Positions 1 to 64,000 of a stretch of DNA of 64,000 nt are shown here, piece after piece; position 1 is the stretch's first letter; the number at the start of each line of letters is the position of its first letter. The DNA is taken from positions 118,542 through 182,541 of the forward strand of contig JAFWQA010000061.1 of the NCBI GenBank assembly GCA_017509255.1, written 5' to 3'. The position numbers and the translations under genes are program-made. The DNA comes from Clostridia bacterium. GTDB taxonomy: Bacteria > Bacillota > Clostridia > Christensenellales > Aristaeellaceae. The notes beneath the pieces are model-generated. The model was not told the DNA's origin, ran no database searches, and worked only from the letters and a program-made list of their open reading frames with translations.

Positions 1-986
1 GCGAATTCCACCTCCATGATCATGATCAGCGCAAAGCCGTAATTGATCTCCGTAAAGCCGAAGTCGGTAAAGATCCCCGCGGTACGGAGCGTCAGCCAGG
101 CCAGAATGCCCAGCACCAGCATCTGCCCGAAGGACAGCACCTGCCTCTTCAGCACGTCCTTGTGCAGGCCGTGTCCCATTTCATGGGCAAACACCGCGCA
201 GATCTCGTCGGGTGTCATCGCCTGCACCAGCGTGTCGTAAAGCACGATGGTTTTGGTTTTCCCGAATCCGGAAAAATAGGCGTTGGACTTTGTGGACCGC
301 TTCGAGGCGTCCATCACCTGGATCGCGCGCACCTGATACCCGTGTTTTTCCAGCAGCGCCGTCAGCTTTTCCTTTAGTTCGCCCTCCTCCAGGGGAGTGA
401 ATTTGTTGAAGATCTTGCTGAAGAAGGGATATAAGAAGGAAAAGGCCAGCATGAACACAGTCATCACTGCGGCAAACACCGGGATCATCCAGTCCCCCAT
501 GGACTGATGGACACCCATCAGCATAGCCCCGATGCCGATCGTGATGCACAGGCCGATGATCAGCTCCTTGACCTGATCCGCCCAGAAGGTCCCGGCCCTG
601 GAACGGTTGAACCCGTATTTCTCCTCGATCACCATGGTATCGTACCAGGCAGCAGGCAGCGTCAGCAGGCTTGCCAGCTCGGAGAGAAGCACCACAGCCA
701 TCATCTGCATAAACAGATCCGGCGGAAACAGCTTTGCGAAAGCGGCATAAAGATCGAACGCCATCAGGATCATCCCGATCGCGTAGTCCGCGGTATCCTT
801 TATGTAATTCAGCCGGTTCTTTTCCGCGTGATACGCCTTCCATTTCCGGTACGTTTCCGGGTCGTATACGTCCGCCACGTTCGCCGGCACAGCCCGCCCG
901 GCGGACCTGCTGCGCGCAAGGTTCTTCAGCATTTTAAACAGATAAATGACTGTCAGTATGATCAGTACGGGGATTTTGTAATTCAT
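1..986 (-). CDS. M48 family (Ste24/CAAX-type) membrane metalloprotease, C-terminus cut by window edge
   Basis: Reading the minus strand from an ATG at 986-984, preceded by a purine-rich GGAAGGAAGG ribosome site, gives 328 residues without a stop up to the window edge. Several long hydrophobic stretches indicate membrane segments, starting with one at residues about 4-17. The zinc motif HEMGH is at residues 268-272, inside the sequence FAHEMGHGLH. It follows a cytoplasmic-type loop and precedes another membrane segment, the order typical of Ste24/CAAX prenyl endopeptidases of peptidase family M48. The usual family length is about 410-420 residues, so roughly 80-90 residues and the third zinc ligand are missing beyond position 1. 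The next gene (1263) points the other way. The physiological substrate in bacteria is not known. Confidence 0.88.
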   Translation of the reverse strand, partial: MNYKIPVLIILTVIYLFKMLKNLARSRSAGRAVPANVADVYDPETYRKWKAYHAEKNRLNYIKDTADYAIGMILMAFDLYAAFAKLFPPDLFMQMMAVVLLSELASLLTLPAAWYDTMVIEEKYGFNRSRAGTFWADQVKELIIGLCITIGIGAMLMGVHQSMGDWMIPVFAAVMTVFMLAFSFLYPFFSKIFNKFTPLEEGELKEKLTALLEKHGYQVRAIQVMDASKRSTKSNAYFSGFGKTKTIVLYDTLVQAMTPDEICAVFAHEMGHGLHKDVLKRQVLSFGQMLVLGILAWLTLRTAGIFTDFGFTEINYGFALIMIMEVEF

Positions 987-1262
987 TTTCCTTCCTTCCC
1001 GGTCTTTCTGCCCGGTTGCGGGCAAGGCGCCTTTTATGCTTTTGATGGTATATCGGTTGTTTTCTTTATCCAATGCCCTGTTTCCTGCTTTTTCATTCCT
1101 CCTCGGTCGGTTTTCTGCAATTCGGCCCGGCCCTCAGTCCCTCGCGCCTCCAGCCGGAAAATAGAATTTTACTGTTGAATTCCGGGAGAAGGATGTGTAT
1201 GATTGAGGCAGAGGAAGAAAGCACAGTCAGTCATTATAGCATCATACAGGAGGAACCGTAAA

Positions 1263-2231
1263 ATGAGAAAAATACGTTGGGGTGTCATCGGAACCGCGGA
1301 TATCGCTCAGGGGCAGACGATCCCGGGTATGCAGCTTGCGGAAAACTGCGATCTGTACGCCATTGCCGGCAGAAGTCTGGAAAAGGCCCGCCTGTTTCAG
1401 GATAGATTCGGTTTTCAGAAAGCCTACGGCAGCTATGATGAACTGCTCTGCGACCCGGAGGTGGAGGCGGTTTATATCCCGCTTCCCAACAGCCTGCACT
1501 GTGAGTGGAGCATCCGGGCGCTGAAGGCAAAAAAGCACGTCCTGTGTGAAAAGCCGCTCGCCGTTTCCGAGGAGCAGGCGCGGGAAATGTTCCGCGCGGC
1601 CGAGGAAAACGGCGTCCTGCTGATGGAAGCCTTCGCGTACCTGCACAGCCCCTTTGTTCAGGCGGTCCGGGAGGAGCTCCGCTCCGGCGTGATCGGAGAG
1701 ATCCGGTACATGAACTCCTCCTTTGTCGCCGGCCGCCGGCCGGATACGGACATCCGCCTGCGCAGGGAGACCTACGGCGGCGCGATGTATGACCTGGGCT
1801 GCTATCCGCTCAGCATGATCCTCCGCATTATGGAAAAGGAACCCGTTTCCGTTCAGGCGGTCGGTCAGTTCTCCGACCGGCACATAGACCTGTTCACCGC
1901 GGCCCTCCTGACCTTTGAGGGCGGCGCCATGGCGGATCTGGACTGCGCCATGCTGATCCCCGGCAGGCATGACCGTTTTGTGATCTTCGGCACGCAGGGC
2001 AGCATCGTCTCCGGCGTGGAGTTCAATCAGCCCGGTGAGATCGCCTATACGGTCACCCGGGCGGACGGCACGCGGGAAACGAAAAAGGTATTTGCCAAGA
2101 ACAATTACTGCCTGGAGGTCGAACAGCTGGGCGGCTGCATCCTGAACGGTGCGCAGCCGCTGGTCTCCAAAGAATTCTCGCTCCTGAACGCGAGGGTGAT
2201 GGACAGGATCCTGGCGGAGATCGGATACTGA
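1263..2231 (+). CDS. Gfo/Idh/MocA family NAD(P)-dependent oxidoreductase
   Basis: A 322-residue cytosolic oxidoreductase. The N-terminus carries a Rossmann dinucleotide-binding start (GVIGTADIA, residues 7-15). The family's signature EKP is at residues 96-98, where the lysine contacts cofactor and substrate, and the C-terminal half matches the GFO_IDH_MocA_C substrate domain (D177 and Y181 near the active site). The start at 1263 is chosen because AGGAGG at 1248-1253 lies nine bases upstream; an upstream in-frame ATG at 1203 has no such site. The family oxidises or reduces sugars, inositols or trans-dihydrodiols. The substrate here cannot be read from sequence, but the neighbouring sugar kinase and GH43 gene suggest a sugar. 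A hairpin terminator follows directly. Confidence 0.87.
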   Translation: MRKIRWGVIGTADIAQGQTIPGMQLAENCDLYAIAGRSLEKARLFQDRFGFQKAYGSYDELLCDPEVEAVYIPLPNSLHCEWSIRALKAKKHVLCEKPLAVSEEQAREMFRAAEENGVLLMEAFAYLHSPFVQAVREELRSGVIGEIRYMNSSFVAGRRPDTDIRLRRETYGGAMYDLGCYPLSMILRIMEKEPVSVQAVGQFSDRHIDLFTAALLTFEGGAMADLDCAMLIPGRHDRFVIFGTQGSIVSGVEFNQPGEIAYTVTRADGTRETKKVFAKNNYCLEVEQLGGCILNGAQPLVSKEFSLLNARVMDRILAEIGY

Positions 2232-2241
2232 TAAGCCGAAA

Positions 2242-2278
2242 AAAAAGAGGGAACGCGCTTCCCTCTTTTTTATTGCCT
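2242..2278. terminator. Bidirectional rho-independent terminator
   Basis: A 12-bp stem (2242-2253 with 2259-2270) has A-rich and T-rich arms on either side, so it can stop transcription from both the oxidoreductase (+) and the convergent kinase (-). Confidence 0.85.
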
Positions 2279-2287
2279 TTTTCCCTC

Positions 2288-3244
2288 TCAGGCTTCCTCC
2301 GGCCGCAGCCCCATCCGTTCTTCAATTTTCTCCATGGACGGGACCCCGTCCGCCGCGCCCGCGCTCTCCACGCAGAAGGACGCCGTAGCGTTGGCCAGCC
2401 GGACGCATTTCTCAAGCGGGTAGCCTAAGGCAAGCCCGGCCAGGAATCCCGCGGCAAAGCTGTCCCCGGCACCGGTCGTGTCCACAACTTTCTCCGGCCG
2501 GTACGCCGCGCAGTCGAAACGTCCCTCCTTCCGGTATACGCTGCATCCTTCGTCCCCTTTTTTGACGATCACGCATCCGGCACCGTACTCCAGCAGCCTT
2601 CCGGCGGCCTTTTCCTCGTCCGGCCCGCCGATCGCCCGCAGCTCAGCCCTGTTCGGCAGCAGGTAGTCGACATATCCCAGCAGCGGCTTCAGATCCTCTG
2701 CCGTTTCTCCCCTCTTGGCTATGGTCATGTCAACAGCCAGCACCCTGCCGGGCTTTTCCCTGATTTTCCGGAAAATGCGCTCCATGGCCGGTATATCCAG
2801 CAGTGGGGAAACGAACATGCAGGAAAAGGAAATGATGTCGTCCAGCTGCCCGATGCTGTTTTCTATGTCTGCTTCGCTCAGCTTTCTCAGGCTGCTGTCC
2901 GGGTTTGTCAGAAAACGCCTTTCCCCGCTCCCGTCATACAGCACGATATTGATCCCTGTCGCAAGCTCCCGCTCCATGGCGATGTTCCCGGTGCCGATTC
3001 CCTGATCCTCCAGCATCCGCAGGATGCGAAATCCCGCTTCGTCTCCGCCGACCTTGGAGACCAGCCGCGCCTCGCAGCCCAGCTTTTTCAGCACCACGGT
3101 TTCGTTCAGCGCGTTTCCGCCGAAGGAAAGCCGGATATCCTTTACCGGCGTCGAGTTCTGTTCAAATATTCCTGCGCTCACAGGCCCTGCCAGCACGTCG
3201 ATGATCGCCGGGCCGATCACGCTGATCTTCTTTTTCCCTTCCAT
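2288..3244 (-). CDS. PfkB/ribokinase-family carbohydrate kinase
   Basis: A 318-residue kinase that transfers phosphate from ATP to a sugar or nucleoside hydroxyl. The two PfkB signatures are present: FGGNALN near residues 41-47 (substrate side) and DTTGAGDSF at 255-263, with D261 as the catalytic base and GAG forming the anion hole. The start chosen is the ATG at 3244, because an AGGGAGG-like site precedes it. The frame is open further upstream to 3310, but that extension is proline/aspartate-rich and lacks a ribosome site. The gene converges on the oxidoreductase and diverges from the GH43 gene. The sugar specificity (fructose, ribose, KDG and others) is unresolved. Confidence 0.87.
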   Translation of the reverse strand: MEGKKKISVIGPAIIDVLAGPVSAGIFEQNSTPVKDIRLSFGGNALNETVVLKKLGCEARLVSKVGGDEAGFRILRMLEDQGIGTGNIAMERELATGINIVLYDGSGERRFLTNPDSSLRKLSEADIENSIGQLDDIISFSCMFVSPLLDIPAMERIFRKIREKPGRVLAVDMTIAKRGETAEDLKPLLGYVDYLLPNRAELRAIGGPDEEKAAGRLLEYGAGCVIVKKGDEGCSVYRKEGRFDCAAYRPEKVVDTTGAGDSFAAGFLAGLALGYPLEKCVRLANATASFCVESAGAADGVPSMEKIEERMGLRPEEA

Positions 3245-3316
3245 CCGGTCCTCCCTGTTTTCCGTTTTCCTGTCCGGATCATTATAGCATGGATCGGGCG
3301 GGTGATGCATTCGGAT

Positions 3317-3345
3317 TTGATTTCTTTTCCGGGTTTCCGTATACT
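3317..3345 (+). promoter_or_regulatory. Sigma-70-type promoter for the GH43 gene
   Basis: TTGATT (3317-3322), 17 bases, then TATACT (3340-3345), 35 bases upstream of the GH43 start codon. Confidence 0.6.
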
Positions 3346-3380
3346 CTTCCTGTCAGAAAGCTGAAAGAGGGTGCTGCAGG

Positions 3381-4859
3381 ATGATCCCTTCCCTGATCCC
3401 CGCGGACTATCCGGATCCGGATATCATCCGTGTCGGTTCGGTCTATTATCTGATCTCCACCACCATGCATTTCTTTCCCGGCGGCGAGATCCTCAAAAGC
3501 CCGGACCTGCTCCGCTGGGAGCATTGCTCCTGGGTCTTTGATGCGCTGGGCGACCCGCCGCAGAGGTCCCTCCTGAACGGGGATATCTACGGCCGGGGCA
3601 TGTGGGCCGCCTGCCTCCGTTATCACGCCGGTACATTCCACGTCGTCTTTTCCTGCAATGAAACGAAGGAAACGCTGCATTATACCGCCCGGAGCATCGA
3701 AGGTCCCTGGACAAAGCAGGTCATGAAGGGTTTCTATTACGATTCCTCCCTTCTGTTCGATGACGACGGCAGGGTATACATCGTCCACGGAAACCGGGAG
3801 GTGCGCCTCACGGAGCTCCTGCCGGATCTTTCGGGACCCCGGCCCGGCGGTCTGGACCGCCTGATACTGAAGGACGCATCAGACGGTCTGGGCTATGAAG
3901 GCCATCATTTCTATAAGCTTTTCGGCAGATACTGGCTTTTTTCCATCCACTGGCCCGCCGGTCATCTCCGTACCCAGGCCTGCTTTTCCGCCTCCTCTCC
4001 CGGCAGGCCGTTCTCCGGCGGTGATATCCTGGAGGATGACCTCGGTCTTCCGGGAAAGGGCGCCGCTCAGGGCGGCGTTGTCGATACGCCGGATGGGCGC
4101 TGGTTTGCCTTCCTTTTTCAGGATCACGGGGCGGCGGGCAGGATGCCGGTCCTCCTTCCTCTTTCCTGGGAGAAGGACGGGCCCGTGATCCATACGGACC
4201 GGGACCCGGGCAGCGGCGCGGCGGACAGCCTGCGGCGGCTCGCGTTTTCCGATACACTGAGAAACCGTATGCCGCTTCCGGGCTGGCAGTGGAACCACCA
4301 GCCGGACCTGTCCCTTGTCAGCGCAGGTGGGGAAGGCCTCTGCGTCATGTCCGGCCGGATCCCGGAGGATCTGGAGCACACCCCGAACATGCTCACGCAG
4401 CGGGTCTTCGGCAGCAAACCCTCCTGCCGCGTCACGGTGGACGGCAGCCGGCTCCTCGCCGGGGACCGCGCCGGCCTGATGGCTCTTCAGGGCTGCTTTG
4501 CTGCGCTGTGTCTGGAAAGGACGGAAGCGGGATTCCGGCTGGTCCGCGTGGAACGCGCGGCGGACCGTGAGCACGGCGGGATCATGCGCTCGGATGAGCC
4601 GGTTCGGGAAGAAACCCTGGCGGATCTCTCCTCTCCTTCAGTCATTCTATCCCTCTCATTTGATTTCACAGACCTGAAGGATACCGTCCGCCTGTCCTGG
4701 ACGGATGAAGCCGGGACCCATGTTTCCGCTCCGGACCATCCGCTCGTCTACCGGCTGGATCATTTCACCGGCGTCCGCATGGCGCTGTTTATGCAGGCCG
4801 GCAAAACAGCCGGAGGCACCGCCGTTTTCCGGGATTTCGAATACATTCTCCCGGAATGA
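3381..4859 (+). CDS. Glycoside hydrolase family 43 (beta-xylosidase/arabinofuranosidase type)
   Basis: A 492-residue enzyme without a signal peptide, so probably intracellular. It has the five-bladed propeller start of GH43, YPDPDIIRVG at residues 10-19, where D12 aligns with the general base. D121 (in DSSLLFDDDG) aligns with the pKa-modulating aspartate and E173 (in GYEGHHFYK) with the general acid. Residues after about 300 match the beta-sandwich domain of the GH43 xylosidase subgroups. It would cleave xylo- or arabino-oligosaccharides imported from plant cell wall. It diverges from the PfkB kinase and is followed 21 bases later by the Sir2 gene, so the two may be co-transcribed. Confidence 0.88.
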   Translation: MIPSLIPADYPDPDIIRVGSVYYLISTTMHFFPGGEILKSPDLLRWEHCSWVFDALGDPPQRSLLNGDIYGRGMWAACLRYHAGTFHVVFSCNETKETLHYTARSIEGPWTKQVMKGFYYDSSLLFDDDGRVYIVHGNREVRLTELLPDLSGPRPGGLDRLILKDASDGLGYEGHHFYKLFGRYWLFSIHWPAGHLRTQACFSASSPGRPFSGGDILEDDLGLPGKGAAQGGVVDTPDGRWFAFLFQDHGAAGRMPVLLPLSWEKDGPVIHTDRDPGSGAADSLRRLAFSDTLRNRMPLPGWQWNHQPDLSLVSAGGEGLCVMSGRIPEDLEHTPNMLTQRVFGSKPSCRVTVDGSRLLAGDRAGLMALQGCFAALCLERTEAGFRLVRVERAADREHGGIMRSDEPVREETLADLSSPSVILSLSFDFTDLKDTVRLSWTDEAGTHVSAPDHPLVYRLDHFTGVRMALFMQAGKTAGGTAVFRDFEYILPE

Positions 4860-4880
4860 TCAGAAAGAAAGGGCTTTATT

Positions 4881-5597
4881 ATGTCGGATCAGCTTCAGCA
4901 GATCATCCGCCGCTCCAGGCGCATCGTTTTCTTTGGCGGCGCCGGCGTGTCCACCGCCAGTGGGATCCCGGATTTCCATTCCGCGGGCGGCCTGTATTCG
5001 CGGGAGTTTGGTTCCCTTTCCCCGGAAATGATCCTCAGCAAATCGTTTTTCTATCTCCATCCGGATATTTTCTTTGATTTTTACCGTCAGTTTATGCTGT
5101 ATCCGGACGCGGAGCCGAACGCTGCGCACCGCTGCCTTTTCGAGCTGGAAAAAGCGGATAAGCTGCGGGGCATTGTCACCCAGAACATCGACGGCCTGCA
5201 CAAAAAGGCCGGCAACATCCGCGTCTACGAGATCCACGGCTCCGTTCATGAAAACTACTGTATGGAGTGCAACGCTTCCTTTACCGCTCAGGATATCCTT
5301 CATTCCTCCGGCATCCCGCGCTGTGAGTGCGGCGGCGTCATCAAGCCGTCCGTGGTACTCTACGGCGAGCCCCTCCCGAAATATGTCTGCATCGGCGCCC
5401 TTCGGGAGATCACCAATGCGGACACGCTGATCGTCGCCGGTACCTCTCTTTCCGTCGAGCCCGCAGCTGGTTTTCTGGAGCATTTCAGAGGCAAAAACCT
5501 CGTCGTCATCAATCAGGAGCCCATCCCAGCGGATCAGCAGGCTTCCCTGGTCATCCGGGGGGACGTTGCCGAAGTACTCGGATCCCTTTCCGTATAG
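4881..5597 (+). CDS. Sir2-family NAD-dependent protein deacylase
   Basis: A 238-residue sirtuin that removes acyl groups from protein lysines using NAD. Visible motifs are the NAD-binding GAGVSTASGIPDF (20-32), TQNIDGLH (100-107), the catalytic histidine H119 in EIHGS, and four zinc cysteines C127, C130, C148 and C150. The second pair has CxC spacing rather than CxxC. Length is normal for bacterial CobB-type enzymes. It starts 21 bases after the GH43 stop. Linkage to carbohydrate genes is suggestive only, since acetyl-CoA metabolism is the general link. Confidence 0.92.
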   Translation: MSDQLQQIIRRSRRIVFFGGAGVSTASGIPDFHSAGGLYSREFGSLSPEMILSKSFFYLHPDIFFDFYRQFMLYPDAEPNAAHRCLFELEKADKLRGIVTQNIDGLHKKAGNIRVYEIHGSVHENYCMECNASFTAQDILHSSGIPRCECGGVIKPSVVLYGEPLPKYVCIGALREITNADTLIVAGTSLSVEPAAGFLEHFRGKNLVVINQEPIPADQQASLVIRGDVAEVLGSLSV

Positions 5598-5634
5598 TTT
5601 TTCCCGTCATGATCCTCCCTTGGAAAAATTAGGC

Positions 5635-5663
5635 TTGCATTTGCCTCCGTTTCGTGTTAAAAT
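5635..5663 (+). promoter_or_regulatory. Promoter of the split tRNA-Ala(CGC) locus
   Basis: TTGCAT (5635-5640), exactly 17 bases, then TAAAAT (5658-5663), 18 bases before the first tRNA base at 5682. This host promoter now reads through the 5' tRNA remnant into the element and towards the intact tRNA copy at 5792. Confidence 0.65.
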
Positions 5664-5681
5664 TCCTTCTGCTTCCGATTT

Positions 5682-5703
5682 GGGGCATTGGCACAGTTGG
5701 TAG
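5682..5703 (+). pseudogene. 5' fragment (22 nt) of tRNA-Ala(CGC), split by the element
   Basis: This holds the acceptor 5' strand GGGGCAT, bases 8-9, the D-stem 5' strand GCAC and the D-loop up to GGTAG. Joined to 17492-17542 it gives a perfect 73-nt tRNA-Ala with a fully paired D-stem (GCAC with GTGC), anticodon CGC and the G3-U70 alanine identity pair. The break falls in the D-loop at the shared core GGTAG. Confidence 0.85.
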
Positions 5704-5725
5704 GACGAACTACTCCGACTGCAAC
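5699..5725 (+). other. attL: left junction of the serine-integrase element
   Basis: The core GGTAG (5699-5703) is also found at 17487-17491. It is followed by the arm ACTACTCCGACTGCAAC (5709-5725), whose exact reverse complement lies at 17468-17484 beside the other core copy. Joining the two element ends across the core recreates a symmetric attP of the kind bound by large serine recombinases. The element proper is 5704-17491. Confidence 0.8.
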
Positions 5726-5730
5726 CCCCT

Positions 5731-5777
5731 CCGGTCAAAATTGTGACCAGACCGGATAATGTAAAAAACGGTCACAA
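5731..5777. repeat. Nested inverted repeats between attL and the intact tRNA
   Basis: TTGTGACC (5741-5748) pairs with GGTCACAA (5770-5777), and CCGGTC (5731-5736) pairs with GACCGG (5750-5755). The two pairings are mutually exclusive. Possible roles are a binding site for recombinase or excision factor, or a processing hairpin in the transcript running from the host promoter into the tRNA. I see no convincing promoter here. Confidence 0.4.
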
Positions 5778-5791
5778 AACTTACCAAATTA

Positions 5792-5864
5792 GGGGCATTA
5801 GCACAGTTGGTAGCGCGCGACATTCGCATTGTCGAGGTCAGGGGTTCGACTCCCCTATGCTCCA
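5792..5864 (+). tRNA. tRNA-Ala(CGC), intact copy carried by the element
   Basis: A 73-nt cloverleaf. The acceptor GGGGCAT pairs with ATGCTCC and has the G3-U70 pair that identifies alanine tRNAs. The anticodon stem CGACA/TGTCG encloses loop TTCGCAT (anticodon CGC), the T-arm is AGGGG-TTCGACT-CCCCT, and the discriminator is A at 5864. CCA is not encoded. The D-stem GCAC/GCGC has one A-C mismatch (12:23), whereas the reconstructed host gene pairs perfectly. It lies 88 bases inside the element's left junction and decodes GCG. Confidence 0.93.
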
Positions 5865-5865
5865 C

Positions 5866-5899
5866 AAAACCCTTGAGGCATAACGCTTCAAGGGTTTTT
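5866..5899 (+). terminator. Terminator of tRNA-Ala(CGC)
   Basis: A 10-bp stem AAACCCTTGA/TCAAGGGTTT followed by T residues, immediately after the tRNA. Confidence 0.85.
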
Positions 5900-6183
5900 C
5901 TTTATTCTTTAGCCTGTGAAAAACAGTATGTAAATCCTGCAAAAAAACGTGAATTATCCACAGAATTATATACTCTTTAAAAGAGTGAAAACAGTATAAT
6001 TCTTTCATTAAATCGGAGGCAGAGAAAGGAAGAGCCCGTGGAAAGTATCCATTTTTTTAATTGGAAAAATAACACAGCATATTTCTCAGCTTTGATCCTG
6101 TATTCCTATCTCCAGATCCGGTATCCTGTACACGTACCGAATGACCGGTACATACTGAACGACCGAAACGGAGGAACATCACA
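5900..6183 (+). promoter_or_regulatory. Leftmost cargo promoter with palindromic operator
   Basis: There is no gene in this stretch. TATAAT at 5995-6000 is a good -10 box. The perfect palindrome ACTCTTTAAAAGAGT (5972-5986) overlaps the -35 position, as expected of a repressor operator. The transcript would carry a 5' leader of about 180 bases before the small protein at 6184. Which regulator binds is unknown; the element's WYL and XRE proteins are candidates. Confidence 0.5.
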
Positions 6184-6357
6184 ATGCTGCGTCTGCTTGG
6201 AGCCCTGACTCTTGGAAACATGATCTTTGGCGGCCATCGCTGCCATTGCCATCATCACCATCATGGCGGCTTCCTGGGCAGAGGCCTTCTGCTCGGAATG
6301 CTGCTCGGATTGTTTGTGAGCCGTGCGAATCAGAATCGCGCAGAGGAGGAGGTATAA
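6184..6357 (+). CDS. Small histidine-rich glycine/leucine membrane peptide
   Basis: A 57-residue protein. The start ATG at 6184 follows a CGGAGGAAC ribosome site. Residues 18-27 read HRCHCHHHHH, a dense histidine/cysteine patch. It is followed by a glycine/leucine-rich segment (28-46) long enough to cross the membrane once, then a charged tail ending NRAEEEV. I do not recognise a family. The His/Cys patch could bind metal (inference). It is followed three bases later by another small membrane protein with an overlapping ribosome site, so the two are a translational pair. Confidence 0.6.
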   Translation: MLRLLGALTLGNMIFGGHRCHCHHHHHGGFLGRGLLLGMLLGLFVSRANQNRAEEEV

Positions 6358-6359
6358 CA

Positions 6360-6536
6360 GTGTTCAACATGAACAAGAGTGCTGATCGCCGTCAGGTACT
6401 GACTGTTCTGGGAATTATTCTGGTGCTTTCTTGCATCCCGACTTTACTGGTGCTGTTCTCCCATGTGGCCGGGAGACTGCTTCCCAGTGTCCTGATCGGC
6501 ATCGCCCTGTACTTTGTTTTTCTGCGGAAGAATTAA
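6360..6536 (+). CDS. Small two-helix membrane protein
   Basis: 58 residues from a GTG at 6360. That start is preferred because the purine run GAGGAGGAGG (about 6343-6352) is seven bases upstream; an internal ATG at 6369 is sixteen bases away. After a short basic N-terminus (residues 4-11) two hydrophobic segments follow (about 14-31 and 38-55), ending in RKN. No family is recognised. It is co-translated with the histidine-rich peptide upstream and lies upstream of the first repeat protein. Confidence 0.6.
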   Translation: MFNMNKSADRRQVLTVLGIILVLSCIPTLLVLFSHVAGRLLPSVLIGIALYFVFLRKN

Positions 6537-6638
6537 CCAGCACCCGCAATAACAGAAACGGGGATAGGCTTTCACATATGGGGCAGGACCCATTTCCTGC
6601 CCCGCCTTTTCAATAACGGTGAAAGGAGACGGAATACG

Positions 6639-6968
6639 ATGAAGAAGATCTACAGCTCTCCCTCTCTGTTTGGAGGAATGAACTATTATGATGAGTCCGG
6701 CCATCAGATCGGATATTCGACAGAAAGCCTCTTTGGTGGCAGAAACTTCTATGATGAAAGTGGTCATCATGTAGGCTATTCCACAGAATCGCTGTTCGGT
6801 GGTGAAAACTATTACAGCGATCAGAATGGATACATGGGTTACAGTACAGAAGGTATATTCGGTGGACACACTTATCATGGAGATGGAATGAATGGCTACT
6901 CTGTGGACCGTCTCTTTGGTGGTGAAGTGGGGTTCTTCGATGATGATTCTGATGCTGGTGATTGGTAA
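6639..6968 (+). CDS. Tandem-repeat protein A (five FGG/GYS repeats)
   Basis: A 109-residue soluble acidic protein made almost wholly of five copies of a unit of about 21 residues. The approximate consensus is GYSTESLFGGxNYYDESGHx, starting at residues 4, 25, 46, 67 and 86, with an acidic tail (FFDDDSDAGDW). Each unit has a conserved Phe-Gly-Gly followed by an aromatic pair and a D/N/G-rich turn, which suggests stacked beta-hairpins. There is no signal peptide and no cysteine. AAAGGAG lies ten bases before the ATG. A paralogue with the same unit is at 7370. The family is not one I recognise. See the finding on possible radical SAM substrates. Confidence 0.72.
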   Translation: MKKIYSSPSLFGGMNYYDESGHQIGYSTESLFGGRNFYDESGHHVGYSTESLFGGENYYSDQNGYMGYSTEGIFGGHTYHGDGMNGYSVDRLFGGEVGFFDDDSDAGDW

Positions 6969-6993
6969 ATTAGCATTAACAAATCAAATGATT

Positions 6994-7028
6994 AAGCTGC
7001 AGGGAGTAATATTGCCCTGCAGCTTTTG
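6994..7028 (+). terminator. Terminator after repeat protein A
   Basis: An 11-bp stem AAGCTGCAGGG (6994-7004) with CCCTGCAGCTT (7015-7025), then TTTG. Confidence 0.75.
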
Positions 7029-7369
7029 AACTTTGAGTTCAATGACATTTGCATATCGTCGCTCTACAATAAAACCGTGACAGGGATCGGAAGAAAGAAC
7101 CAGCACCTGTGAACTTACCTTAGAGCAATGGAGAGTTTGCCACCTCCGATGTCGGTTGCTTGTTGATTGACTCCTCCTTTCCAGTTGGCAAGCGACTTCT
7201 AAGGGAACGCATAAGGACTGCTCAACTGCTTCCTTTTCTGCTCCTGCGCAGCCAGTGTGGGGGTTGTCCTTTGGGATGAAAGGGTTGTTGTCTCTGCCGA
7301 CAGCCTTTTCTTCCCACTTTAGCAATGGTGACAGTTTCGTACTGATGAAGAAATACGGGAGGTAGGATC
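7029..7369. other. Non-coding interval (341 bp) between the repeat-protein genes
   Basis: No convincing gene is seen. A minus-strand frame of 113 codons (7325-6984) runs through the terminator of repeat protein A and has no ribosome site or recognisable domain. The stretch is rich in short CT tracts on the plus strand. It could be a long leader for repeat protein B; I see no known riboswitch. Confidence 0.35.
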
Positions 7370-7696
7370 ATGTCTAAGAGGATCTACAGTGTTGACAGCG
7401 TGTTTGGCGGAGCAGACTTTTATGATGAATCCGGCAATCTTGTAGGATACTCCGTTCCTGGCATCTTCGGTGGAGAAGACTATTATGGAACGAACGGAAA
7501 GACTATGTACTCTGTGCCCAGTATCATCAGTGGAGAAGACTTCTATGGCGAGAATGGCTACGTAGGCTCCAGCGTTGATTCGGTTTTTGGCGGGCAGGAT
7601 TTCTATGGCGCGAATGGTACCCGTGGTGCTTCTTTTGATGCTATTCTCGGCGGTGGTCAGGACTTCATTTTCGATGATGATCCTTTCAGCGAGTAA
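7370..7696 (+). CDS. Tandem-repeat protein B (paralogue of A)
   Basis: 108 residues with the same architecture as protein A. There are five units of 19-22 residues, of the type GYSVPGIFGGEDYYGTNGKT, each with S(V/F)xx(I/V)(F/I/L)(G/S)G, then an acidic residue, an aromatic pair and a glycine/asparagine turn, and an acidic end (DDDPFSE). GGGAGGTAG precedes the ATG. It lies 400 bases downstream of A with its own leader. It differs from A in having neutral turn residues (GTNG, GENG, GANG) instead of histidines. The function is unknown; the two may be partners or substrates of the same machinery. Confidence 0.72.
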   Translation: MSKRIYSVDSVFGGADFYDESGNLVGYSVPGIFGGEDYYGTNGKTMYSVPSIISGEDFYGENGYVGSSVDSVFGGQDFYGANGTRGASFDAILGGGQDFIFDDDPFSE

Positions 7697-7728
7697 GATG
7701 AGATACAGGATAGTGGACGGACGTGATA

Positions 7729-8802
7729 TTAATTCTCTGGCTTCGTGTCTAAAGCTTTCCTGTACATACGCAACGCATTTTCATGAAATATTTTGAGGCT
7801 GCTTCGAAGCTGATCAGGGTAGAGCACTTCAGCCTCACCTGCTGTGAATCTCAGGAAGTAACGAAATAATTGCTCGGTGGAGGATCGGAAGTAATACAGA
7901 GCACTTCCATCCTCCAATTTTTCTTTTCTGTCAACTACGGGACGACCGAAATAAATAACTCTGAAATTTTGCTGTCCTCTTTCTGTAAGACGAACGCAGG
8001 TTTCAGTATCTTCATTGATTGCATAGGCAGGGCCATATTTTTTTGTTTGTTCCAAATGCTTCGCTACTTCATCCTCGATATTCCCGGAAGAAAGACAGAA
8101 TGAAGGAGTCTGAATCCTGCACAACCGATAAGATACAGCTTTAGTTTGCTTGGTTTTTTCGTTGTATTCCTGGCCAAGGAGATAATTGAATCTCTCTTCA
8201 GGGCCATGAGTGAGTTCGTATGGAATAACATGATGGATCAGCCCGGGGTTGAAAACGGTGGTAAAGGAAATTTCGCGTTTTGACTTGCATGCACTTTCCA
8301 GAAACTCCACCTTTTCTTTGAAAATAATCCGCTCCCGCTCATAGATGGGCTTTTCACAGTAGCTCATTAGCATGCGTCGAAGATACTGAGATATATAGTC
8401 GCTGCTGCCGATCAGAGACTGATTAATTTCCGTGATGATTTGATCTGTATCATAAGTCGGTTTCAGTGAGACAGAAACAGATTGCTTTCCTTTTCGCTTC
8501 AAAACCTCCGGCTGGATCACCTGATCCATCAGTTGTTCTGTCAGCTCTTCCTTCTGGCGCTTTCCTTTGATGTGATGTGAAATGATTTCCCTTATGGCTT
8601 CGGCTGTTTCATTTATTTCCTGCTTGTACCCATTGTAGTATCCCACGATAAGCAGCGTCAGAAAGCGGTTGAGATTTATGTCTTCACCATTTGCCTTAAA
8701 TATTTCAAACTGTTCTGCGTCGCTTCGGATAACTCTATCCGTCCTCTCAGGGATGTAGAATTTGATTTTTTCCGTGTTATTCAGCCTTTTCGTTTCATTC
8801 AC
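7729..8802 (-). CDS. WYL-domain-like transcriptional regulator
   Basis: 357 residues from a GTG at 8802. The N-terminal third has helical, basic segments such as NLNRFLTLLIVGYYNGY (ribbon-helix-helix or HTH-like). The C-terminal portion from about residue 215 resembles the WYL ligand-binding domain and its C-terminal extension: a strand carrying VSYRLCRI, then TERGQQNFRVIYFGRP, and an ending of the type LYPDQLRSSLK. WYL proteins are common repressors of defence and mobile-element genes and respond to nucleic acids or nucleotides. It is transcribed away from the small membrane gene at 8988. The palindrome at 8858-8872 in its promoter suggests autoregulation. Confidence 0.55.
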   Translation of the reverse strand: MNETKRLNNTEKIKFYIPERTDRVIRSDAEQFEIFKANGEDINLNRFLTLLIVGYYNGYKQEINETAEAIREIISHHIKGKRQKEELTEQLMDQVIQPEVLKRKGKQSVSVSLKPTYDTDQIITEINQSLIGSSDYISQYLRRMLMSYCEKPIYERERIIFKEKVEFLESACKSKREISFTTVFNPGLIHHVIPYELTHGPEERFNYLLGQEYNEKTKQTKAVSYRLCRIQTPSFCLSSGNIEDEVAKHLEQTKKYGPAYAINEDTETCVRLTERGQQNFRVIYFGRPVVDRKEKLEDGSALYYFRSSTEQLFRYFLRFTAGEAEVLYPDQLRSSLKIFHENALRMYRKALDTKPEN

Positions 8803-8851
8803 ATCCTTTCACTTTCCCCCTAAAAGGGGTTTATAAAAATGAAGTTAAGTT

Positions 8852-8872
8852 ATTATACCATATAAAATATGG
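8852..8872 (-). promoter_or_regulatory. Promoter and palindromic operator of the WYL regulator
   Basis: On the minus strand TATAAT (8857-8852) is a -10 box. The perfect palindrome CCATATAAAATATGG (8858-8872) fills the spacer upstream of it. A bound dimer there would block RNA polymerase. Confidence 0.5.
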
Positions 8873-8931
8873 ATAAAAAAGGGGTACATAAAAATAAAGA
8901 ACGGACAATTTTAATGGTGCTTTTCATCCCC

Positions 8932-8937
8932 TATAAT
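8932..8937 (+). promoter_or_regulatory. -10 box for the small membrane protein and XRE gene
   Basis: TATAAT at 8932-8937, 50 bases upstream of the start at 8988. No clear -35 box is at 17-base spacing. Confidence 0.35.
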
Positions 8938-8987
8938 GAGTGCCGTACCAAGAAACACTACGCGGACCTTAGAAGGAGGATTGTTGA

Positions 8988-9173
8988 ATGAAGGAGTTGA
9001 TCCCGGGCATCGTCTCTCGGATTCCTGCTCTGATGGAGCACACCACTCTGAGCGTCAGTCTCTGTGGTTGGCCTGCTGCTGTTGCCATCGGGCTGGTTTG
9101 CGGGACGGTTGTCGCCATCACGGCGATTGTGACCTCGAATGCCTCTGATCAGACGAGCGCTTCGCCCGCCTGA
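8988..9173 (+). CDS. Small membrane protein, single hydrophobic helix
   Basis: 61 residues. AGAAGGAGG lies directly upstream with eight-base spacing, so translation is well supported. One hydrophobic segment of about 25 residues (about 25-49, VSLCGWPAAVAIGLVC and onward) is followed by a short Ser/Thr tail. No family is recognised. An inverted repeat CCTCTGATCAG/CTGATCAGAGG (9142-9180) spans its stop codon without a T tract. The next gene is the XRE regulator. Its small size and regulatory context are compatible with a type I toxin-like peptide, but nothing proves this. Confidence 0.55.
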   Translation: MKELIPGIVSRIPALMEHTTLSVSLCGWPAAVAIGLVCGTVVAITAIVTSNASDQTSASPA

Positions 9174-9180
9174 TCAGAGG
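9142..9180 (+). repeat. Inverted repeat over the stop codon of the 61-residue gene
   Basis: 11-bp arms (9142-9152 and 9170-9180) without a following T-run. It could be a weak terminator, an mRNA-stabilising hairpin or an operator for the following XRE protein. Confidence 0.4.
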
Positions 9181-9235
9181 TAATGACATCGGTTCCTTTA
9201 GTGATTGTTATGAACCGTTGAGAAGGAGTATTTCC

Positions 9236-9559
9236 ATGAAGGTCAAGATGTTCCCCGTTATCAATATGGCCGCTACTGGCGCTAACATTTTGAGGTTGAG
9301 GAAGGAACGCAATCTTACGGTAGCTGACCTGCAGGAGTATTTCGGGTTTGATGCTCCCCAGGCTATATATAAGTGGCAGCGTGGCGAAACCATTCCCAGC
9401 ACTGACAACCTTCTTGCTTTGGGGTACTTGTTGGGTGTTTCCATGGATGACATTTTGGTTACTGACTCGAATGGTGAAAACAGTGAAGAGCCGCAGGACG
9501 ATTCCTGCGGCGATTGTTTTTTACAGCCTTCTTTTTCTGCTGATTATCTAAGCAAATAA
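9236..9559 (+). CDS. XRE-family HTH regulator
   Basis: 107 residues from the ATG at 9236, preceded by GAGAAGGAG. The Cro/C1-type helix-turn-helix spans about residues 10-68 (ANILRLRKERNLTVADLQEY, then APQAIYKWQRGETIP and a closing LLALGYLLGVSMDDIL). The C-terminal 35 residues are acidic and serine-rich. A transcription terminator (9491-9522) lies inside the last codons. It probably regulates element genes; the operator is unknown. Confidence 0.75.
   Translation: MKVKMFPVINMAATGANILRLRKERNLTVADLQEYFGFDAPQAIYKWQRGETIPSTDNLLALGYLLGVSMDDILVTDSNGENSEEPQDDSCGDCFLQPSFSADYLSK
9491..9522 (+). terminator. Terminator embedded in the end of the XRE gene
   Basis: CCGCAGG (9491-9497) pairs with CCTGCGG (9504-9510), and TTTTTT follows at 9517-9522. 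The stop codon comes later, at 9557-9559, so full-length mRNA requires read-through or the hairpin acts as an attenuator. Confidence 0.55.
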
Positions 9560-9568
9560 AAATCTGGA

Positions 9569-9961
9569 TCAGATCTGGTAAATCTGGTAATCTGCCGGAT
9601 CTGAAGAAATCGGGATCCCTTGAGTCTCTGATAAAATTCTTTTTTCCAACTGTACCAGTTTCTGCAAAGGCGTAGAAAGACGCTCCTGCAGGAGGCCAAC
9701 CAAGTTCTTCTCCTTTGCGTTCAGCAAGATAGTAATTGTGGCTTTTCCTTCGCAGGTAACATGATCACTGTATACGGCTCCATACTCTTTTATTGATCCG
9801 TAACCATCTTCAACATCAAGTGCAAAGAGAGGATCGTGGTTTTCGTCCTCAATTTGAAGCAGTGCGGGTTTGTTATTCTTCAGGTCAGTGATCTCTCGAG
9901 GCGTAAGCGAGGAAACAATCTGAAAGAACTTCGCGAGCTGGAAGTGCTGGTCACGAAGGCA
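9569..9961 (-). pseudogene. 5'-truncated remnant of a hypothetical gene
   Basis: The minus-strand frame ending at TGA 9571-9569 encodes about 130 codons of protein-like sequence (such as FQLAKFFQIVSSL, LFALDVEDGYGSIKEYGAVY and GKATITILLNAKEKN) but begins right after an in-frame TAA (9964-9962). No ATG, GTG or TTG start with a ribosome site is available. It looks like the C-terminal part of a conserved unknown protein whose front was removed by rearrangement. It overlaps head-to-head with the plus-strand gene at 9836. Confidence 0.4.
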
Positions 9962-10228
9962 TTATCTGAGACAACCGGTGAGATCACCATCTTGCAAATC
10001 CCGGATATTGAGGAAAAAATTCTGGCGCTGGAAGAAGAAATCCGACACATTATGGATACTGATCCTTATCAATATAAGTTCCTTCTGATTGATAAAAAGG
10101 AAGTTGCCGCAAGGAAAGAAGAGCTTAATGAGGAATTAAAGAAGTATCAGGAGTACAGCCAGCAACTGGATGCCATGCTCACCGAAATGTTGCCGGAAGG
10201 AGTGTTTATGATATGGGATCTGAACTGA
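9836..10228 (+). CDS. Coiled-coil hypothetical protein, start uncertain
   Basis: The convincing part begins near residue 29 (position about 9920). It is a charged, strongly helical protein with sections such as EEKILALEEEIRHIMD and KKEVAARKEELNEELKKYQ, typical of a short coiled coil. The first 28 residues are antisense to the truncated minus-strand gene and have no ribosome site, so this gene may also have lost its front in the same rearrangement. It overlaps the HIRAN gene by 16 bases, which implies translational coupling. No family is recognised. Confidence 0.45.
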   Translation: MVFVLNLKQCGFVILQVSDLSRRKRGNNLKELRELEVLVTKALSETTGEITILQIPDIEEKILALEEEIRHIMDTDPYQYKFLLIDKKEVAARKEELNEELKKYQEYSQQLDAMLTEMLPEGVFMIWDLN

Positions 10229-10611
10229 TCAACACGAATAATTCGTCAGCAGTATCTGTTCTTCAGCAGCATAATCTGGGCGATGTCCTTCAGCCTATGA
10301 TACGTGAAATCCACCTTTTCGATTCTTATGTTGCCGGAACAACCCATCTGAAAGATCCGTCTGTGCTGCAGGAAATTAAGGTAAACGACTCGCTAACCTT
10401 ACAGAGGGAAGACAACCGTTATGACAAAAATGCGATCTTGATCCTGACGGCGGACAAGAAAAAGATCGGATATGTTCCAGAGAAGGATAATATCGTTTTT
10501 GCCAGACTCATGGACGCGGGCAAAATACTGAAGGCCAAGATTACTGATATTAAGCCAAAAGATAATTACTTCACATTGATCAATATCGGCATTTATCTTG
10601 TAGACTTATAA
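10213..10611 (+). CDS. Stand-alone HIRAN-domain protein
   Basis: 132 residues. Residues about 30-115 match the HIRAN domain: HLFDSYVAGTTHLKDP, then a basic/acidic LQREDNRYDKNAILIL and KKKIGYVPEKDNIVFARLMD. In Rad5/HLTF this domain binds DNA 3' ends, and in bacteria it occurs alone or fused to nucleases and helicases. GGAAGGAG at about 10196-10203 serves its ATG. It overlaps the coiled-coil gene upstream. The role in the element is unknown; binding of DNA or damaged ends is the family expectation. Confidence 0.72.
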   Translation: MGSELINTNNSSAVSVLQQHNLGDVLQPMIREIHLFDSYVAGTTHLKDPSVLQEIKVNDSLTLQREDNRYDKNAILILTADKKKIGYVPEKDNIVFARLMDAGKILKAKITDIKPKDNYFTLINIGIYLVDL

Positions 10612-10894
10612 TGCCTATAACTGGGATTTCCTCTATTATTGATGCCGATGATTAATCAACTTAGTGCTATTCAGCCACAACGCTCTGCGTTGTGTTCTGG
10701 GGGATTGGGGGCATGGGCCACCAACAAGCAGATTGTGCAAGGAGATATCTCCTTGCCCTGCTTGCGAGTTTTGTTTGAACTTAATGATCAAAGGGGTTAA
10801 TCCTGGTTTTTGATCAGATTGGATTCGTTACAATGGTTTTAACCGTTATCATGTTAAAATGAACTGACACAGGGAGAAACGGGGATCAAGAGAA
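10612..10894. other. Intergenic leader (283 bp) of the zinc-ribbon/radical SAM operon
   Basis: No gene is seen. Two short imperfect inverted repeats (around 10677-10698 and 10736-10765) may be the end of the HIRAN transcript. TGTTAAAAT near 10852-10860 resembles an extended -10 box for the operon, but the -35 is unclear. Confidence 0.3.
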
Positions 10895-12166
10895 ATGAAA
10901 GCCTGTAAGTTTTGTGAAACACGGATGCCTGATGATGCTCAACATTGTCCGTCATGTGGATCAAATGTGTTTCTGCACGTCTGTGAAAACTGCAGTCAAT
11001 TGTTCGATAGTGGGTTCTGTCCTAATTGCGGAGTAAAGGCCGGGCAGAAGAAGAAAATCTGCCCTGAATGTCATTCCGCATATTTTTCAAATGCATGCCC
11101 CAATTGCGGATACACACCGTCCAGAAAGCCTGTTGTTCAGGAGGTTGTTCATAAGCATGTTTATGTTGAACCAGAACAACGTCCTCAGCCGACTCCCACA
11201 CAAGCAAGACAAGTAAAGAAAAAAGGAAAAGGCTGTGGCTGTCTGATATGGATTCTTATTTTTCTTATTGTTGCTGGTTTGATCGGAAATCTGACTTCAT
11301 CAAAAAGGAGCTCAACCAGTTCTACGAGAACAACCACAAGTACTAAGAAAACAACTACTGTCACAAAAGACCCGAATGTGACTACGGCACCAACGGCCAC
11401 ACCCGAACCAGCAATTATTTCAGCACAGGAAAAAGTAAATAAATACTTCGAGAACGCAGATGCGGACGAAATCGCAGCAGTACAAAAATCAGAGTCATCA
11501 CTTTATAGGTATGAGGCACAGCAAAGCGGAAATGTTCTCAACGTTCGCCGCTCCTGGGCAGATGACAGAGGGATGGTCGGAACCAGCAAATATGAACCAG
11601 ATTATATTGGAGCACTAGGCTTTGTAGCTGTCTACGATAATCAGAACATGGAGAAGAATGCCAACTTTGGAACTACTCCATGGAAAGTGCCGGTTTATCA
11701 AAAAGACAAACAATTCTGGCAAGAGACGGGCTCCATTGATCATAAAACTGAAGTTGTGGTCATCGGACAAGAATTGGAATTGCCGAAGAGATCATACAGT
11801 ACTTCCCGGTGCAGCGGCTATCTCCAAGTGATCAGAATGGATACCGGAGAAGCATGCTGGCTGAACGTTGAAAATTTCGTGACATCTGCATATTGGGAAA
11901 AGAGCCTAACCGGCGCAATGGAAAAGGGATACTGTATCGCGTCTTTTAAGCAAGTCAGCGATTACTATCCGGTGACCAAAGGAAAAGAAAAGACAGAGCT
12001 CGAAGACGGAACGCTTGTACTTCTTCCGATGAAGTCAAAGAACTATGCCAGCAGTCCAGACAAAACAAACAATCCAATTGTTGGTATAGTTTTTAAAGAA
12101 TGGAAATATGGTTTTGGCGGCGTGAATGTGTTTTTCAACGAAGCGGATCTGACGTTGGTTTACTGA
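10895..12166 (+). CDS. Membrane-anchored protein with N-terminal zinc ribbons and extracytoplasmic domain
   Basis: 423 residues. Residues 4-75 contain a run of CxxC pairs (CKFC, CPSC, CENC, CPNC, CPEC, CPNC) forming about three zinc ribbons on the cytoplasmic side. A Pro/Gln/Lys linker follows, then one transmembrane helix at about 115-137, then a Ser/Thr/Lys-rich stalk (about 138-165). The external domain of about 250 residues has Tyr/Trp-rich strands that resemble SH3-like surface domains. It is the first gene of an operon with the radical SAM gene (25-base gap). Zinc-ribbon plus one membrane helix is common in Firmicute envelope proteins; this exact combination is not one I can name. Confidence 0.68.
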   Translation: MKACKFCETRMPDDAQHCPSCGSNVFLHVCENCSQLFDSGFCPNCGVKAGQKKKICPECHSAYFSNACPNCGYTPSRKPVVQEVVHKHVYVEPEQRPQPTPTQARQVKKKGKGCGCLIWILIFLIVAGLIGNLTSSKRSSTSSTRTTTSTKKTTTVTKDPNVTTAPTATPEPAIISAQEKVNKYFENADADEIAAVQKSESSLYRYEAQQSGNVLNVRRSWADDRGMVGTSKYEPDYIGALGFVAVYDNQNMEKNANFGTTPWKVPVYQKDKQFWQETGSIDHKTEVVVIGQELELPKRSYSTSRCSGYLQVIRMDTGEACWLNVENFVTSAYWEKSLTGAMEKGYCIASFKQVSDYYPVTKGKEKTELEDGTLVLLPMKSKNYASSPDKTNNPIVGIVFKEWKYGFGGVNVFFNEADLTLVY

Positions 12167-12190
12167 AATGGATATATTGCGAGGAAGAAA

Positions 12191-13273
12191 ATGATTAGTT
12201 CAGTTAAAGAAAGGGATATGAAGGCGCTGGCTGATTATCAGGACTCACTGATGAGGAACCCGAGACTGCGATTCATTTTCTTTGAATTGACAGACAAGTG
12301 CAATCTGAAATGCCTGCATTGCGGAAGCAACTGCGATTTAAAGAATTACACATTTTTGACTTTGGACGCTGTGAAGAACACACTCCAATCAATTGCCAGA
12401 GAGTGTGATCCCTGTGAAGTGATGGTATGCCTGACCGGAGGAGAACCAATGCTTCATCCGCAGTTGTCTGAGACTATTGCCTTGGCGCGAAAAATAGGTT
12501 TCCCGGTTGGTATCACAACTAACGGTACGTTAATTGATGATGTAAATGCAAAAAAGCTATCGCAAAGCGGAATTAATACTGTCGCAGTAAGCGTAGACGG
12601 TACTAAAGAGATCCACGATAGATTTCGCTGTAGTCCGGGAAGCTTTAATAAAGCAATGAACGGCATAATGGCTCTGAAGCAAAATGGAATAGAACCTCAA
12701 GTGATGACAGTTGCAAGCAAAGTCAATCTTCATGATCTTCCTGCATTGGGGAGTTTTCTCCAAAGCAAAGACATCTATTCATGGCGAATTACAAATATCG
12801 ATCCCATAGGCCGAGCACAGATTAATAATGATCTTCTTCTCTCCACAGAAGAGATTCATGAGTTGCTGTCATTTATCAGGAACATGCGATACAGTCAGGA
12901 TGTTAATATGGAAGTGACATATGGCTGTTCTCATTTTCTGACATACGATTACGAACGTGAAGTTCGTGATTTTTATTTCCAATGTGGTGCCGGAATACTT
13001 GTTGGAAGTGTAATGGCCAACGGAGATATAGGAGCTTGTCTGGATATTGAACGAAGGAAAGATCTTGTCCAGGGGAATATCTATAAAGACGATTTTATGA
13101 CGATTTGGAATAATCGTTTTGAAGTTTTCAGAGTCAATCGAGCAGAAAATAGTCGTCAGTGTGCTGGCTGTGTTTACAAGAGTGTTTGCCGAGGCGATTC
13201 TGCGCACACATGGGACTACGAACTAGATGAGCCCAGATATTGTTTTGCAGGAGGGGAAAAGCTATTATGTTGA
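12191..13273 (+). CDS. Radical SAM/SPASM-domain enzyme
   Basis: 360 residues. CNLKCLHC provides the CxxxCxxC cluster ligands C37, C41 and C44, followed by the SAM-binding LTGGEP motif. The C-terminal third has a SPASM-type set of cysteines (C265, C283, C324, C327, C333 and two near the end) for auxiliary iron-sulfur clusters. Enzymes of this architecture modify ribosomal peptides or proteins (PqqE, sactipeptide and cyclophane synthases) or act as anaerobic maturases. GCGAGGAAG lies before the ATG. It sits between two zinc-ribbon genes and overlaps the next by seven bases. The substrate is not evident; the tandem-repeat proteins A and B in the same element are one candidate (inference only). 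Confidence 0.85.
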   Translation: MISSVKERDMKALADYQDSLMRNPRLRFIFFELTDKCNLKCLHCGSNCDLKNYTFLTLDAVKNTLQSIARECDPCEVMVCLTGGEPMLHPQLSETIALARKIGFPVGITTNGTLIDDVNAKKLSQSGINTVAVSVDGTKEIHDRFRCSPGSFNKAMNGIMALKQNGIEPQVMTVASKVNLHDLPALGSFLQSKDIYSWRITNIDPIGRAQINNDLLLSTEEIHELLSFIRNMRYSQDVNMEVTYGCSHFLTYDYEREVRDFYFQCGAGILVGSVMANGDIGACLDIERRKDLVQGNIYKDDFMTIWNNRFEVFRVNRAENSRQCAGCVYKSVCRGDSAHTWDYELDEPRYCFAGGEKLLC

Positions 13274-14481
13274 ATCTGTTCAAAGATGAAAACAAAGGGA
13301 ACTATTGTGTGCTGGTAAATAAACAGGCTTTGTATGAATCTGCAAAAGTACAAGACATACAGAACGTCATGCTTGTAACAGGGCAGAAACTCAGTACGAC
13401 AGAATTAATGCATATAAAAGAGTGTTGGAGTAATGTGGTTATTCTTTTTTACCTGGACAACAATGATCATGCCAACGACATAATTCAGGAGCAATTGGAG
13501 AAAGTGGGAATATGGGTAATTGACGATTCGTTCCCGAATCCCTCCGTCATGCTCGAGGAACCCATTGATTCTTTGGAAGATTTTATCTCAGCATGCTTAA
13601 TTAAAAGTCAAATTGAAAGCGAATTGATTCGTGATGGGCGTATCAAAGATAGAGACTATACTGGCAGATGCGGCAATTGCCATGAACCAATGGGTGAAGC
13701 AGATAAGTACTGCAAGTTCTGTGGGACGAAACGCGGGCAAGGACGTTTCCTGCCGTTTGATAATCCCATGTATTGTGTATATGGTCCGCCAATAAAAACA
13801 AAGTACAAGTGCAAAAATTGCGGTACTTTATGGCTGACATGTGCCCTAGGCGGCGGTAAGAAGGCATCTTTCTGTCCGTTATGTGGGGAAAAGAAGGTTG
13901 ATCTGGTAGAACGCAAGTATATTGATTTTTCATCCTATGTTTGCACAGAGGAACCGTATGATCCTGATAATCCACCTACGTTGGTTACAGAAGGCCAGCT
14001 TAACAAGCTTCTCGCACAGCGTAATGGAACGGCGGATAACAGAGGCAACAAAGCATTGAAGAAAATGCGACAAGCTGGATTTGACGTTCCGGACAAAATC
14101 GATGAAGAAAACAGTGATCCTAAAAAACGTTATCCTCGAACAGAGGCAGAAGCTGATCAACTAACCCTTGTGGAGAAAATCTTAGCGCTTAATGGACGAG
14201 ACCAAAATGCATATCCTGATGTGGTCTGTGATAAATGCGGGTCAAAACATATAGCAGCATTTTCCTATCAGTTGTTGGGAAACCATAAAGTCGTTGATGA
14301 ATGTATGATTTCCGAAACTAACAGTCAAGATCCTCTTATACTACGCACCAGCTACTTGATTGGTGAAAGAGATTTACGTGAAGAACGACGAGAAGCTTTT
14401 ATTTGTCTGCAATGTGGACATGAATTTGGCAAACTGACTTTTTCCAGAAAATCGAAAAAACTACTTGGGATTGACGATTAA
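13267..14481 (+). CDS. Multi-zinc-ribbon protein of unknown function
   Basis: 404 residues from the ATG at 13267, with GCAGGAGGGG upstream inside the radical SAM gene. The N-terminal domain of about 120 residues lacks recognisable motifs. It is followed by zinc ribbons CGNCHEPMGEADKYCKFCG, then CKNCGTLW and FCPLCG. A charged helical middle follows, then a last ribbon made of CDKCGSKH and CLQCGHEFG. There is no membrane segment. Tight overlap with the radical SAM gene points to a shared function. It might be a partner presenting substrate, or a nucleic-acid binder; neither is proven. Confidence 0.65.
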   Translation: MLNLFKDENKGNYCVLVNKQALYESAKVQDIQNVMLVTGQKLSTTELMHIKECWSNVVILFYLDNNDHANDIIQEQLEKVGIWVIDDSFPNPSVMLEEPIDSLEDFISACLIKSQIESELIRDGRIKDRDYTGRCGNCHEPMGEADKYCKFCGTKRGQGRFLPFDNPMYCVYGPPIKTKYKCKNCGTLWLTCALGGGKKASFCPLCGEKKVDLVERKYIDFSSYVCTEEPYDPDNPPTLVTEGQLNKLLAQRNGTADNRGNKALKKMRQAGFDVPDKIDEENSDPKKRYPRTEAEADQLTLVEKILALNGRDQNAYPDVVCDKCGSKHIAAFSYQLLGNHKVVDECMISETNSQDPLILRTSYLIGERDLREERREAFICLQCGHEFGKLTFSRKSKKLLGIDD

Positions 14482-14561
14482 TACTACATGTGACAGCCTT
14501 GATTTGTTTTTCGATGCCGATCAATATGATAATCAACCATATTTCAGTGGAGGTGCTTATC

Positions 14562-14792
14562 ATGATTAGCAATTTAGAGAAAGACATGTCGCATGAAGAG
14601 TCCCAGGCAAAAGTCAGTAATGAACAGAATCGTTGCTACAGGGTACAAGATCTTGAAGCTATTCTTGGTATTGGGCGAGCAAGTGTGTATAAACTACTCA
14701 AACGAAAAGAGTTTAGATGGATCAAGATAGGGGATGGCTATCGAATTCCGAGAAAAAGCTTTGACGCTTGGCTTGAAGCACAAGAGGAGTGA
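14562..14792 (+). CDS. Excisionase/MerR-like small HTH protein
   Basis: 76 residues from the ATG at 14562, after GTGGAGGTG. It contains the winged-helix fold typical of element excisionases (HTH_17): YRVQDLEAILGIGRASVYKL followed by a basic wing and RIPRKSFDAWLEAQ. Near an integrase such proteins act as recombination directionality factors or local regulators. It is 700-950 bases from the serine recombinase operon. Confidence 0.72.
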   Translation: MISNLEKDMSHEESQAKVSNEQNRCYRVQDLEAILGIGRASVYKLLKRKEFRWIKIGDGYRIPRKSFDAWLEAQEE

Positions 14793-14817
14793 TATTATCA
14801 CTATATAGCTTACCAAT

Positions 14818-15300
14818 TTAGAGCAGGTTCTTTTTCAGCATAATGATCTTTTCTGTTCTGTATTGTTCCCAAAAACCACACTGAAGAAAAAGCCCAATCC
14901 CAGGATTGTCTACGGCAATGCTGTCGTATAATTCTGGGATGTTTTCTTTGGCAGCAGCATCACAAAGCAGTTGAAGGCCGGCTTTACCATATCCTTGATT
15001 TCGTCTTTTTGCAGATATGATAATGTCTGCAAGATAGATATTATGATCATTATCGTAGTGATAAGCCGCTTCACCAACAAACGATCTGCTTTTCCCTGTA
15101 GTTATGTACCGATAGTAACATTGATGGGGATTTTCAATCCAACAATCGTACCAATCAGGCCATTTTTCGCGCGGGAATGGGATTGTTCCACCCCACGCGT
15201 TGTTATAGCTCATTGTTTCTGGATCTGCTAATAAAGATTCCCGAAACCAGAGATCCTCAATCTTCGGTTTATAGAAATACACATCTATTCTGTTATTCAT
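14818..15300 (-). CDS. GNAT-family N-acetyltransferase
   Basis: 160 residues from the ATG at 15300. The acetyl-CoA loop RRNQGYG is followed by helix KAGLQLLCDAA, and the C-terminus has the LFLQCGFWEQYRTEKIIM strand, typical of GNAT folds. The family transfers acetyl groups to amines of small molecules or proteins. The frame extends ten codons further to a TTG, but the ATG is the more natural start. It is opposite in direction to its neighbours and could be an independent cargo gene such as a resistance-type acetyltransferase. Confidence 0.72.
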   Translation of the reverse strand: MNNRIDVYFYKPKIEDLWFRESLLADPETMSYNNAWGGTIPFPREKWPDWYDCWIENPHQCYYRYITTGKSRSFVGEAAYHYDNDHNIYLADIIISAKRRNQGYGKAGLQLLCDAAAKENIPELYDSIAVDNPGIGLFLQCGFWEQYRTEKIIMLKKNLL

Positions 15301-15493
15301 TTCATCTATCTCGAGGCTTGCTAACAGCAAACACGCTTCCTAACATTCTTTGGAGCAAATGCCCAATGTCAAAATAACGCATTGTAAAATCAGATACAAC
15401 CCCTGAACTAAGTTTTTTTATATTTTCACGCCTTAGATTAGGGGGTTGCTTTAAGGGGCTTCTACCGAGAGGAAGAGACTCTCCGGAAGGAGC

Positions 15494-15736
15494 ATGAAGA
15501 TGAAAGCAACGACAGCCTTGATCTCGAATGAGCATCAGAATACTATGACGATGGTGGAAAAAGCCGCGAACCTTGACAACGAAATAAGCGCAACGCCGAA
15601 TGTGCAGGTGTCCCGTAACATCATCACGCCAAATGGTTGTCGCTTGACTTTGGTGTTTCCCCCAAAAGGTAGAAAAGGCGTAAGGGAGGAAATCGCCGAG
15701 ATCCTGGTGTCAACCATTATGGATATGGAGGAATGA
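15494..15736 (+). CDS. Small protein co-transcribed with the serine recombinase
   Basis: 80 residues. GGAAGGAGC lies immediately upstream. The C-terminal 40 residues (VSRNIITPNGCRLTLVFPPK and onward, ending in a helix EEIAEILVSTIMDMEE) resemble small genes that precede recombinase genes in Tn4451-like elements (TnpW type). That match is weak. It overlaps the annotated recombinase start region, so the two are translationally coupled. A role as a recombination accessory factor is inferred from position. Confidence 0.6.
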   Translation: MKMKATTALISNEHQNTMTMVEKAANLDNEISATPNVQVSRNIITPNGCRLTLVFPPKGRKGVREEIAEILVSTIMDMEE

Positions 15737-15741
15737 GTGAA

Positions 15742-17358
15742 ATGAAACGGGTATTATGCCTGTACAGAGTATCAACACTAAAACAGGTCGACAAACAAGA
15801 TGATATTCCTATGCAGCGTCGTGAGTGTATGGACTTCATCGCAAGAATGGACGGATGGGAATTCTACGATGAGCGCATGGAAAAAGGTGTGTCGGGTTAT
15901 AAGGTCTCTGCGAATGATCGGGACATTATTGTTGAAATCCGGGAACTAGCAGAGAAAAAAAGATTTGATGTTTTGCTGGTATTTATGTTTGACCGCTTGG
16001 GACGTAAAGAAGACGAAACGCCTTTCCTTGTGAAATGGTTTATTGATCATGGAATCGAGGTTTGGAGTACGCGAGAAGGTCAACAGAAACTGGACAATCA
16101 GGTTGATCGTCTGATGAACTACATGCGCTTCTGGGCAGCAAGCGGTGAAAGTGAAAAGACATCTATCCGTGTTAAGGCGGCTCATTCACAAATGACCCAG
16201 GATGGAATCTGGCGTGGCGGCACATGCCCATACGGATATAAACTGATTCATAATGGGCGCATTGGGAAAAAGAACCGTCCGCTCTATGATTTGATGATCG
16301 ACGAAGAAACTGCTCCTATTGTGCAAGAGATATTTGATCTGATAGTCAGACAGGGAATGGGAACTCTTCGTGCAGCAAATTATCTGAACGAAAAATATCC
16401 AGATCCTAAAAAGGTCTGGACGGCTCAAACGATTCGTAACATGATAAGAAATCCAATTTATACCGGAAGATTTCACATGAATGAGATTCTTTCCGAGCCA
16501 AACGAAAGTCTTAGGTTAGTAAGTGATGAGGACGTGGAGTTCGGGAAAAATGCTATTGCAAAACGCATTCCACGGAAATATATCAGCAAGCTTGAGGCTG
16601 AAGCACTGGACGTTCCTGAGGGATCTACAAAGGCTTCCGTATTTGGAGCAACTATGTTATCCGGTATTTTATACTGCGGACACTGTGGGAAAAAGCTGGT
16701 TGGAGGATACAATACTCATTATCGCGCTGGATGGACTGATCACAGACCGATTTATAGATGCTATAACGGTGCCGTAAAGGCAAAAGAATGTGATGGTCCC
16801 ACCACTTATTCCGGAGTAAAAGTAGATGAAGCGGTATATTCTGCTGTAATGCACTATTTCAATTCGGTGGGATCAGTTACAGGTCGAGTCTGGAAGGAAA
16901 AAGCAAGAAAGCAGTTTAAGGATGGAGCAAAAGCACATTTGAGAAAAGCCCAAAGCCAACTGGACCGTCTTATGAAAGAACAGGAAGGATTAAAAAAAGA
17001 ATTGATTCTTGTTGTAACGGGAGAAAGCGCTTTTGATAGGGAGCTTCTTCGACAGATGATAGATGAAAATCAAGAAGCACAAAAGAAAACCCAAGAAGCC
17101 ATTCGCGCAGCTGAATATGACTTTGATAAAGAAGAGAACCGCATAAAGTATATGGAATCAATGATTAACAACGTCAAAGACTGGGCAGAGAAGTTTGATT
17201 TTGTTTCACAGGATGTTCAGAAGATGATTATGGCCAGGCTGATTGAACGTATTGATATATATCGAGGATATGAAATGCGGATTCAATTCTATATCGATGA
17301 AGAAGAATTTGATGGCATAAAAGAGGATAACGATAGTACAGTGGCGAATGTATCGTAA
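15742..17358 (+). CDS. Large serine recombinase (element integrase)
   Basis: 538 residues from the ATG at 15742, which has GGAGG ten bases upstream. The ATG at 15733 is only one base from that site and is less likely. The resolvase domain has the catalytic serine S11 in YRVSTLKQ and the arginine motif FDRLGRKED. The recombinase domain follows (WTAQTIRNMIRNPIYTG). The zinc-ribbon domain starts with YCGHCGKK (C312, C315), then comes a coiled coil and a basic end. It breaks and joins DNA at attP and attB via a serine-DNA link. The att site lies 110 bases downstream, the usual arrangement. Confidence 0.93.
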   Translation: MKRVLCLYRVSTLKQVDKQDDIPMQRRECMDFIARMDGWEFYDERMEKGVSGYKVSANDRDIIVEIRELAEKKRFDVLLVFMFDRLGRKEDETPFLVKWFIDHGIEVWSTREGQQKLDNQVDRLMNYMRFWAASGESEKTSIRVKAAHSQMTQDGIWRGGTCPYGYKLIHNGRIGKKNRPLYDLMIDEETAPIVQEIFDLIVRQGMGTLRAANYLNEKYPDPKKVWTAQTIRNMIRNPIYTGRFHMNEILSEPNESLRLVSDEDVEFGKNAIAKRIPRKYISKLEAEALDVPEGSTKASVFGATMLSGILYCGHCGKKLVGGYNTHYRAGWTDHRPIYRCYNGAVKAKECDGPTTYSGVKVDEAVYSAVMHYFNSVGSVTGRVWKEKARKQFKDGAKAHLRKAQSQLDRLMKEQEGLKKELILVVTGESAFDRELLRQMIDENQEAQKKTQEAIRAAEYDFDKEENRIKYMESMINNVKDWAEKFDFVSQDVQKMIMARLIERIDIYRGYEMRIQFYIDEEEFDGIKEDNDSTVANVS

Positions 17359-17386
17359 GGATTCCATCAGAGAATCCTTTAATTTT
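17357..17386 (+). terminator. Terminator of the recombinase gene
   Basis: AAGGATTC (17357-17364) pairs with GAATCCTT (17372-17379), followed by TAATTTT. Confidence 0.7.
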
Positions 17387-17467
17387 CAGTCATATGGGTA
17401 TTAGCACAGATGAACGAACGGCTATTGCATTAATAGTCGAATGTGGTGGAGAAAATGACCATGACGC

Positions 17468-17491
17468 GTTGCAGTCGGAGTAGTCCGGTAG
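17468..17491 (+). other. attR: right junction of the element
   Basis: The arm GTTGCAGTCGGAGTAGT (17468-17484) is the exact inverse of the attL arm at 5709-5725, followed by CC and the core GGTAG (17487-17491). Host tRNA sequence resumes at 17492. Confidence 0.8.
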
Positions 17492-17542
17492 TGCGCTACA
17501 TTCGCATTGTAGAGGCCAGGGGTTCGACTCCCCTATGCTCCA
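17492..17542 (+). pseudogene. 3' fragment (51 nt) of the split tRNA-Ala(CGC)
   Basis: This holds the rest of the D-stem (GTGC with the core G), anticodon arm CTACA-TTCGCAT-TGTAG, T-arm and acceptor ATGCTCC-A. It has no promoter or 5' half of its own. It completes the 22-nt piece at 5682-5703 exactly (73 nt in total). Confidence 0.85.
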
Positions 17543-17577
17543 CAAAACAAACCACCCTTTATGGGTGGTTTTGTTTT
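17517..17577 (+). repeat. 61-bp direct repeat, copy 1 (tRNA 3' end plus terminator)
   Basis: It covers the T-arm and acceptor 3' end of the split tRNA and the following hairpin (AAAACAAACCACCC with GGGTGGTTTTG). It is identical to 17741-17801. Confidence 0.85.
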
Positions 17578-17767
17578 GTGGAATAATAGCAGGAATCTGA
17601 CCCCTGGCCGAATACAATGCGAAGCATTGGAGAGGGCGAACCGCCGACGACTGCCGGTGGCAGGAGTTTCGTCGGCGGTGAGGTCAATCGAAAGGGAGCA
17701 AGCTCCCCTGTGGGGAGTTGCGACCATTGAGATTGCGGATCAGGGGTTCGACTCCCCTATGCTCCAC
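17543..17767 (+). mobile_element. tRNA-3'-end-flanked cassette 1 (period 224 bp)
   Basis: The interval between two copies of the tRNA-Ala 3' end carries no gene and many short GC-rich inverted repeats. These include GCCGACGACTGCC/GGCAG with CGTCGGC near 17640-17690, and AGCTCCCC/GGGGAG. Shared words such as GCATTGGAGAGGG and GCGAC(C/T)ATTG relate it to cassettes at 17768-18019 and 51606-51868. It may be a miniature tRNA-targeting element or a structured RNA unit. Confidence 0.5.
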
Positions 17768-17801
17768 AAAACAAACCACCCTTTATGGGTGGTTTTGTTT
17801 T
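17741..17801 (+). repeat. 61-bp direct repeat, copy 2
   Basis: Identical to 17517-17577, including the tRNA 3' end (17741-17767) and the terminator hairpin. It has no upstream tRNA body, so it cannot make a tRNA. Confidence 0.85.
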
Positions 17802-18019
17802 TTGTGTTCGCGCAAGGGGAAGTCGTCCCCTTGACTCTTCAATGCACATTGTGCATTGGAGAGGGGCGGAGCCGAAGCGCCGCCAGTGGCGGATGAAGCG
17901 AGGCGGAAGCCTGGTGAGCAAAGGAGTCTGCCAAACGGCAGAGAAGGCAGGCGACTATTGCGAACCTGACCGAGCGAACGAAGTGAAGCGAGACGGGGTT
18001 CGACTCCCCTATGCTCCAC
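17768..18019 (+). mobile_element. tRNA-3'-end-flanked cassette 2 (period 252 bp)
   Basis: It runs from the second tRNA end to a third copy of the 25-bp end GGGGTTCGACTCCCCTATGC... at 17995-18019. The last part (about 17953-17994, containing GCGACTATTGCGAACCTGAC) is nearly the same as the end of the cassette after tRNA-Ala(GGC) at 51780-51841. The T-arm copy matches the local tRNA (CCCCT type), not the other locus (CCGCT type). It has no coding potential on either strand beyond chance frames. Confidence 0.5.
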
Positions 18020-18020
18020 C

Positions 18021-18076
18021 ATACACGAGAAATCCGAACCTGAAGCCGGTCGGCAAGGGGTTCGGATTTCTTGTAT
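18021..18076 (+). terminator. Conserved long hairpin after the third tRNA end
   Basis: A 13-bp perfect stem (18028-18040 with 18059-18071), extended by five more pairs past a 2-base bulge (ATACA with TGTAT). It is identical at 51870-51925. It may be the ancestral terminator of the tRNA-Ala transcript; there is no long T tract. Confidence 0.55.
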
Positions 18077-18236
18077 TTGATCTGAAGGAGTATATTGGCG
18101 ATATGACATAGCTTGAAACAGCATTTGTTATCCCTGACAATCCTCGCCGAACGACAGCCTTGATCCGTAATCTGAGATTTGTTATAAAACACCGGAAAAG
18201 AAAGACCATCATCGACCGGAACAGGAGGGAAACACT

Positions 18237-18491
18237 ATGGATAGAATCATTTTTGCACAATTCGACATGGATTCCGGATGCGTTTATGCTTGGGCTGAAC
18301 ACTGTAACCTGATTCTGATTGACTGCGACGCTGTTGAAAAAGCCTTTGCCAAAGACATGTATCAACGGTCAGAACTGGATTACCTGATCTATAATGATCC
18401 AAAAGGTTATGCAGAGCTTGTCTGGAACGAAAGCCCGGAAGAGTATCTGAGAATCGTCACGGATTACACTAGGCTGAGTGACATGAGATAA
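18237..18491 (+). CDS. DUF6061-type small protein, copy 1
   Basis: 84 residues, with AGGAGGG eight to ten bases before the ATG. It matches small Clostridia proteins that I recall as DUF6061, with the conserved centre VEKAFAKDMYQRSELDYLIY followed by NDPKGYAELV. It is acidic and cytosolic, and its function is unknown. A second copy at 52094, with 65 of 84 identical residues, lies in the same position behind the other tRNA-Ala gene. The 85 bp around the tRNA end and hairpin upstream are identical at the two loci, so the whole unit was duplicated. Confidence 0.72.
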   Translation: MDRIIFAQFDMDSGCVYAWAEHCNLILIDCDAVEKAFAKDMYQRSELDYLIYNDPKGYAELVWNESPEEYLRIVTDYTRLSDMR

Positions 18492-18499
18492 CAAAAGTG

Positions 18500-18544
18500 C
18501 CCCGGATTGACCACGATCCTGCTTGATCGCAAATAAATCCGGGG
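18500..18544 (+). terminator. Terminator of DUF6061 copy 1
   Basis: CCCCGGATT (18500-18508) pairs with AATCCGGGG (18536-18544), then ATTTATT. Confidence 0.7.
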
Positions 18545-19096
18545 ATTTATTACATTGATTACGTAAATGATAATAATGAAAGCTATAAATGGAGTGCTGG
18601 GAAAACCTTGGAATATATTATTCGTTTCCTTCACCCAGGGAAGCCACAGAGGAATACTCTATTTGATTTGGCTTTTTTCTGTGTTATTTCAATTGATTTC
18701 ACCACTCGACAGAGATGGATTTTTCATCGCCCCAGGAATCCATAAATCCATACTCCTGCAGCGCTGTGATTTGAATCATGGTACAAGCATGCAATGATTA
18801 TCAATGATATGCTTGAAAAGTATTGGAAAGAAGGATTAGCTATTTTGCCATAGAGATGTCAAATGCGCACAAATGTCGAGGCTATACGTTTCTCTGTTGT
18901 TGACGCGAATTATCTCTAATTTTTGATGCATTTTTGCATCAAAAATTTTATTTACATTATAATGCAAATTTGCTGCAGATTATTCACTGATGCTTTCTTG
19001 ACTATGTCGACTGATGGTGGTAAAATGTTCGCGTAATAAATATGCACCTTGGCAACTTGATACAGCGTAAAGAAATAGGATTGTTGGAGGGTGCAA
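18545..19096. other. AT-rich intergenic region (about 550 bp)
   Basis: No gene is supported. A 76-codon plus frame (18567-18797) lacks a ribosome site. A short minus frame near 18785-18705 (MIQITALQEYGFMDSW...) reads like a protein fragment but is only 26 codons. An A/T palindrome at 18928-18950 (TGATGCA...TGCATCA) could be a terminator or operator. The region may be a decayed end of the second accessory block. Confidence 0.3.
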
Positions 19097-19474
19097 ATGT
19101 ACAATTTTGATTTTGATTATATTAAAAAAGGAACGCCGATCGTTACGCTTAGTTCACTCGGAATTGCATTCAATCGGGCGTCAGTTGAACAGCTAGGAAG
19201 TCCAGAGAAAGTGCTTGTTGGATATGATGCTTCTGCTCATGTGATCGGGGTAAAGCCAGCTGCCATAGAAGGCAAAGGATCGGTGTACGATTTTGCGACA
19301 AGGATGAAGAATGATTGGGTGAGAATCGGATGCAGAGATTTTGTAAAGAAGCTGGCAATAGATACTGAGATGGGATTTGACAAGAAAGCCATCCAGTTTA
19401 TTGCAACATATGATTCTGATCTTCAGATGCTGATCATTCCAATAGATGAAAAGCATCGGAAGTCACAGAAATAA
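19097..19474 (+). CDS. Conserved hypothetical protein (phage/element type)
   Basis: 125 residues from the ATG at 19097, with GGAGG six bases upstream. The N-terminal half (YIKKGTPIVTLSSLGIAFNR, then VEQLGSPEKVLVGYDASAHV and IGVKPA) resembles small element or phage proteins with an AbrB-like strand pattern. The second half (FATRMKNDWVRIGCRDF) is conserved-looking. Function is unknown. It opens a run of forward genes leading to the broken recombinase. Confidence 0.6.
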   Translation: MYNFDFDYIKKGTPIVTLSSLGIAFNRASVEQLGSPEKVLVGYDASAHVIGVKPAAIEGKGSVYDFATRMKNDWVRIGCRDFVKKLAIDTEMGFDKKAIQFIATYDSDLQMLIIPIDEKHRKSQK

Positions 19475-19498
19475 GCAATTGTCAGAAGGGAGCGATGC

Positions 19499-19732
19499 CT
19501 ATGAGAGCCTTATCTGACATGCAAAAAGCGCATCGTAAAGCTGCTGGAACAGCTCTGCGACGCGCTCAGAGCAGAACACGATTATCATGTTCGGCACACA
19601 CCTACATGATATCACAATTCTGCTCTGTGCACAACAGCCGGTTGTGTATTTTGCATGTTTGTCATATGTTTCAGACAAGCAGGAAATACATAAGAAACCG
19701 TGCGATATAGCACAGAAAGGATTGTTTTTATT
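19499..19732. other. Short interval with no supported gene
   Basis: A plus frame from 19495 (71 codons) has GGGAG nearby, but its sequence is cysteine/histidine-rich and protein-unlike after residue 25. A minus frame of 82 codons overlaps it. AAAGGA at about 19716-19721 serves the next gene. Confidence 0.25.
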
Positions 19733-20473
19733 ATGAAGAAAAAACAAGACATACGGAAAAAACTGAATCTCAGTTATTTGAATTTGACCAACAAAACGTA
19801 TTCCTCTGGTGAAGATGATTTGCCGGCACTCTATTGCAATACAACAACCTATCCTGATTTCCTTGCGTTGTCAGGTCAGCCGGGTCTTTACTGGAAAACG
19901 AAGAATACCGGTATATGCTTCTATGAGTATGATGATGAGATGGATGGGATCCATGGCCTTTACGAAGCGATCTATCATAACGACAGGAAGTTGCTTGCTG
20001 ATTTCAAGAAGCGCTTTCAGGGAGTAAGGTTTTTTATCACACCGGATTATTCCGAATGCGGCGACATTCATGCAATTGAAAACAAATACAGGCTGTTCAA
20101 GTCCAGGATTGTCGGATTGTGGCTTATGCATGAACTGGATGCTGTTGTGATTCCGCATGTGACATATCCGCTGATTAAGGATATTGGTTATGCGCTGACC
20201 GGTTTGGAAGGCTGCAGTGTGGTTGCTTTCAGCACAAAAGGATATGCTACGGATTCACTTGAGCTGAATAACCTGATCGAAGCAGTCAAATATACAACAA
20301 ATAAGCTACCGCTTCACGCAATTGTTGTATATGATGCCTGCGGGGACGATTCAATCGTCAATCAGGTATTTGAGTATCCGCGAAAGAAAGGGATTCAAAT
20401 CGTTGTTCCCGGGAATACGTTAAAGGAACGTAATGCCTTGAAAAAAGGAGGGAACGATAATGAGAAGCTCTGA
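19733..20473 (+). CDS. DUF4417-type protein
   Basis: 246 residues from the ATG at 19733. It has the pattern of DUF4417 proteins carried by phages and integrative elements: an N-terminal FLALSGQPGLYWKTKNTGIC, a central FITPDYSECGDIHAIENKYR with RIVGLWLMHELDAVVIPHV, and a GCSVVAFSTKG loop. Function is unknown. Many relatives occur in mobile elements. The following gene overlaps by 14 bases. Confidence 0.68.
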   Translation: MKKKQDIRKKLNLSYLNLTNKTYSSGEDDLPALYCNTTTYPDFLALSGQPGLYWKTKNTGICFYEYDDEMDGIHGLYEAIYHNDRKLLADFKKRFQGVRFFITPDYSECGDIHAIENKYRLFKSRIVGLWLMHELDAVVIPHVTYPLIKDIGYALTGLEGCSVVAFSTKGYATDSLELNNLIEAVKYTTNKLPLHAIVVYDACGDDSIVNQVFEYPRKKGIQIVVPGNTLKERNALKKGGNDNEKL

Positions 20474-20975
20474 TTCCGGGCAGGCCCATGGGACGAACGG
20501 ATCGCCTCAGATGAATATGGAACAGTCTCAATCATCGGAGAAAGCGAAACAGAATGAGGCTCAGGCAGCGCAAAACGCATCGAAAGCTTACGATTTGCGA
20601 ACTCTGCCAAAGTCGTCACCAATGCACATACCGAAAACTGCGGTAGTTACTGAACAGCAAAAAGATGGATATCAACAGGTAAAGTACCAATGGACAAGGG
20701 GAGAGTACAAATATCTTAACAGATGGCACCAGCGAACACCAAATGCGCCGGCAACACGGGGAAACAGCTGGGTAATTGAAAGAACCAAACCAGGAATTGC
20801 AAGGGGACCCAATGCACGACCTGCGGAACATGAGGTTTACATCAAAGGGAAAAATGGTAAAGGGCATTGGGTCCCCAAGAGCCGGTGGTATGCCGCGATT
20901 GCAGCAAGGAAGCGGGGAACCGAGACAAAAAAACAGAAGGAGTTGTTGAATAATGGACACTGGCCTGCTCCGTAA
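20460..20975 (+). CDS. Basic hypothetical protein, overlapping neighbours
   Basis: 171 residues. The first 45 are Gln/Ser/Asn-rich and disordered. The remainder is strongly basic with many aromatic residues (EYKYLNRWHQRTPNAP, NSWVIERTKPGIARG, WVPKSRWYAAIAARKRG). It overlaps the DUF4417 gene by 14 bases and the following acidic gene by 23 bases. A basic protein with a disordered front and an overlapping small acidic protein resembles a toxin and immunity pair, but no known toxin motif is visible. A nucleic-acid-binding role is equally possible. Confidence 0.55.
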   Translation: MRSSDSGQAHGTNGSPQMNMEQSQSSEKAKQNEAQAAQNASKAYDLRTLPKSSPMHIPKTAVVTEQQKDGYQQVKYQWTRGEYKYLNRWHQRTPNAPATRGNSWVIERTKPGIARGPNARPAEHEVYIKGKNGKGHWVPKSRWYAAIAARKRGTETKKQKELLNNGHWPAP

Positions 20976-21333
20976 CAATTATACATATTATGAAGGCTTT
21001 GAGGGCGAGGACGAAGTCGTTCTTACACTGGATGCAGATTCGGATATGGCAATTCATGTGTGGGTTGGATACCTGGATGATATCTTGCGTGAGCCGGTGC
21101 TCAATGGTTCAGAATGGACGGGATTAACAAGAGATTATCATCAGGCAGAAGGCGCTTTTTCTCAGGAGGGAGAAAGCGTAACGGTGCATCCGGAAGAATA
21201 TCTTGAAGATATGAAAAAATATTCTGAAAGACAGTTCGATGAACCGGAAACCGCAGGAGCTTTTCAACTCATCGTTGCATTTCTTGAATTTGCCGTACAG
21301 GAGAAAGCGCTTGTCAGAATTCAAGTGAACTGA
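20953..21333 (+). CDS. Acidic hypothetical protein (possible partner of the preceding gene)
   Basis: 126 residues, very acidic (EGFEGEDEVVLTLDADSDMA, VTVHPEEYLEDMKKYSE), with alternating strands then a C-terminal helix. AAGGAG lies eleven bases upstream within the preceding gene. Its small size, negative charge and overlap are typical of immunity or antitoxin-like partners; it could also be an element accessory protein. No family is recognised. Confidence 0.55.
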   Translation: MDTGLLRNNYTYYEGFEGEDEVVLTLDADSDMAIHVWVGYLDDILREPVLNGSEWTGLTRDYHQAEGAFSQEGESVTVHPEEYLEDMKKYSERQFDEPETAGAFQLIVAFLEFAVQEKALVRIQVN

Positions 21334-21473
21334 CAAAATAGCAATATGAGGGATATGCTGATTGGCTTGGAACAGGGCTGATCAGCATTCCCCATTCGAA
21401 AAAAGATTGCCAAATATAGGCAAAAAGATGCGAGTTGAGCATTGTTATATCGCCAGAGGAGTGATATTAGCCA

Positions 21474-22972
21474 ATGAACGCTGTAATCTATGCGCGGTAT
21501 TCCTCTGACAGTCAGCGTGAAGAAAGCATTGAAGGTCAGATCCGGGAATGCACAGAATATGCGAAGCGTAATGGCATCACGATTCTTGACACCTACATTG
21601 ACCGTGCCCTTTCAGTGCGTTCCGCGGATCGCCCTGAATTCCAGCGGATGATCAAAGACGCGGAAAAAGAATTGTTTGAAATCGTTTTGGTCTGGAAACT
21701 GGACCGTTTTTCCCGTGACAGGTATGACAGCGCATATTATAAACATATTCTGAAGAAGCACGGGATCAAAGTGGTATCCGCAAAAGAGAATATATCAGAA
21801 GGCCCGGAAGGTATCATTCTGGAGTCCATGCTGGAAGGGATGGCGGAATACTATTCAGCAGAATTGTCTCAGCAGCAGAATTGTCTCAGAAAATCAAGCG
21901 CGGACAGATGGAAAACGCCCTCATGGGAAAGAACAATGACGGTCAGGTGACTCTGGGATATCGGACAGGTGCTGATGGGGTGCTGGAGATTGATCCGAAA
22001 ACCGCGCCGATTGTAAAAGAAATCTTCCAACGCTATGATGATGGGGAACTCATGAAAGATATCGTTGACTCCCTGAATAGCCGCGGATTGCTGACAGCAG
22101 CAGGGAAACCATTCAGGATTGCCAGTCTGGGAACTGTGCTGAAAAACAGGAAGTATCTGGGCGAATATCACTACAGAACGATCTGCATACCGAACAAACT
22201 GCCGGTTATCATTGAAAAAGACCAGTTTGAACGTGTTCAGCAGCGGATGGAGAGCAACCGGCACGCTCCCGCGAAAGCAAAGGCGGATGAAGAGTATCTG
22301 CTGACAACCAAGCTCTTCTGCGGAAAATGCGGGAAGATGCTTGCAGGAGAAAGTGGAACCAGCCGAACCGGAGCCAAGCATTATTACTACAAGTGTGCCG
22401 GAGCTAAGCATGAACACAGCTGCAAGCTGAAAGCCATCAAGAAACAGCTGATTGAGCGGGCAGCGGTCATCATCACGGTCGACAAGGTTTTGTCGAATGA
22501 CGAAACAATTGAACGACTTGCAGATGCCATTGTGAAACTCCAATCCAAAGAGGACACAACGATTCCGGCACTACGGGAGCAGCTGAAAGAATGCGAAAAA
22601 GGCATTGAGAACATGTTGAATGGCATTCAGGCCGGAGTGTTGACTCCTTCCACCAAGGAACGGCTTGATCAGCTGGAAACGCGACGCAGTGATTTGAATA
22701 TCAGCATTATGCAGGCGGAGCTGACCAGGCCGAAATACACGAAGCAACAGATTGTGGAATGGATCAGTCAGTTCAAGCACGGCAACCCGAATGATCTGAA
22801 TTATCAGAAACAGATCATTGACATTTTTCTGAACAGCATCTATGTTTACGATGACAGGTACGTATTCACGTACAAATTCCATGGCGGAACGGAAACAATT
22901 CCCAGAGAAGCGGTAGAAGAGGCATTTGGTTCGGATTTAACTCGTCTTGCTCCACACCTCTGCGAGCTTTGA
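21474..22972 (+). pseudogene. Second serine recombinase, frameshifted by a 17-bp tandem duplication
   Basis: The resolvase domain (YARYSSDSQREESIEGQ, with catalytic serine S10 or S11, then WKLDRFSRDR) runs from 21474. It shifts frame after AEYYSAELSQ, and the rest (recombinase domain, zinc ribbon FCGKCGKM, coiled coil) continues from 21881 in another frame to the stop at 22972. The cause is two adjacent copies of CAGCAGAATTGTCTCAG (21856-21872 and 21873-21889). Deleting one restores the continuous motif AELSQKIKRGQM of about 495 codons. As it stands the enzyme is inactive unless the repeat contracts. Confidence 0.88.
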
Positions 22973-22998
22973 TTTTCAAGGCTCGCAGCTTTTTTCTT
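22962..22998 (+). terminator. Terminator of the second recombinase
   Basis: CTGCGAGC and GCTCGCAG form the stem over the stop codon, followed by CTTTTTTC. Confidence 0.8.
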
Positions 22999-23084
22999 TG
23001 AAAAACGTTCAGGTTTTTGCCTTTGGGGATTTAAGACTGCGCTCTGTGATCTGATCTGTAGGGCGCGACGGTGTCTGACAGGCG

Positions 23085-23113
23085 TTGATTTTTGAGATAT
23101 TTTCAGGTATAAT
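23085..23113 (+). promoter_or_regulatory. Strong sigma-70-type promoter of a leader region
   Basis: TTGATT (23085-23090), exactly 17 bases, TATAAT (23108-23113). It drives the leader with a short peptide and attenuator before the hydrolase gene at 23360. Confidence 0.7.
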
Positions 23114-23146
23114 AACTCAAGGAGTCCGGAAAAGGAGCGCAGACCA

Positions 23147-23176
23147 ATGATTAACAGAAATGCTTTCATCGGCTAA
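23147..23176 (+). CDS. Possible 9-residue leader peptide
   Basis: ATG at 23147, preceded by AAAGGAGCG, encodes MINRNAFIG then stop. It lies 34 bases after the promoter -10 box and 86 bases before a terminator hairpin, the geometry of translational attenuation. Its reality is unproven. Confidence 0.4.
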   Translation: MINRNAFIG

Positions 23177-23308
23177 CTGAATATACAGGTACAGGTCATG
23201 AGGGGTGAAACACAGCCCCCTTGTTTGATGTGCCGCTGATGAGTAACTTCTGACAGTGGGAACCGCACGACGCAGCCACAGAAAGGAGCTGCATCGCTGC
23301 GGTTTTTT
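23177..23308 (+). promoter_or_regulatory. Structured 5' leader ending in an attenuator-like terminator
   Basis: After a GGGG/CCCC hairpin (about 23202-23220), the sequence GTGGGAACCGCA leads into a stem CCGCA..CGCAGC (23263-23276) with GCTGC..CTGCGG (23288-23302) and TTTTTT (23303-23308). It resembles a T-box antiterminator bulge only loosely (one extra base, no typical stem I), and no known riboswitch class fits clearly. It lies between promoter and hydrolase start, so it probably controls read-through. Confidence 0.45.
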
Positions 23309-23359
23309 GTTTTCTCATCCCCTGTACGGTATGAAAAACACGTTGAAAATGGAGAATAA

Positions 23360-24751
23360 ATGATCATGGATAGGAATGCATTGATGGAAAAGCTTGCCCG
23401 GGACGCGTACGAAAAAGGAAGCTTCAACGGCACCTGGCTCTTCGCCGAAAACGGCGAGATCGTGTCGAAGGGCGCCCTCGGCTTCCGCGACGCGGAGAAT
23501 AAACTCCCCATGCGGGAAGATACCGTCTTCGAGATGGCCTCGGTCACCAAAATGTTTACGGCAGCGGCAGTCATGCTGCTTGCAAGAGAAGGGAAACTGG
23601 CTCTTGACGATCAGTATACGCAATATTTCCCCGATTACCCGTACCCGGGAGTAACGGTCCGGCATCTGCTGACCCATACCAGCGGCATGCCCGACGATTT
23701 TGAGACGGCGGCCTGGGTCTGCCCTGCATGGGAGAATGAAAAAAGGATCCCGCCCTGCAGCGAGATCCTCCGCTTTATCAAAGACAGCGGAGAAGAAGCT
23801 TCCCATGCTCCCGGCGAGACGTTTGAGTATACCGACATCGGATACTGTCTGCTGGCAAACCTGGTGGAAAAACTCTCCGGCGTCCGGTTCGAGGATTTCC
23901 TCCGAAAGAATATCTTCGAGCCGGCCGGCATGAAGGATTCGGACATATACCACACCCGCAGGGACGGCAGGCCTTCTGACCGCTTTGCCCGCAACATGGT
24001 CCTGGAGGACGATATCTATGTGCCCTCAGATGTTTCGAAGCTTACCGCCCCTTATGTGATCGGTTCGGACGGTCTGAACGGCTGCGATTATCTTTACACC
24101 ACCGTCTTTGATATGCTCGCGTGGGACCGGTCGCCGCGGGAGGAGAAGGTGCTCACCCGTGAGGAGCAGAGCATCATGTACACGCCGGTGAAGCTGCTGA
24201 GCGGCGAGGATTACGCCGACGGGGACGGTGAAAGCTACGGCTTCGGCTGGGGTATTGCGCGTGACGGGGAACACGGTCTGATCGTCAGCCACAGCGGAGG
24301 CATGCCCGGTCTTGAAACATACTTCGAACATTTTGTCGATGAGGACAGGACTCTTGTTCTTCTCTGTTGCCGCGAATATACAGACGTCAGAGCTTTTGCG
24401 GGCTTCTGGAACGGCATGAAGGCGATCGTAAGGGGTGAAGAGGCCGAACCTGTCGTATCCATTGAGGATATTGCGGTCAAAGATCCCGACAAGTCGAAAT
24501 GGGAAAGCTATTGCGGCAGGTATGAGCATCCGGAAGATGCCGATTTCATTATCGACGAGGTTTTCATGCAGGATGGCGTGCTCTGGGCAAAGGCGATCCT
24601 GAGCGGAGAAGACTACGATGATCAGGGGGAAGTGTCGTTCCGTCTCTATCCTGTCGGAGAGAATGAGTTTGGCAGGAAGCGCGGCATGCTGAGACTGAAA
24701 TTCGGCGACGGGTGTCTGATGTTCGACGATTTCACCTGCAAAAAACTGTGA
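23360..24751 (+). CDS. Beta-lactamase-fold serine hydrolase (class C/PBP-like)
   Basis: 463 residues without a clear signal peptide. Active-site motifs of the S12/AmpC-like family are present: S61-V-T-K64, Y157 in EYTDIG (a YxD variant of YxN), and HSGG at 311-314 replacing KTG. A C-terminal domain of about 100 residues (YCGRYEHPEDADF...) follows, as in DUF3471-type esterase or peptidase members. Likely an esterase or D-amino-acid peptidase, not a resistance enzyme. GGAGA precedes the ATG. Expression is probably controlled by the leader upstream. Confidence 0.85.
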   Translation: MIMDRNALMEKLARDAYEKGSFNGTWLFAENGEIVSKGALGFRDAENKLPMREDTVFEMASVTKMFTAAAVMLLAREGKLALDDQYTQYFPDYPYPGVTVRHLLTHTSGMPDDFETAAWVCPAWENEKRIPPCSEILRFIKDSGEEASHAPGETFEYTDIGYCLLANLVEKLSGVRFEDFLRKNIFEPAGMKDSDIYHTRRDGRPSDRFARNMVLEDDIYVPSDVSKLTAPYVIGSDGLNGCDYLYTTVFDMLAWDRSPREEKVLTREEQSIMYTPVKLLSGEDYADGDGESYGFGWGIARDGEHGLIVSHSGGMPGLETYFEHFVDEDRTLVLLCCREYTDVRAFAGFWNGMKAIVRGEEAEPVVSIEDIAVKDPDKSKWESYCGRYEHPEDADFIIDEVFMQDGVLWAKAILSGEDYDDQGEVSFRLYPVGENEFGRKRGMLRLKFGDGCLMFDDFTCKKL

Positions 24752-24801
24752 TGGATGCACCGAAGTGCAAATAAAGAAATAGTCATAAAGGAGATGTGTT
24801 T

Positions 24802-26505
24802 ATGAAGTTTTCAGAAATGCCTTATGTGAGGCCTGATCCGGAGAAGATCAAGAAATGGACAGCGGAATATACCGAAAAGCTGAAAAACGCGCAGAGCTAT
24901 GAGGAAGCGCGCGCGGTATTCCTTGCATATCAGGAGGAATACAAGAGAGATGACACGATGACAACGCTCGTCTACATCCGCCAGTCCATCGACACGCGGG
25001 ATGCGTTCTATAACGCGGAAAAGGACTTCTGGGATGAGAACCTGCCCGAGATCGAGGAGTATGAGCAGGAATGGATCAAGACGCTCCTGGAAAGCCCCTT
25101 CCGCAAGGACTTCGAGGCGGAATACGGCGACCTTCTGTTCGTCAAAGCCGATATGGAAAAGAAGACCTTCTCTCCGGAGATCATCGAGGAGCTGCAGAGG
25201 GAGAATGAGCTGACCAGTGAATACGACGATCTCATCGCCTCCGCGCAGATCCCCTTCGAAGGCAGTGTCTATACGCTTTCGCAGATGGAGCCTTTCCAGG
25301 TCGATCTGGACGACGCGCGCCGCCTTGCTGCATGGAAAGCCAAGGGCCAATGGTTCAGGGACAATCAGGAGAAGCTGGACAGCATCTACGACGAGCTGGT
25401 GAAGCTGCGTGATCAGATGGGCAAAAAACTCGGCTATGGCGGTTACACGCAGCTGGGCTATTACCGCATGGAGCGCAACTGCTATACGAAGGAGGATGTG
25501 GAAAAGTTCCGCGCCGCCGTTCGGAAGTACCTCGTTCCCATCGCGGATTCCATCATGCGTGCACAGGCGGAGCGGATCGGCAGGCCTTATCCTCTCTCGT
25601 TCGCGGACCAGTCGGTCGAGTTCCGCAGCGGCAATCCGCGCCCGGCTGGCACGGCGCAGGATATCCTTGCGCAGGGCAGAAAGTTCTACGATGAGCTTTC
25701 CCCCGAGACAAGCGAGTTTTTCCGCACCATGCTGGATGAGGAACTGATGGACGTGCTCGCCACCGAAGGCAAGCAGGCGGGCGGCTATGAAAGCAGTCTT
25801 GCTTATTATGAGCGTCCGTTTATCTTTGCCAATTTCAACGGCACGAAGGGCGACGTCGAAGTCGTCACGCATGAGGCGGGCCACGCCTTCGCCTACTGGA
25901 CGAACCGGAAGCGCGTGCCGCTGGAGTACGCCGAGCCTTCCAGCGAGGCGTGCGAGGTGCATTCGATGAGCATGGAGTTCTTTGGCTGGAAGAACGCCGA
26001 AGGCTTCTTCGGGCCGGACGCGAAAAAATTTAAATACAGTCACCTTGCCGCAGCCCTGACATTCATTCCCTACGGCACCATGGTGGATCATTTCCAGCAC
26101 ATCGTCTATGAAAAGCCGGACATGACGCCCGAGGAACGCCACGCTGAATGGAGGCGCCTGACAGGCATCTATATGCCCTGGCTGAAACTGGACGGCGAGA
26201 TCCCCTTCTACTCGGAGGGTAAGCGCTGGCAGGCGCAGGGCCACATCTACCAGGTGCCGTTCTACTATATCGATTACTGTCTTGCGCAGACGGTCTCCCT
26301 TGAGTTCTGGACAATGATCCAGAAGGACGAGGCAGACGCATGGAAGCATTATATGGCTTACACGAAGCAGGGAGGCAGCCGTACCTTCACGGAGCTTTTG
26401 AAGCATGCCGGCCTGAAGACCCCCTTTGAGGAAGACTGCCTGAGGACCGTTTGCGAAGCCGCGAAGAAATGGCTGAACAGCTTTGATCTGACCGGCATCG
26501 AATGA
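24802..26505 (+). CDS. M3-family oligoendopeptidase (PepF-like)
   Basis: 567 residues from the ATG at 24802, with AAAGGAGA upstream. A GTG two codons earlier is less likely. The zinc motif HEAGH is at 357-361, with the downstream glutamate region EPSSEACEVHSMSMEFF typical of M3B oligoendopeptidases. A cytosolic enzyme cutting peptides of about 7-17 residues for amino-acid salvage. It follows the hydrolase by 50 bases and is closed by a strong terminator. Confidence 0.92.
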   Translation: MKFSEMPYVRPDPEKIKKWTAEYTEKLKNAQSYEEARAVFLAYQEEYKRDDTMTTLVYIRQSIDTRDAFYNAEKDFWDENLPEIEEYEQEWIKTLLESPFRKDFEAEYGDLLFVKADMEKKTFSPEIIEELQRENELTSEYDDLIASAQIPFEGSVYTLSQMEPFQVDLDDARRLAAWKAKGQWFRDNQEKLDSIYDELVKLRDQMGKKLGYGGYTQLGYYRMERNCYTKEDVEKFRAAVRKYLVPIADSIMRAQAERIGRPYPLSFADQSVEFRSGNPRPAGTAQDILAQGRKFYDELSPETSEFFRTMLDEELMDVLATEGKQAGGYESSLAYYERPFIFANFNGTKGDVEVVTHEAGHAFAYWTNRKRVPLEYAEPSSEACEVHSMSMEFFGWKNAEGFFGPDAKKFKYSHLAAALTFIPYGTMVDHFQHIVYEKPDMTPEERHAEWRRLTGIYMPWLKLDGEIPFYSEGKRWQAQGHIYQVPFYYIDYCLAQTVSLEFWTMIQKDEADAWKHYMAYTKQGGSRTFTELLKHAGLKTPFEEDCLRTVCEAAKKWLNSFDLTGIE

Positions 26506-26510
26506 AGGAT

Positions 26511-26552
26511 AGGGACCGCGGGGACGGGGTACGCTCCCCCGTCTCCGGTTTT
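26511..26552 (+). terminator. Terminator of the M3 peptidase gene
   Basis: A GC-rich stem, GGACCGCGGGGACGGGG against CCCCCGTCTCCGG, followed by TTTTT. Confidence 0.8.
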
Positions 26553-26683
26553 TCCCCTGTCAGACTGAGCCGCGGAGCGGGATCTGAGGAGGAAACAGAG
26601 TGTTGTCCGATATGATTCGCGCCACACGGGCACGAATATGTTTCCGATACTCTGACCGATTCAGGTTGATGGAGATGAATAGC

Positions 26684-27547
26684 ATGGAATACGAAATCGC
26701 GGATCTGACAAAAGAGGACGCCGCATATATCGGCGGGAAGATCAATGAGATCGTGCCGCATGAGGTGGACGCGGACGAAGAAGAATTCGTTCTCAAAGTC
26801 GAGGATGAAAACGGCGCCATCATCGGCGGGTGTATCGCCGTGGCGTACGAATACCGCTGGGCGAGAATGTTTCTCGACACGCTTTGGGTGGATGAGCGCC
26901 GGCGCCATCAGGGGATCGGCTCAATGATCATCCGGGAAGTGGAGCGGATCGCCGGGGAGAAGGGCTGCCGGGTGGTGACGCTCGGCACCGCCAGCTATAT
27001 GGCAAGGCCGTTCTATGAGAAACACGGCTACACGGTATTTACGACATTGAAAAAACCAAACGGCTATATCAGCTATTCCCTGGTCAAGTATCTTGACAGG
27101 GACGCGCCGGAATATATGCCGGCCAACAACAGCGGCGCGCGGTTCAGGGTTTCGCCGGGCAGCGGGGACGACGCGGAAGTTATCGGGAAAGGCATTCAGG
27201 CATACAGCGAAGCCTATGAGCCGGAATATGAAAGCGTTGACTACAATAAGAAACTTGTGGATCAAGACGGCAGGTTTATCGCGGGCGTAATGGCGAACGT
27301 GAACAGGGACGCCTATGGCTTTATCAACGCGGTGTTTGTTGAAGAACCGCTGCGGCTGCAGGGTCTGGGCACACATCTTCTGAAGGAAGTGGAAACCCTG
27401 GCAAAGGAAAACGGCGCCTCGATGGTTTTGACGACAGCGGGCGACTGGAACGTCGGTTTTTTCAGAAAGAACGGTTATCTGCTCAGAGGCGAACTCAAAG
27501 ATGTTCCCAAAGGGCACGACTGCTACGAGCTCTACAAAATGATCTGA
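26684..27547 (+). CDS. Tandem GNAT acetyltransferase
   Basis: 287 residues from the ATG at 26684, with GGAGA eight bases upstream. The frame extends back to 26600 without a better site. Two GNAT domains lie in a row: the first with acetyl-CoA loop RRHQGIGS (73-80) and end YEKHGYTVF, the second with LRLQGLGTH (223-231) and FFRKNGYLLRG. Double-GNAT proteins include mycothiol synthase-like enzymes and ribosomal or small-molecule acetyltransferases. The substrate is unknown. Confidence 0.82.
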   Translation: MEYEIADLTKEDAAYIGGKINEIVPHEVDADEEEFVLKVEDENGAIIGGCIAVAYEYRWARMFLDTLWVDERRRHQGIGSMIIREVERIAGEKGCRVVTLGTASYMARPFYEKHGYTVFTTLKKPNGYISYSLVKYLDRDAPEYMPANNSGARFRVSPGSGDDAEVIGKGIQAYSEAYEPEYESVDYNKKLVDQDGRFIAGVMANVNRDAYGFINAVFVEEPLRLQGLGTHLLKEVETLAKENGASMVLTTAGDWNVGFFRKNGYLLRGELKDVPKGHDCYELYKMI

Positions 27548-27744
27548 AACATAATAAACTGATCAACATAGCTGTTTTTCAGTCCTGACAGCGAAATGAA
27601 CAGGTCTGTGAGGAAGCATGAAAAATGAACGGGACCGTTGTGCAGGTCGGGAGCCCCTGCCGGACGGGAGAGGCCCGTTCGGCAAAAAAGCGAAGAGCCT
27701 TCAGCCTCTACGGCAGGCTTTAAGAAACTGAAAGAAAAGAGGAA
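27548..27744. other. Intergenic region between GNAT and methyltransferase genes
   Basis: An inverted repeat around 27655-27682 (GCCGGACGGGAGAGGCCCGTTCGGC) is a probable terminator-like hairpin followed by AAAAAAG. No gene is seen. Confidence 0.4.
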
Positions 27745-28461
27745 ATGATCCGTATGGACAAATCCATGACACAGGCCTGGCAGGAGTCGGTCGACTTCTG
27801 GAACCGGGTTTATGAACTGCCGGAAGGCGGAGAAGAGGAAGAGACTGAGGGCGCGGAAGCCGACTGGAAGGCACTGGCCCCATCCGAAAAGCAGCTTCTG
27901 GCGATCACGGAGCTGACAGAATGCAGGCAGCTGCTGGACTACGGCTGCGGACAGGGCTGGGGCTCTGTGATCGCGGCCTGTGCGGGCTGCCCTTCCGTTA
28001 CGGCGGTGGACGTCGCCGAAAACGGCGCCCGCTGCGCGGCGCTGTACGCCGGGCAGTACGGGGTGGCGGACAGGGTACGGAGCATGCGCATTCCGGAGAA
28101 CTGGCTTGAAAGCGTGGAGCCCGGAAGCTATGACGGCTTCTTTTGCTCAAATGTTCTGGACGTGGTGCCCACGGAAGTGGCCGAAAGCATCCTGGCGGGC
28201 GCGGCAAGGGTGCTGCGGCCGGGGTCGAAGCTGGTCATCAGCCTGAATTATTATATGGAGCCGAAGGCGGATCCCGCGCGGAAAATCAGCGTGCGGGACA
28301 GCTGCATCTTCATTGACGGGGTCCTTCGTCTGAACAGCCTGACGGACGGCGAATGGCGCCGGATGCTTGAGAAGTATTTCCGCGTGGACAGCCTGACGTA
28401 TTACGCCTGGCCCGGTGAGCAGGCGGAAAGAAGGCGTCTGTTCCGCCTGACCAGGCTTTGA
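27745..28461 (+). CDS. Class I SAM-dependent methyltransferase
   Basis: 238 residues. The SAM-binding glycine motif LLDYGCGQGWG is at 63-73, the acidic strand-2 end is AVDVAENG, and the motif IV-like region is GFFCSNVLDVVP. It fits the Methyltransf_11/25 group acting on small molecules. AAAGAGGA precedes the ATG. It stands alone between intergenic regions. The substrate is not identifiable. Confidence 0.85.
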   Translation: MIRMDKSMTQAWQESVDFWNRVYELPEGGEEEETEGAEADWKALAPSEKQLLAITELTECRQLLDYGCGQGWGSVIAACAGCPSVTAVDVAENGARCAALYAGQYGVADRVRSMRIPENWLESVEPGSYDGFFCSNVLDVVPTEVAESILAGAARVLRPGSKLVISLNYYMEPKADPARKISVRDSCIFIDGVLRLNSLTDGEWRRMLEKYFRVDSLTYYAWPGEQAERRRLFRLTRL

Positions 28462-28574
28462 GGCGGCAGCTTCCCCCTGCCAAAGGGAAAAGCGCAGATC
28501 CGCGGCGCGCTTTTCATGATCCGTTTCTGCCGGATGCCGCGCCGGCATAACTTCGCGGCCCTGCTGCCGCCGGA

Positions 28575-28622
28575 ACTGCGGAAAGGACAGCTGGCATGGC
28601 TGCCCTTTTTCCGCTTTTTCCC
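28575..28622 (+). terminator. Terminator after the methyltransferase
   Basis: GCGGAAAGGACAGC pairs imperfectly with GCTGCCCTTTTTCCGC, then TTTTTCC. The rest of 28462-28692 holds no gene. Confidence 0.6.
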
Positions 28623-28692
28623 CGTCCCGCAGGCCGCCGGGAAATATCCCCTGTTCTTTCGCGGAAAAAGTACGCTATTTTTTTCGGATGAA

Positions 28693-28720
28693 TGAACCTT
28701 TTATCTCCTCAGAAGCGACT
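28693..28720 (+). promoter_or_regulatory. ECF-sigma-type (autoregulatory) promoter
   Basis: TGAACCTTTT (28693-28702) with AACC as -35 and CGACT (28716-28720) as -10, 17 bases apart. This is the usual form of promoters read by ECF sigma factors, placed directly before an ECF sigma gene. Confidence 0.6.
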
Positions 28721-28773
28721 ATATGGGTGAAAACCGGTTTTCAGTCTCAAAGGAAAGGAGGAAGCCGATACCC

Positions 28774-30084
28774 ATGGATGAATTCGAAACGCTGCTGGAA
28801 GCCAACCGGACAGCCCTGGCGCGCTGGATCTTCGCGCATATCGGAAATCACGCGGATGCGGAAGATGTGCTGCAGGATACCTGTCTCGCCGCGTTCCGTG
28901 GCTTCTCCGAGCTGAGGAACAAAGCTTCCTTTCTTCCCTGGATCCTTGGAATTGCCAGAAAAAAATGCGCGGACTGGTACCGGGCACAGGCAAGGAGCCG
29001 GGTCGTTCCCATGGCGGACCTGCCCGAACCGGAAGTAACGGAGGACAGTGACTGCGCCGTGGAAGAGACGCTGGAGGCTCTTTCCGAGCGTGACCGGCTG
29101 ATGCTGCGCCTGTTCTATCAGGAAATGCTGCCTCAAAAGCAGATCTCCGACCGGCTCCATATCCCGGAGGGCACAGTCAAAAGCCGCATGAATGCCGCCA
29201 GAGCGCGCTTCCGGGCCGCGTATCCCTATCCGCAAAGAGGAGGAATCATCATGAAAAGTATGGAAAAAGTTTCACTTCCGGTCTTCCTGCCGGAATATAC
29301 CATTGTTTGGAAAAACGAGGAGCCCTTCGCTGTTGACTGTGAGGAAATGACTGGCTGGTTCATCGTTCCGCATCCCGGCGAAAAGCTCATCTGGGGCATG
29401 TACGACCTTCCGTCCCGGAAGCTGGACCTTGCCTACAGTATGGCTGTCACCGGTCCTGCCAGCGTTCACGGGCTGGAAGGAGTGGCCGTCAGCGCAAAGG
29501 TCCTTCCGCCGAAGGCCGAAATAGAGGACAACGATCCCATGAAGGACGCTGTCACGGCATCGAGCGGAGGTCAGGAGGAATGGACCTTCATCGCGCAGGA
29601 GAAGGACGGCTTTACGCGCTTCCTCTCCGCCGAGCATATCGAGGACGGCGTACGGACGCTGACCACCTTCCTGGACGGGAAAGCCTTCATGGATAACTGG
29701 GGCTTCGGCGAAGATAACTGCGGCATGCCTGTTCACCGTCAGGCTCAGGGAAAGATCGTCAGGCTGGCCCCCGCGGTGATCACCTCCGTGGAGAATGCCT
29801 GCATGGATATCGTGGGCAGATGTGATCTGACGCTGGACGGTAAAACGTATGAAACGGTCTGTGTCATGGACCTGGGAATGTACGAGGAGGGCATGGTGAG
29901 CGAGCAGTATCTGGACAGGAACGGGCGCACCGTCCTCTGGCGCCGTTTTAACCGGGATGACTGGGCGGCGGACCGCTACGGAAAGAATTGGTCCGAGCTT
30001 CTGCCCCAAAATGAGCAGCTGCTCATCAACGGTCAGCGGTACGTACACTGGTATGACTGTCTCTGCCTCAGAAACCCGGAATGA
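28774..30084 (+). CDS. ECF sigma factor fused to a C-terminal domain of unknown function
   Basis: 436 residues from the ATG at 28774, with AAAGGAGG twelve bases upstream. Residues 1-155 are a complete ECF sigma factor. Region 2 has NHADAEDVLQDTCLAAFRGF and FLPWILGIARKKCADWYR; region 4 has LSERDRLMLRLFYQEMLPQK, then a helix with PEGTVKSRMNAARARFR. Without a stop the frame continues into about 275 residues of strand-rich, Asp/Glu-rich protein with no recognised domain. An internal AGAGGAGG (29236-29243) seven bases before the ATG at 29251 (residue 160) suggests the C-terminal part can also be made separately. Confidence 0.85.
   Translation: MDEFETLLEANRTALARWIFAHIGNHADAEDVLQDTCLAAFRGFSELRNKASFLPWILGIARKKCADWYRAQARSRVVPMADLPEPEVTEDSDCAVEETLEALSERDRLMLRLFYQEMLPQKQISDRLHIPEGTVKSRMNAARARFRAAYPYPQRGGIIMKSMEKVSLPVFLPEYTIVWKNEEPFAVDCEEMTGWFIVPHPGEKLIWGMYDLPSRKLDLAYSMAVTGPASVHGLEGVAVSAKVLPPKAEIEDNDPMKDAVTASSGGQEEWTFIAQEKDGFTRFLSAEHIEDGVRTLTTFLDGKAFMDNWGFGEDNCGMPVHRQAQGKIVRLAPAVITSVENACMDIVGRCDLTLDGKTYETVCVMDLGMYEEGMVSEQYLDRNGRTVLWRRFNRDDWAADRYGKNWSELLPQNEQLLINGQRYVHWYDCLCLRNPE
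29236..29253 (+). promoter_or_regulatory. Internal ribosome site inside the sigma fusion
   Basis: AGAGGAGG at 29236-29243, seven bases, ATG at 29251, in frame with the fusion. It could initiate the C-terminal domain on its own. Confidence 0.55.
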
Positions 30085-30100
30085 TTTCAACGCTCAAACG

Positions 30101-30132
30101 GAAAGGGCAGCCGATACGGCTGTCCTTTCTTT
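30101..30132 (+). terminator. Terminator of the sigma fusion gene
   Basis: GAAAGGGCAGCC and GGCTGTCCTTTC form a stem around GATAC, followed by TTTCC. Confidence 0.7.
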
Positions 30133-30219
30133 CCGCTTTCTTCCTTCCAAAAATCCGCGCTCCGTGGTATATTCTATATGGCCTTCGGGCCGGCAGTTCA
30201 GCATTTGTGAGGGGTTCAG

Positions 30220-30756
30220 ATGAACGGGAGCGTGAATGTAAACGGTGTTGATTATAAAATCATAAAGCTTCTGGGACACGGGAAGGGCGGATACTCCTAC
30301 CTCGTTTCGTTTCACGGCGGGCAGGCAGTCCTCAAACAGCTACATCACGAGCCATGTGATTACTATACCTTCGGCAACAAGCTCGAAGCCGAAAAGCATG
30401 ATTATATCCGGCTGAAGGAGGCAGGCATCCGCATCCCCCGGATGATCGCCGTAGAGGAGGGCACGGAACGGATCGTCAAGGAGTATATCGACGGGCCGAC
30501 CGTTTTTGATCTGGTCCGTGACGGTCTGTCCGCGGACCCTTATCTCCCCCAGGTCCGTGAAATGGCCCGGCAGGCCGGAGCCGCCGGCCTGAATATCGAC
30601 TACTTCCCGACCAATTTTGTCGTTCAGGACGGTCTGATCTGGTATGTGGATTATGAGTGCAATCCGTATATGGATGAATGGAGCTTTGAAAACTGGGGGA
30701 TCCGGTATTGGAGCAAAACGCCCGAGTTTGAGGAATATCTGAAAAGTCACGGATAA
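30220..30756 (+). CDS. Small protein-kinase-fold protein
   Basis: 178 residues, GAGGGG upstream. The N-lobe has a glycine-rich loop LLGHGKGGYSYLV (17-29) and a VLKQ lysine. The C-lobe has a reduced catalytic loop LNIDYFPTNFVV, with an HxD-like aspartate and asparagine, and YVDYE in place of DFG. It is shorter than canonical kinases (about 260) and resembles RIO or lipopolysaccharide/small-molecule kinase-like folds. ATP phosphotransfer is plausible; the substrate is unknown. Confidence 0.65.
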   Translation: MNGSVNVNGVDYKIIKLLGHGKGGYSYLVSFHGGQAVLKQLHHEPCDYYTFGNKLEAEKHDYIRLKEAGIRIPRMIAVEEGTERIVKEYIDGPTVFDLVRDGLSADPYLPQVREMARQAGAAGLNIDYFPTNFVVQDGLIWYVDYECNPYMDEWSFENWGIRYWSKTPEFEEYLKSHG

Positions 30757-30789
30757 AACGGTTTTCCGTTCACTTCTCTCCCCCGGAAA

Positions 30790-30828
30790 AAACTCCGGCA
30801 GCCTTTACCGGCTGCCGGAGTTTCCCTG
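30790..30828. terminator. Bidirectional terminator
   Basis: A 14-bp perfect stem AAACTCCGGCAGCC (30790-30803) with GGCTGCCGGAGTTT (30810-30823), between convergent genes. Confidence 0.9.
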
Positions 30829-30876
30829 TTCCCGTCTTTTTTTCCGTACGCTTCAGGCCGCGCGGGGCCGGGCGCC

Positions 30877-33800
30877 TCACAGGCCGAGGATTGTACGGCT
30901 GTGCAGGATGGCGCCCTGGTGCGCCGGGTCGGCGTCCAGCACGGCCCGGAAATGTCTTTTCGCGCGTTCCGTATCGCCAAGGCCGCAGCTGCCCAGAGCG
31001 ATCAGGTAATCGCAGTGGATCCGGTTTCTCCTCGTCAGGTCCTCCTCAAACAGCTGCAGGTCGGGTAAGGATACGGCGAAATAGTCGATCTCCACCCGGT
31101 CGTAATAATGCTTCTCCCCGTAGGAGGCCAGCCGGTGGAAACGGCTCAGCGCGCGTTCCTCCCTGCCCGTCTCGCGGCAGGCCAGCCCCTCGTACAGGAT
31201 CATGTCCGCGGGCTGGTCGTTGTAATACATGGCGTTTGCCGGCTCCTCATCCCCCGCCGCGGCCAGTTCAAGCTGCTCCAGCTCCGCCTTTTCGTTTCCC
31301 AGCGCGCGTTCCGCCAGGCCCAGATAATAATGGATATTGTTGTCCTTCGCGCCCTCCAGCTTTCCCTCGCCCAGATTGTGCGGGAAAACCAGGGCCTTTT
31401 CCAGCAGCTCTTTGGCTCTCCGCGGCTCGTTTCCGCGCAGGGCTTTGATCCCCATCTGCGTCAGCGCCGCCGCGTACTGGGCGGTCACCTTGCCCTCCCC
31501 GCCTTCCCAGGGGTGGAAGGTGCGCGCCGTCAGCAGCTCCAGCGCCTCCTCATGCCTGCCCAGATCGTTGAGCAGCGTGCAGTATTCGGTGTACAGATCG
31601 TCCCGGCGGAACGCGGTCTCCCTGTTTTCCTCCAGGAAGGCCAGCTTCTCCTCAACGCTCCTCTTCAGCTTTCCGTAAAGCTGGTAAAGCTCCAGCATGA
31701 CCCGGGCATCCCCGGGGGCCAGCGCGAATGCCTTTTCCATGCATTCCAGCGCTTTTGCCGGATCGTTCCGCTTGTTGTAATACGCGATGGCCAGGTTCCG
31801 CCACACGGTCGGGAAGCTGCCGTCCAGCGCAGCGGAGCGTTCCCAGCAGGCTGTCGCGTCCTCATACTGCCGCCTGTCGTACCACAGGCAGCCGAGGCCG
31901 TACGGCGCCTTTGCGTCCTCCGGATTTGCTTCCATGGCGTGGCGCAGGGCGGCGATGTCCTCGATCCGGTTCGGAAAACAGTATGGCTGGGCTGCCTCTG
32001 CGGCTTTCCGCAGGACTTCCGCTTCCTGCTCCGCTTCGCCCGTCCGGGCAAGGATCGCCGCCTCATGGTAAAGCACCGTGGACGACGGATGAGGGCACTT
32101 TTCCAGAATGAACAGGGCGTCCCGGTCATAGCCGGCTTCCGCGTAGTCCAGCGCGCACTCGATGAAGCTGCTCTCCCTGCCGTTCATCATCCGCAGGGCT
32201 CCCTCCAGATCCCCGGCTTCGATCCGGGATACATAGTCAAACGCGTCCAGCTCCAGGTTCTCCTGATACTGCTTTTCCGCCTCCTGATCCCGGCCGAGGC
32301 TGTCGAGGATCATGCCCCGAAGCGCGCGCGCCTTCAGGCTGTGCCCGTTCCGGACCAGGCTGCGGTCAATGTGCTCCAGCGCCCGGCCGTATTCTCCCCG
32401 CCGGCAGTCGATGCAGGCCAGGTGATAATAGGCGGCCTCCTGCTGCTCGGCGGTCCAGGTTGCCTTGTAGAAAGTGTCGTAGGCCTCCTCCTCCCTGCCC
32501 TGATAAAGCAGACAAAGGCCCAGATGCAGGTAAGGTCCGCTGTCACAGGGATTCGGATTATGCTCCGTCATCCGCGCGACCGCCGCCCTGAAATACGGCT
32601 CCGCTTCCTCAAAGCGTCCGCGGCGCAGCAGCAGGGTGCCCCAGGCATCGTTGCAGCGGATGTCCCCGGGATCCCGCCGAAGTGCTTCCAGATAATAGCC
32701 GTCCGGCAGCCAGGTCGCGTGACGGTACTGCTCCAGATGGAGTCCGGTCAGGTACAGCTCCTCCACCGTCCGGATCTCCTCCGGCTTTCCCGCCGGAGGC
32801 ATGGGATCCGGGATCTTTTCGATCCGCTCCGGCTGCGGCGCGTAGGAGATCAGCTTCCTTCCCCCGGCGGAATACACGCTCAGCACCAGTTCGGTCTCCG
32901 GCGCGTCGGTTGCCGCCGTTTCCCGCAGGACCTGCACGGGACTGATGTCCGCGGTCTTTTCGTAGACCGGGCGTCCGCCGGCGGTGAGGGTGATCCTCGC
33001 GCTGCGGAAAAGCTCCGTGGCATAGACGGTGATGACCGCCCTTCCGTCCTTCACCTCCAGGTTGACCGCGCATTCCCGGCTCGCGTTCTTCACATATCCG
33101 GCTGCCTTGTAGGGCATGAAATACTGGGTAAAGGTTTTTTCCTCATAGGGCTTCAGCCACGTAAAGTCCGGCTGATTGTCACAGTACATGCCGGTCATCA
33201 GTTCAATATACGGGCCGTTGCGGTCGGTCAGGTTCCGGTCCCAGGCCTGCCCGAAATCCCCGCAGCCCCAGGTCCACTGCTTTTTCCCGGGGGACACGTG
33301 GTGATCCGCCACGTGCAGGATGCCGGCTTCCCTTCCGTAGTCGTAGCCGCCCACAAAGTCATAGTCGCTGTGGGCGCACATATAGGACGTGGGCACCGGG
33401 ATGTTCCGGTACCGGGAGATGTCCACCCCGGCGCTGTAATCGTGCTTGTAGTACACGCCGGTGGCAATGGGAAAGGTGCTGACGTCGCGTTTCCCGTGGT
33501 CAAACACGGCTGTGACGTCCGGCGGGAAGACCGACTGTGTGTTCTCATTCACCGACACGGCCGGATTGGCCCACCACAGAAAGGTCTGGGGCAGTCCCGT
33601 CCGGTTGTACAGCTGTCCCCGGACCTCCAGATACGCCTTTCCCGGATGCAGGGTAAAGGTCATTTTCCCCTTCGTGCCGTACATCTGGTCCACCTCGCTG
33701 CATTCCACGGACGCGCTGCCGTCCGGGTGCTCCACGGTGCGCCAGTCGACCGGAGCGAAGGTCGTCGGCCGGTGATGCTGCGGCCAGTTGAACTCGATCC

Positions 33801-34143
33801 CACCGGAGATCCACGGCCCGCACAGGCCCACCAGTGCGGGCTTGATCACCTCGTTATAGTACACGAAGTCGTACCCGTTGGTTTTGTCCAGCGCGCGCTG
33901 GATCCGCCCGCCCAGCTCCGGCAGGACCATGATCTTCAGATATTCATTCTCCAGCCACACGGCGGTGTACGGCCGGTCTTCCTTTTTATCCAGGATCTTG
34001 TCCACCACGGGAAAAGGATAGACCTTCCCGCTGGAGCCCTGATAAACGCGTTTTTCCAGGAACATGGGGTTCCTGTCCGCCGGCCCGGTGCCGTAAGTCG
34101 GGATCAGTACGGTTTCCGTGCGGACGCTTGCCTGTGTGCTCAT
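30877..34143 (-). CDS. DUF5107 protein with C-terminal TPR repeats
   Basis: 1088 residues from the ATG at 34143, with AGAGAGGAAA upstream. The N-terminal 350 residues match DUF5107, a galactose-mutarotase-like beta-sandwich domain found beside glycoside hydrolases (VYPFPVVDKILDKKEDRPY, LPELGGRIQRALDKTNGYDF, WISGGIEFNWPQHH). From about residue 450 to the end it is a long series of tetratricopeptide repeats (such as EAEPYFRAAVARM and EEKQ-type helices). There is no signal peptide. It diverges from the GH2 gene, so the two probably share regulation and act on the same intracellular glycans. The enzymatic activity of DUF5107 is not settled to my knowledge. Confidence 0.85.
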   Translation of the reverse strand: MSTQASVRTETVLIPTYGTGPADRNPMFLEKRVYQGSSGKVYPFPVVDKILDKKEDRPYTAVWLENEYLKIMVLPELGGRIQRALDKTNGYDFVYYNEVIKPALVGLCGPWISGGIEFNWPQHHRPTTFAPVDWRTVEHPDGSASVECSEVDQMYGTKGKMTFTLHPGKAYLEVRGQLYNRTGLPQTFLWWANPAVSVNENTQSVFPPDVTAVFDHGKRDVSTFPIATGVYYKHDYSAGVDISRYRNIPVPTSYMCAHSDYDFVGGYDYGREAGILHVADHHVSPGKKQWTWGCGDFGQAWDRNLTDRNGPYIELMTGMYCDNQPDFTWLKPYEEKTFTQYFMPYKAAGYVKNASRECAVNLEVKDGRAVITVYATELFRSARITLTAGGRPVYEKTADISPVQVLRETAATDAPETELVLSVYSAGGRKLISYAPQPERIEKIPDPMPPAGKPEEIRTVEELYLTGLHLEQYRHATWLPDGYYLEALRRDPGDIRCNDAWGTLLLRRGRFEEAEPYFRAAVARMTEHNPNPCDSGPYLHLGLCLLYQGREEEAYDTFYKATWTAEQQEAAYYHLACIDCRRGEYGRALEHIDRSLVRNGHSLKARALRGMILDSLGRDQEAEKQYQENLELDAFDYVSRIEAGDLEGALRMMNGRESSFIECALDYAEAGYDRDALFILEKCPHPSSTVLYHEAAILARTGEAEQEAEVLRKAAEAAQPYCFPNRIEDIAALRHAMEANPEDAKAPYGLGCLWYDRRQYEDATACWERSAALDGSFPTVWRNLAIAYYNKRNDPAKALECMEKAFALAPGDARVMLELYQLYGKLKRSVEEKLAFLEENRETAFRRDDLYTEYCTLLNDLGRHEEALELLTARTFHPWEGGEGKVTAQYAAALTQMGIKALRGNEPRRAKELLEKALVFPHNLGEGKLEGAKDNNIHYYLGLAERALGNEKAELEQLELAAAGDEEPANAMYYNDQPADMILYEGLACRETGREERALSRFHRLASYGEKHYYDRVEIDYFAVSLPDLQLFEEDLTRRNRIHCDYLIALGSCGLGDTERAKRHFRAVLDADPAHQGAILHSRTILGL

Positions 34144-34363
34144 GCTCGGTTATTTCCTCTCTGCCTTGCTTCCTGTCTCGCCGCCGCGCGCCCGGGTCTG
34201 TCCCCGGGGGAACCGCCGCGGAATCTTTTCCGGTGGCGGGCGCGCTGAAAGGAATCAGGTTTTTCTGCAAGAATAAGTATACTATATCACACCCCTTCCG
34301 TGCGGAGCAATAGCGCGGAACGGCGCCCGCTCCGGGCGACGGGGAAACGGAGGGACGGTATAA
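34144..34363. promoter_or_regulatory. Divergent control region for DUF5107 and GH2 genes
   Basis: TTGCTC, 18 bases, TATAGT on the minus strand (within about 34275-34310) fits a promoter for DUF5107. TATACT near 34278 on the plus strand may serve GH2. The operator is unknown. Confidence 0.35.
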
Positions 34364-37057
34364 ATGGGATCGCTGAAAACCCTTGATCTTTCCGGCGTCT
34401 GGGCCTGCGCCATACCGGGCGTTTCCGCCCCGGTGCGGCTTCCCGGAACGCTGGATGAAAGCGGCATCGGCTTTCCGGACGATCCCCTGCGTCAGTGGAA
34501 GCTGGAGGAGCTGCGCGCCCGCGGCCTCTGGCGCGAAGGGGATCCGATCCTCACCCGGCTGACGAGGAAGTTCACATATGAAGGCCCCGCACGGATCTCC
34601 CGCATGCTGGAATGGGACCCTCCGGAAAACGGCAGGATCTTCCTGGAATGCGGCCGCGCCCGGCATCTCCGCCTTCTGGTCAACGGAAAGGAGGCCGCGC
34701 CGTACCGTCCGGCAACGCTCAGTACGCCGTATGTGTTTGAGGTCACGGAGCTTCTCACCGGCAGGGACGAGTTTGTCTTCCTGTCGGACAACAGCTGCCC
34801 CGGCTGGCCCCGGGATGCCATTCTGTATTCCTCCGCCGCTTCCGATGAAACGCAGACCAACTGGAACGGCATTCTCGGATACGTCCGGCTCCGGTTTGAA
34901 AAGCAAGCCTTCATTTCGGACCTGCGGGTATACCCCGGGGAGGACTCCGTGGACGTCGTCGCGGAGCTGGACTGCCTCTTCCCCTGCCGGGGCACGCTTT
35001 CCCTCCGGAGCGATGCGTTGGAGGACGCCGCCGCGGATTTCTCCTTTGCCCTTCCCGGCCGGCATGAGGTCGCCGTCCGGGGGATCGGCATCCGCCCCGG
35101 GGCTGCGCGCTGGGACGAGAACAATGGCGTATTGCAGTCTCTGACAGCTGTCTGGGAGGGAGCGGACCGCCGCGCCGTATCCTTCGGGCTCCGCACCTTT
35201 GCCGCCCGGAACGGCGGCCTGGCGCTGAACGGGCGTCGGATCTTCCTCCGCGGCGAAACCAACTGCGCCCTGTTTCCGGAGACCGGGCATATGCCCATGG
35301 ATCCGGAGGCATGGAAGTCCGTCCTCCTCAAATACCGTTCCTACGGAGTCAACTGCGTGCGCTTTCACAGCCACTGCCCGCCGGAGGCCGCCTTTGCCGC
35401 GGCCGATGAGCTGGGAATACTGATGCAGCCGGAGCTCTCCCACTGGGATCCGGAGCATGCCTTTGCCTCACCGGAATCCAGAGAGTATTACCGTACGGAG
35501 CTTCTGGAGATCCTCCGGCACCTGGCGAATCACCCGTCCTTCGTCATGCTGACGCTGGGCAATGAGCTGCAGGCGGGCGCGGACGGTCTTGCCTTCATGA
35601 ACTCCCTGCCGGCCGTGGCCCGCCGTTTCGATCCGACGCGCCTGTACGCGAACGGCTCCAATCCGTTTTACGGGCAGATGGGTGCGGATCCCTCCTGTGA
35701 TTTCTATACCTCCTCCCAGGTCGGGGAGCTGGACCTGCGGGCCGCGTCCTCCGGCGTGAGCGGATGGCTCAACCGGGAGTATCCGGATTTCCGCCGGAAT
35801 TATGACGCTGCGGTCGCGTCGCTGCGCCGGCGGACGGATCAGCCCGTCTTTTCCTTTGAGGTCGGGCAGTACGAAGTCCTGCCGGATTTTGACGAGCTGG
35901 CGGATTACCGCGGCGTGACCGTGCCGGATAATCTGGAGCGTGTCCGGAGCAAGGTGCGCTCCGCCGGATGGGAGGACAGCTGGAAGCAGCGTGTGGAGGC
36001 CTCCGGCGATCTGGCCCTCCTCTGCTACCGCGCGGAGGTGGAGGCCGCCCTGCGCACTCCCGGCTTCAGCGGCATCTCCCTGCTGGGGCTGCAGGATTTT
36101 TCCGGGCAGGGCACCGCGCTGATCGGCATGATGAACGCCCATCTGGAGCCCAAGCCCTACCCCTTTGCGCGGCCGGAGCGCTTTTCCGCGTTTTTCCGCC
36201 CGGTCCTGCCCCTGGTCCTGCTCCCGCGCTTTACCTGGACCGCCGGCGAAGCCTTCACCGCGGAGGTGAAGCTGGCGAACTACGGAAACCGGGATCTCCG
36301 GGATTCCCCGCGCTGGGAGCTTTCCGGTCCTGGCGAAGGACTCCGCGGCGCCCTGTCCCCGGTGACCTCCCGTTCCGGGGAACTGACCCCTCTCGGCACG
36401 GTCGCCTTTTCCCTGCCCGCGCCGTCTCAGGCGGAAAAGCGGGTCCTGACCGTCACCTTCGCGGGAGAGCGGAACGAATACCCGCTTTGGATCTATCCGG
36501 ACGCGCCGGTCTCCTGCCCGGAGTCCGTTCATGAATGCGCCGCGCTGGATGACCGGGCCCTGTCCGTTCTTTCCTCCGGCGGGACCGTTTACCTTTCTCC
36601 GGAGTTTTCCTCCCCGACGCGGCCTCCTTTTGTGCAGCCGCAGTTCAGCACCGATTTCTGGTCCGTGTGCACCTTCCCGGAGCAGTCCGGCACCATGGGC
36701 CAGCTGATCGACGCGGCGCATCCGCTCTTTGATCGTTTCCCCACACAGGCCCATACGGACTGGCAGTGGTGGCCCATGGCGGGGCAGCCGGCCCTGGTCG
36801 TTCCCGCGACGCTCCGCCCCATCGTCGCCGTGATCGATTCCTATGCCCTCATGCGGCCTCTGGCGCAGCTGTTTGAATGCCGCTGCGGGGGCGGGCGCCT
36901 CCTGGTTTCCAGCCTGGGCCTTCATGCCCTGTCCAGCTACCCGGAGGCCCGGGCACTGCAGCGCGCCGTCTACGCGTACCTGGCCTCCGAGCCTGCCGGC
37001 CCCCTGCGGGAGCTCTCCCGGGCCGAAATAAAATCCATTCTCGGAGAAGCGGAATAA
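34364..37057 (+). CDS. Glycoside hydrolase family 2 enzyme
   Basis: 897 residues without a signal peptide, GGAGGGA upstream. The N-terminal jelly-roll sugar-binding domain (to about 180) and immunoglobulin-like domain are followed by the TIM barrel: ALNGRRIFLRGETNCALFPE, YRSYGVNCVRFHSHCPP, the acid/base E401 in LGNEL, and the likely nucleophile E499 in FSFEVGQ. Extra beta domains follow. The activity could be beta-galactosidase, glucuronidase or mannosidase. The divergent DUF5107 gene suggests joint breakdown of plant glycans. Confidence 0.87.
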   Translation: MGSLKTLDLSGVWACAIPGVSAPVRLPGTLDESGIGFPDDPLRQWKLEELRARGLWREGDPILTRLTRKFTYEGPARISRMLEWDPPENGRIFLECGRARHLRLLVNGKEAAPYRPATLSTPYVFEVTELLTGRDEFVFLSDNSCPGWPRDAILYSSAASDETQTNWNGILGYVRLRFEKQAFISDLRVYPGEDSVDVVAELDCLFPCRGTLSLRSDALEDAAADFSFALPGRHEVAVRGIGIRPGAARWDENNGVLQSLTAVWEGADRRAVSFGLRTFAARNGGLALNGRRIFLRGETNCALFPETGHMPMDPEAWKSVLLKYRSYGVNCVRFHSHCPPEAAFAAADELGILMQPELSHWDPEHAFASPESREYYRTELLEILRHLANHPSFVMLTLGNELQAGADGLAFMNSLPAVARRFDPTRLYANGSNPFYGQMGADPSCDFYTSSQVGELDLRAASSGVSGWLNREYPDFRRNYDAAVASLRRRTDQPVFSFEVGQYEVLPDFDELADYRGVTVPDNLERVRSKVRSAGWEDSWKQRVEASGDLALLCYRAEVEAALRTPGFSGISLLGLQDFSGQGTALIGMMNAHLEPKPYPFARPERFSAFFRPVLPLVLLPRFTWTAGEAFTAEVKLANYGNRDLRDSPRWELSGPGEGLRGALSPVTSRSGELTPLGTVAFSLPAPSQAEKRVLTVTFAGERNEYPLWIYPDAPVSCPESVHECAALDDRALSVLSSGGTVYLSPEFSSPTRPPFVQPQFSTDFWSVCTFPEQSGTMGQLIDAAHPLFDRFPTQAHTDWQWWPMAGQPALVVPATLRPIVAVIDSYALMRPLAQLFECRCGGGRLLVSSLGLHALSSYPEARALQRAVYAYLASEPAGPLRELSRAEIKSILGEAE

Positions 37058-37060
37058 TAC

Positions 37061-37110
37061 AAAAAACAGCCGGAGCCTTCCCCTGTCGGATGGCTCCGGC
37101 TTGCTTTGCT
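37061..37110. terminator. Bidirectional terminator between GH2 and preA
   Basis: AGCCGGAGCC (37068-37077) pairs with GGCTCCGGCT (37092-37101), with A-rich and T-rich flanks. Confidence 0.85.
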
Positions 37111-37123
37111 TTTGGAAAAACCC

Positions 37124-38635
37124 TTATCCGCGCGCCGCGGGGCGGACTCGCTTCACGGAGGGTGTTATGGCCTGCTGCGGGCACACAAGCAGGCACAGGT
37201 GGCAGCCCACGCACTTTTTCCCGTCCAGCACCGGCTTCCTGTCTTCATTCAGGCGGATCGCCTGATGCCCGCCGTCCATGCAGGAAACGGCGCAGCGTCC
37301 GCAGCCGATGCATTTTGCCCGGTCAAAGGAAGGAAATACCACGGTATCCCGCTCCACGGCGTCCGTCGTAAAGGACAGGCTGTCCAGTGCGAATCCCTGC
37401 GTGTCCTTCAGGCGGCGAAGCCCCTTCTCTGCCAGATACATGTTCAGTCCGGCCTTCAGGTCGTCGATGATCCGGTAGCCGTACTGCATCACCGCGGTGG
37501 TGATCTGTACGGATCCCGCGCCAAGCAGGATGAATTCCAGCGCGTCCTTCCAGGTCTCGATGCCGCCCATGGCGGAAAGATGCATGCCGGCCAGTGCGGG
37601 ATTCTGGCCCAGCTCCGCGATAAAGCGCAGGGCAATGGGCTTCACGGCGTTCCCGCTGTAGCCGCCCACGGCTGACCTTCCGCGTACGGAGGGCGCTGTG
37701 GTGTACGTGTGCATGTCCACACCCACCACGCTCTTGATGGTGTTGATCGCCGCCAGTCCGTCCGCCCCGCCCCGTCTGGCCGCCTCCGCCGCGGGCGACA
37801 TGGCGGCAACGTTCGGCGTCAGCTTTGCCAGCACCGGGATGCGGCAGGCCCGTTTGGCCGCGGCGGTGAACCGTTCCACCAGCTCCGGGATCTGGCCGAT
37901 GTCCGATCCCAGGCCGCCCTCCGCCATATTGGGGCAGGAGAAATTCAGCTCCACCGCGTCCACGCCGTTTTCCTCGCACTGGCGCGCCAGGGTCCCCCAT
38001 TCCTCCTCGTTCTGTCCCATAATGGATGCCATCACGAGCCTGGTGGGGTATTTCTTTTTCAGCTCCCGGAAGATCTTCATGTTTTCCGCCACGCTGTGGT
38101 CCGAAAGCTGCTCGATGTTCTTGAAGCCGACGATGCTCCCGCTGTCGCCGGTAATGGCGGAAAAGCGCGGAGAGGCTTCATGGATATCCAGGGAGCAGAC
38201 GGTTTTGAAGCACACGCCGCCCCACCCGGCGTCAAAGGCGCGGGCGCACATGTCATATGTGCTGGCCACCACGGAGGAGGACAGCAGGAACGGGTTTTCC
38301 AGCGGAATGCCGCACAGGTCGGTCTTCAGCCGTTCATCGTCCTCCGGCGGGGGCGTTTCCGCCTCCGGCCGCACCTGGTAATACAGCATGTTCACCAGGT
38401 CCCGCACGGGCACCTCTCCCGGGCGCACGCATTTGCTCTCGCACGGGGCCGCGCAGGTCAGGCAGGGATTGTCTTCGGGCAGGGCAAAGGAAGCGCCCTG
38501 TTCATTCTGGAACCAGATGCTGCGCAGCAGCCGGGACGGCTGCAAGGCCGGGCAGGCTTTGTCGCAGGGCGCGTCGTCGCAGAGCGCGCATTGGATCATA
38601 TCGGAACGTCTGATCCTGGAATTGGCTTTAAGCAC
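37124..38635 (-). CDS. preA: Dihydropyrimidine dehydrogenase subunit PreA-type flavoprotein
   Basis: 503 residues from a GTG at 38635 with GGAGGG six bases upstream. An N-terminal cysteine-rich segment (CALCDDAPCDKACPALQPSR, CLTCAAPCESKC) precedes a dihydroorotate dehydrogenase-like FMN barrel, with the signature VDAVELNFSCPNM and the catalytic serine/cysteine loop. The C-terminus has two 4Fe-4S ferredoxin motifs (CIGCGRCAVSC and CVGCHLCLLVC). This matches PreA (NAD-dependent dihydropyrimidine dehydrogenase), which reduces uracil and thymine with PreT as electron partner. No preT is adjacent, and the N-terminal Cys domain is more often part of PreT-like proteins, so partner use is uncertain. 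Confidence 0.85.
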   Translation of the reverse strand: MLKANSRIRRSDMIQCALCDDAPCDKACPALQPSRLLRSIWFQNEQGASFALPEDNPCLTCAAPCESKCVRPGEVPVRDLVNMLYYQVRPEAETPPPEDDERLKTDLCGIPLENPFLLSSSVVASTYDMCARAFDAGWGGVCFKTVCSLDIHEASPRFSAITGDSGSIVGFKNIEQLSDHSVAENMKIFRELKKKYPTRLVMASIMGQNEEEWGTLARQCEENGVDAVELNFSCPNMAEGGLGSDIGQIPELVERFTAAAKRACRIPVLAKLTPNVAAMSPAAEAARRGGADGLAAINTIKSVVGVDMHTYTTAPSVRGRSAVGGYSGNAVKPIALRFIAELGQNPALAGMHLSAMGGIETWKDALEFILLGAGSVQITTAVMQYGYRIIDDLKAGLNMYLAEKGLRRLKDTQGFALDSLSFTTDAVERDTVVFPSFDRAKCIGCGRCAVSCMDGGHQAIRLNEDRKPVLDGKKCVGCHLCLLVCPQQAITPSVKRVRPAARG

Positions 38636-38848
38636 GGTATCCCTCCATTCGTTTTTTCTCCGGACGGTATCGGAAGCCTTTGGTTTAGAACCGTATGGAT
38701 TTGTTTTTTGCCTGTTTTCTTTCAGACTCTGCCATGATTATATCACCGCTTTCCCCTGTAGAAAAGGCTTATTGTGCGTTCCGCCGGAAAATCCCGGCTG
38801 ATTTGACTTGCGCTGCCGAAAGGATTATAAAGGTCTGAGAATAAAAAA

Positions 38849-38886
38849 GACGGCAGGCTTTGCCCGCCGTCCTGAGGAGGATAAAC
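38849..38886 (+). promoter_or_regulatory. Hairpin and ribosome site of the ProX-type gene
   Basis: GACGGC...GCCGTC (about 38849-38871) folds just before GAGGAGG (38873-38879) and the GTG start at 38887. The hairpin may modulate translation or be the end of a leader. Confidence 0.35.
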
Positions 38887-39450
38887 GTGTCCCAGTCTTA
38901 TCGTCTGTTGAAGGGCCGTCCCGCGTCCGATGATGGCCGGCTGGCCAAGGAGATCCGCTGCTATGATCTGCTGGATTCCCTCGGCATGGAATACTGGCGG
39001 ACGGATCATCCCGACGCGGCCGCCTTTACCATGGAGGCCTGCAGGGAGATCGACGCGGTCCTGGAGGCAACGGTCTGCAAAAACCTTTTCCTGACCAACC
39101 GTCAGCACACAGCCTATTACCTGCTGCTGATGCCGGGGGACAAGCCCTTCAAAACCAAACAGCTGTCCTCACAGATCGGCAGCGCCCGCCTTTCCTTCGG
39201 CACCGGGGAGGAAATGGAGCAGCTTCTGGACTGCACGCCCGGCTCCTCCAGCATCATGGGCCTGATGAACGATCCGGAAAACCGCGTCCAGCTCCTGGTG
39301 GATGAGGACGTCCTCAAAGCCGAGTTCTTCGGCTGCCATCCCTGCATCAACACCACCAGCCTGAAGCTGAGGACTGAAGAGGTTTTCGGAAAGTATCTGG
39401 AAAGGGTGCACCACGGCATGAAAACCGTCCGTCTCACCGGCGAGGCTTAA
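38887..39450 (+). CDS. ProX/YbaK-type trans-editing aminoacyl-tRNA deacylase
   Basis: 187 residues from a GTG at 38887 with GAGGAGG six bases upstream. It has the prolyl-tRNA synthetase editing-domain fold: YDLLDSLGMEYWRTDHPDAA, CKNLFLTNRQHTAYYLLLMP, and GSSSIMGLMNDPENRVQLLVDEDV. These enzymes hydrolyse mischarged Ala-tRNA(Pro) (ProXp-ala/PrdX type). Its stop overlaps the convergent gene's end by four bases. Confidence 0.85.
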   Translation: MSQSYRLLKGRPASDDGRLAKEIRCYDLLDSLGMEYWRTDHPDAAAFTMEACREIDAVLEATVCKNLFLTNRQHTAYYLLLMPGDKPFKTKQLSSQIGSARLSFGTGEEMEQLLDCTPGSSSIMGLMNDPENRVQLLVDEDVLKAEFFGCHPCINTTSLKLRTEEVFGKYLERVHHGMKTVRLTGEA

Positions 39451-40898
39451 TAGCCCATCGGTCTCAAGGTCACGCCCCAGTCCTTCGGATCGAATTTCTT
39501 CACGGTGCTTTCGCCGTAGCCGGAAACATCCAGCTCGAACTCGATCCCCAGGTCATACGTCTGGTCCGCCATGTCCGTCAGCTTGAAATGGACGTTTCCG
39601 GCAGCTTTTGTCAGGCGGCCTTCCGCGTCGGTTTCCGCCTTCACGTCCATGGAATCCACCGTCAGCTCGCGCGTGCTTTCCGTGATCCCGGTGACCACGG
39701 TGTGATAGTCCCGGATGCCCGCTCTGCCGGTAATATCAATAGTCCTGACCATTTCGGTCGTTCCGTCGGCCTTCACCAGGATCTCTGCGGTCGTCCCGTC
39801 GGCAGCGGCTATCTCCAGGTATTCCTTTTCCATCTTGTCCTGCAGGCTGAGATACCTCTCATACTGAGCCTGGTCAAAGCCCCAGGAGATCTGTTCGAGC
39901 TCTTCAAGGGTTTTCTTTTCACCGTATTCCTTTTCCCAGTGCGCCTGCAGCGTCACCATGGGTTCCTCGTACACCACGTACTGCCCTCCGGTGGCGACGT
40001 AGTATTCATCCAGGGTGTCCCAGTGTTCATGCGTCCCGTCCGCCCGGATGGCAATGATGCCGCCGTTATATCGGGTGCACAGCTCATTGCTGTAATCCTC
40101 CATGGCGGCGAGGACCTCCTGCTGCCTCATGACATACGCGTCGCTGACCTCGGGGCTGCTTCCGAACAGCTTGTCAAAAAAGTCCTTCGGCATGGGCTGG
40201 CCGTATTTCACCTCGTACATGTGGGCAAAAAAGCCGTCCCAGTCGTCGATCATGACGTCCGGCTGCTCCGGTATGGAGCTGCTCTGCAGCTTCACGTTGT
40301 CGTAGTCGGTCCCGTAGTAAAGGTGATCCGCTTCCCGCATCGCCATCACAGCCAGGCTGTCCAGCAGCTCGTTGCTTTCGCCGGGGGCCAGCTTCAGCTG
40401 CAGTTCCGTCCCGCCGTTTTCCAGGCTCTGCTCCTGCAGCTTGCCTGCCAGCATTCCGGCGGCGGCGCCCACAACGGGCCGGGCTATGGCAGTCAGGCTG
40501 TCCATGAACACGGACCGCCGGATGATCGTATCGTTCCGGTCAACGCCCAGCCTGGAGTAGACAAACGGGTTATATTTTTCGATCACATAGCACAGCCCGT
40601 TGTCGGCAATGACCGTGTAGCCGTTTTCCACCTCGTATCCGTCCCCCCTGGGCGTCAGCAGCCGCAGGTCCATCAGGGAGTCCACGCCCGCCTGGACGTA
40701 CTGCGCTTCCGCGGTCTTGAACCGTTCGCCGTCCAGCGTAAAGACTGCCTTGCCGTTCAGCGTCACGTTGTCCGTATGGAAAAGCAGCTGCACGGCTGAG
40801 TCGTAGAAACGCACCAGCGTGTTGTCCGTCGCCGCGGCAGCGGCGGCAGTGATCAGGAGTACACATGCGGCGATCGCCGCGATCCATCTTCTTTTCAT
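39447..40898 (-). CDS. Secreted hypothetical protein
   Basis: 483 residues from the ATG at 40898, preceded by AAAGGATGG. A signal peptide (MKRRWIAAIAACVLLITAAA) is followed by a long mixed strand/helix protein without a recognisable catalytic motif. There are repeated acidic Tyr-rich parts (DYDNVKLQSS, EEYY-like) and a C-terminal region (DITGRAGIRDYHTVVTGITE...) that looks like beta-sandwich. It resembles other large secreted proteins of this lineage. Function is unknown; it is probably attached to or released from the cell surface. Confidence 0.7.
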   Translation of the reverse strand: MKRRWIAAIAACVLLITAAAAAATDNTLVRFYDSAVQLLFHTDNVTLNGKAVFTLDGERFKTAEAQYVQAGVDSLMDLRLLTPRGDGYEVENGYTVIADNGLCYVIEKYNPFVYSRLGVDRNDTIIRRSVFMDSLTAIARPVVGAAAGMLAGKLQEQSLENGGTELQLKLAPGESNELLDSLAVMAMREADHLYYGTDYDNVKLQSSSIPEQPDVMIDDWDGFFAHMYEVKYGQPMPKDFFDKLFGSSPEVSDAYVMRQQEVLAAMEDYSNELCTRYNGGIIAIRADGTHEHWDTLDEYYVATGGQYVVYEEPMVTLQAHWEKEYGEKKTLEELEQISWGFDQAQYERYLSLQDKMEKEYLEIAAADGTTAEILVKADGTTEMVRTIDITGRAGIRDYHTVVTGITESTRELTVDSMDVKAETDAEGRLTKAAGNVHFKLTDMADQTYDLGIEFELDVSGYGESTVKKFDPKDWGVTLRPMGY

Positions 40899-41187
40899 CT
40901 TACCATCCTTTCCGGACGCGTTCGGGCGTCCGATGACGAAAAAATGATAACACACGCGCAGGGCTTCGTCAAAGCCGCCGCAGCGCTTTCAGAGCATTCC
41001 TTCCTCCCGGGACCGCCTGTTTTTTCAGGTGCTCCCGGATTTTTCTTTACAGGATTGTAACATTTTCGCAATGTTTCAATTGTCACGGAAAATGAAAAAT
41101 ATTCCTATTAAAAAGGGAAAAGAGAAAGAGATATCGAAATAGATTAATTTGTATTATTGTGCATTTTTGCGGAAGGAGACGGGTTTT
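40899..41187. promoter_or_regulatory. Divergent intergenic region before deoC
   Basis: No gene is seen. TTGTCA at about 41079-41084 with A/T-rich downstream sequence may be the deoC-ileS promoter, but the -10 box is not clear. GGAAGGAGA at 41171-41179 is the deoC ribosome site. Confidence 0.35.
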
Positions 41188-41895
41188 ATGATGCTTACTC
41201 CCAAGGATATCGCTCAGATGCTGGATCATTCTACTCTGCAGCCCTGGCTGACGGATGAGGACATCCGCCACGGATGTGAGACAGCGTTGAAATACGGGAC
41301 CGCGAGCGTCTGCGCGCGTCCCTGTGACGTGCCGATTCTGGCTGAAATGCTTCGCGGAAGCGGCGTAAAGGTATGCACGGTCATCGGTTTCCCCCACGGC
41401 ACCAACGAGACTGCCGTCAAGCTGGCCGAATCCGAGCTGGCGCTGAAGGAAGGCTGCGAGGAGCTGGACATGGTGCTGAACATCGGCAAGCTCAAGCTCG
41501 GCGACGACGCCTATGTGGAAAACGAGATCCGCATGCTGGCGGACGCGGCCCACGCTGCCGGCGCCATCCTGAAGGTCATTCTGGAAACCTGTTACCTGAC
41601 GGAAGAGGAAAAGATCCGCGCCTGCCGCCTGAGTGAACGGGCGGGCGCCGACTTTGTCAAGACCAGCACGGGCTACGGCTCGGCGGGCTGCAAGATCGAG
41701 GATCTGAAGCTGATGCGTGCCAACGTATCGGAGAAGGTACGAATTAAAGGCTCCGGCGGCATCCGGGACCTTGACACGGTTCTTTCCGCCCGGGCTGCCG
41801 GAGCAAGCAGGTGCGGTGTCAGCGCCACGGAAAAGATCATGGCGGAAGCTGAAGCGCGCTATGCGGAAGGCACGCTGAAGGAAATTGAAGAATAA
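41188..41895 (+). CDS. deoC: Deoxyribose-phosphate aldolase
   Basis: 235 residues from the ATG at 41188 after GGAAGGAGA; an ATG one codon later is an alternative. The DERA barrel has D94 in EELDMV, the Schiff-base lysine K158 in DFVKTSTGYG, and K187 in VRIKGSGGI. It splits 2-deoxyribose-5-phosphate into glyceraldehyde-3-phosphate and acetaldehyde in nucleoside salvage. It heads a forward operon-like series with ileS 41 bases downstream. Confidence 0.95.
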   Translation: MMLTPKDIAQMLDHSTLQPWLTDEDIRHGCETALKYGTASVCARPCDVPILAEMLRGSGVKVCTVIGFPHGTNETAVKLAESELALKEGCEELDMVLNIGKLKLGDDAYVENEIRMLADAAHAAGAILKVILETCYLTEEEKIRACRLSERAGADFVKTSTGYGSAGCKIEDLKLMRANVSEKVRIKGSGGIRDLDTVLSARAAGASRCGVSATEKIMAEAEARYAEGTLKEIEE

Positions 41896-41936
41896 CACGC
41901 GGCCGCCGTACCGGGCCGCAGGAGGATAAGAAAGCA

Positions 41937-44900
41937 ATGTATAACAAAGTACCGACTGACATGAATTTCGTTTCCAGGGAAAAAGAGGTTGCCGAGCTGT
42001 GGAAGGATAAGGATATCATCCGGAAATCCTTCCATCTCCGGGACGGGGAGGAAAATTTCACCTTCTTTGACGGCCCGCCCACAGCCAACGGCAAGCCGCA
42101 TATCGGCCATATCGAGACCCGCGTCATCAAGGACCTGATCCCCCGCTACCAGACCATGAAGGGCAAAAGCGTGCTGCGCATCGCCGGCTGGGATACCCAC
42201 GGCCTGCCCGTGGAGCTGGAGGTGGAAAAGAGCCTCGGCCTGGACGGAAAGCCCCAGATCGAAAAATACGGCATTGAGCCCTTCATTCAGGAGTGTAAAA
42301 AGAGCGTCTGGAAGTATCTCCATGAGTGGGAAAAGATGTCCGAGCAGGTCGGTTACTGGGTCGACATGGAGCACCCCTACATCACCTATGAAGACAACTA
42401 TATCGAATCGGAATGGTGGAGCCTGAAGCAGATCCACGAAAAGGGACTGCTGTATCAGGGACACAAGATCGTCCCCTACTGCCCGCGCTGCGGAACCGCG
42501 CTTTCCAGTCACGAGGTCGCGCAGGGCTATAAGAATGTCAAGGAAACCTCCGCCTTCGTCCGCTTCCCGGTCAAAGGAAAGGAGAACACCTTCCTGCTGG
42601 CTTGGACCACCACGCCCTGGACGCTCCCGAGCAACCTGGCGCTGTGCGTGAGCCCCACCGACACCTACTGCCGCTTCACCGTGGAAGGCCAGACCTACAT
42701 CATGGCCAAGGCGCTGGTCGGCAAAGTGTTCGAGGGGAAGGACCCCGTCATTGAAGAGGAATTCACCGGGGAAAGCCTCCGCGGCACGGAGTATGAACCT
42801 CTTTACCGCTTTGTGGAGCCGGATAAAAAAGCCTGGTTCGTTGTCTGTGACAGCTACGTCACCATGGAGGACGGCACCGGCATCGTCCACATCGCTCCCG
42901 CCTACGGCGAGGACGACAACCGCGTCTGCCGGGAGAACGGCCTGCCTTTCGTGAACCTGGTGGACACGCAGGGCAAATTCATCGCGGAGACCGCCTGGGC
43001 CGGCGTGTTCGTCAAGGACGCCGATCCGATGATCCTGAAGGATCTGAAGGAACGCGGTCTGCTTTTCGCCGCCGTTCCCTTCGCGCATGACTATCCCTTC
43101 TGCTGGCGCTGCGATACGCCCCTGCTGTACTATGCCCGCCCCACCTGGTTCATCCGGATGACGCAGCTCCGGGACAATCTGGTGCGCAACAACCGCACCG
43201 TCAACTGGATGCCGGACAATATCAAGGAAGGCCGCATGGGCAACTTCCTGGAGAACGTGATCGACTGGGGCCTGAGCCGCGAACGCTACTGGGGCACTCC
43301 CCTGCCCGTCTGGCAGTGCGGATGCGGTCATATGCACGTCGTCGGCTCCAAACAGGAACTGCGTGAGATGGCCGTGACGGATCCCGGTGAAAGCATTGAA
43401 CTGCACCGTCCCTTCATCGACGCGGTCACCCTGCGCTGCCCGAAGTGCGGCGGCGAAATGCACCGTGTCAAGGAGGTCATCGACTGCTGGTACGATTCCG
43501 GCTCCATGCCCTTCGCCCAGTGGCATTATCCCTTTGAACACAAGGAAGAGTTCGAAAAGAACTTCCCCGCGGACTTCATTTCCGAAGCCATCGACCAGAC
43601 CCGCGGCTGGTTCTACACACTGGAGGCGATCTCCACCCTGCTCTTCGACCGCGCCCCCTTCAAAAACTGCATCGTGCTGGGCCATGTGCAGGATGCCGAA
43701 GGCCGGAAGATGAGCAAGCATCTGGGCAATGTCGTCGACCCCTTCACCATGCTGGATAAATACGGCGCCGACGCGCTGCGCTGGTATTTCTACACCACCT
43801 CCGCGCCCTGGCTGCCCTCCCGCTTCTCCGATGAAGCGGTCCAGGAAGGCCAGCGCAAGTTCCTGGCCACCCTGCAGAACACCTACGCCTTCTTCGCGAT
43901 GTACGCGCAGATCGACGGCTTCGATCCGCTGGCCCATCCGCTGGACAAGGTGGAAAAGACCCTGATGGACCGCTGGATCCTCAGCAAGCTGAACTCGCTC
44001 ATCGACCGCGTGGACGACGACCTCGCCCACTACCGTATCACCGAGCCCGCCAACGCGCTGGCCGGATTTGTGGACGACCTGAGCAACTGGTACGTCCGCC
44101 GCGGGCGCGAGCGCTTCTGGGGCAAGGGCATGGCCGGCGACAAGGAAGCCGCCTTTGCCACCCTGTATCACGTCCTGGTGACCCTGAGCAAGATCAGCGC
44201 GCCGTTTATTCCCTTCCTGGCGGAGGAAATCTATCAGAACCTGGTAGTCAACAATGTTCCCGGCGCTCCGGAAAGCGTGCATCTGTGCGACTTCCCCGTC
44301 AGCGACAGATCCGCTGTGGATCCGGATATGGAAAAGCAGATGGACGCGCTGCTGGAGGTCATCCAGCTGGGCCGCGCCTGCCGCAACACCGCCAACCTCA
44401 AGGTCCGCCAGCCGCTGCAGAAGCTGTACGTCAAGGGCGCTTCCTTCGAAAAGGCCTATCAGGAGCTTTGTGAGGATGAGCTGAACGTGCGCGAGGTCAT
44501 CTTCACGGACGACGCCCACGCCTTCACCACCTATAAGCTCAAGCCGCAGATGCGCACGCTCGGCCCGAAGTACGGCAAGCTGCTCGGCAAGATCGGACAG
44601 AAACTCGGCGAGCTGGATGGCAACGACGTGGTGGATGCCTTTAAGCGGGGCGAAACCGTTTCCTTCACGCTGGAGGATACCGAGGTAGTCCTCGCCGAAT
44701 CCGACGTCCTGACCGAGCCGATGCAGAAGCCCGGCTTCTGCGCGCTGGAGGACCGGGGCGTCACCGTCGTGCTGGACACTAACCTGACGGAGGATCTGAT
44801 CCGTGAGGGCTATGCCCGTGAGATCGTCTCCAAGCTGCAGACCATGCGCAAGGACGCCGGCTTCGAGGTCACGGACCGCATCGACGTGGTCTACAGTGCC

Positions 44901-45071
44901 GACGATGAACTGGCCGCCGCCGTGGAAAGCGGAGCCGACATGATCATGAAAGGCACGCTGGCCCTGAGCCTGAAGCGTGAAGCGCCCGCGGATCCCTTCA
45001 TCTGTAAGGAATGGGATATCAACGGGAAAAAAGCGGTTCTGGGCGTCAGAGTCACGGAAAACAAAGAATGA
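41937..45071 (+). CDS. ileS: Isoleucine--tRNA ligase
   Basis: 1044 residues, with GCAGGAGGAT upstream. The class I synthetase motifs are HIGH (residues 55-58, in KPHIGHIETR) and KMSKH (591-595, a KMSKS variant). The editing CP1 domain and anticodon-binding C-terminus are complete, and the length is typical of the longer IleRS type. It charges tRNA-Ile. No T-box is possible in the 41-base gap after deoC, unlike many Firmicute ileS genes. The stop overlaps the next start (ATGA). Confidence 0.96.
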   Translation: MYNKVPTDMNFVSREKEVAELWKDKDIIRKSFHLRDGEENFTFFDGPPTANGKPHIGHIETRVIKDLIPRYQTMKGKSVLRIAGWDTHGLPVELEVEKSLGLDGKPQIEKYGIEPFIQECKKSVWKYLHEWEKMSEQVGYWVDMEHPYITYEDNYIESEWWSLKQIHEKGLLYQGHKIVPYCPRCGTALSSHEVAQGYKNVKETSAFVRFPVKGKENTFLLAWTTTPWTLPSNLALCVSPTDTYCRFTVEGQTYIMAKALVGKVFEGKDPVIEEEFTGESLRGTEYEPLYRFVEPDKKAWFVVCDSYVTMEDGTGIVHIAPAYGEDDNRVCRENGLPFVNLVDTQGKFIAETAWAGVFVKDADPMILKDLKERGLLFAAVPFAHDYPFCWRCDTPLLYYARPTWFIRMTQLRDNLVRNNRTVNWMPDNIKEGRMGNFLENVIDWGLSRERYWGTPLPVWQCGCGHMHVVGSKQELREMAVTDPGESIELHRPFIDAVTLRCPKCGGEMHRVKEVIDCWYDSGSMPFAQWHYPFEHKEEFEKNFPADFISEAIDQTRGWFYTLEAISTLLFDRAPFKNCIVLGHVQDAEGRKMSKHLGNVVDPFTMLDKYGADALRWYFYTTSAPWLPSRFSDEAVQEGQRKFLATLQNTYAFFAMYAQIDGFDPLAHPLDKVEKTLMDRWILSKLNSLIDRVDDDLAHYRITEPANALAGFVDDLSNWYVRRGRERFWGKGMAGDKEAAFATLYHVLVTLSKISAPFIPFLAEEIYQNLVVNNVPGAPESVHLCDFPVSDRSAVDPDMEKQMDALLEVIQLGRACRNTANLKVRQPLQKLYVKGASFEKAYQELCEDELNVREVIFTDDAHAFTTYKLKPQMRTLGPKYGKLLGKIGQKLGELDGNDVVDAFKRGETVSFTLEDTEVVLAESDVLTEPMQKPGFCALEDRGVTVVLDTNLTEDLIREGYAREIVSKLQTMRKDAGFEVTDRIDVVYSADDELAAAVESGADMIMKGTLALSLKREAPADPFICKEWDINGKKAVLGVRVTENKE

Positions 45072-46375
45072 AATTTGCAATGATCGGGCAGGACATTCCG
45101 ATGCTCCTGCCCACCCTTTTGGCTGACCTGCTTTTCGCCGGAAAGGAAAGCGGAGCCGTTGTCGCCGTGGAGGAGGGCAATCCCGCCATGCGGGAGCTGC
45201 TCACCGGCTATGGCGCGGCTGTTTTCCGCAAAGCCGGCGCCGGCGGGCAGCTTCTGGCCTCCGCTGACAGGGCGGAGATCCTCTCCGGCGCGGACTGCGT
45301 GTTCTACGCCGGCGACTGCCAGGCCGCAAGCCGCTTCTTTCAGGACCGCAGCGCCCTCGGCTCGGATGACGGGAACGATCCCGGCCTGACGGACCAGGCC
45401 CGGGTCAACGGCGGCATCGGCGGCCTGCTTCATACGCTGCGCGCCGGCAATGAGGTACTCCGTCTCTGCGACGCAATGGATTCCGCCTGCCCGAAGGCGC
45501 TGGTCATCGATCTGGGCCAGCCCGTGGCCAGGATGACGGAGCTCTTTCTGTCCCGCGGCTATGAATGCTTTTCCCTCGGCCGCACGCCCCTCCGCGGGGC
45601 AAACGGCCTGGATACGCTGTGCAAGCGTCTGCGCCTCAAGCCCTCCGCGGTTTCCGCCGTCATCGCCGGCCTGCCCTCCTTCGCTTTCCTGCTGGAAATG
45701 AAGGCGGCGGATACCGGCGAGGATCTGCTGCCGAAGCTGAAAAAGGCAGCGGAAAAGAATGAGCTGGGCGTGCTCAGCCGCCGCTGGCTGGACTGGTGGG
45801 GCGCTCTCCCCGTGGGAGACATCACCGACCACGCCGAGTTCCTTCCCGCGCAGCCGGATTACGTTCCGGAGGAGCGCCCGGAGTTCGGTGAGACCGTACA
45901 GCGGCGCAAGGACCGAATCCTGTATATGAACACCGTGCGTGAAAAAGGCACGGAGGACCGGGAGGGCGCCATGGCGCAGCTGCTGCTGCTTTCCCGCGTG
46001 CCGCCGATCCGTCCCGCGCAGCTGGCTCTGGCCCTTCTGCGAAAGGAAACCGTACGGCTGCCCGCCGTGACCCGGCTCAACCGCGGTGAGCTGCCGCAGC
46101 TGCCGGACAGCGCCATTATCGAGTCGGACCTGGTCCTGGAAAACGGCGTGCCCGTTCCGCAGGGGATCATCCTGCCCGGGCCCCTGGCGGATATCATGTC
46201 CGAAATTGACGAAACCAGCTGCCTTGCCGCCCGTGCCGCCACAGGCGACCGGGCAGCCCTGCGCGAGTGCGTGGAGACGGATCCCGCCCTGGCCGGGCTG
46301 GACCGGCTCTACTGCCAGGACGTCGTCAGTGCCCTGATCGAACTGCATCAGGACGTACTGCCGCTGTTTACCTGA
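45068..46375 (+). CDS. Divergent glycoside hydrolase family 4-like protein
   Basis: 435 residues, overlapping ileS by four bases. The N-terminus KFAMIGQDIPMLLPTLLADL and central DSACPKALVIDLGQPVARMT resemble the NAD-binding and cofactor-loop regions of GH4 6-phospho-glycosidases. The C-terminal LPDSAIIESDLVLENGVPVP followed by PGPLADI matches their conserved end. The expected metal-binding Cys/His pattern (GxCN, H near the centre) is altered, so the classical Mn/NAD mechanism may be lost. Position inside a translation operon is unusual for a glycosidase. Confidence 0.55.
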   Translation: MKFAMIGQDIPMLLPTLLADLLFAGKESGAVVAVEEGNPAMRELLTGYGAAVFRKAGAGGQLLASADRAEILSGADCVFYAGDCQAASRFFQDRSALGSDDGNDPGLTDQARVNGGIGGLLHTLRAGNEVLRLCDAMDSACPKALVIDLGQPVARMTELFLSRGYECFSLGRTPLRGANGLDTLCKRLRLKPSAVSAVIAGLPSFAFLLEMKAADTGEDLLPKLKKAAEKNELGVLSRRWLDWWGALPVGDITDHAEFLPAQPDYVPEERPEFGETVQRRKDRILYMNTVREKGTEDREGAMAQLLLLSRVPPIRPAQLALALLRKETVRLPAVTRLNRGELPQLPDSAIIESDLVLENGVPVPQGIILPGPLADIMSEIDETSCLAARAATGDRAALRECVETDPALAGLDRLYCQDVVSALIELHQDVLPLFT

Positions 46376-46438
46376 CGTCCTTTTATGGAGTGAAACATTT
46401 TCAGGCAGCCGGAAAGCCTTCCGGTAGAAAGGAAGCCT

Positions 46439-47302
46439 ATGTTCCTTGCTGATACCTGGACCGATTACGAGGTCCTGGACACCGGCGACGGTGAAAAGCT
46501 TGAGCGCTGGGGAGATATCATCCTGCGCCGCCCCGATCCGCAGACCATCTGGCCCAAGACGGACGAGCGCCTCTGGCGAAAAGCGCAGGCGCATTATCAC
46601 CGCAGCGACCGCGGCGGCGGCGAATGGGAATTTCTGGCAAAGCTGCCGGAACGCTGGACGGTTTCCCACGGGGATCTCCGTTTCTTCGTACGGCCCACCG
46701 GCTTCAAGCACACCGGTCTTTTTCCCGAGCAGAGCGCCAACTGGAACTGGATGGCGGAGCGCATTGCCGCTTCCGGACGGAAGGATCTGAAGGTGCTGAA
46801 TCTTTTCGGCTACACCGGCGGCGCCACCGTGGCCTGCGCCGCGGCCGGCGCGCATGTGACCCATGTGGACGCGGCCAAAGGCATGGTCCAGTGGGCCAAG
46901 GAAAACAGGGAGCTTTGCGGCCTGCCGGAAACCTCCTGCCGCTGGATCGTGGAGGACGCCCTGCGCTTTGTGCAGCGGGAGATCCGCCGCGGCAACCGCT
47001 ATGACGGGATCCTGATGGATCCGCCCAGCTACGGCCGGGGACCCTCCGGCGAGGTCTGGAAGCTGGAGAACGAGCTGTACGGACTGGTGGATACCTGTGC
47101 GCAGGCTCTCAGCGAAACGCCCGTTTTCTTCCTCATCAACAGCTACACGACCGGTTTCCAGGCCAGCGTCCTGAGCAATATGCTGGAAAAATGCGTATCC
47201 CGCCGCTTCGGCGGCTCGGTGGACAGCGAGGAGCTCTGCCTGCCCGTTACGGCCGGCGGCGTCCTCCCCTGCGGAGCCAGCGGGAGGTGGCAGCGTGGTT
47301 AA
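46439..47302 (+). CDS. Class I SAM-dependent RNA methyltransferase (RlmI-like)
   Basis: 287 residues. The SAM motif VLNLFGYTGGAT is at 119-130, the strand-2 end is VTHVDAAKG, and motif IV DPPSYGRG is at 193-200, as in Trm5/RlmI-type rRNA methyltransferases with DPP(S/Y) active sites. It lacks the N-terminal PUA domain of full RlmI. It is followed by an overlapping pseudouridine synthase gene, which supports an RNA-modification role. The target base is unknown. Confidence 0.8.
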   Translation: MFLADTWTDYEVLDTGDGEKLERWGDIILRRPDPQTIWPKTDERLWRKAQAHYHRSDRGGGEWEFLAKLPERWTVSHGDLRFFVRPTGFKHTGLFPEQSANWNWMAERIAASGRKDLKVLNLFGYTGGATVACAAAGAHVTHVDAAKGMVQWAKENRELCGLPETSCRWIVEDALRFVQREIRRGNRYDGILMDPPSYGRGPSGEVWKLENELYGLVDTCAQALSETPVFFLINSYTTGFQASVLSNMLEKCVSRRFGGSVDSEELCLPVTAGGVLPCGASGRWQRG

Positions 47303-48059
47303 CGTCCTGTATGAGGATAATCATGTACTGGTCGCCGTCAAGCCGCCGAACATGCTCTCCCAGGCGGACAGCACGGGCGACGCGGATATCCTGACGGAAC
47401 TGAAGGAGTATATCCGCCGGGAATACAACAAACCCGGCAATGTCTATCTGGGCCTGGTACACCGGTTGGACCGCCCTGTCGGCGGCCTGATGGTCTTTGC
47501 CCGCACCAGTAAGGCCGCTTCCCGCCTCTCCGCCCAGATGACAGAGCACGAAGTGGGCAGAGAGTATCTCTGCGTCGTGGAAGGCGAAGTGCAGGACGAG
47601 TTTACCCTCACGGATTATCTGATCAAGGATCCGATCAAAAACCGGGTCGTCATCTGCGAGGCGGATGAAAAAGGCGGCAAGCTGGCCATCCTGCACGGAC
47701 GCTGCATCGACCGGCGCGAGAATACCGCTCTCTGCGCGATTCGGCTGGAAACCGGCCGCAGCCACCAGATCCGCGTGCAGATGTCGAGTATCGGCGCGCC
47801 CCTGTGGGGAGACAACCGCTACGGCAAAGGGATCCCCGGCCAGCAGATCGCCCTGTGGGGCTACAAGCTGACCTTCATCCACCCGACGACCCGGAAGCTG
47901 ATGACCTTCCATGCCATGCCGGACGGCGGCATCTGGAATACCTACGCGGACCTGCTGACCGTACCGGAGGATACAGATCCGCCTCCCGCTCCCGGCGAGC
48001 TCCATCTGACGGACGAGGTCGTTCAGACGCTGGAAAACTACAACAGACGAGGTGTTTAA
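47295..48059 (+). CDS. RluA-family pseudouridine synthase
   Basis: 254 residues from a GTG at 47295, with GGGAGG six bases upstream; it overlaps the methyltransferase by eight bases. The catalytic motif HRLDRPVGG places D59 as nucleophile. RLETGRSHQIRVQ and IGAPLWGDNRYG are the other RluA signatures. It isomerises uridine in rRNA or tRNA. There is no S4 domain. The stop is followed immediately by tgt. Confidence 0.92.
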   Translation: MVNVLYEDNHVLVAVKPPNMLSQADSTGDADILTELKEYIRREYNKPGNVYLGLVHRLDRPVGGLMVFARTSKAASRLSAQMTEHEVGREYLCVVEGEVQDEFTLTDYLIKDPIKNRVVICEADEKGGKLAILHGRCIDRRENTALCAIRLETGRSHQIRVQMSSIGAPLWGDNRYGKGIPGQQIALWGYKLTFIHPTTRKLMTFHAMPDGGIWNTYADLLTVPEDTDPPPAPGELHLTDEVVQTLENYNRRGV

Positions 48060-49187
<1,128 letters not shown>

Positions 49188-49234
49188 TCCGGCGCTCACC
49201 GGACAAAAATAGAAATTGTTTGGAGGTTTTGATC

Positions 49235-49870
49235 ATGAAGATTCTGTCTGTAACCGATCCTTCTTTCCAGAACTACGGCCAGATCCTGCCCGGCTACGAC
49301 GTGGCTGAACTGCTTGCCACGCTGGATAAGGTCTCTCCCCTGCCCGAGGGTGTGGAATACGTTCCCGAACAGCCGGAGCTGATGGCTCTGCCCATCGCCA
49401 AAGAACTGGCGGACAACGCCTACGGCGGCATGCCGATCCAGATCGGCTGGTGCAACGGCCACAACACGAAGCTGAATTGCCTGGAATATCACAGGGACAG
49501 CGAGCTCAACGTGGGCGTTCAGGATTTCATCCTCCTGCTGGCCAAGCGCGAGGAGCTGGACAACGGCGTGCTGGACACCGAAAAGGTCGTTGCCTTCAGG
49601 TGCCCCGCCAACACGCTGATCGAGGTCTATGCCACCACCCTGCACTATGCTCCCTGCAGCGCCGCCGCGGGAGAAGGCTTCAAGGTGATCGTCGTCCTGC
49701 CGAAGGGCACGAACGTCGGCAAGCCTGAGATCGCCGTCAAAAATGAAGAGGACAAGACCCTCTGGGCAACCAACAAGTGGCTGCTGGCCCATGCGGATTC
49801 CTCCGAAGCCGCCCAGGGCGCGCCTGTCCTGCTCAAAGGCGTCAACACCGATATCGCCGGTCTGATCTGA
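49235..49870 (+). CDS. DUF4867 family protein
   Basis: 211 residues from the ATG at 49235, with GGAGG nine bases upstream. The sequence matches DUF4867 (FQNYGQILPGYDVAELL, GWCNGHNTKLNCLEYH, RCPANTLIEVYATTLHYAPC). It is a cupin-like sugar-related protein family often near carbohydrate isomerases. The cytosolic function is not established. It ends in a strong terminator. Confidence 0.8.
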   Translation: MKILSVTDPSFQNYGQILPGYDVAELLATLDKVSPLPEGVEYVPEQPELMALPIAKELADNAYGGMPIQIGWCNGHNTKLNCLEYHRDSELNVGVQDFILLLAKREELDNGVLDTEKVVAFRCPANTLIEVYATTLHYAPCSAAAGEGFKVIVVLPKGTNVGKPEIAVKNEEDKTLWATNKWLLAHADSSEAAQGAPVLLKGVNTDIAGLI

Positions 49871-49885
49871 CCGGGCATAAGAATT

Positions 49886-49917
49886 GCGGCACTGCTTTCG
49901 CAGTGCCGCTTTCTTTA
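49886..49917. terminator. Terminator after DUF4867
   Basis: GCGGCACTGC (49886-49895) pairs with GCAGTGCCGC (49900-49909), then TTTCTTT. It lies between convergent genes and its end overlaps the last bases of the M32 gene. Confidence 0.9.
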
Positions 49918-51429
49918 TCCGATCCCGTACAGGTCTTCGTATTTATCCTTCAGATAGCCGGTATAGAAGCTCGCGTCCAGCGGGCCGCCCATGGCGTTCA
50001 GCAGTACCTCCTGCGGCTTTTTCAGACAGCCGTAACGGTGGATTTTGTCTGCCAGCCAGGCTGTGATGGGTCTCAGGTCGCCGCTCTCGGCGATCCCCCA
50101 TACATCGATATCCTTTTCCATCTGCCGCAGCATCTGCACGCCGTAGGCGCTGCCAAGCGCATAGCTCGGGAAATAGCCGAACCCGGCGCCGGACCAGTGG
50201 CTGTCCTGCAGAATGCCATGCCTGTCGTCCGGCACGGTCACGCCCAGATACTTTTTGTACAGCTCGTTCCAGATGCCGGGCAGTTCGCTCACCTTCAGAT
50301 CCCCGTTGATCATGCCCTTTTCGATCTCGTAGCGGATCATCACATGCAGCGGATAGGTCAGCTCGTCCGCCTCGGTGCGGATCAGGCTCGGCTGGGATTT
50401 GTTGATCGCCCGGTACAGCTCCTCGGCGGTCACGCCCTTCGTCTGCTCCGGGAAGACCTCCTGCATCACCTTCAGCAGCGGCTTGCAGAAAGCGCGGCTG
50501 CGGCAGATCAGGTTCTCATAGAATCGGCTCTGGCTCTCATGTATGCCCATCGTGCTCCCGCCGGCCAGGCAGGTGAACTGCAGGTCGTCCGCCGAACCCA
50601 TGTCGTACAGCGCGTGTCCGCCCTCATGGATCACGCTGAACATGCTGCTCAGCGCGTCCTCCTCGTGGTAATGCGTCGTGATGCGCACGTCCCACTTGTT
50701 CATTCCGTCCGTGAAGGGATGCTCCGTCTCTCCCAGCGTGCAGCAGTCGGGGTCGATTCCCTCCATCCGCATCACCTTTTCTGAAAAGATCCTCTGCTGC
50801 GCGATGGGCCAGGTGTTCTTCAAAAACGGCGGATCGATCGCGGGCTTTTTCGCGATCTCCAGGATCAGGGGCGTCAGGTCCTCCCGGATCTGCTGAAAGA
50901 AAGGATCCAGCATGGCCATGCTGGCGCCCTTCTCATATTCGTCCAGCAGCACGTCGTAGAGCTTCTTTTCGCCCTTTCCCTTCCGCTCGGCATACCGTTT
51001 CTGATAGTCGATCAGCTTTTCCAGCAGCGGCGCGAACATGGCATAGTCGCTCTTTTCCTTCGCCTCATGCCACACGGTGTCCGCCTCGTTCGTCAGCTCC
51101 TGGAAGGCGACATACTCCTCCATGCTCATCACGTGCATGTTGTCATAGTCTTCCTTCATCAGCTCGGCCTGGCGGAAGGTTTTTTCGTCCGTGTTCTCCC
51201 TGTTGGCCAGGATCGTTTCCAGGATCTCGGGGTATTCCGGCCCATCAGTCGTTTTGTAATCCAGCTCGCTCAGATATGCCAGCGCCTTTCCGCGCCCCTT
51301 CCAGGAGTTCTTCGGCGCCACGGTGTCCCCGTCCACATAAATGACGGACATTGCGTGACGCAGCGCGTACTGCGCTTTCTGTATCTCATTCAGCTTTTCG
51401 ATCGCGGTTTTCAGTTCCAATGCTTTCAC
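49915..51429 (-). CDS. M32 carboxypeptidase (Taq-type)
   Basis: 504 residues. The zinc motif HEGGH (268-272) and downstream HESQSRFYEN are characteristic of family M32. It removes C-terminal residues from peptides, metal-dependent, cytosolic. The first codon read is GTG at 51429, but AGGAG is only one base upstream. A TTG three codons later (MELKTAIEK) has better spacing, so the exact start is open. Confidence 0.92.
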   Translation of the reverse strand: MKALELKTAIEKLNEIQKAQYALRHAMSVIYVDGDTVAPKNSWKGRGKALAYLSELDYKTTDGPEYPEILETILANRENTDEKTFRQAELMKEDYDNMHVMSMEEYVAFQELTNEADTVWHEAKEKSDYAMFAPLLEKLIDYQKRYAERKGKGEKKLYDVLLDEYEKGASMAMLDPFFQQIREDLTPLILEIAKKPAIDPPFLKNTWPIAQQRIFSEKVMRMEGIDPDCCTLGETEHPFTDGMNKWDVRITTHYHEEDALSSMFSVIHEGGHALYDMGSADDLQFTCLAGGSTMGIHESQSRFYENLICRSRAFCKPLLKVMQEVFPEQTKGVTAEELYRAINKSQPSLIRTEADELTYPLHVMIRYEIEKGMINGDLKVSELPGIWNELYKKYLGVTVPDDRHGILQDSHWSGAGFGYFPSYALGSAYGVQMLRQMEKDIDVWGIAESGDLRPITAWLADKIHRYGCLKKPQEVLLNAMGGPLDASFYTGYLKDKYEDLYGIG

Positions 51430-51490
51430 GCTCCTTTTTCCCTGTTATTCTACAATAACAGCATTTTTTTGAAAACCCCAAAAATAATTC

Positions 51491-51519
51491 TTTACAAATC
51501 GCTTCACTTATGATATGAT
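51491..51519 (+). promoter_or_regulatory. Promoter of tRNA-Ala(GGC)
   Basis: TTTACA (51491-51496), exactly 17 bases, TATGAT (51514-51519), 12 bases before the tRNA. Confidence 0.75.
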
Positions 51520-51531
51520 TCCATCTGTTGC

Positions 51532-51604
51532 GGGGCATTAGCGCAGTTGGTAGCGCACAACACTGGCAGTGTTGGGGTCAGCGGTTCGAATCCGCTATGC
51601 TCCA
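51532..51604 (+). tRNA. tRNA-Ala(GGC)
   Basis: A 73-nt cloverleaf. The acceptor GGGGCAT/ATGCTCC has G3-U70, the D-stem is GCGC/GCGC, the anticodon arm is CAACA-CTGGCAG-TGTTG (anticodon GGC, reads GCC and GCU), and the T-arm is AGCGG-TTCGAAT-CCGCT. CCA is not encoded. Confidence 0.96.
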
Positions 51605-51605
51605 C

Positions 51606-51641
51606 AAAAAACAGCAGGGCATGAAGCCCTGCTGTTTTTTT
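51606..51641 (+). terminator. Terminator of tRNA-Ala(GGC)
   Basis: ACAGCAGGGC and GCCCTGCTGT form the stem, then TTTTTTT. Confidence 0.9.
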
Positions 51642-51868
51642 GTTCAAAGCAAGGCTGATTCGTAACCGCTGCATCGTAAAAACTGGCAGTGGCAGTGGAG
51701 GGGCGCAGAGATGAGCGTCAGCCCGGTGGGCTGTCGCCAAAGGCGAAGCGAATCGGAAGCGTGGTGAGCAAACGAGCGCAGGCACTGCTCCAAGGTGCCT
51801 GCGCGACTATTGCGAACCTGACCGAACGAAGTGAGTGAGACCAGCGGTTCGAATCCGCTATGCTCCAC
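51642..51868 (+). mobile_element. tRNA-3'-end-flanked cassette 3 (period 263 bp)
   Basis: A non-coding, hairpin-rich stretch after tRNA-Ala(GGC). It ends in a second 27-bp copy of that tRNA's 3' end (51842-51868, identical to 51579-51605). The segment before this copy (about 51800-51841, with GCGACTATTGCGAACCTGAC) matches cassette 2 at the other tRNA-Ala locus, while the flanking T-arm copy carries this tRNA's own CCGCT. Other parts contain GGTGCCTGCGC/GCGCAGGCAC and GCCCGGTGGGC hairpins. Confidence 0.5.
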
Positions 51869-51869
51869 C

Positions 51870-51925
51870 ATACACGAGAAATCCGAACCTGAAGCCGGTC
51901 GGCAAGGGGTTCGGATTTCTTGTAT
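51870..51925 (+). terminator. Conserved long hairpin, copy 2
   Basis: The same sequence as 18021-18076, part of an 85-bp block identical between 51858-51942 and 18009-18093. Confidence 0.55.
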
Positions 51926-52093
51926 TTGATCTGAAGGAGTATGTCGTGGGAATGACATAACTTGAAATAATTCGGTTCAGCCATTTCCGAGCCACCCTGC
52001 CGAACGACACCCTTGATCCGCAATCTGAGATTTCTTATAAAAAACCCGGAAAGAACGAAAATTGACGACGACCATGAACAGGAGGAAAACAGC

Positions 52094-52348
52094 ATGGATA
52101 ACATCATTTTCGCCAAATACGATATGGATTCCGGCTTTGTCCAGGCCTGGACGGAAGACTGCAATCTCATCCTGATTGACTGCGATGGAGTCGAAAAAGC
52201 CTTTGCGGACAACATGTATCAGAGATCGCAATTGGATTATCTCATCTACAACGATCCCATGGGCTACGCAAAACTGGTCTGGGAAGAATGCCCGGAAGAG
52301 TATTTGAAAATTGCTACAGATTATACCAAGCTCAGTGATCTGAGATAA
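52094..52348 (+). CDS. DUF6061-type small protein, copy 2
   Basis: 84 residues from the ATG at 52094 after AGGAGGAAAAC. An upstream in-frame extension to 52013 is antisense-like leader sequence. It is 77 percent identical (65 of 84) to copy 1 at 18237, with the same conserved core NMYQRSQLDYLIYNDPMGYA. It lies in the same relation to a tRNA-Ala gene, cassette and hairpin. Function is unknown. Confidence 0.72.
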   Translation: MDNIIFAKYDMDSGFVQAWTEDCNLILIDCDGVEKAFADNMYQRSQLDYLIYNDPMGYAKLVWEECPEEYLKIATDYTKLSDLR

Positions 52349-52353
52349 AACAC

Positions 52354-52397
52354 GGCCCCGCATCGATGATGAACGAATGATTCAAAGATGCGGGGCC
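52354..52397 (+). terminator. Terminator of DUF6061 copy 2
   Basis: GGCCCCGCATC (52354-52364) pairs with GATGCGGGGCC (52387-52397), then ATTC. Confidence 0.75.
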
Positions 52398-52604
52398 ATT
52401 CAATTCGCTTTTGCTTGCCAGAACGTATACGGTAAAAAAACCGATTCGTTTCGTTATATTTTCAGATTCTTCTTTGTTGCTGTGTTATGTTTTCGCTTTG
52501 TAATGACATATATATAGGTGAAAGGAATTGTCGGAGGTGATTCAGTGTGACAGGATGATGCTGATAAAGATACCAGGATTACAGATGAAGTATGGAGGAA
52601 CACA

Positions 52605-53162
52605 ATGGCTTTCGACAAATGGTTTTTCGATCTGTATGAGCGCAACTATGCTCTGCTGTATCGCGTCGGGCGTGTGTTTCTGGCATATGATCCCGTTCAG
52701 GAGTCGTTTATCGAAGATCAGATACAGGAAGCCTTTATGCGGGCATGGCAAAAGCGATCACTTCTGAAACATCATCCCAATCCGGACGGATGGGTGGTGG
52801 AATGCTTTCGTAAATGTCTGGTAAATGCCTGCAGGAAAAGAAATCGCGAATGGAAACATCGGGTTTCTCTTCCCGATTCTGACGAAACTCCAGAGATAAT
52901 TGATCCTATGCATCTTTCCCCGGATGAATATGTAAAATCCAAGGAACAGATCCATTTGCTGTTCAAACTGTTGGGCAAAGAGGATGCGGAGCTGTTTCTT
53001 CGCTATTGTATTTATGGAGAAAAAGCAGCCACAATCGCGGCAGAGATGCACGTCAGTGAGCAGGCCCTACGTATGCGAATTTCCAGGCTGAAAAAGAAAA
53101 TACTCATGAACAAAGATCTGTTCGCTTGCCTGGTATTCCTTTGTCTGCTGGGATTGCGATAG
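52605..53162 (+). CDS. ECF-type RNA polymerase sigma factor
   Basis: 185 residues, with TATGGAGGAAC upstream. Region 2 is seen in IEDQIQEAFMRAWQKRS and PNPDGWVVECFRKCLVNACR, and region 4 in FLRYCIYGEKAATIAAEM followed by SEQALRMRISRLKKK. Unusually it ends in a short hydrophobic tail (FACLVFLCLLGLR). The next gene, ten bases on, is a membrane anti-sigma-like protein. The pair probably controls the secreted-protein array downstream (inference). Confidence 0.85.
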   Translation: MAFDKWFFDLYERNYALLYRVGRVFLAYDPVQESFIEDQIQEAFMRAWQKRSLLKHHPNPDGWVVECFRKCLVNACRKRNREWKHRVSLPDSDETPEIIDPMHLSPDEYVKSKEQIHLLFKLLGKEDAELFLRYCIYGEKAATIAAEMHVSEQALRMRISRLKKKILMNKDLFACLVFLCLLGLR

Positions 53163-53172
53163 GGGGAAGACG

Positions 53173-54156
53173 ATGAAAACAAACATTTCGCTTCGTCCCT
53201 TGCATTCAGCGATGAACGACAGCTATTCCGAAAACGAACTGTATACAATGTTTGAAAACCAGATATTTCGTAGGTCTGAAGATATGGATATCGCATTATT
53301 ATCAAAAACACTTCGCGCAATAGATGATCGGCCCGACGAAGAAGCCGCACCACACAAAGACCAGGTATGGAAACTGGTTTCCTATCGGATTGCAGAATAT
53401 CAGCGGCCGGTTGCTTTGGGGCTGACACGTCGCGCTATAGCAATACTGGCAATCATTCTGGCATTGCTCCTGACCGGTGTTGCTGCCGGTGTGATCGATT
53501 GGGCGTCTGTTTTCCAGAACACTTATCATGAAAAACAGCAGGAGATAAAAGTAGAAGACTGGACGCTGACGCAAAAGAAAGAACTTGTTTCTGCTCTGAA
53601 AGTCGCAGGATATGATATGTCACAATTGCCTTCGATTGATGGAAAACCGGAAAATGAACAGAACCGGATTCTGAATGAATGGATCAGCAAACAAACAAAC
53701 GGAGAAGTCAACGACTGGCTGTATAATGTAATGGAAAACATGAAAGGCCCATATGACAGTTGGAGTTTGGAGGATAAAGCGTGGTTCTCGCAGATGTTAT
53801 TAGAGAACGGTTCAATCCAAAACGGTGATTTCGTCAACGTTAGTCCCCCGCCATACCGGCAAGAAGATGTTGACGATATTATAAACCGTGCCTGGACAAT
53901 GGCATATGAAATCTATGGCGACACCTCAGCTGAACCGGAATCCTGGAGTGCAAATCTGTTCTATGGATATGTTTATCCGGATGAGGGCACCTGTTATTGG
54001 CGGGTTCATTTCCGGGATGAAAACCAGGCAAATTGGTTTACGGTTCAGGTGAAAACCGACAATCCCAAGGAAAGCGAAATGATAATTGTAATGCAGTCGG
54101 ATTATCACCCGGACGTTGGAAAAAAAGGAGGACTTATTGATGGTGAACAGAAATGA
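53173..54156 (+). CDS. Membrane anti-sigma-like protein
   Basis: 327 residues, GGGGGAAG upstream. The cytoplasmic N-terminal domain (1-85) is acidic and helical, as in anti-sigma factors. A single transmembrane helix spans about 87-109. The external part of about 215 residues includes a PepSY-like or sensing beta region (SANLFYGYVYPDEGTCYWRV, QANWFTVQVKTDN). Co-transcription with the sigma gene supports an anti-sigma role. The signal sensed is unknown. Confidence 0.75.
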   Translation: MKTNISLRPLHSAMNDSYSENELYTMFENQIFRRSEDMDIALLSKTLRAIDDRPDEEAAPHKDQVWKLVSYRIAEYQRPVALGLTRRAIAILAIILALLLTGVAAGVIDWASVFQNTYHEKQQEIKVEDWTLTQKKELVSALKVAGYDMSQLPSIDGKPENEQNRILNEWISKQTNGEVNDWLYNVMENMKGPYDSWSLEDKAWFSQMLLENGSIQNGDFVNVSPPPYRQEDVDDIINRAWTMAYEIYGDTSAEPESWSANLFYGYVYPDEGTCYWRVHFRDENQANWFTVQVKTDNPKESEMIIVMQSDYHPDVGKKGGLIDGEQK

Positions 54157-54420
54157 CAAGGGACGCATTCGATCAAAATGCCAGATGTTACAGCAATGCT
54201 TCTTTATTTATTCTACCATTGTTTTCTGTAGCATTCAAAAACAGCCGTAAACACTCCATCTCTGTAGCATGCCGCAAACCAGTTTCAGAAGAAAGAAAAA
54301 ACGATATTTTATCGTTATAATTAAGGGGACTTTGCTTTGAACTGCGTTACCCAGGGTTTTAGGAAGACTGCACATTCCATTTAGTAATCAATTACTATTT
54401 CCAAGGAGGATGGTTTAAGG
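54157..54420. promoter_or_regulatory. Control region of the first secreted SH3 gene
   Basis: No gene is seen. AACGATATTTTATCGTTATAAT at about 54299-54320 contains the inverted repeat ACGATA/TATCGT just before a TATAAT -10 box. CAAGGAGGAT lies before the start at 54421. Confidence 0.4.
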
Positions 54421-55809
54421 ATGAAGAAATGGGACAAAGATGCGAACAGGACAAGGAGAATTATTTCTTTTGTCATCGCATTGCTGCTAATGACCTTCTG
54501 TCTGATTGCTTTTGCGGAACAGGGCACTGTTGTAACCAGTGGTGGAAGACTCAACATGCGAAAAAGCACTGATGAAAAGTCGAAGATCGTGACAAAAATC
54601 AAGAACGGAAAGACTGTTGAAGTCCTTGATCATGTGGACGGCTGGTATCATATTCGCTTTGATGGCAAAGAGGGATATGTAAAAGAACAGTATATCAAGC
54701 TGTTATCCGAAGCTGTCGGAAAAGAAATCTATTCAAATGGAGGCACTTTATACCTTCGGGAAGCACCAGATGACAGCTCTGCTATTGTGGGAATGGTCAA
54801 TTCACAAGGAGCCATTACAGTAGAACAGATTAATGATCAGTGGGCGTTGGTTTCTGCATCGAATACTCGTGGCTATGTTCAAGTGTCAGAGATCAATGAA
54901 CTGAACGATGCGCCTGTTGAAGCAGCAACACAAAAATGGGAAGAAGGGGTATTGCAGAAGGAAACAAAATTGTATAAATCACCGGATAATAAGTCGGAGG
55001 TCACATCAACGTGGCCAAAGGGAACCGGGGTATTGGTTTCAACATATAATAAAAAATGGTGCATGATTCAGGTTTCAGATGAAGAAGCCTTTGGATTTGC
55101 ACCAGCATCCTCTGTTAAGCTGTCTCCTTTACCCAAAGCAGATAATAAAGATTTGCCGGACGATTCGGAGTTTACAATCAGTGCTTCCGGTGCAAAGAAA
55201 ACAGCAGAAAAAGCATTGAGAAGTTTCTCAGGGTTTAAAGCCTCTGCATATACCTGCAAGCAGGACACCATGCTATCTTGTGATGGAATTAAAGGGCCGC
55301 TTTATCGATTTGCATATTTGAATAAAAAAGGCCAGACAATTTATGTCGCTTATGTTCATTGTATAACCGGAGAACTACTTTACAAAGGCGATTATTCCGG
55401 CTTTCAGTACGACCAAGCCGCTGCGGATCTAAAAACTGCACCTCCGAGTACGACTCAGGGACCTGGTTATGTCTACGTTGGTGGAGAAGTAGTTTGGGAT
55501 TCCGATGTGGTAACCAGTACGCCGATTCCTGGGACGGATATGGGAAAGGAAGCAGCCCGTTCGATCGCGGACAGATACTTGAGAAGTCATTATCCACGCT
55601 TTTCGGAAACAACCTTTATGCGGGTTGATTGCAAGCATGTCACAGATGACCCCCTGATTGATGGTGGGTTCATCGAACCTTATTATCAATTTGCATACTA
55701 TGTGGAGGATGATTATATTGACTTTGGGCAATTAACATACGCCATAGAAATTAACGCATTCAGTGGTGTGATAAAGAGTGTATCTGGCCCAGGAGAAGGT
55801 CAGGGATAA
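54421..55809 (+). CDS. Secreted SH3b-domain protein with PepSY-like domains
   Basis: 462 residues. A signal anchor (12-32) is followed by three bacterial SH3 domains: about 37-97 (GGRLNMRKSTDEKSKIVTKI, then GWYHIRFDGKEGYV), about 100-155 and about 165-235. Two PepSY-like alpha/beta units follow (SASGAKKTAEKALRSFSGF and KEAARSIADRYLRSHYPRF). SH3b domains bind peptidoglycan or cell-wall polymers; PepSY domains often inhibit proteases. It is the first gene of the secreted array. Confidence 0.78.
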   Translation: MKKWDKDANRTRRIISFVIALLLMTFCLIAFAEQGTVVTSGGRLNMRKSTDEKSKIVTKIKNGKTVEVLDHVDGWYHIRFDGKEGYVKEQYIKLLSEAVGKEIYSNGGTLYLREAPDDSSAIVGMVNSQGAITVEQINDQWALVSASNTRGYVQVSEINELNDAPVEAATQKWEEGVLQKETKLYKSPDNKSEVTSTWPKGTGVLVSTYNKKWCMIQVSDEEAFGFAPASSVKLSPLPKADNKDLPDDSEFTISASGAKKTAEKALRSFSGFKASAYTCKQDTMLSCDGIKGPLYRFAYLNKKGQTIYVAYVHCITGELLYKGDYSGFQYDQAAADLKTAPPSTTQGPGYVYVGGEVVWDSDVVTSTPIPGTDMGKEAARSIADRYLRSHYPRFSETTFMRVDCKHVTDDPLIDGGFIEPYYQFAYYVEDDYIDFGQLTYAIEINAFSGVIKSVSGPGEGQG

Positions 55810-55907
55810 ATAAGGTGACTGTCAGGAATAAATACGTTGTATGCAGTGTAAGGAACAATGAGCGTTGAAGGATATTGTGTATTATGACAGCAGAAGGAAA
55901 TAAATAT

Positions 55908-57125
55908 ATGAAACGGTATAGCGGAGCAATTGGTTTCATTGCTCTGGTACTGACAGGTATTCTGCTGATGACTGCCGGCATGGCAGAGGACCTGTCTTTC
56001 CGGTTTTATCAGTGTGCTTTCAGGCTGACGGATGAAGGCCTGATCGAATCACCGGAACTGCAGACAACTGTTCCGCTGCGGTATAATCCCCAATACCCCG
56101 CTGATCTGCTGAATGAACGCGTGTCAGCATATGCGGACCGGGCGATTGAGCCGGGGGATATGTGGGAGGATCTGTTTTCCGATGCATTGATTGTTTCTGA
56201 CACAAACAAAGCGGATTCAACCCTGTTTCGGTATGAGGGCCCGGTTCTTTCCCTTCTTTCTGACGATCTTACAGGAGGCATGGAAGTCATTGATTGCCGG
56301 ATCGAAGAAGACGATATTATGCTCATCCTGGCGCGGCAGGATCAGACGCATTTCCTGAGAATTATTGAGTGGGAAAACAATGAATACCGTATTACAGATT
56401 CAACCGACTTTCCTGATTTTGTCAGGATTGCCAGCAGGCGGAGCGGAGCAAGCCTTGGGGATCTCCGATGGAAGGACGAGCAGTATTATATCAGCCTTTG
56501 CAAAGATCCGAAGATCGGCTGGAGGATCAGCATGATTGATGAAAAAGGCATTGAGCCGTTATACCTGTGGGACCAGGGCGGAGTCCTGTTCCATGGGAAC
56601 TTCCTGTTCTGTAACCATGATTTGATTGTCCCGATCACCGAAGTTGACTTTGAAAGCTATCAACAGAAAGTGTTAGCAGCCTTCAGTACGGCAGACTCTT
56701 CCAGCTGGATGACGGTGATACAGGAAGATAAACTGCCGGTGCCTGTTTATGCAGAACCTTCTGCTGACAGCGACGCCATCTGTGAACTGCTGGCAAACAG
56801 ACCGGTATACGTGCTGGAGCGTGAAGATGGCTGGGTGCATATCCAACTGGGCGATGCGCTTACGGGTTTCATTTCTAAAAAGAATGTGGAACCGCAGCGC
56901 GATGAGATCTATGCCGGATTGCCAGGAGACTATATCAACATAGACATCGAAGACGAAGCGCCCATTTATGCTAAACCAGATGCTTCTTCCCCTATCATCG
57001 GCGAAACAGGATACATGAGAACCTGGATTATCGGAATATATAATGAAGAATGGTATCTGGTCATGACCCGGGACGGGCAATTTGGATTCCTGCACTGTTC
57101 GGAAACTATACCGGGTAATGGTTGA
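55908..57125 (+). CDS. Secreted SH3-domain protein
   Basis: 405 residues from the ATG at 55908, with AGAAGGAA upstream. It has a signal peptide (residues 1-26). The first half is a beta-rich domain (residues 30-260) of unknown type. Two SH3-like domains follow near the end (LPVPVYAEPSADSDAICELL with GWVHIQLG; EAPIYAKPDASSPIIGETG with EWYLVMTRDGQFGFL). Probably cell-wall associated. Confidence 0.72.
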   Translation: MKRYSGAIGFIALVLTGILLMTAGMAEDLSFRFYQCAFRLTDEGLIESPELQTTVPLRYNPQYPADLLNERVSAYADRAIEPGDMWEDLFSDALIVSDTNKADSTLFRYEGPVLSLLSDDLTGGMEVIDCRIEEDDIMLILARQDQTHFLRIIEWENNEYRITDSTDFPDFVRIASRRSGASLGDLRWKDEQYYISLCKDPKIGWRISMIDEKGIEPLYLWDQGGVLFHGNFLFCNHDLIVPITEVDFESYQQKVLAAFSTADSSSWMTVIQEDKLPVPVYAEPSADSDAICELLANRPVYVLEREDGWVHIQLGDALTGFISKKNVEPQRDEIYAGLPGDYINIDIEDEAPIYAKPDASSPIIGETGYMRTWIIGIYNEEWYLVMTRDGQFGFLHCSETIPGNG

Positions 57126-57166
57126 GCATTATGATTGGATGGAATGAAGAGCGAAAGGCGACTATC

Positions 57167-57211
57167 ATGAAAAAAGCGTTGTTTATCTGTATCCTGTGTG
57201 TTTCGATTTGA
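57167..57211 (+). pseudogene. Remnant of a signal-peptide start (14 codons)
   Basis: ATG at 57167 encodes MKKALFICILCVSI then stops. It looks like the beginning of another secreted protein of this array that was lost. Confidence 0.35.
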
Positions 57212-57256
57212 CGACAGAGAATGGGCAACAACGGGTGGATTAGGAGACTGATAGTC

Positions 57257-57592
57257 ATGAAAAGGTTTATCTCGATTCTTCTGCTAATCACGACGGCGTT
57301 TGCTTCGTGTTGTTTATCAGCGGGACTGACAGAGAGCGTTGCTGAATCGGATCTAATCGGCACCTGGCAATTTGTGGGCGGCGGGGAGGTCATGGGCGAC
57401 GGTTTCCTGCTGAATGCCGATGGGACAGGCCGATGCCTGGAGGCCGAGTATACCGAAGGTTACCCAAAGCACCTTCAGGTAACAGACACAACCTTTAGAT
57501 GGCAGTTCGACGAGGGCATTTTCACAATTTCTTTCGGGTGCAACGACAGCTATACAGACATGCTGTACACGCTTTTGAGTAGTCACGTTTAA
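57257..57592 (+). pseudogene. 3'-truncated paralogue of the lipocalin-like secreted protein
   Basis: 111 residues from the ATG at 57257. A signal peptide with a lipoprotein-like Cys (AFASCC) is followed by a domain starting LIGTWQFVGGGEV. It is about 80 percent identical over some 60 residues to the intact gene at 61539. It then diverges at SFGCNDSYTDMLYT and stops, missing the last 140 residues. The break coincides with a change of neighbour (a minus-strand XRE gene), so a rearrangement probably removed its end. Confidence 0.6.
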
Positions 57593-57629
57593 TCCGACGC
57601 AATTGAATCTATTCCATAGACGACCTTCT

Positions 57630-58007
57630 TTATATAGAATCATCTTTTCGTGCCGTATGTATAATAAAATCATTTACCGACATGTTGAAAAGAGAAGCAA
57701 TGGCAATCAGATTCGATGTGCTAGGCTCTGCTTTATTACTTTCCCATTTTGACACAGCTTGACGACTGACACCAAGCTGTTCAGCTAGGTATTCCTGAGT
57801 CATCTTCATCTCAATACGATGTTTCCTTATGCTTTCTCCAAGTGTTAATTTACTGTAGCCTTCAGACATTTGGTCAGTCTTTGCTTTTATATATTTCATT
57901 AATGCTTTGATCACATATATAACGAGAAGTGAAAGCGTTGCTAAACAGAATACGTTAAGTGCAATAGTTAATAAACTTGCTGCTGAAAAAACAGATTTAT
58001 CACTCAC
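57630..58007 (-). CDS. XRE regulator with N-terminal membrane helix
   Basis: 125 residues from a GTG at 58007. The first 40 residues contain a transmembrane helix (LLTIALNVFCLATLSLLVIY). A linker follows, then a C-terminal XRE helix-turn-helix (MTQEYLAEQLGVSRQAVSKW, ESNKAEPSTSNLIAI). Most membrane-linked XRE proteins have the HTH first. A membrane-tethered DNA-binding protein is suggested. It lies opposite to the array genes. Confidence 0.7.
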   Translation of the reverse strand: MSDKSVFSAASLLTIALNVFCLATLSLLVIYVIKALMKYIKAKTDQMSEGYSKLTLGESIRKHRIEMKMTQEYLAEQLGVSRQAVSKWESNKAEPSTSNLIAIASLFNMSVNDFIIHTARKDDSI

Positions 58008-58054
58008 AGCGACTCAATTCCCTTCTGTTTTGTTTCATGCCAAATTTTAAACAA

Positions 58055-58273
58055 TTAGGGTGGTTGATTCAAGCAACTATTTGTTGAAAATAGGTTGCCA
58101 TTTGCAGTAGTCAACAAAAACTGGACTTGTAATTGAGAAAAATCAGACAACCGAAGGTGAAAAACTGTCCTTAGCAGCATTCTATCGTCATCATCTTCAA
58201 TTAATAATATTGCCATTGGGATAACTGTATTCATGTGCTTAAAAACTGATATATGTCTTGTGATATCATCCAT
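58055..58273 (-). CDS. Small hypothetical protein
   Basis: 72 residues with a good AGGAGG four to five bases before its ATG at 58273. The sequence (DDITRHISVFKHMNTVIPMA, ILLIEDDDDRMLLRTV) has no recognised domain and ends proline-rich. It may be a fragment of a larger gene. It is transcribed in the same direction as the XRE gene. Confidence 0.35.
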   Translation of the reverse strand: MDDITRHISVFKHMNTVIPMAILLIEDDDDRMLLRTVFHLRLSDFSQLQVQFLLTTANGNLFSTNSCLNQPP

Positions 58274-58636
58274 AACGCCTCCTGCTGTTTAGCAGTAGTC
58301 ATCTGCCCGCCTTCTTACAGATTGTCCTTTTATACACGCTATTGTCAACTCCTTTTTCGGAAACAAAATAATAGCTCCTATTTTATATAACTTCACAACC
58401 CATAATGTGCTGCAGGATTTTTCTATTCAATATTGTCATACCGGCATTACGAATAATTCTTAAAGAAAAAGAATCAGCGCTTTTTCGTCGTTATATTTTA
58501 TATAGGGTGGTTTTACTTTGAGTGTCGATGCCGGAAGATTGGCGCTAATCCATCCGGAATGGTATAATCTGGGAAAGACATGTGCTGTGCTGTCAGACGG
58601 AATAGAACATGACTGTGTGCACGGGGGAGTTGTTCC
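58274..58636. promoter_or_regulatory. Divergent intergenic region (363 bp)
   Basis: No gene is seen. CGTCGTTATATTTTATA at about 58486-58502 resembles the region before 54421 (CGTTATAAT with a GG-rich follow-on), so a shared promoter type is possible. Confidence 0.3.
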
Positions 58637-60157
58637 ATGAAACGGATATTGTTGATTCTTTTCCTGATGTGTATGGTGCTGATATGCACCAGTGCATCAG
58701 CCAACAGCTGGAATCTGAAGGGTAAATTGCTTCAGGCCATGATCAAAACTCATGACTGGGATGATTATATCTTACTGGGCAATCAAGCCGATCCCTTTGC
58801 GGTGATGGAGGCCCGTTATCACAACGCGCTGTTCTTTGTGGATGAACAGGACAACCTCCACGTCTATACAACTGCGGTGTATCAGCCGGACGACAAGCGC
58901 GGAGCCCCATCCCTTATGATAATGGACCAGGATCTGTATCTGAGCTATGGCAATGACGAGCAATATATTTTCCGTCCCTGGACAGAGGACGGAGAATACC
59001 TGCTTTACAGTGCGACGATAGGTGATTTCCAGCTTTTCTCAAACTGGATAAATGAAGAAGAAGGGACTGTTTCCTACTGGGCGAACGAAAAGGACAGTAC
59101 TGCTTTATGGCGGGCCCAGGTTCGTCTGTCCGATTTCAATATTATGCTGCTTCCGCATTCGATCGAAGAAGTTCGGCGAATGAACCTGATGCAGGCACAG
59201 TTTGAGAGCAACCAGCGGTGCCTGGGTTTTCCGCCTGGCAGCTGGGATGTCTACAACGTGGATCAGCCGGGAGAACTGCTGAAGGTCGGCAAGAAGGGAA
59301 CGGCTGCTGTCTACAGCGCGCCGTACGGCAAATCCGCATGGCGCGCAGGAAAGGGCAAGGCGGCCGCAGGATTGAGCGGAGACATCTGGCTCCTTTCCCA
59401 ATACCGCAATGAAGAAGGTCAGTCCTATGCCTGTATTCGGTACAATGTCAGTGAACGGACACAGCGGATCGGATATGCGCTGTGCAAGGATCTGGGTCTA
59501 CCGGAGATTACAGACTGGCATCCGGATGACCCGCTCACCGGGTTTGCTCATGTGGAGGTGGAAGCAGCCAAGGATACCTGGATGACGGACGATCCGGATG
59601 TAAGTCAGTATCCTCAGTTCAAAGTGCCGAAGGGGACACAGTTCACCTGTATGGGACTGTATAACGACTATTATGCTTACGTTGGCGCGGAAGTAAAGGA
59701 CGGCAGGTTCGTGGATGGCGGGGCCGTTGTCTGGGGCTTCGTGCCGGTTCGGGATCTGAAGCCGATGGAGCAGGAAAAGCAACAGGAAGCCATGGATAAG
59801 CTGGTTGGCAGCTGGGAGATCTATGCAGGCGGCTCCCTGGCAGATGATTATCTTGTTTTCAACAGGGACGGCACCTTCACGGCCGGGAAACGGGACTGGG
59901 ACATGAATAAACCGGAACAGGCAGAAAACGCAGCCGAAACTTCCGGTACATGGTATGTAACGAAATACAATCCATTCATGAACCTGTATTGGAACAAGCC
60001 GCCTTATCAGTTGACTCTGATATATAACAACGGTCGGGCAATCGTACGGGGATTGGATTTCGAAGATGAAGGGTTCAGCCTGACGGATGCCATGGGCGGG
60101 GGCGGTTATGTTCCCGTGACAAAGGAAGACGTTGAATTGACGGGTGATCACGGATAA
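58637..60157 (+). CDS. Large secreted protein with SH3-like and lipocalin-like domains
   Basis: 506 residues. It has a signal peptide (1-22), a first domain of about 190 residues, SH3-like strands (KKGTAAVYSAPYGKSAWRAG, QSYACIRYNVSERTQRIGYA; AKDTWMTDDPDVSQYPQFKV), and a C-terminal lipocalin-like domain beginning KLVGSWEIYAGGSLADDYLV. GGGGGAG precedes the ATG. It shares the last domain type with 57257, 60253 and 61539. Probably surface exposed; function is unknown. Confidence 0.7.
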   Translation: MKRILLILFLMCMVLICTSASANSWNLKGKLLQAMIKTHDWDDYILLGNQADPFAVMEARYHNALFFVDEQDNLHVYTTAVYQPDDKRGAPSLMIMDQDLYLSYGNDEQYIFRPWTEDGEYLLYSATIGDFQLFSNWINEEEGTVSYWANEKDSTALWRAQVRLSDFNIMLLPHSIEEVRRMNLMQAQFESNQRCLGFPPGSWDVYNVDQPGELLKVGKKGTAAVYSAPYGKSAWRAGKGKAAAGLSGDIWLLSQYRNEEGQSYACIRYNVSERTQRIGYALCKDLGLPEITDWHPDDPLTGFAHVEVEAAKDTWMTDDPDVSQYPQFKVPKGTQFTCMGLYNDYYAYVGAEVKDGRFVDGGAVVWGFVPVRDLKPMEQEKQQEAMDKLVGSWEIYAGGSLADDYLVFNRDGTFTAGKRDWDMNKPEQAENAAETSGTWYVTKYNPFMNLYWNKPPYQLTLIYNNGRAIVRGLDFEDEGFSLTDAMGGGGYVPVTKEDVELTGDHG

Positions 60158-60252
60158 ACCAAAGCAGATGAAGAATGGGGATAATACATATATACAACAT
60201 GAAAACCATGTATTGACAACAGCAAAGCTGCAGTGCGGGAGGGGCGGCGATC

Positions 60253-60648
60253 ATGAAACGAAAATTCTGGATATTACTGCTGTTGTTGTGCATTCTTTCA
60301 GTGCTTTTGCTATTCGTCTGTTCCGGGGATAAAACAGGTTTGGGCGGGAGCTGGAATGTGGATATTCCCAGCGAATATGATCTAAGACTGGGCGCTGGTT
60401 CAAATAAGGGCGAGATCAGGAGAGTAACATATAATCTGCAAAGACCCGATTGGTTCAACCAGGGCAACCTGGCAATTGCGTATGAATTCTCGGACACTCC
60501 AGAACAGGATTGTTATGATGTTGGATACTATTCGGTCAAAGGAAAACGTATTGATTTAATGGGTGCCGGCACTTGGACAATTATCGATGACATTCTGACG
60601 ATCTGTTATGATGATGGAACTGTCCGGACCTTTACCCGAGAACAATAG
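60253..60648 (+). CDS. Small secreted/lipoprotein-like protein
   Basis: 131 residues from ATG, GGGAGGGG upstream. A hydrophobic leader ends at LLFVCSGDK, a possible lipobox (LFVC). A lipocalin-like domain follows (GLGGSWNVDIPSEYDLRLGA, IDDILTICYDDGTVRTFTRE). The same domain type ends the preceding protein. Confidence 0.65.
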   Translation: MKRKFWILLLLLCILSVLLLFVCSGDKTGLGGSWNVDIPSEYDLRLGAGSNKGEIRRVTYNLQRPDWFNQGNLAIAYEFSDTPEQDCYDVGYYSVKGKRIDLMGAGTWTIIDDILTICYDDGTVRTFTREQ

Positions 60649-60743
60649 AGCTGACAGGAAGAAAGTTGCTAATGTTTGATTCCCGTAAAACCGGTACGAT
60701 TCTGCCGCCAGGGAACCTGCATTCAATCAAAGGAGTTCGCATT

Positions 60744-61451
60744 ATGAAACGCCTGACGCTGGTTTGTATAATGGCAATCATCGCTTTGGTTTCCATGCTT
60801 TCTGAGAATGAAGCAATTGCAGATGGAGCATACCCGTTCGATTCGTTTACGATTATCGAGAGCCAGGGGAAATATGGTATTTCGGATCCGGATGGTCATC
60901 TTCTTTTGCCGGTCGAATATTACATTCCAACAGATCAGTTTGATCCCGACCGGCAACCCGTATGTGTTCAGGTGTATTCTCCGGTGGACGGGGAATTCAA
61001 TATCAAAGATCTGGACTGGGAACTGGACAGGGGTACTGTGAAGGCAGGATTTTTTCATGCCGGGAGCGGGTATTTCAGTCAATGTATATGGAAATCTGTG
61101 TTTGCTTCCGATGAGTATGTTTCTGTCCGCGATGAGAATGACCGGTATTTACTGCTGAATGCGGAGACCGGAGAAGTGGTTCTTGGCGGTAATCAGTACG
61201 CATGGATTAATCCGCACGAATCAGAAAACTGGATTTATGTATGGCGGTGGCCGGATGAAATAGACGAGGATTCAGAATCTGCATGGGACATTGCATATAT
61301 TAATCTGGTTGATGGAACGATTCTGAACGAACCCGATGGATACCATTTTTCAGAGGAGTATGAGCCCATTGTCAATGGGTCTGTCCTTGTCTTCGACGAG
61401 ACCGGAAAGGAATATAACATGCGGATTGAGGATATACTGCAGAAGGATTGA
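60744..61451 (+). CDS. Secreted WG-repeat-like protein
   Basis: 235 residues from the ATG at 60744, AAAGGAG upstream. A signal peptide (to about 28) is followed by WG/KWG-type beta units (IIESQGKYGISDPDGHLLLP, LINAETG-like turns, WIYVWRWPDEID). WG repeats are common in surface proteins of Firmicutes and may mediate adhesion. The partial gene at 63752 is a clearer WG protein. Confidence 0.62.
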   Translation: MKRLTLVCIMAIIALVSMLSENEAIADGAYPFDSFTIIESQGKYGISDPDGHLLLPVEYYIPTDQFDPDRQPVCVQVYSPVDGEFNIKDLDWELDRGTVKAGFFHAGSGYFSQCIWKSVFASDEYVSVRDENDRYLLLNAETGEVVLGGNQYAWINPHESENWIYVWRWPDEIDEDSESAWDIAYINLVDGTILNEPDGYHFSEEYEPIVNGSVLVFDETGKEYNMRIEDILQKD

Positions 61452-61538
61452 ACAGATTGCTTTTGTAGAGGCGATATCAATGGATTTCGAGCGTACGATA
61501 CAGGGCATTATGATTTGTGGATAAGAAGGCTGACAATC

Positions 61539-62285
61539 ATGAAAAGGTTATTCCCGATTCTTTTGCTGACTGTTGTGATACTTGCTTCATGTAGTTTGGC
61601 AGCTGGACTGACTGAGAATGTCCACGAACCGGAACTTATTGGCACCTGGCAATTCGTAGGCGGCGGGGAGGTCATGGACTACGGTTTCCAGCTGAATGCT
61701 GATGGTACAGGCCGATACTTGGAGGCTGAGTATACTGATGGCTACCCAAAGCATCTGCAGGCGACAGGAACAACCTTTAGATGGCAGTACGCCGACGGCA
61801 TTTTCACAGTTTCCTTCGGGCGTAATGCCAGTTATGATTATCCGATCACCCGGTATGACCACCGTATTCACTTCGCGGAAGGCGAAGGCGGCGGCTTCTA
61901 CCAGAAATACGATGAGGATGCCATTCGTACCGAAATTGACGCTCGTATTCAAAACGGTACAGCTACAGAATTCGACGTACTTGTGCTGGACTACATCACA
62001 GACGATCTGGAACTTGCACTCGCTGAAAACCTTCACTTGCGGAGTGTGGTCGCAACGGTGGACTGGTATGGTGAGGAAAAGAGCGTGACCGTGAGCGCAT
62101 GGCAGTTGGATCTGGATCACGATCTCACCATCCGCTTCACGGAATCTGATACGACAGTATCCATTGGAACAGCAGAATCCACCTGGTTTACCAATTCCGA
62201 AATCCAGGTTAATCCAACTGCAGACCGATATTATCAGGCAGCCCGGGCTGCCATGGATCAAGCGATGGAGCGTTGCAAGGAGTAG
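61539..62285 (+). CDS. Secreted lipocalin-like lipoprotein
   Basis: 248 residues from the ATG at 61539. The signal sequence has a Cys (ILASCSLAAG) that could be lipid-modified. The domain ELIGTWQFVGGGEVMDYGFQ, with FRWQYADGIFTVSFGRN, is a lipocalin-like barrel start. A C-terminal half without known motifs follows. It is the full-length version of the truncated copy at 57257. Confidence 0.68.
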   Translation: MKRLFPILLLTVVILASCSLAAGLTENVHEPELIGTWQFVGGGEVMDYGFQLNADGTGRYLEAEYTDGYPKHLQATGTTFRWQYADGIFTVSFGRNASYDYPITRYDHRIHFAEGEGGGFYQKYDEDAIRTEIDARIQNGTATEFDVLVLDYITDDLELALAENLHLRSVVATVDWYGEEKSVTVSAWQLDLDHDLTIRFTESDTTVSIGTAESTWFTNSEIQVNPTADRYYQAARAAMDQAMERCKE

Positions 62286-62342
62286 CAGATGCTCACCAGC
62301 AGTACACAGAAAGCCGAAATTCACACAAATGGAGAGATGCAC

Positions 62343-63749
62343 ATGAAACGCCTGATGCTGGTATGTGTTATGATTCTGTGTTTGGTTCCGATGGGCGGCT
62401 GGGCAGAATTTGATTATGAAACAAGGGATTATGAAGTATCCAGAGAGGAAATAACCGCTGCAGCGGAAGCAGATTTCCCGGATTGGTTCGTGGTGGATGA
62501 CTCCCGGTACTGGACCGGGAGCTGGCACAACCAGTTTGCCTGCTATCAGGAGATCCATCTGTACCGCGTGGAGGCGAATACACTTCTCCAGCGGCGGCTC
62601 TCTGTCCTTGTCAACCCCCTGAAGAAGGGCGAGGATATCCCATGGAAAGTCGAGGACTGGGCACCGTTGCCGTTGTCAGCAGAGGCAATGAACACTTTCC
62701 TTTCCCTGGACTTGCATGAATATGGATACAACTATAATCCGGGTTCCGTTGGGAGCGGCAAAGTGCCGGAACCCATCCTGCCCGGATGCGCACCTTTCCT
62801 GCTGGAAGAAGGTGAGGCATGGGAGCAGCTCATGACTTATCCGGACTTTCTCTCCGGGATTGTACGTAATGCCGATGATCAGTACTGCGTGCGAATTGCC
62901 CACTGGGACGGTGAAAACTTTGACAGCGTCATCAGTTCCCGCTTTCACAGGGAACGTCTTTCGATCGACGAGAGCTACTCATGGAATGACAAGCTTTCTG
63001 TGAACTGTTTCCTGTTCGTGAGCCAGGAGGATGGGCGCTGGATATTCGTCCATGTTTCGGACGGGGATCCGACGCTGTATACGATCAACGACGGGTATAT
63101 TGATGATGCACTCTTCCCCTATGACAGCAACGATGCCTTGCATTACGGGATCCCTATGTTTGAGCGGGATCTGACGCTGGTGGATTTCAACGCCATTCCG
63201 GAATATATCATGGACGCGGTAGCCATGATGGACAGTTCCGCATATGCCTGTGTCCGCACGGACAATACCCCGATGCTGGACGCCCCTAACGGAGAGACGG
63301 CTGCCTTCTGTTATGCGCGACTGACCGGAACTGTCCTGCAGCGTGATGACGGCTGGATACAGCTGCAGATCGGCAATGCAGAGAAGGGCATGACCGGCTG
63401 GTTTTCCGAAGACGATCTCGCCTTTGGCACTGAAATCGAAGATGTGCGCTGCGGTTTTCCCTCCCACAGCGAGGATGACTGCGATGGTGATTATCTGATG
63501 ACGGTGCTGCATGATGCCGATCCGGCAGACTACATAGAGTATATGAACTATGTATGGCTGATTGGCCGACTTCCCGATGGCAGTTGGCTGGTGCAGCTGA
63601 ATCTGGATACCGTGTGCACCGCAGCAGAAAACGCTTTCCGCAGCATTGGTCCCGCAACAGATTACAGGACGGAAGCTCAGGAAATCTATGAAGAGTATGA
63701 ACAGGAACGGCTGGAGTGGGCAGGAAAAGATGAAAAGGAGGATGAGTAG
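62343..63749 (+). CDS. Secreted SH3-domain protein
   Basis: 468 residues from the ATG at 62343, GGAGAG upstream. It has a signal peptide (1-19), a beta-rich central part (residues 30-300), an SH3-like domain (SSAYACVRTDNTPMLDAPNG, DDGWIQLQIGNAEKGMTGWF) and an acidic helical end (EIYEEYEQERLEWAGKDEKE). It resembles 55908 in organisation and is followed within three bases by the next WG gene, so it is co-transcribed. Confidence 0.7.
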   Translation: MKRLMLVCVMILCLVPMGGWAEFDYETRDYEVSREEITAAAEADFPDWFVVDDSRYWTGSWHNQFACYQEIHLYRVEANTLLQRRLSVLVNPLKKGEDIPWKVEDWAPLPLSAEAMNTFLSLDLHEYGYNYNPGSVGSGKVPEPILPGCAPFLLEEGEAWEQLMTYPDFLSGIVRNADDQYCVRIAHWDGENFDSVISSRFHRERLSIDESYSWNDKLSVNCFLFVSQEDGRWIFVHVSDGDPTLYTINDGYIDDALFPYDSNDALHYGIPMFERDLTLVDFNAIPEYIMDAVAMMDSSAYACVRTDNTPMLDAPNGETAAFCYARLTGTVLQRDDGWIQLQIGNAEKGMTGWFSEDDLAFGTEIEDVRCGFPSHSEDDCDGDYLMTVLHDADPADYIEYMNYVWLIGRLPDGSWLVQLNLDTVCTAAENAFRSIGPATDYRTEAQEIYEEYEQERLEWAGKDEKEDE

Positions 63750-63751
63750 GA

Positions 63752-64000
63752 ATGAACCGCCTGATTCTGGTCTGTTTGATGATCCTGACGCTTTGCCTGT
63801 CTGTTTCCCTTGCGGAGGAAGAAGCTCAGCCACTCTATCCCATCCGCGAGAACGGCCTCTGGGGCTACATGAACCGGGCGGGGGAAGTGGTGATTGAGCC
63901 GCAGTGGATGAAAGCTGAGACTTTTTCCGGCGGTGTAGCCATTGTCGAAGCCGATGGAGAGCAGAAAGACGGTCAAGGCCTGATTCGAACAAATGGCGAA
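63752..64000 (+). CDS. WG-repeat secreted protein, C-terminus beyond window
   Basis: 83 visible residues from the ATG at 63752, with AAAAGGAGG upstream in the preceding gene. A signal peptide (MNRLILVCLMILTLCLSVSL) is followed by a classic WG/KWG unit: RENGLWGYMNRAGEVVIEP, then WMKAETFSGGVAIVE. The rest is outside the window. Confidence 0.75.
   Translation, partial: MNRLILVCLMILTLCLSVSLAEEEAQPLYPIRENGLWGYMNRAGEVVIEPQWMKAETFSGGVAIVEADGEQKDGQGLIRTNGE

Follow-up and report, generated by a model that had tools for sequence, protein, structure and literature searches.

A serine-integrase element in a Clostridia bacterium that appears to break tRNA-Ala(CGC) in the D-loop and to carry a whole, re-targetable replacement gene

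How does a bacterial tRNA gene come to lie in two pieces almost 12 kb apart, with an intact tRNA of the same type between them? This question is raised by the window analysed here (64,000 nt of GCA_017509255.1, contig JAFWQA010000061.1; coordinates are numbered from the window start and refer to the + strand unless stated otherwise). As originally predicted, the 5' fragment of the host tRNA-Ala(CGC) gene (nt 1-22, 5682..5703), which forms the bacterial half of attL, and 51 nt at 17492-17542 rejoin to a 73-nt tRNA-Ala(CGC) that is called by ARAGORN, folds into a full cloverleaf in RNAfold and shares 99% identity over its 73 nt with the intact genes of five relatives. Because GGTAG is repeated at the two junctions (5699-5703 and 17487-17491), the displaced 3' fragment really comprises nt 18-73 and begins at 17487 (17487..17542, the GGTAG copy plus nt 23-73; attR). 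The integrative element (5704..17491), recognised by its junctions, its attP arms and an empty/occupied pair of sites in relatives, has the predicted size of 11,788 bp, which is the same wherever the crossover falls within GGTAG. An inverted repeat past the 3' fragment (17544..17576) forms a terminator-like hairpin, probably that of the original host tRNA, stranded there. The tRNA 3' end is also repeated at 17741 and 17995.

The arms of attP lie at 5704..5728 (left) and 17468..17484 (right); 5709-5725 and 17468-17484 form a perfect inverted repeat (17/17) that is symmetric about the AG of the left GGTAG copy (5702-5703; tRNA nt 21-22), and by this symmetry AG would be the crossover dinucleotide. 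Counted outward from AG, the arms match at 20 of 25 positions, a value reached by none of 200,000 random window pairs (best 18). attP and attB share GGTAG and attP is palindromic, as for large serine integrases. The half-site consensus of 52 different arms is about RACGAA...CTACTTCACCC (six rows, three left and three right, were left out as ordinary, intact or differently cut tRNA pieces), and its C-run is 5 bp further from the core than the C-run of the tRNA left half-site; such an offset between attP and attB half-sites is typical of large serine integrases. At the tandem elements of RUG11052, the outer arms pair at 15/24 positions with their own partner versus 16/24 with the other.

The integrase adjoining attR belongs to the serine family, as had been proposed. 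This 541-aa protein (15733..17358, ending ~130 bp before the right junction) contains the Pfam domains Resolvase, Recombinase and Zn_ribbon_recom (PF00239, PF07508 and PF13408, all above cut-off), matches the integrase family phrog_95 (E 1.2e-74), is placed in the integrase tree and has a YRVS motif with Ser14, which we take to be the catalytic serine, invariant in a 4-row alignment. It falls far below the NCBIfam cut-offs for the Ccr recombinases of SCCmec (CcrC 58.5 bits against 900, CcrA 41 against 700), and no tyrosine-recombinase family was matched in a Pfam scan of ten of the element's proteins. We infer that the window integrase carries out the recombination between attP and the tRNA D-loop.

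The spare tRNA, its leader and the host promoter

The intact tRNA-Ala(CGC) that had been reported inside the insert is found by ARAGORN at 5792..5864, 88 nt past the left junction. Compared with the broken gene, the spare has 5 differences over 73 positions, including a pair of matched changes in the anticodon stem (28/42); it is a whole gene and not a partial identical fragment, and G3:U70 is kept in both. An identical copy at the related locus L065 scores 61 bits against the Rfam tRNA model, and the lowest-energy RNAfold structure of the spare alone is not a cloverleaf. Right behind the spare lies an intrinsic terminator (5866..5898; 14-pair stem and T run); the original prediction had named neither this terminator nor the hairpin at 17544..17576.

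Upstream of the element, the host tRNA promoter predicted at 5635 can be read from the sequence (5635..5663; TTGCAT at 5635-5640, a 17-nt spacer and TAAAAT, with TG one base ahead of the -10, i.e., an extended -10 TGT-TAAAAT) and scores 9.5 versus 8 for the 88-nt leader between the 5' fragment and the spare (5704..5791), although it is absent from a stricter promoter scan. No promoter was recognised in the leader, and the stricter scan returned no + strand site there. An extended -10 is present in 20 of 27 host (outer) upstream regions versus 0 of 34 element leaders; the leader was rejected as a promoter on this count, and the spares are without a recognisable promoter of their own. Transcription of the spare would start at the host promoter, and the tRNA would be processed from that transcript. 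Hairpins recur in the leaders, and leaders from five loci matched no known RNA family (E up to 1).

Empty sites, ladders and related integrases

The comparison with a genome lacking the element, which the original prediction had called for, could be made in a pair of sister species, G023 with the empty and G001 with the occupied site. Their left flanks are 95-98% identical, and homology on the right resumes from exactly nt 18 of the tRNA (91% over 4.7 kb). This pair lies in another chromosomal neighbourhood; no empty site was found for the window's own flanks, and the proof therefore rests on G023/G001. None of the window flank genes recurs beside the tRNA-Ala of relatives, and the SIR2 loci of relatives have no tRNA-Ala(CGC) within ~1.5 kb, except for the window's own genome and one tRNA-only match.

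Integrase loci were collected from two collections (24 in total: 17 testable, 4 cut by contig ends and 3 truncated remnants), and all 17 testable loci lie beside tRNA-Ala(CGC) sequence. At 16 of them the integrase is followed by a tRNA-Ala(CGC) 3' fragment (two of these, L105 and L117, are the loci from which the query was built); at the remaining one, L121, it adjoins an intact tRNA-Ala(CGC) that has a 22-nt fragment ahead of it, and the other element end was not found. The 5' junction was detected in 19 of 45 genomes of the genus at 30 places, and in none of the four genomes of the same genus that consist of 1-2 contigs (G002, G023, G041 and G049). Two or more 5' fragments are stacked at 11 loci (L071 and L073 are not counted, since at each of them one "fragment" of the two is an intact tRNA or a tRNA piece carrying an insert), and in G009 four 22-nt fragments precede one tRNA. 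In 5 of 6 cases, the leader termed delta precedes one and the same tRNA allele. The window spare keeps GGGGCATTAGCACAGTTGGTAG, and the ladders in relatives show re-integration. The window element is one case of a recurring, stacking family, a feature that the original prediction had not recognised, nor had it the like use of other tRNAs by related integrases. Integrase sequence, 3' fragment and intact tRNA without a preceding 5' fragment were found at L067 (identical to L105, in G018) and L098; a deletion between the two 22-nt repeats might account for the missing fragments.

Nearly all loci come from metagenome assemblies, in which many contigs end in these tRNA repeats, and few elements therefore have both ends on one contig (the window, G601 and RUG11052). 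tRNA pieces with variable-region inserts also occur around the integrase loci. The first pattern used for an order-wide search was discarded for lack of specificity, since it matched 97 of 396 genomes, in most cases through ordinary tRNAs reading AGAGCGA; the RACGA type is present in only 8 of the 396 genomes, all in the family of the window (34 sampled). The L075 integrase (30% identity, other orientation) also adjoins a tRNA fragment and was not counted as a family member.

Related, more distant integrases are associated with tRNA-Asn(GTT) and tRNA-Pro(TGG), and the integrase tree is grouped by tRNA target. The tRNA-Asn(GTT) version has a 5' fragment, a spacer of 73-74 nt, a spare and matching arms. 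In G481 (99% complete) and G695 (94%), no full-length tRNA-Asn other than this spare was found, and expression is thus to be expected for that spare at least. For the tRNA-Pro(TGG) version, a single contig contains the two ends at a distance of 38.5 kb, and the arms match at 19 of 25 positions. The class search also gave five integrases among 15 others (L187, L189, L190, L191 and L194) with no tRNA piece in the DNA examined; a near-complete tRNA-Asn takes the place of the fragment at L193, and the other element end was not found at L188 (L206). On the closed isolate plasmid pRUMAL02 of R. albus, the integrase is followed by a tRNA-Asn 3' fragment starting with AGAGCA; the plasmid has no tRNA-Asn 5' half, and was rejected as a full isolate example (right-end remnant only). 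Three human-faecal phage scaffolds with related integrases were also set aside (they end near the integrase or have no adjoining tRNA piece).

Proposed mechanism, rival explanations and known systems

We consider it very likely that an integrative element with a serine integrase splits the tRNA in its D-loop, replaces the whole gene and stays re-targetable. The D-loop break with a complete spare, as first proposed, is supported by both junctions, the palindromic attP and the empty/occupied pair in sister species, all of which can be read in the DNA itself, as can the adjacency of integrase and tRNA fragment, the ladders and the lack of promoter motifs in the leaders. The large serine integrase would act on the palindromic attP and the D-loop of the tRNA gene, exchanging strands at the AG within GGTAG, leaving the 22-nt 5' piece with the host promoter and displacing the 3' piece by 11.8 kb. 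The complete tRNA-Ala(CGC) that the element carries beside attP, with its own terminator and no recognisable promoter, would come to lie ~90 nt past the stranded 5' piece, and the host promoter would read through remnant and leader into it. Whereas some elements rebuild their target by identity, this one would replace the whole gene by its own allele. Since the spare retains the D-loop target, it would be the site for the next element, and each further round would add another unit (22-nt fragment plus leader) to a row ahead of the single intact tRNA, while the 3' pieces would line up on its other side. Integrases related to this one would act likewise on tRNA-Asn(GTT) and tRNA-Pro(TGG). There is probably a clade of serine integrases specialised on the D-loop (Ala-CGC, Asn-GTT, Pro-TGG), whose promoterless tRNAs are switched on by integration and become the only copy of the host and the next landing site; the tRNA gene of a lineage would thus pass between elements, the host keeping just the promoter.

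The tRNA at 5792 might instead be the restored host gene of an ordinary tRNA-targeted island, and the pieces might be duplications by homologous recombination between tRNA copies. The additional tRNA 3' ends at 17741 and 17995, the insert-bearing tRNA pieces around the loci and the intact tRNAs without a 5' fragment at L067 and L098 would agree with such an origin, but homologous recombination would give neither a palindromic attP nor the same design at tRNA-Asn and tRNA-Pro. With arms palindromic about one dinucleotide and an integrase beside tRNA-Ala(CGC) sequence in 17/17 testable loci, we regard it as very improbable. That a fragment-spare-fragment pattern was created by collapsed or mis-joined tRNA repeats during assembly is scarcely credible: many contigs do end in tRNA repeats and the four genus genomes in 1-2 contigs are without the 5' junction, but the structure recurs in many assemblies that differ in study, host and tRNA identity, the repeats are set apart by unique leaders and arms, and the closed plasmid pRUMAL02 has an integrase with a tRNA-Asn 3' fragment.

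Integration might also be real and the spare either driven otherwise, by an unrecognised type of promoter, or silent, with GCG read by other alanine tRNAs. The UGC anticodon can read GCG by wobble, and tRNA-Ala(CGC) may for this reason be dispensable; the recurring leader hairpins and the weakness of the window's host promoter in the strict scan point in the same direction. Set against the absence of an extended -10 from all 34 leaders and against two genomes in which no full-length tRNA-Asn besides the spare was found, this explanation appears unlikely.

The proposed replacement of a whole tRNA gene by a serine-integrase element has partial parallels in published systems. In the excerpts of the literature searched, tyrosine integrases acting near the anticodon or the 3' end predominate among tRNA-targeting elements, the gene is mostly repaired by identity, and serine integrases at tRNA genes are described as rare or not known. 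The Islander tRNA islands resemble the window element in the split tRNA, the displaced fragment, the supplied restoring sequence and the tandem arrays, but in the excerpts of PMC4383910 they have tyrosine integrases, integrate at the anticodon loop, the T loop or the T/acceptor junction and bring only part of the gene, whereas the window element has a serine integrase, targets the D-loop and supplies a whole gene. The serine recombinases of the Mycobacterium AICEs (in tRNA-Leu) and of phage phiRSM1, called rare, likewise have tRNA targets. For phiRSM1 the site is the 3' end of tRNA-Ser, whereas the excerpts of PMC3218068 give no position within tRNA-Leu, and neither a D-loop site nor a whole spare tRNA is described in them. 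The ssrA islands of Dehalococcoides (CcrB-like DsiB) share the serine recombinase, the structural-RNA target and the tandem islands, but target the T-loop of tmRNA and repeat a 20-bp 3' end, with no whole replacement gene described in the excerpts of PMC3146451. Rhizobium phages related to vTRX32-1 also bring a whole replacement tRNA (tRNA-Leu) for the gene broken by integration; their replacement lacks the 12-bp att motif (by which, the authors suggest, super-integration is prevented), whereas the window spare keeps its target and spares of relatives were re-targeted (the text of PMC8631192 names no integrase type, with 0 occurrences of the word). The archaeal pTN3-like integrases have their attB in the 5' half of a tRNA gene, as in the window, but belong to the tyrosine family, and it is the integrase promoter, not that of the host, that drives the restored tRNA (PMC8371274, in excerpt). 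D-loop targeting together with a whole spare that can still be targeted was not found in the excerpts searched.

This family would represent a different solution, with an early break, a whole replacement, a borrowed host promoter and a replacement left as the next target. In this way an element can come to encode a tRNA gene of its host, for Asn apparently the sole one; some bacteria may come to rely on tRNA genes supplied by parasites, and a route for the horizontal replacement of tRNA alleles might exist. Integrases with a defined attP and tRNA D-loop targets may be useful for studying serine-integrase specificity and possibly as integration tools. Detection built on tyrosine integrases at tRNA genes would presumably miss these elements.

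Other genes of the element

Two small genes might bear on excision, and integration may be reversible. An excisionase-like HTH protein (14490..14792; Pfam HTH_17 and the NCBIfam "excise" domain above cut-off) had no tblastn match in 43 loci. The 80-aa ORF that overlaps the integrase start (15494..15736) had no family match in Pfam, PHROGs or NCBIfam; 16 further distinct loci have a similar ORF immediately before the integrase (17 rows of the 43 loci, L067 and L105 being one locus), and the 80-aa ORF is a candidate recombination directionality factor. For ten of the element's proteins, PHROGs gave no capsid, terminase or tail family, and Pfam gave no relaxase or conjugation gene (one scanned ORF being without a Pfam match).

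The radical SAM/SPASM protein (12191..13273; Pfam), a cargo gene, matched PADLOC pVip (6e-25) but scored far better to TIGR04133 (its best NCBIfam model; 269 bits, below the cut-off of 425), so an identity as viperin is not claimed. The element further encodes a WYL-like regulator (7729..8802, - strand; PADLOC WYL, E 1.9e-9, no Pfam match), a HIRAN-domain protein (10213..10611; Pfam HIRAN 1.6e-14, PADLOC PDC-M03B 9.7e-15) and a double zinc-ribbon protein (10895..12166; Pfam DZR), all three regarded as cargo, and a Cro/C1-type HTH regulator (9218..9559; Pfam HTH_3).

A tRNA-Ala(CGC) gene broken in its D-loop and the family of its element

The element is flanked by two tRNA pieces, one of 22 nt (5682-5703) and one of 51 nt (17492-17542). 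Together they form a 73-nt tRNA-Ala(CGC) that was called by ARAGORN, folds as a cloverleaf and is 99% identical over its whole length to the intact genes of five relatives. The repeat common to both junctions is GGTAG, so the right piece spans tRNA nt 18-73. An intact spare tRNA-Ala(CGC) was confirmed at 5792-5864, starting 88 nt inward of the left junction and directly followed by a terminator; spare and broken gene disagree at 5 of the 73 positions, among them a paired change at 28/42, and G3:U70 is present in both. The original prediction, a D-loop split compensated by a spare gene, was right in observation and interpretation.

The comparison that it proposed, with a related genome lacking the element, was possible in relatives (G023, empty; G001, occupied), and no empty/occupied pair was found among them for the window's own flanks. 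In G023 (one contig, 3.56 Mb) the tRNA-Ala(CGC) is uninterrupted. The left flank of G001, 95-98% identical to that of G023, runs into a 22-nt fragment and a spare, and on a separate contig an integrase and a tRNA fragment run into the right flank, where homology (91% over 4.7 kb) begins exactly at tRNA nt 18 (G023 position 9215 = 9198 + 17). Left flank and tRNA start are about 20 nt apart in G023; older leader-like sequence of about 260 nt separates them in G001.

The window case is a member of a wider family of elements that swap tRNA genes at the D-loop. A search that used four integrases as queries (alignment A1, rows including L067 and L078) identified 23 loci in species genomes and one in IMG/VR. 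A ruminant host is named in 9 of the 23 locus titles and six more carry RUG names, which denote rumen origin; one of the 23 is from Pullichristensenella and one from Coriobacteriales. A tRNA-Ala(CGC) 3' fragment follows the integrase in 16 of the 24 loci, starting at nt 18-21 (nt 28 in L116), two of these 16 (L105 and L117) being contigs of the query rows L067 and L078. The integrase of L121 adjoins an intact tRNA-Ala(CGC), ahead of which stands a 22-nt tRNA-Ala 5' fragment; a search for the other end of this element found none. The remaining loci are interrupted by contig ends (4) or are truncated remnants (3). The 5'-junction pattern occurs in 19 of the 45 genomes of the genus, at 30 places, and in a genome of another family of the same order (G038) a 5' fragment is followed 63 nt on by an intact tRNA. 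In the window's own genome, another 5' fragment with spare lies on contig 52, and contig 1 carries another integrase (55% identical) together with a 3' fragment.

L121, L205 and L206 display a second layout, in which the integrase faces the left-end spare tRNA and is not placed at attR. In L066 (4185-4246, minus strand) and L068 (12440-12502, plus strand), tRNA-Ala 3' fragments start from nt 11 behind a different upstream motif and may represent another element type using the same tRNA at another point.

Attachment half-sites and the promoter of the spare

Read outward from the central AG, the two ends of the window element agree at 20 of 25 positions, and at 17 of 17 between positions 6 and 22 (5709-5725 / 17468-17484); none of 200,000 random window pairs scored 20/25. 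From 46 left and 29 right rows, minus six and with duplicates merged, we obtained 52 different arms of this family. Their half-site consensus reads RACGAA, a variable stretch and then about CTACTTCACCC; 50 of the 52 have C at position 24. The left half of the tRNA, read likewise, has CCCC at positions 17-20, about 5 bp closer to the core than the C-run in attP; large serine integrases usually show a shift of this kind between attP and attB. Consensus, C-run and offset together suggest GGGG of the acceptor stem as the probable recognition sequence of the integrase and A21-G22 of the D-loop as its probable cleavage point. Between the integrase stop and the right arm, 17396-17419 (GGGTATTAGCACAGATG then AACGAAC) resembles a decayed 5' tRNA fragment joined to an attP left arm, suggesting an older left end within the element.

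Of 27 outer upstream regions (160 nt each), 20 contain an extended -10 motif (TGnTAnAnT); the 34 different leaders of elements (30-225 nt) contain none. Promoter scores of at least 9.5 were reached by 20/27 outer regions and 1/34 leaders, against 2.4% and 2.2%, respectively, of first-order Markov resamples. The contrast in motif and score suggests that, in line with the original prediction, the spare most likely depends on the host promoter. At least two types of hairpin-like motif recur in the leaders (e.g., 5704-5791 in the window), and no Rfam family was found for them; one type also lies between promoter and tRNA in some empty hosts.

Stacked elements and other tRNA targets

More than one 5' fragment stands in line ahead of an intact tRNA or a contig end in 11 loci (four fragments in G009). 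These 11 include a pair of near-copies in two genomes (L075, L090) and a pair of contigs belonging to G048 (L095, L159). Behind every stacked fragment come an attP left arm and a leader from one of several classes, and leader class and next tRNA allele tend to co-occur (for class delta, the next allele is GGGGCTATAGC in 5 of 6 cases), a pairing to be expected if each new element lands in the spare of the preceding one. On the RUG11052 contig, read on either side of the 4.1 kb between L118 and L116, a single intact tRNA accompanies a pair of 5' fragments, and each of the two integrases (L118, L116) has a 3' piece. The inner arms pair at 20/24 and the outer at 15/24; cross pairs reach 16 and 18, and the nesting order is unproved by the arms because the outer pair is no better than these. 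Two loci, L067 (G018) and L098 (G053), agree less readily with this scheme: they have integrase sequence and 3' fragments, but their intact tRNA has no preceding 5' fragment, perhaps owing to deletion between 22-nt repeats.

A class-wide integrase search (391 genomes, E 1e-60) matched 14 genomes, the window's own included, and 15 integrase places outside it. In seven of these (L179-L185) a tRNA-Asn(GTT) 3' fragment starting in the D-loop follows the integrase, and in L193 a near-complete tRNA-Asn lies beside it. L186 faces tRNA-Pro(TGG) and L188 tRNA-Ala(CGC), each tRNA preceded by a 22-23-nt 5' fragment; around the other five, no tRNA piece was seen in the DNA examined. G447, G481 and G695 have a 22-nt tRNA-Asn fragment, 73-74 nt and then an intact tRNA-Asn, with arms agreeing at 20/23 in G447; we infer the joins to integrases, because left ends and integrases lie on different contigs. 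The spare is the sole full-length tRNA-Asn found in G481 (99% complete) and G695 (94%); G447 has two, and G621 has tRNA-Asn as pieces only, at a contig end. Four of the partial hits proved on checking to be other tRNAs. On one G601 contig, the 5' fragment, spare and 3' fragment of tRNA-Pro(TGG) are present (fragments 38.5 kb apart, arms 19/25); the anticodons of the two other proline tRNAs found in G601 are CGG and GGG.

In the integrase tree (34 rows, 31 different, midpoint root), one branch with 100/100 support has the 17 Ala rows all on the same side, and another, with 99/99 support, the 8 Asn rows; the three integrases facing their own spare group at 93/96, below the tool's own bar. On the closed conjugative plasmid pRUMAL02 of R. 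albus 7 (NC_014825.1, near 106000, L240) a related integrase is followed by a tRNA-Asn 3' fragment, and no 5' half of tRNA-Asn was found on the plasmid; this is a remnant right end riding on the plasmid.

Precedents, element content and neighbouring DNA

Precedent exists separately for a whole spare, for a serine recombinase in a tRNA gene and for tandem stacking. Serine integration in tRNA genes is termed rare in one account, with tRNA-Leu in Mycobacterium and the tRNA-Ser 3' end for phiRSM1 as its examples (PMC3218068), and a term search of the main text of a 2022 survey of large serine recombinases gave no tRNA (PMC10083194). Dehalococcoides islands with a CcrB-like recombinase are described as targeting the tmRNA T-loop (PMC3146451), whereas the window element targets a tRNA D-loop. 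A Rhizobium phage group is described with a whole replacement tRNA-Leu from which the att motif is absent (PMC8631192), in contrast to the still-targetable spare of these elements. In the literature searched, as far as its accessible text goes, we found no report of D-loop targeting combined with a spare that stays a target.

The window element (11.8 kb) encodes GNAT, radical SAM/SPASM, zinc-ribbon, HIRAN and WYL-like proteins; of the proteins scanned, none was recognisable as a phage structural or conjugation protein. Among solved structures, SPbeta YokA and the TP901-1 integrase are closest to its integrase in sequence. An 80-aa ORF overlaps the integrase start, and among 43 rows searched 16 other distinct loci have a relative of it directly before the integrase; the element's excisionase-like HTH protein has none in the same rows. 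Two small ORFs at 6639-7696 (109 and 108 aa) carry repeated units like GYSTESLFGG..FYDESG; neither matches PADLOC or NCBIfam, and the first has no PHROG match.

Beyond the right junction, 17600-18020 contains two further tRNA 3'-end copies, 17740-17766 (with a terminator copy) and 17995-18018, separated by GC-rich repeats. Similar inserts lie in the variable region of tRNA-Ala pieces in L071, L080, L085 and L089 and are possibly a REP-like repeat using this region. A second serine recombinase, at 21474-22972, is divided between two reading frames (158 and 363 aa) and probably belongs to an older, broken element beside the tRNA hot spot.
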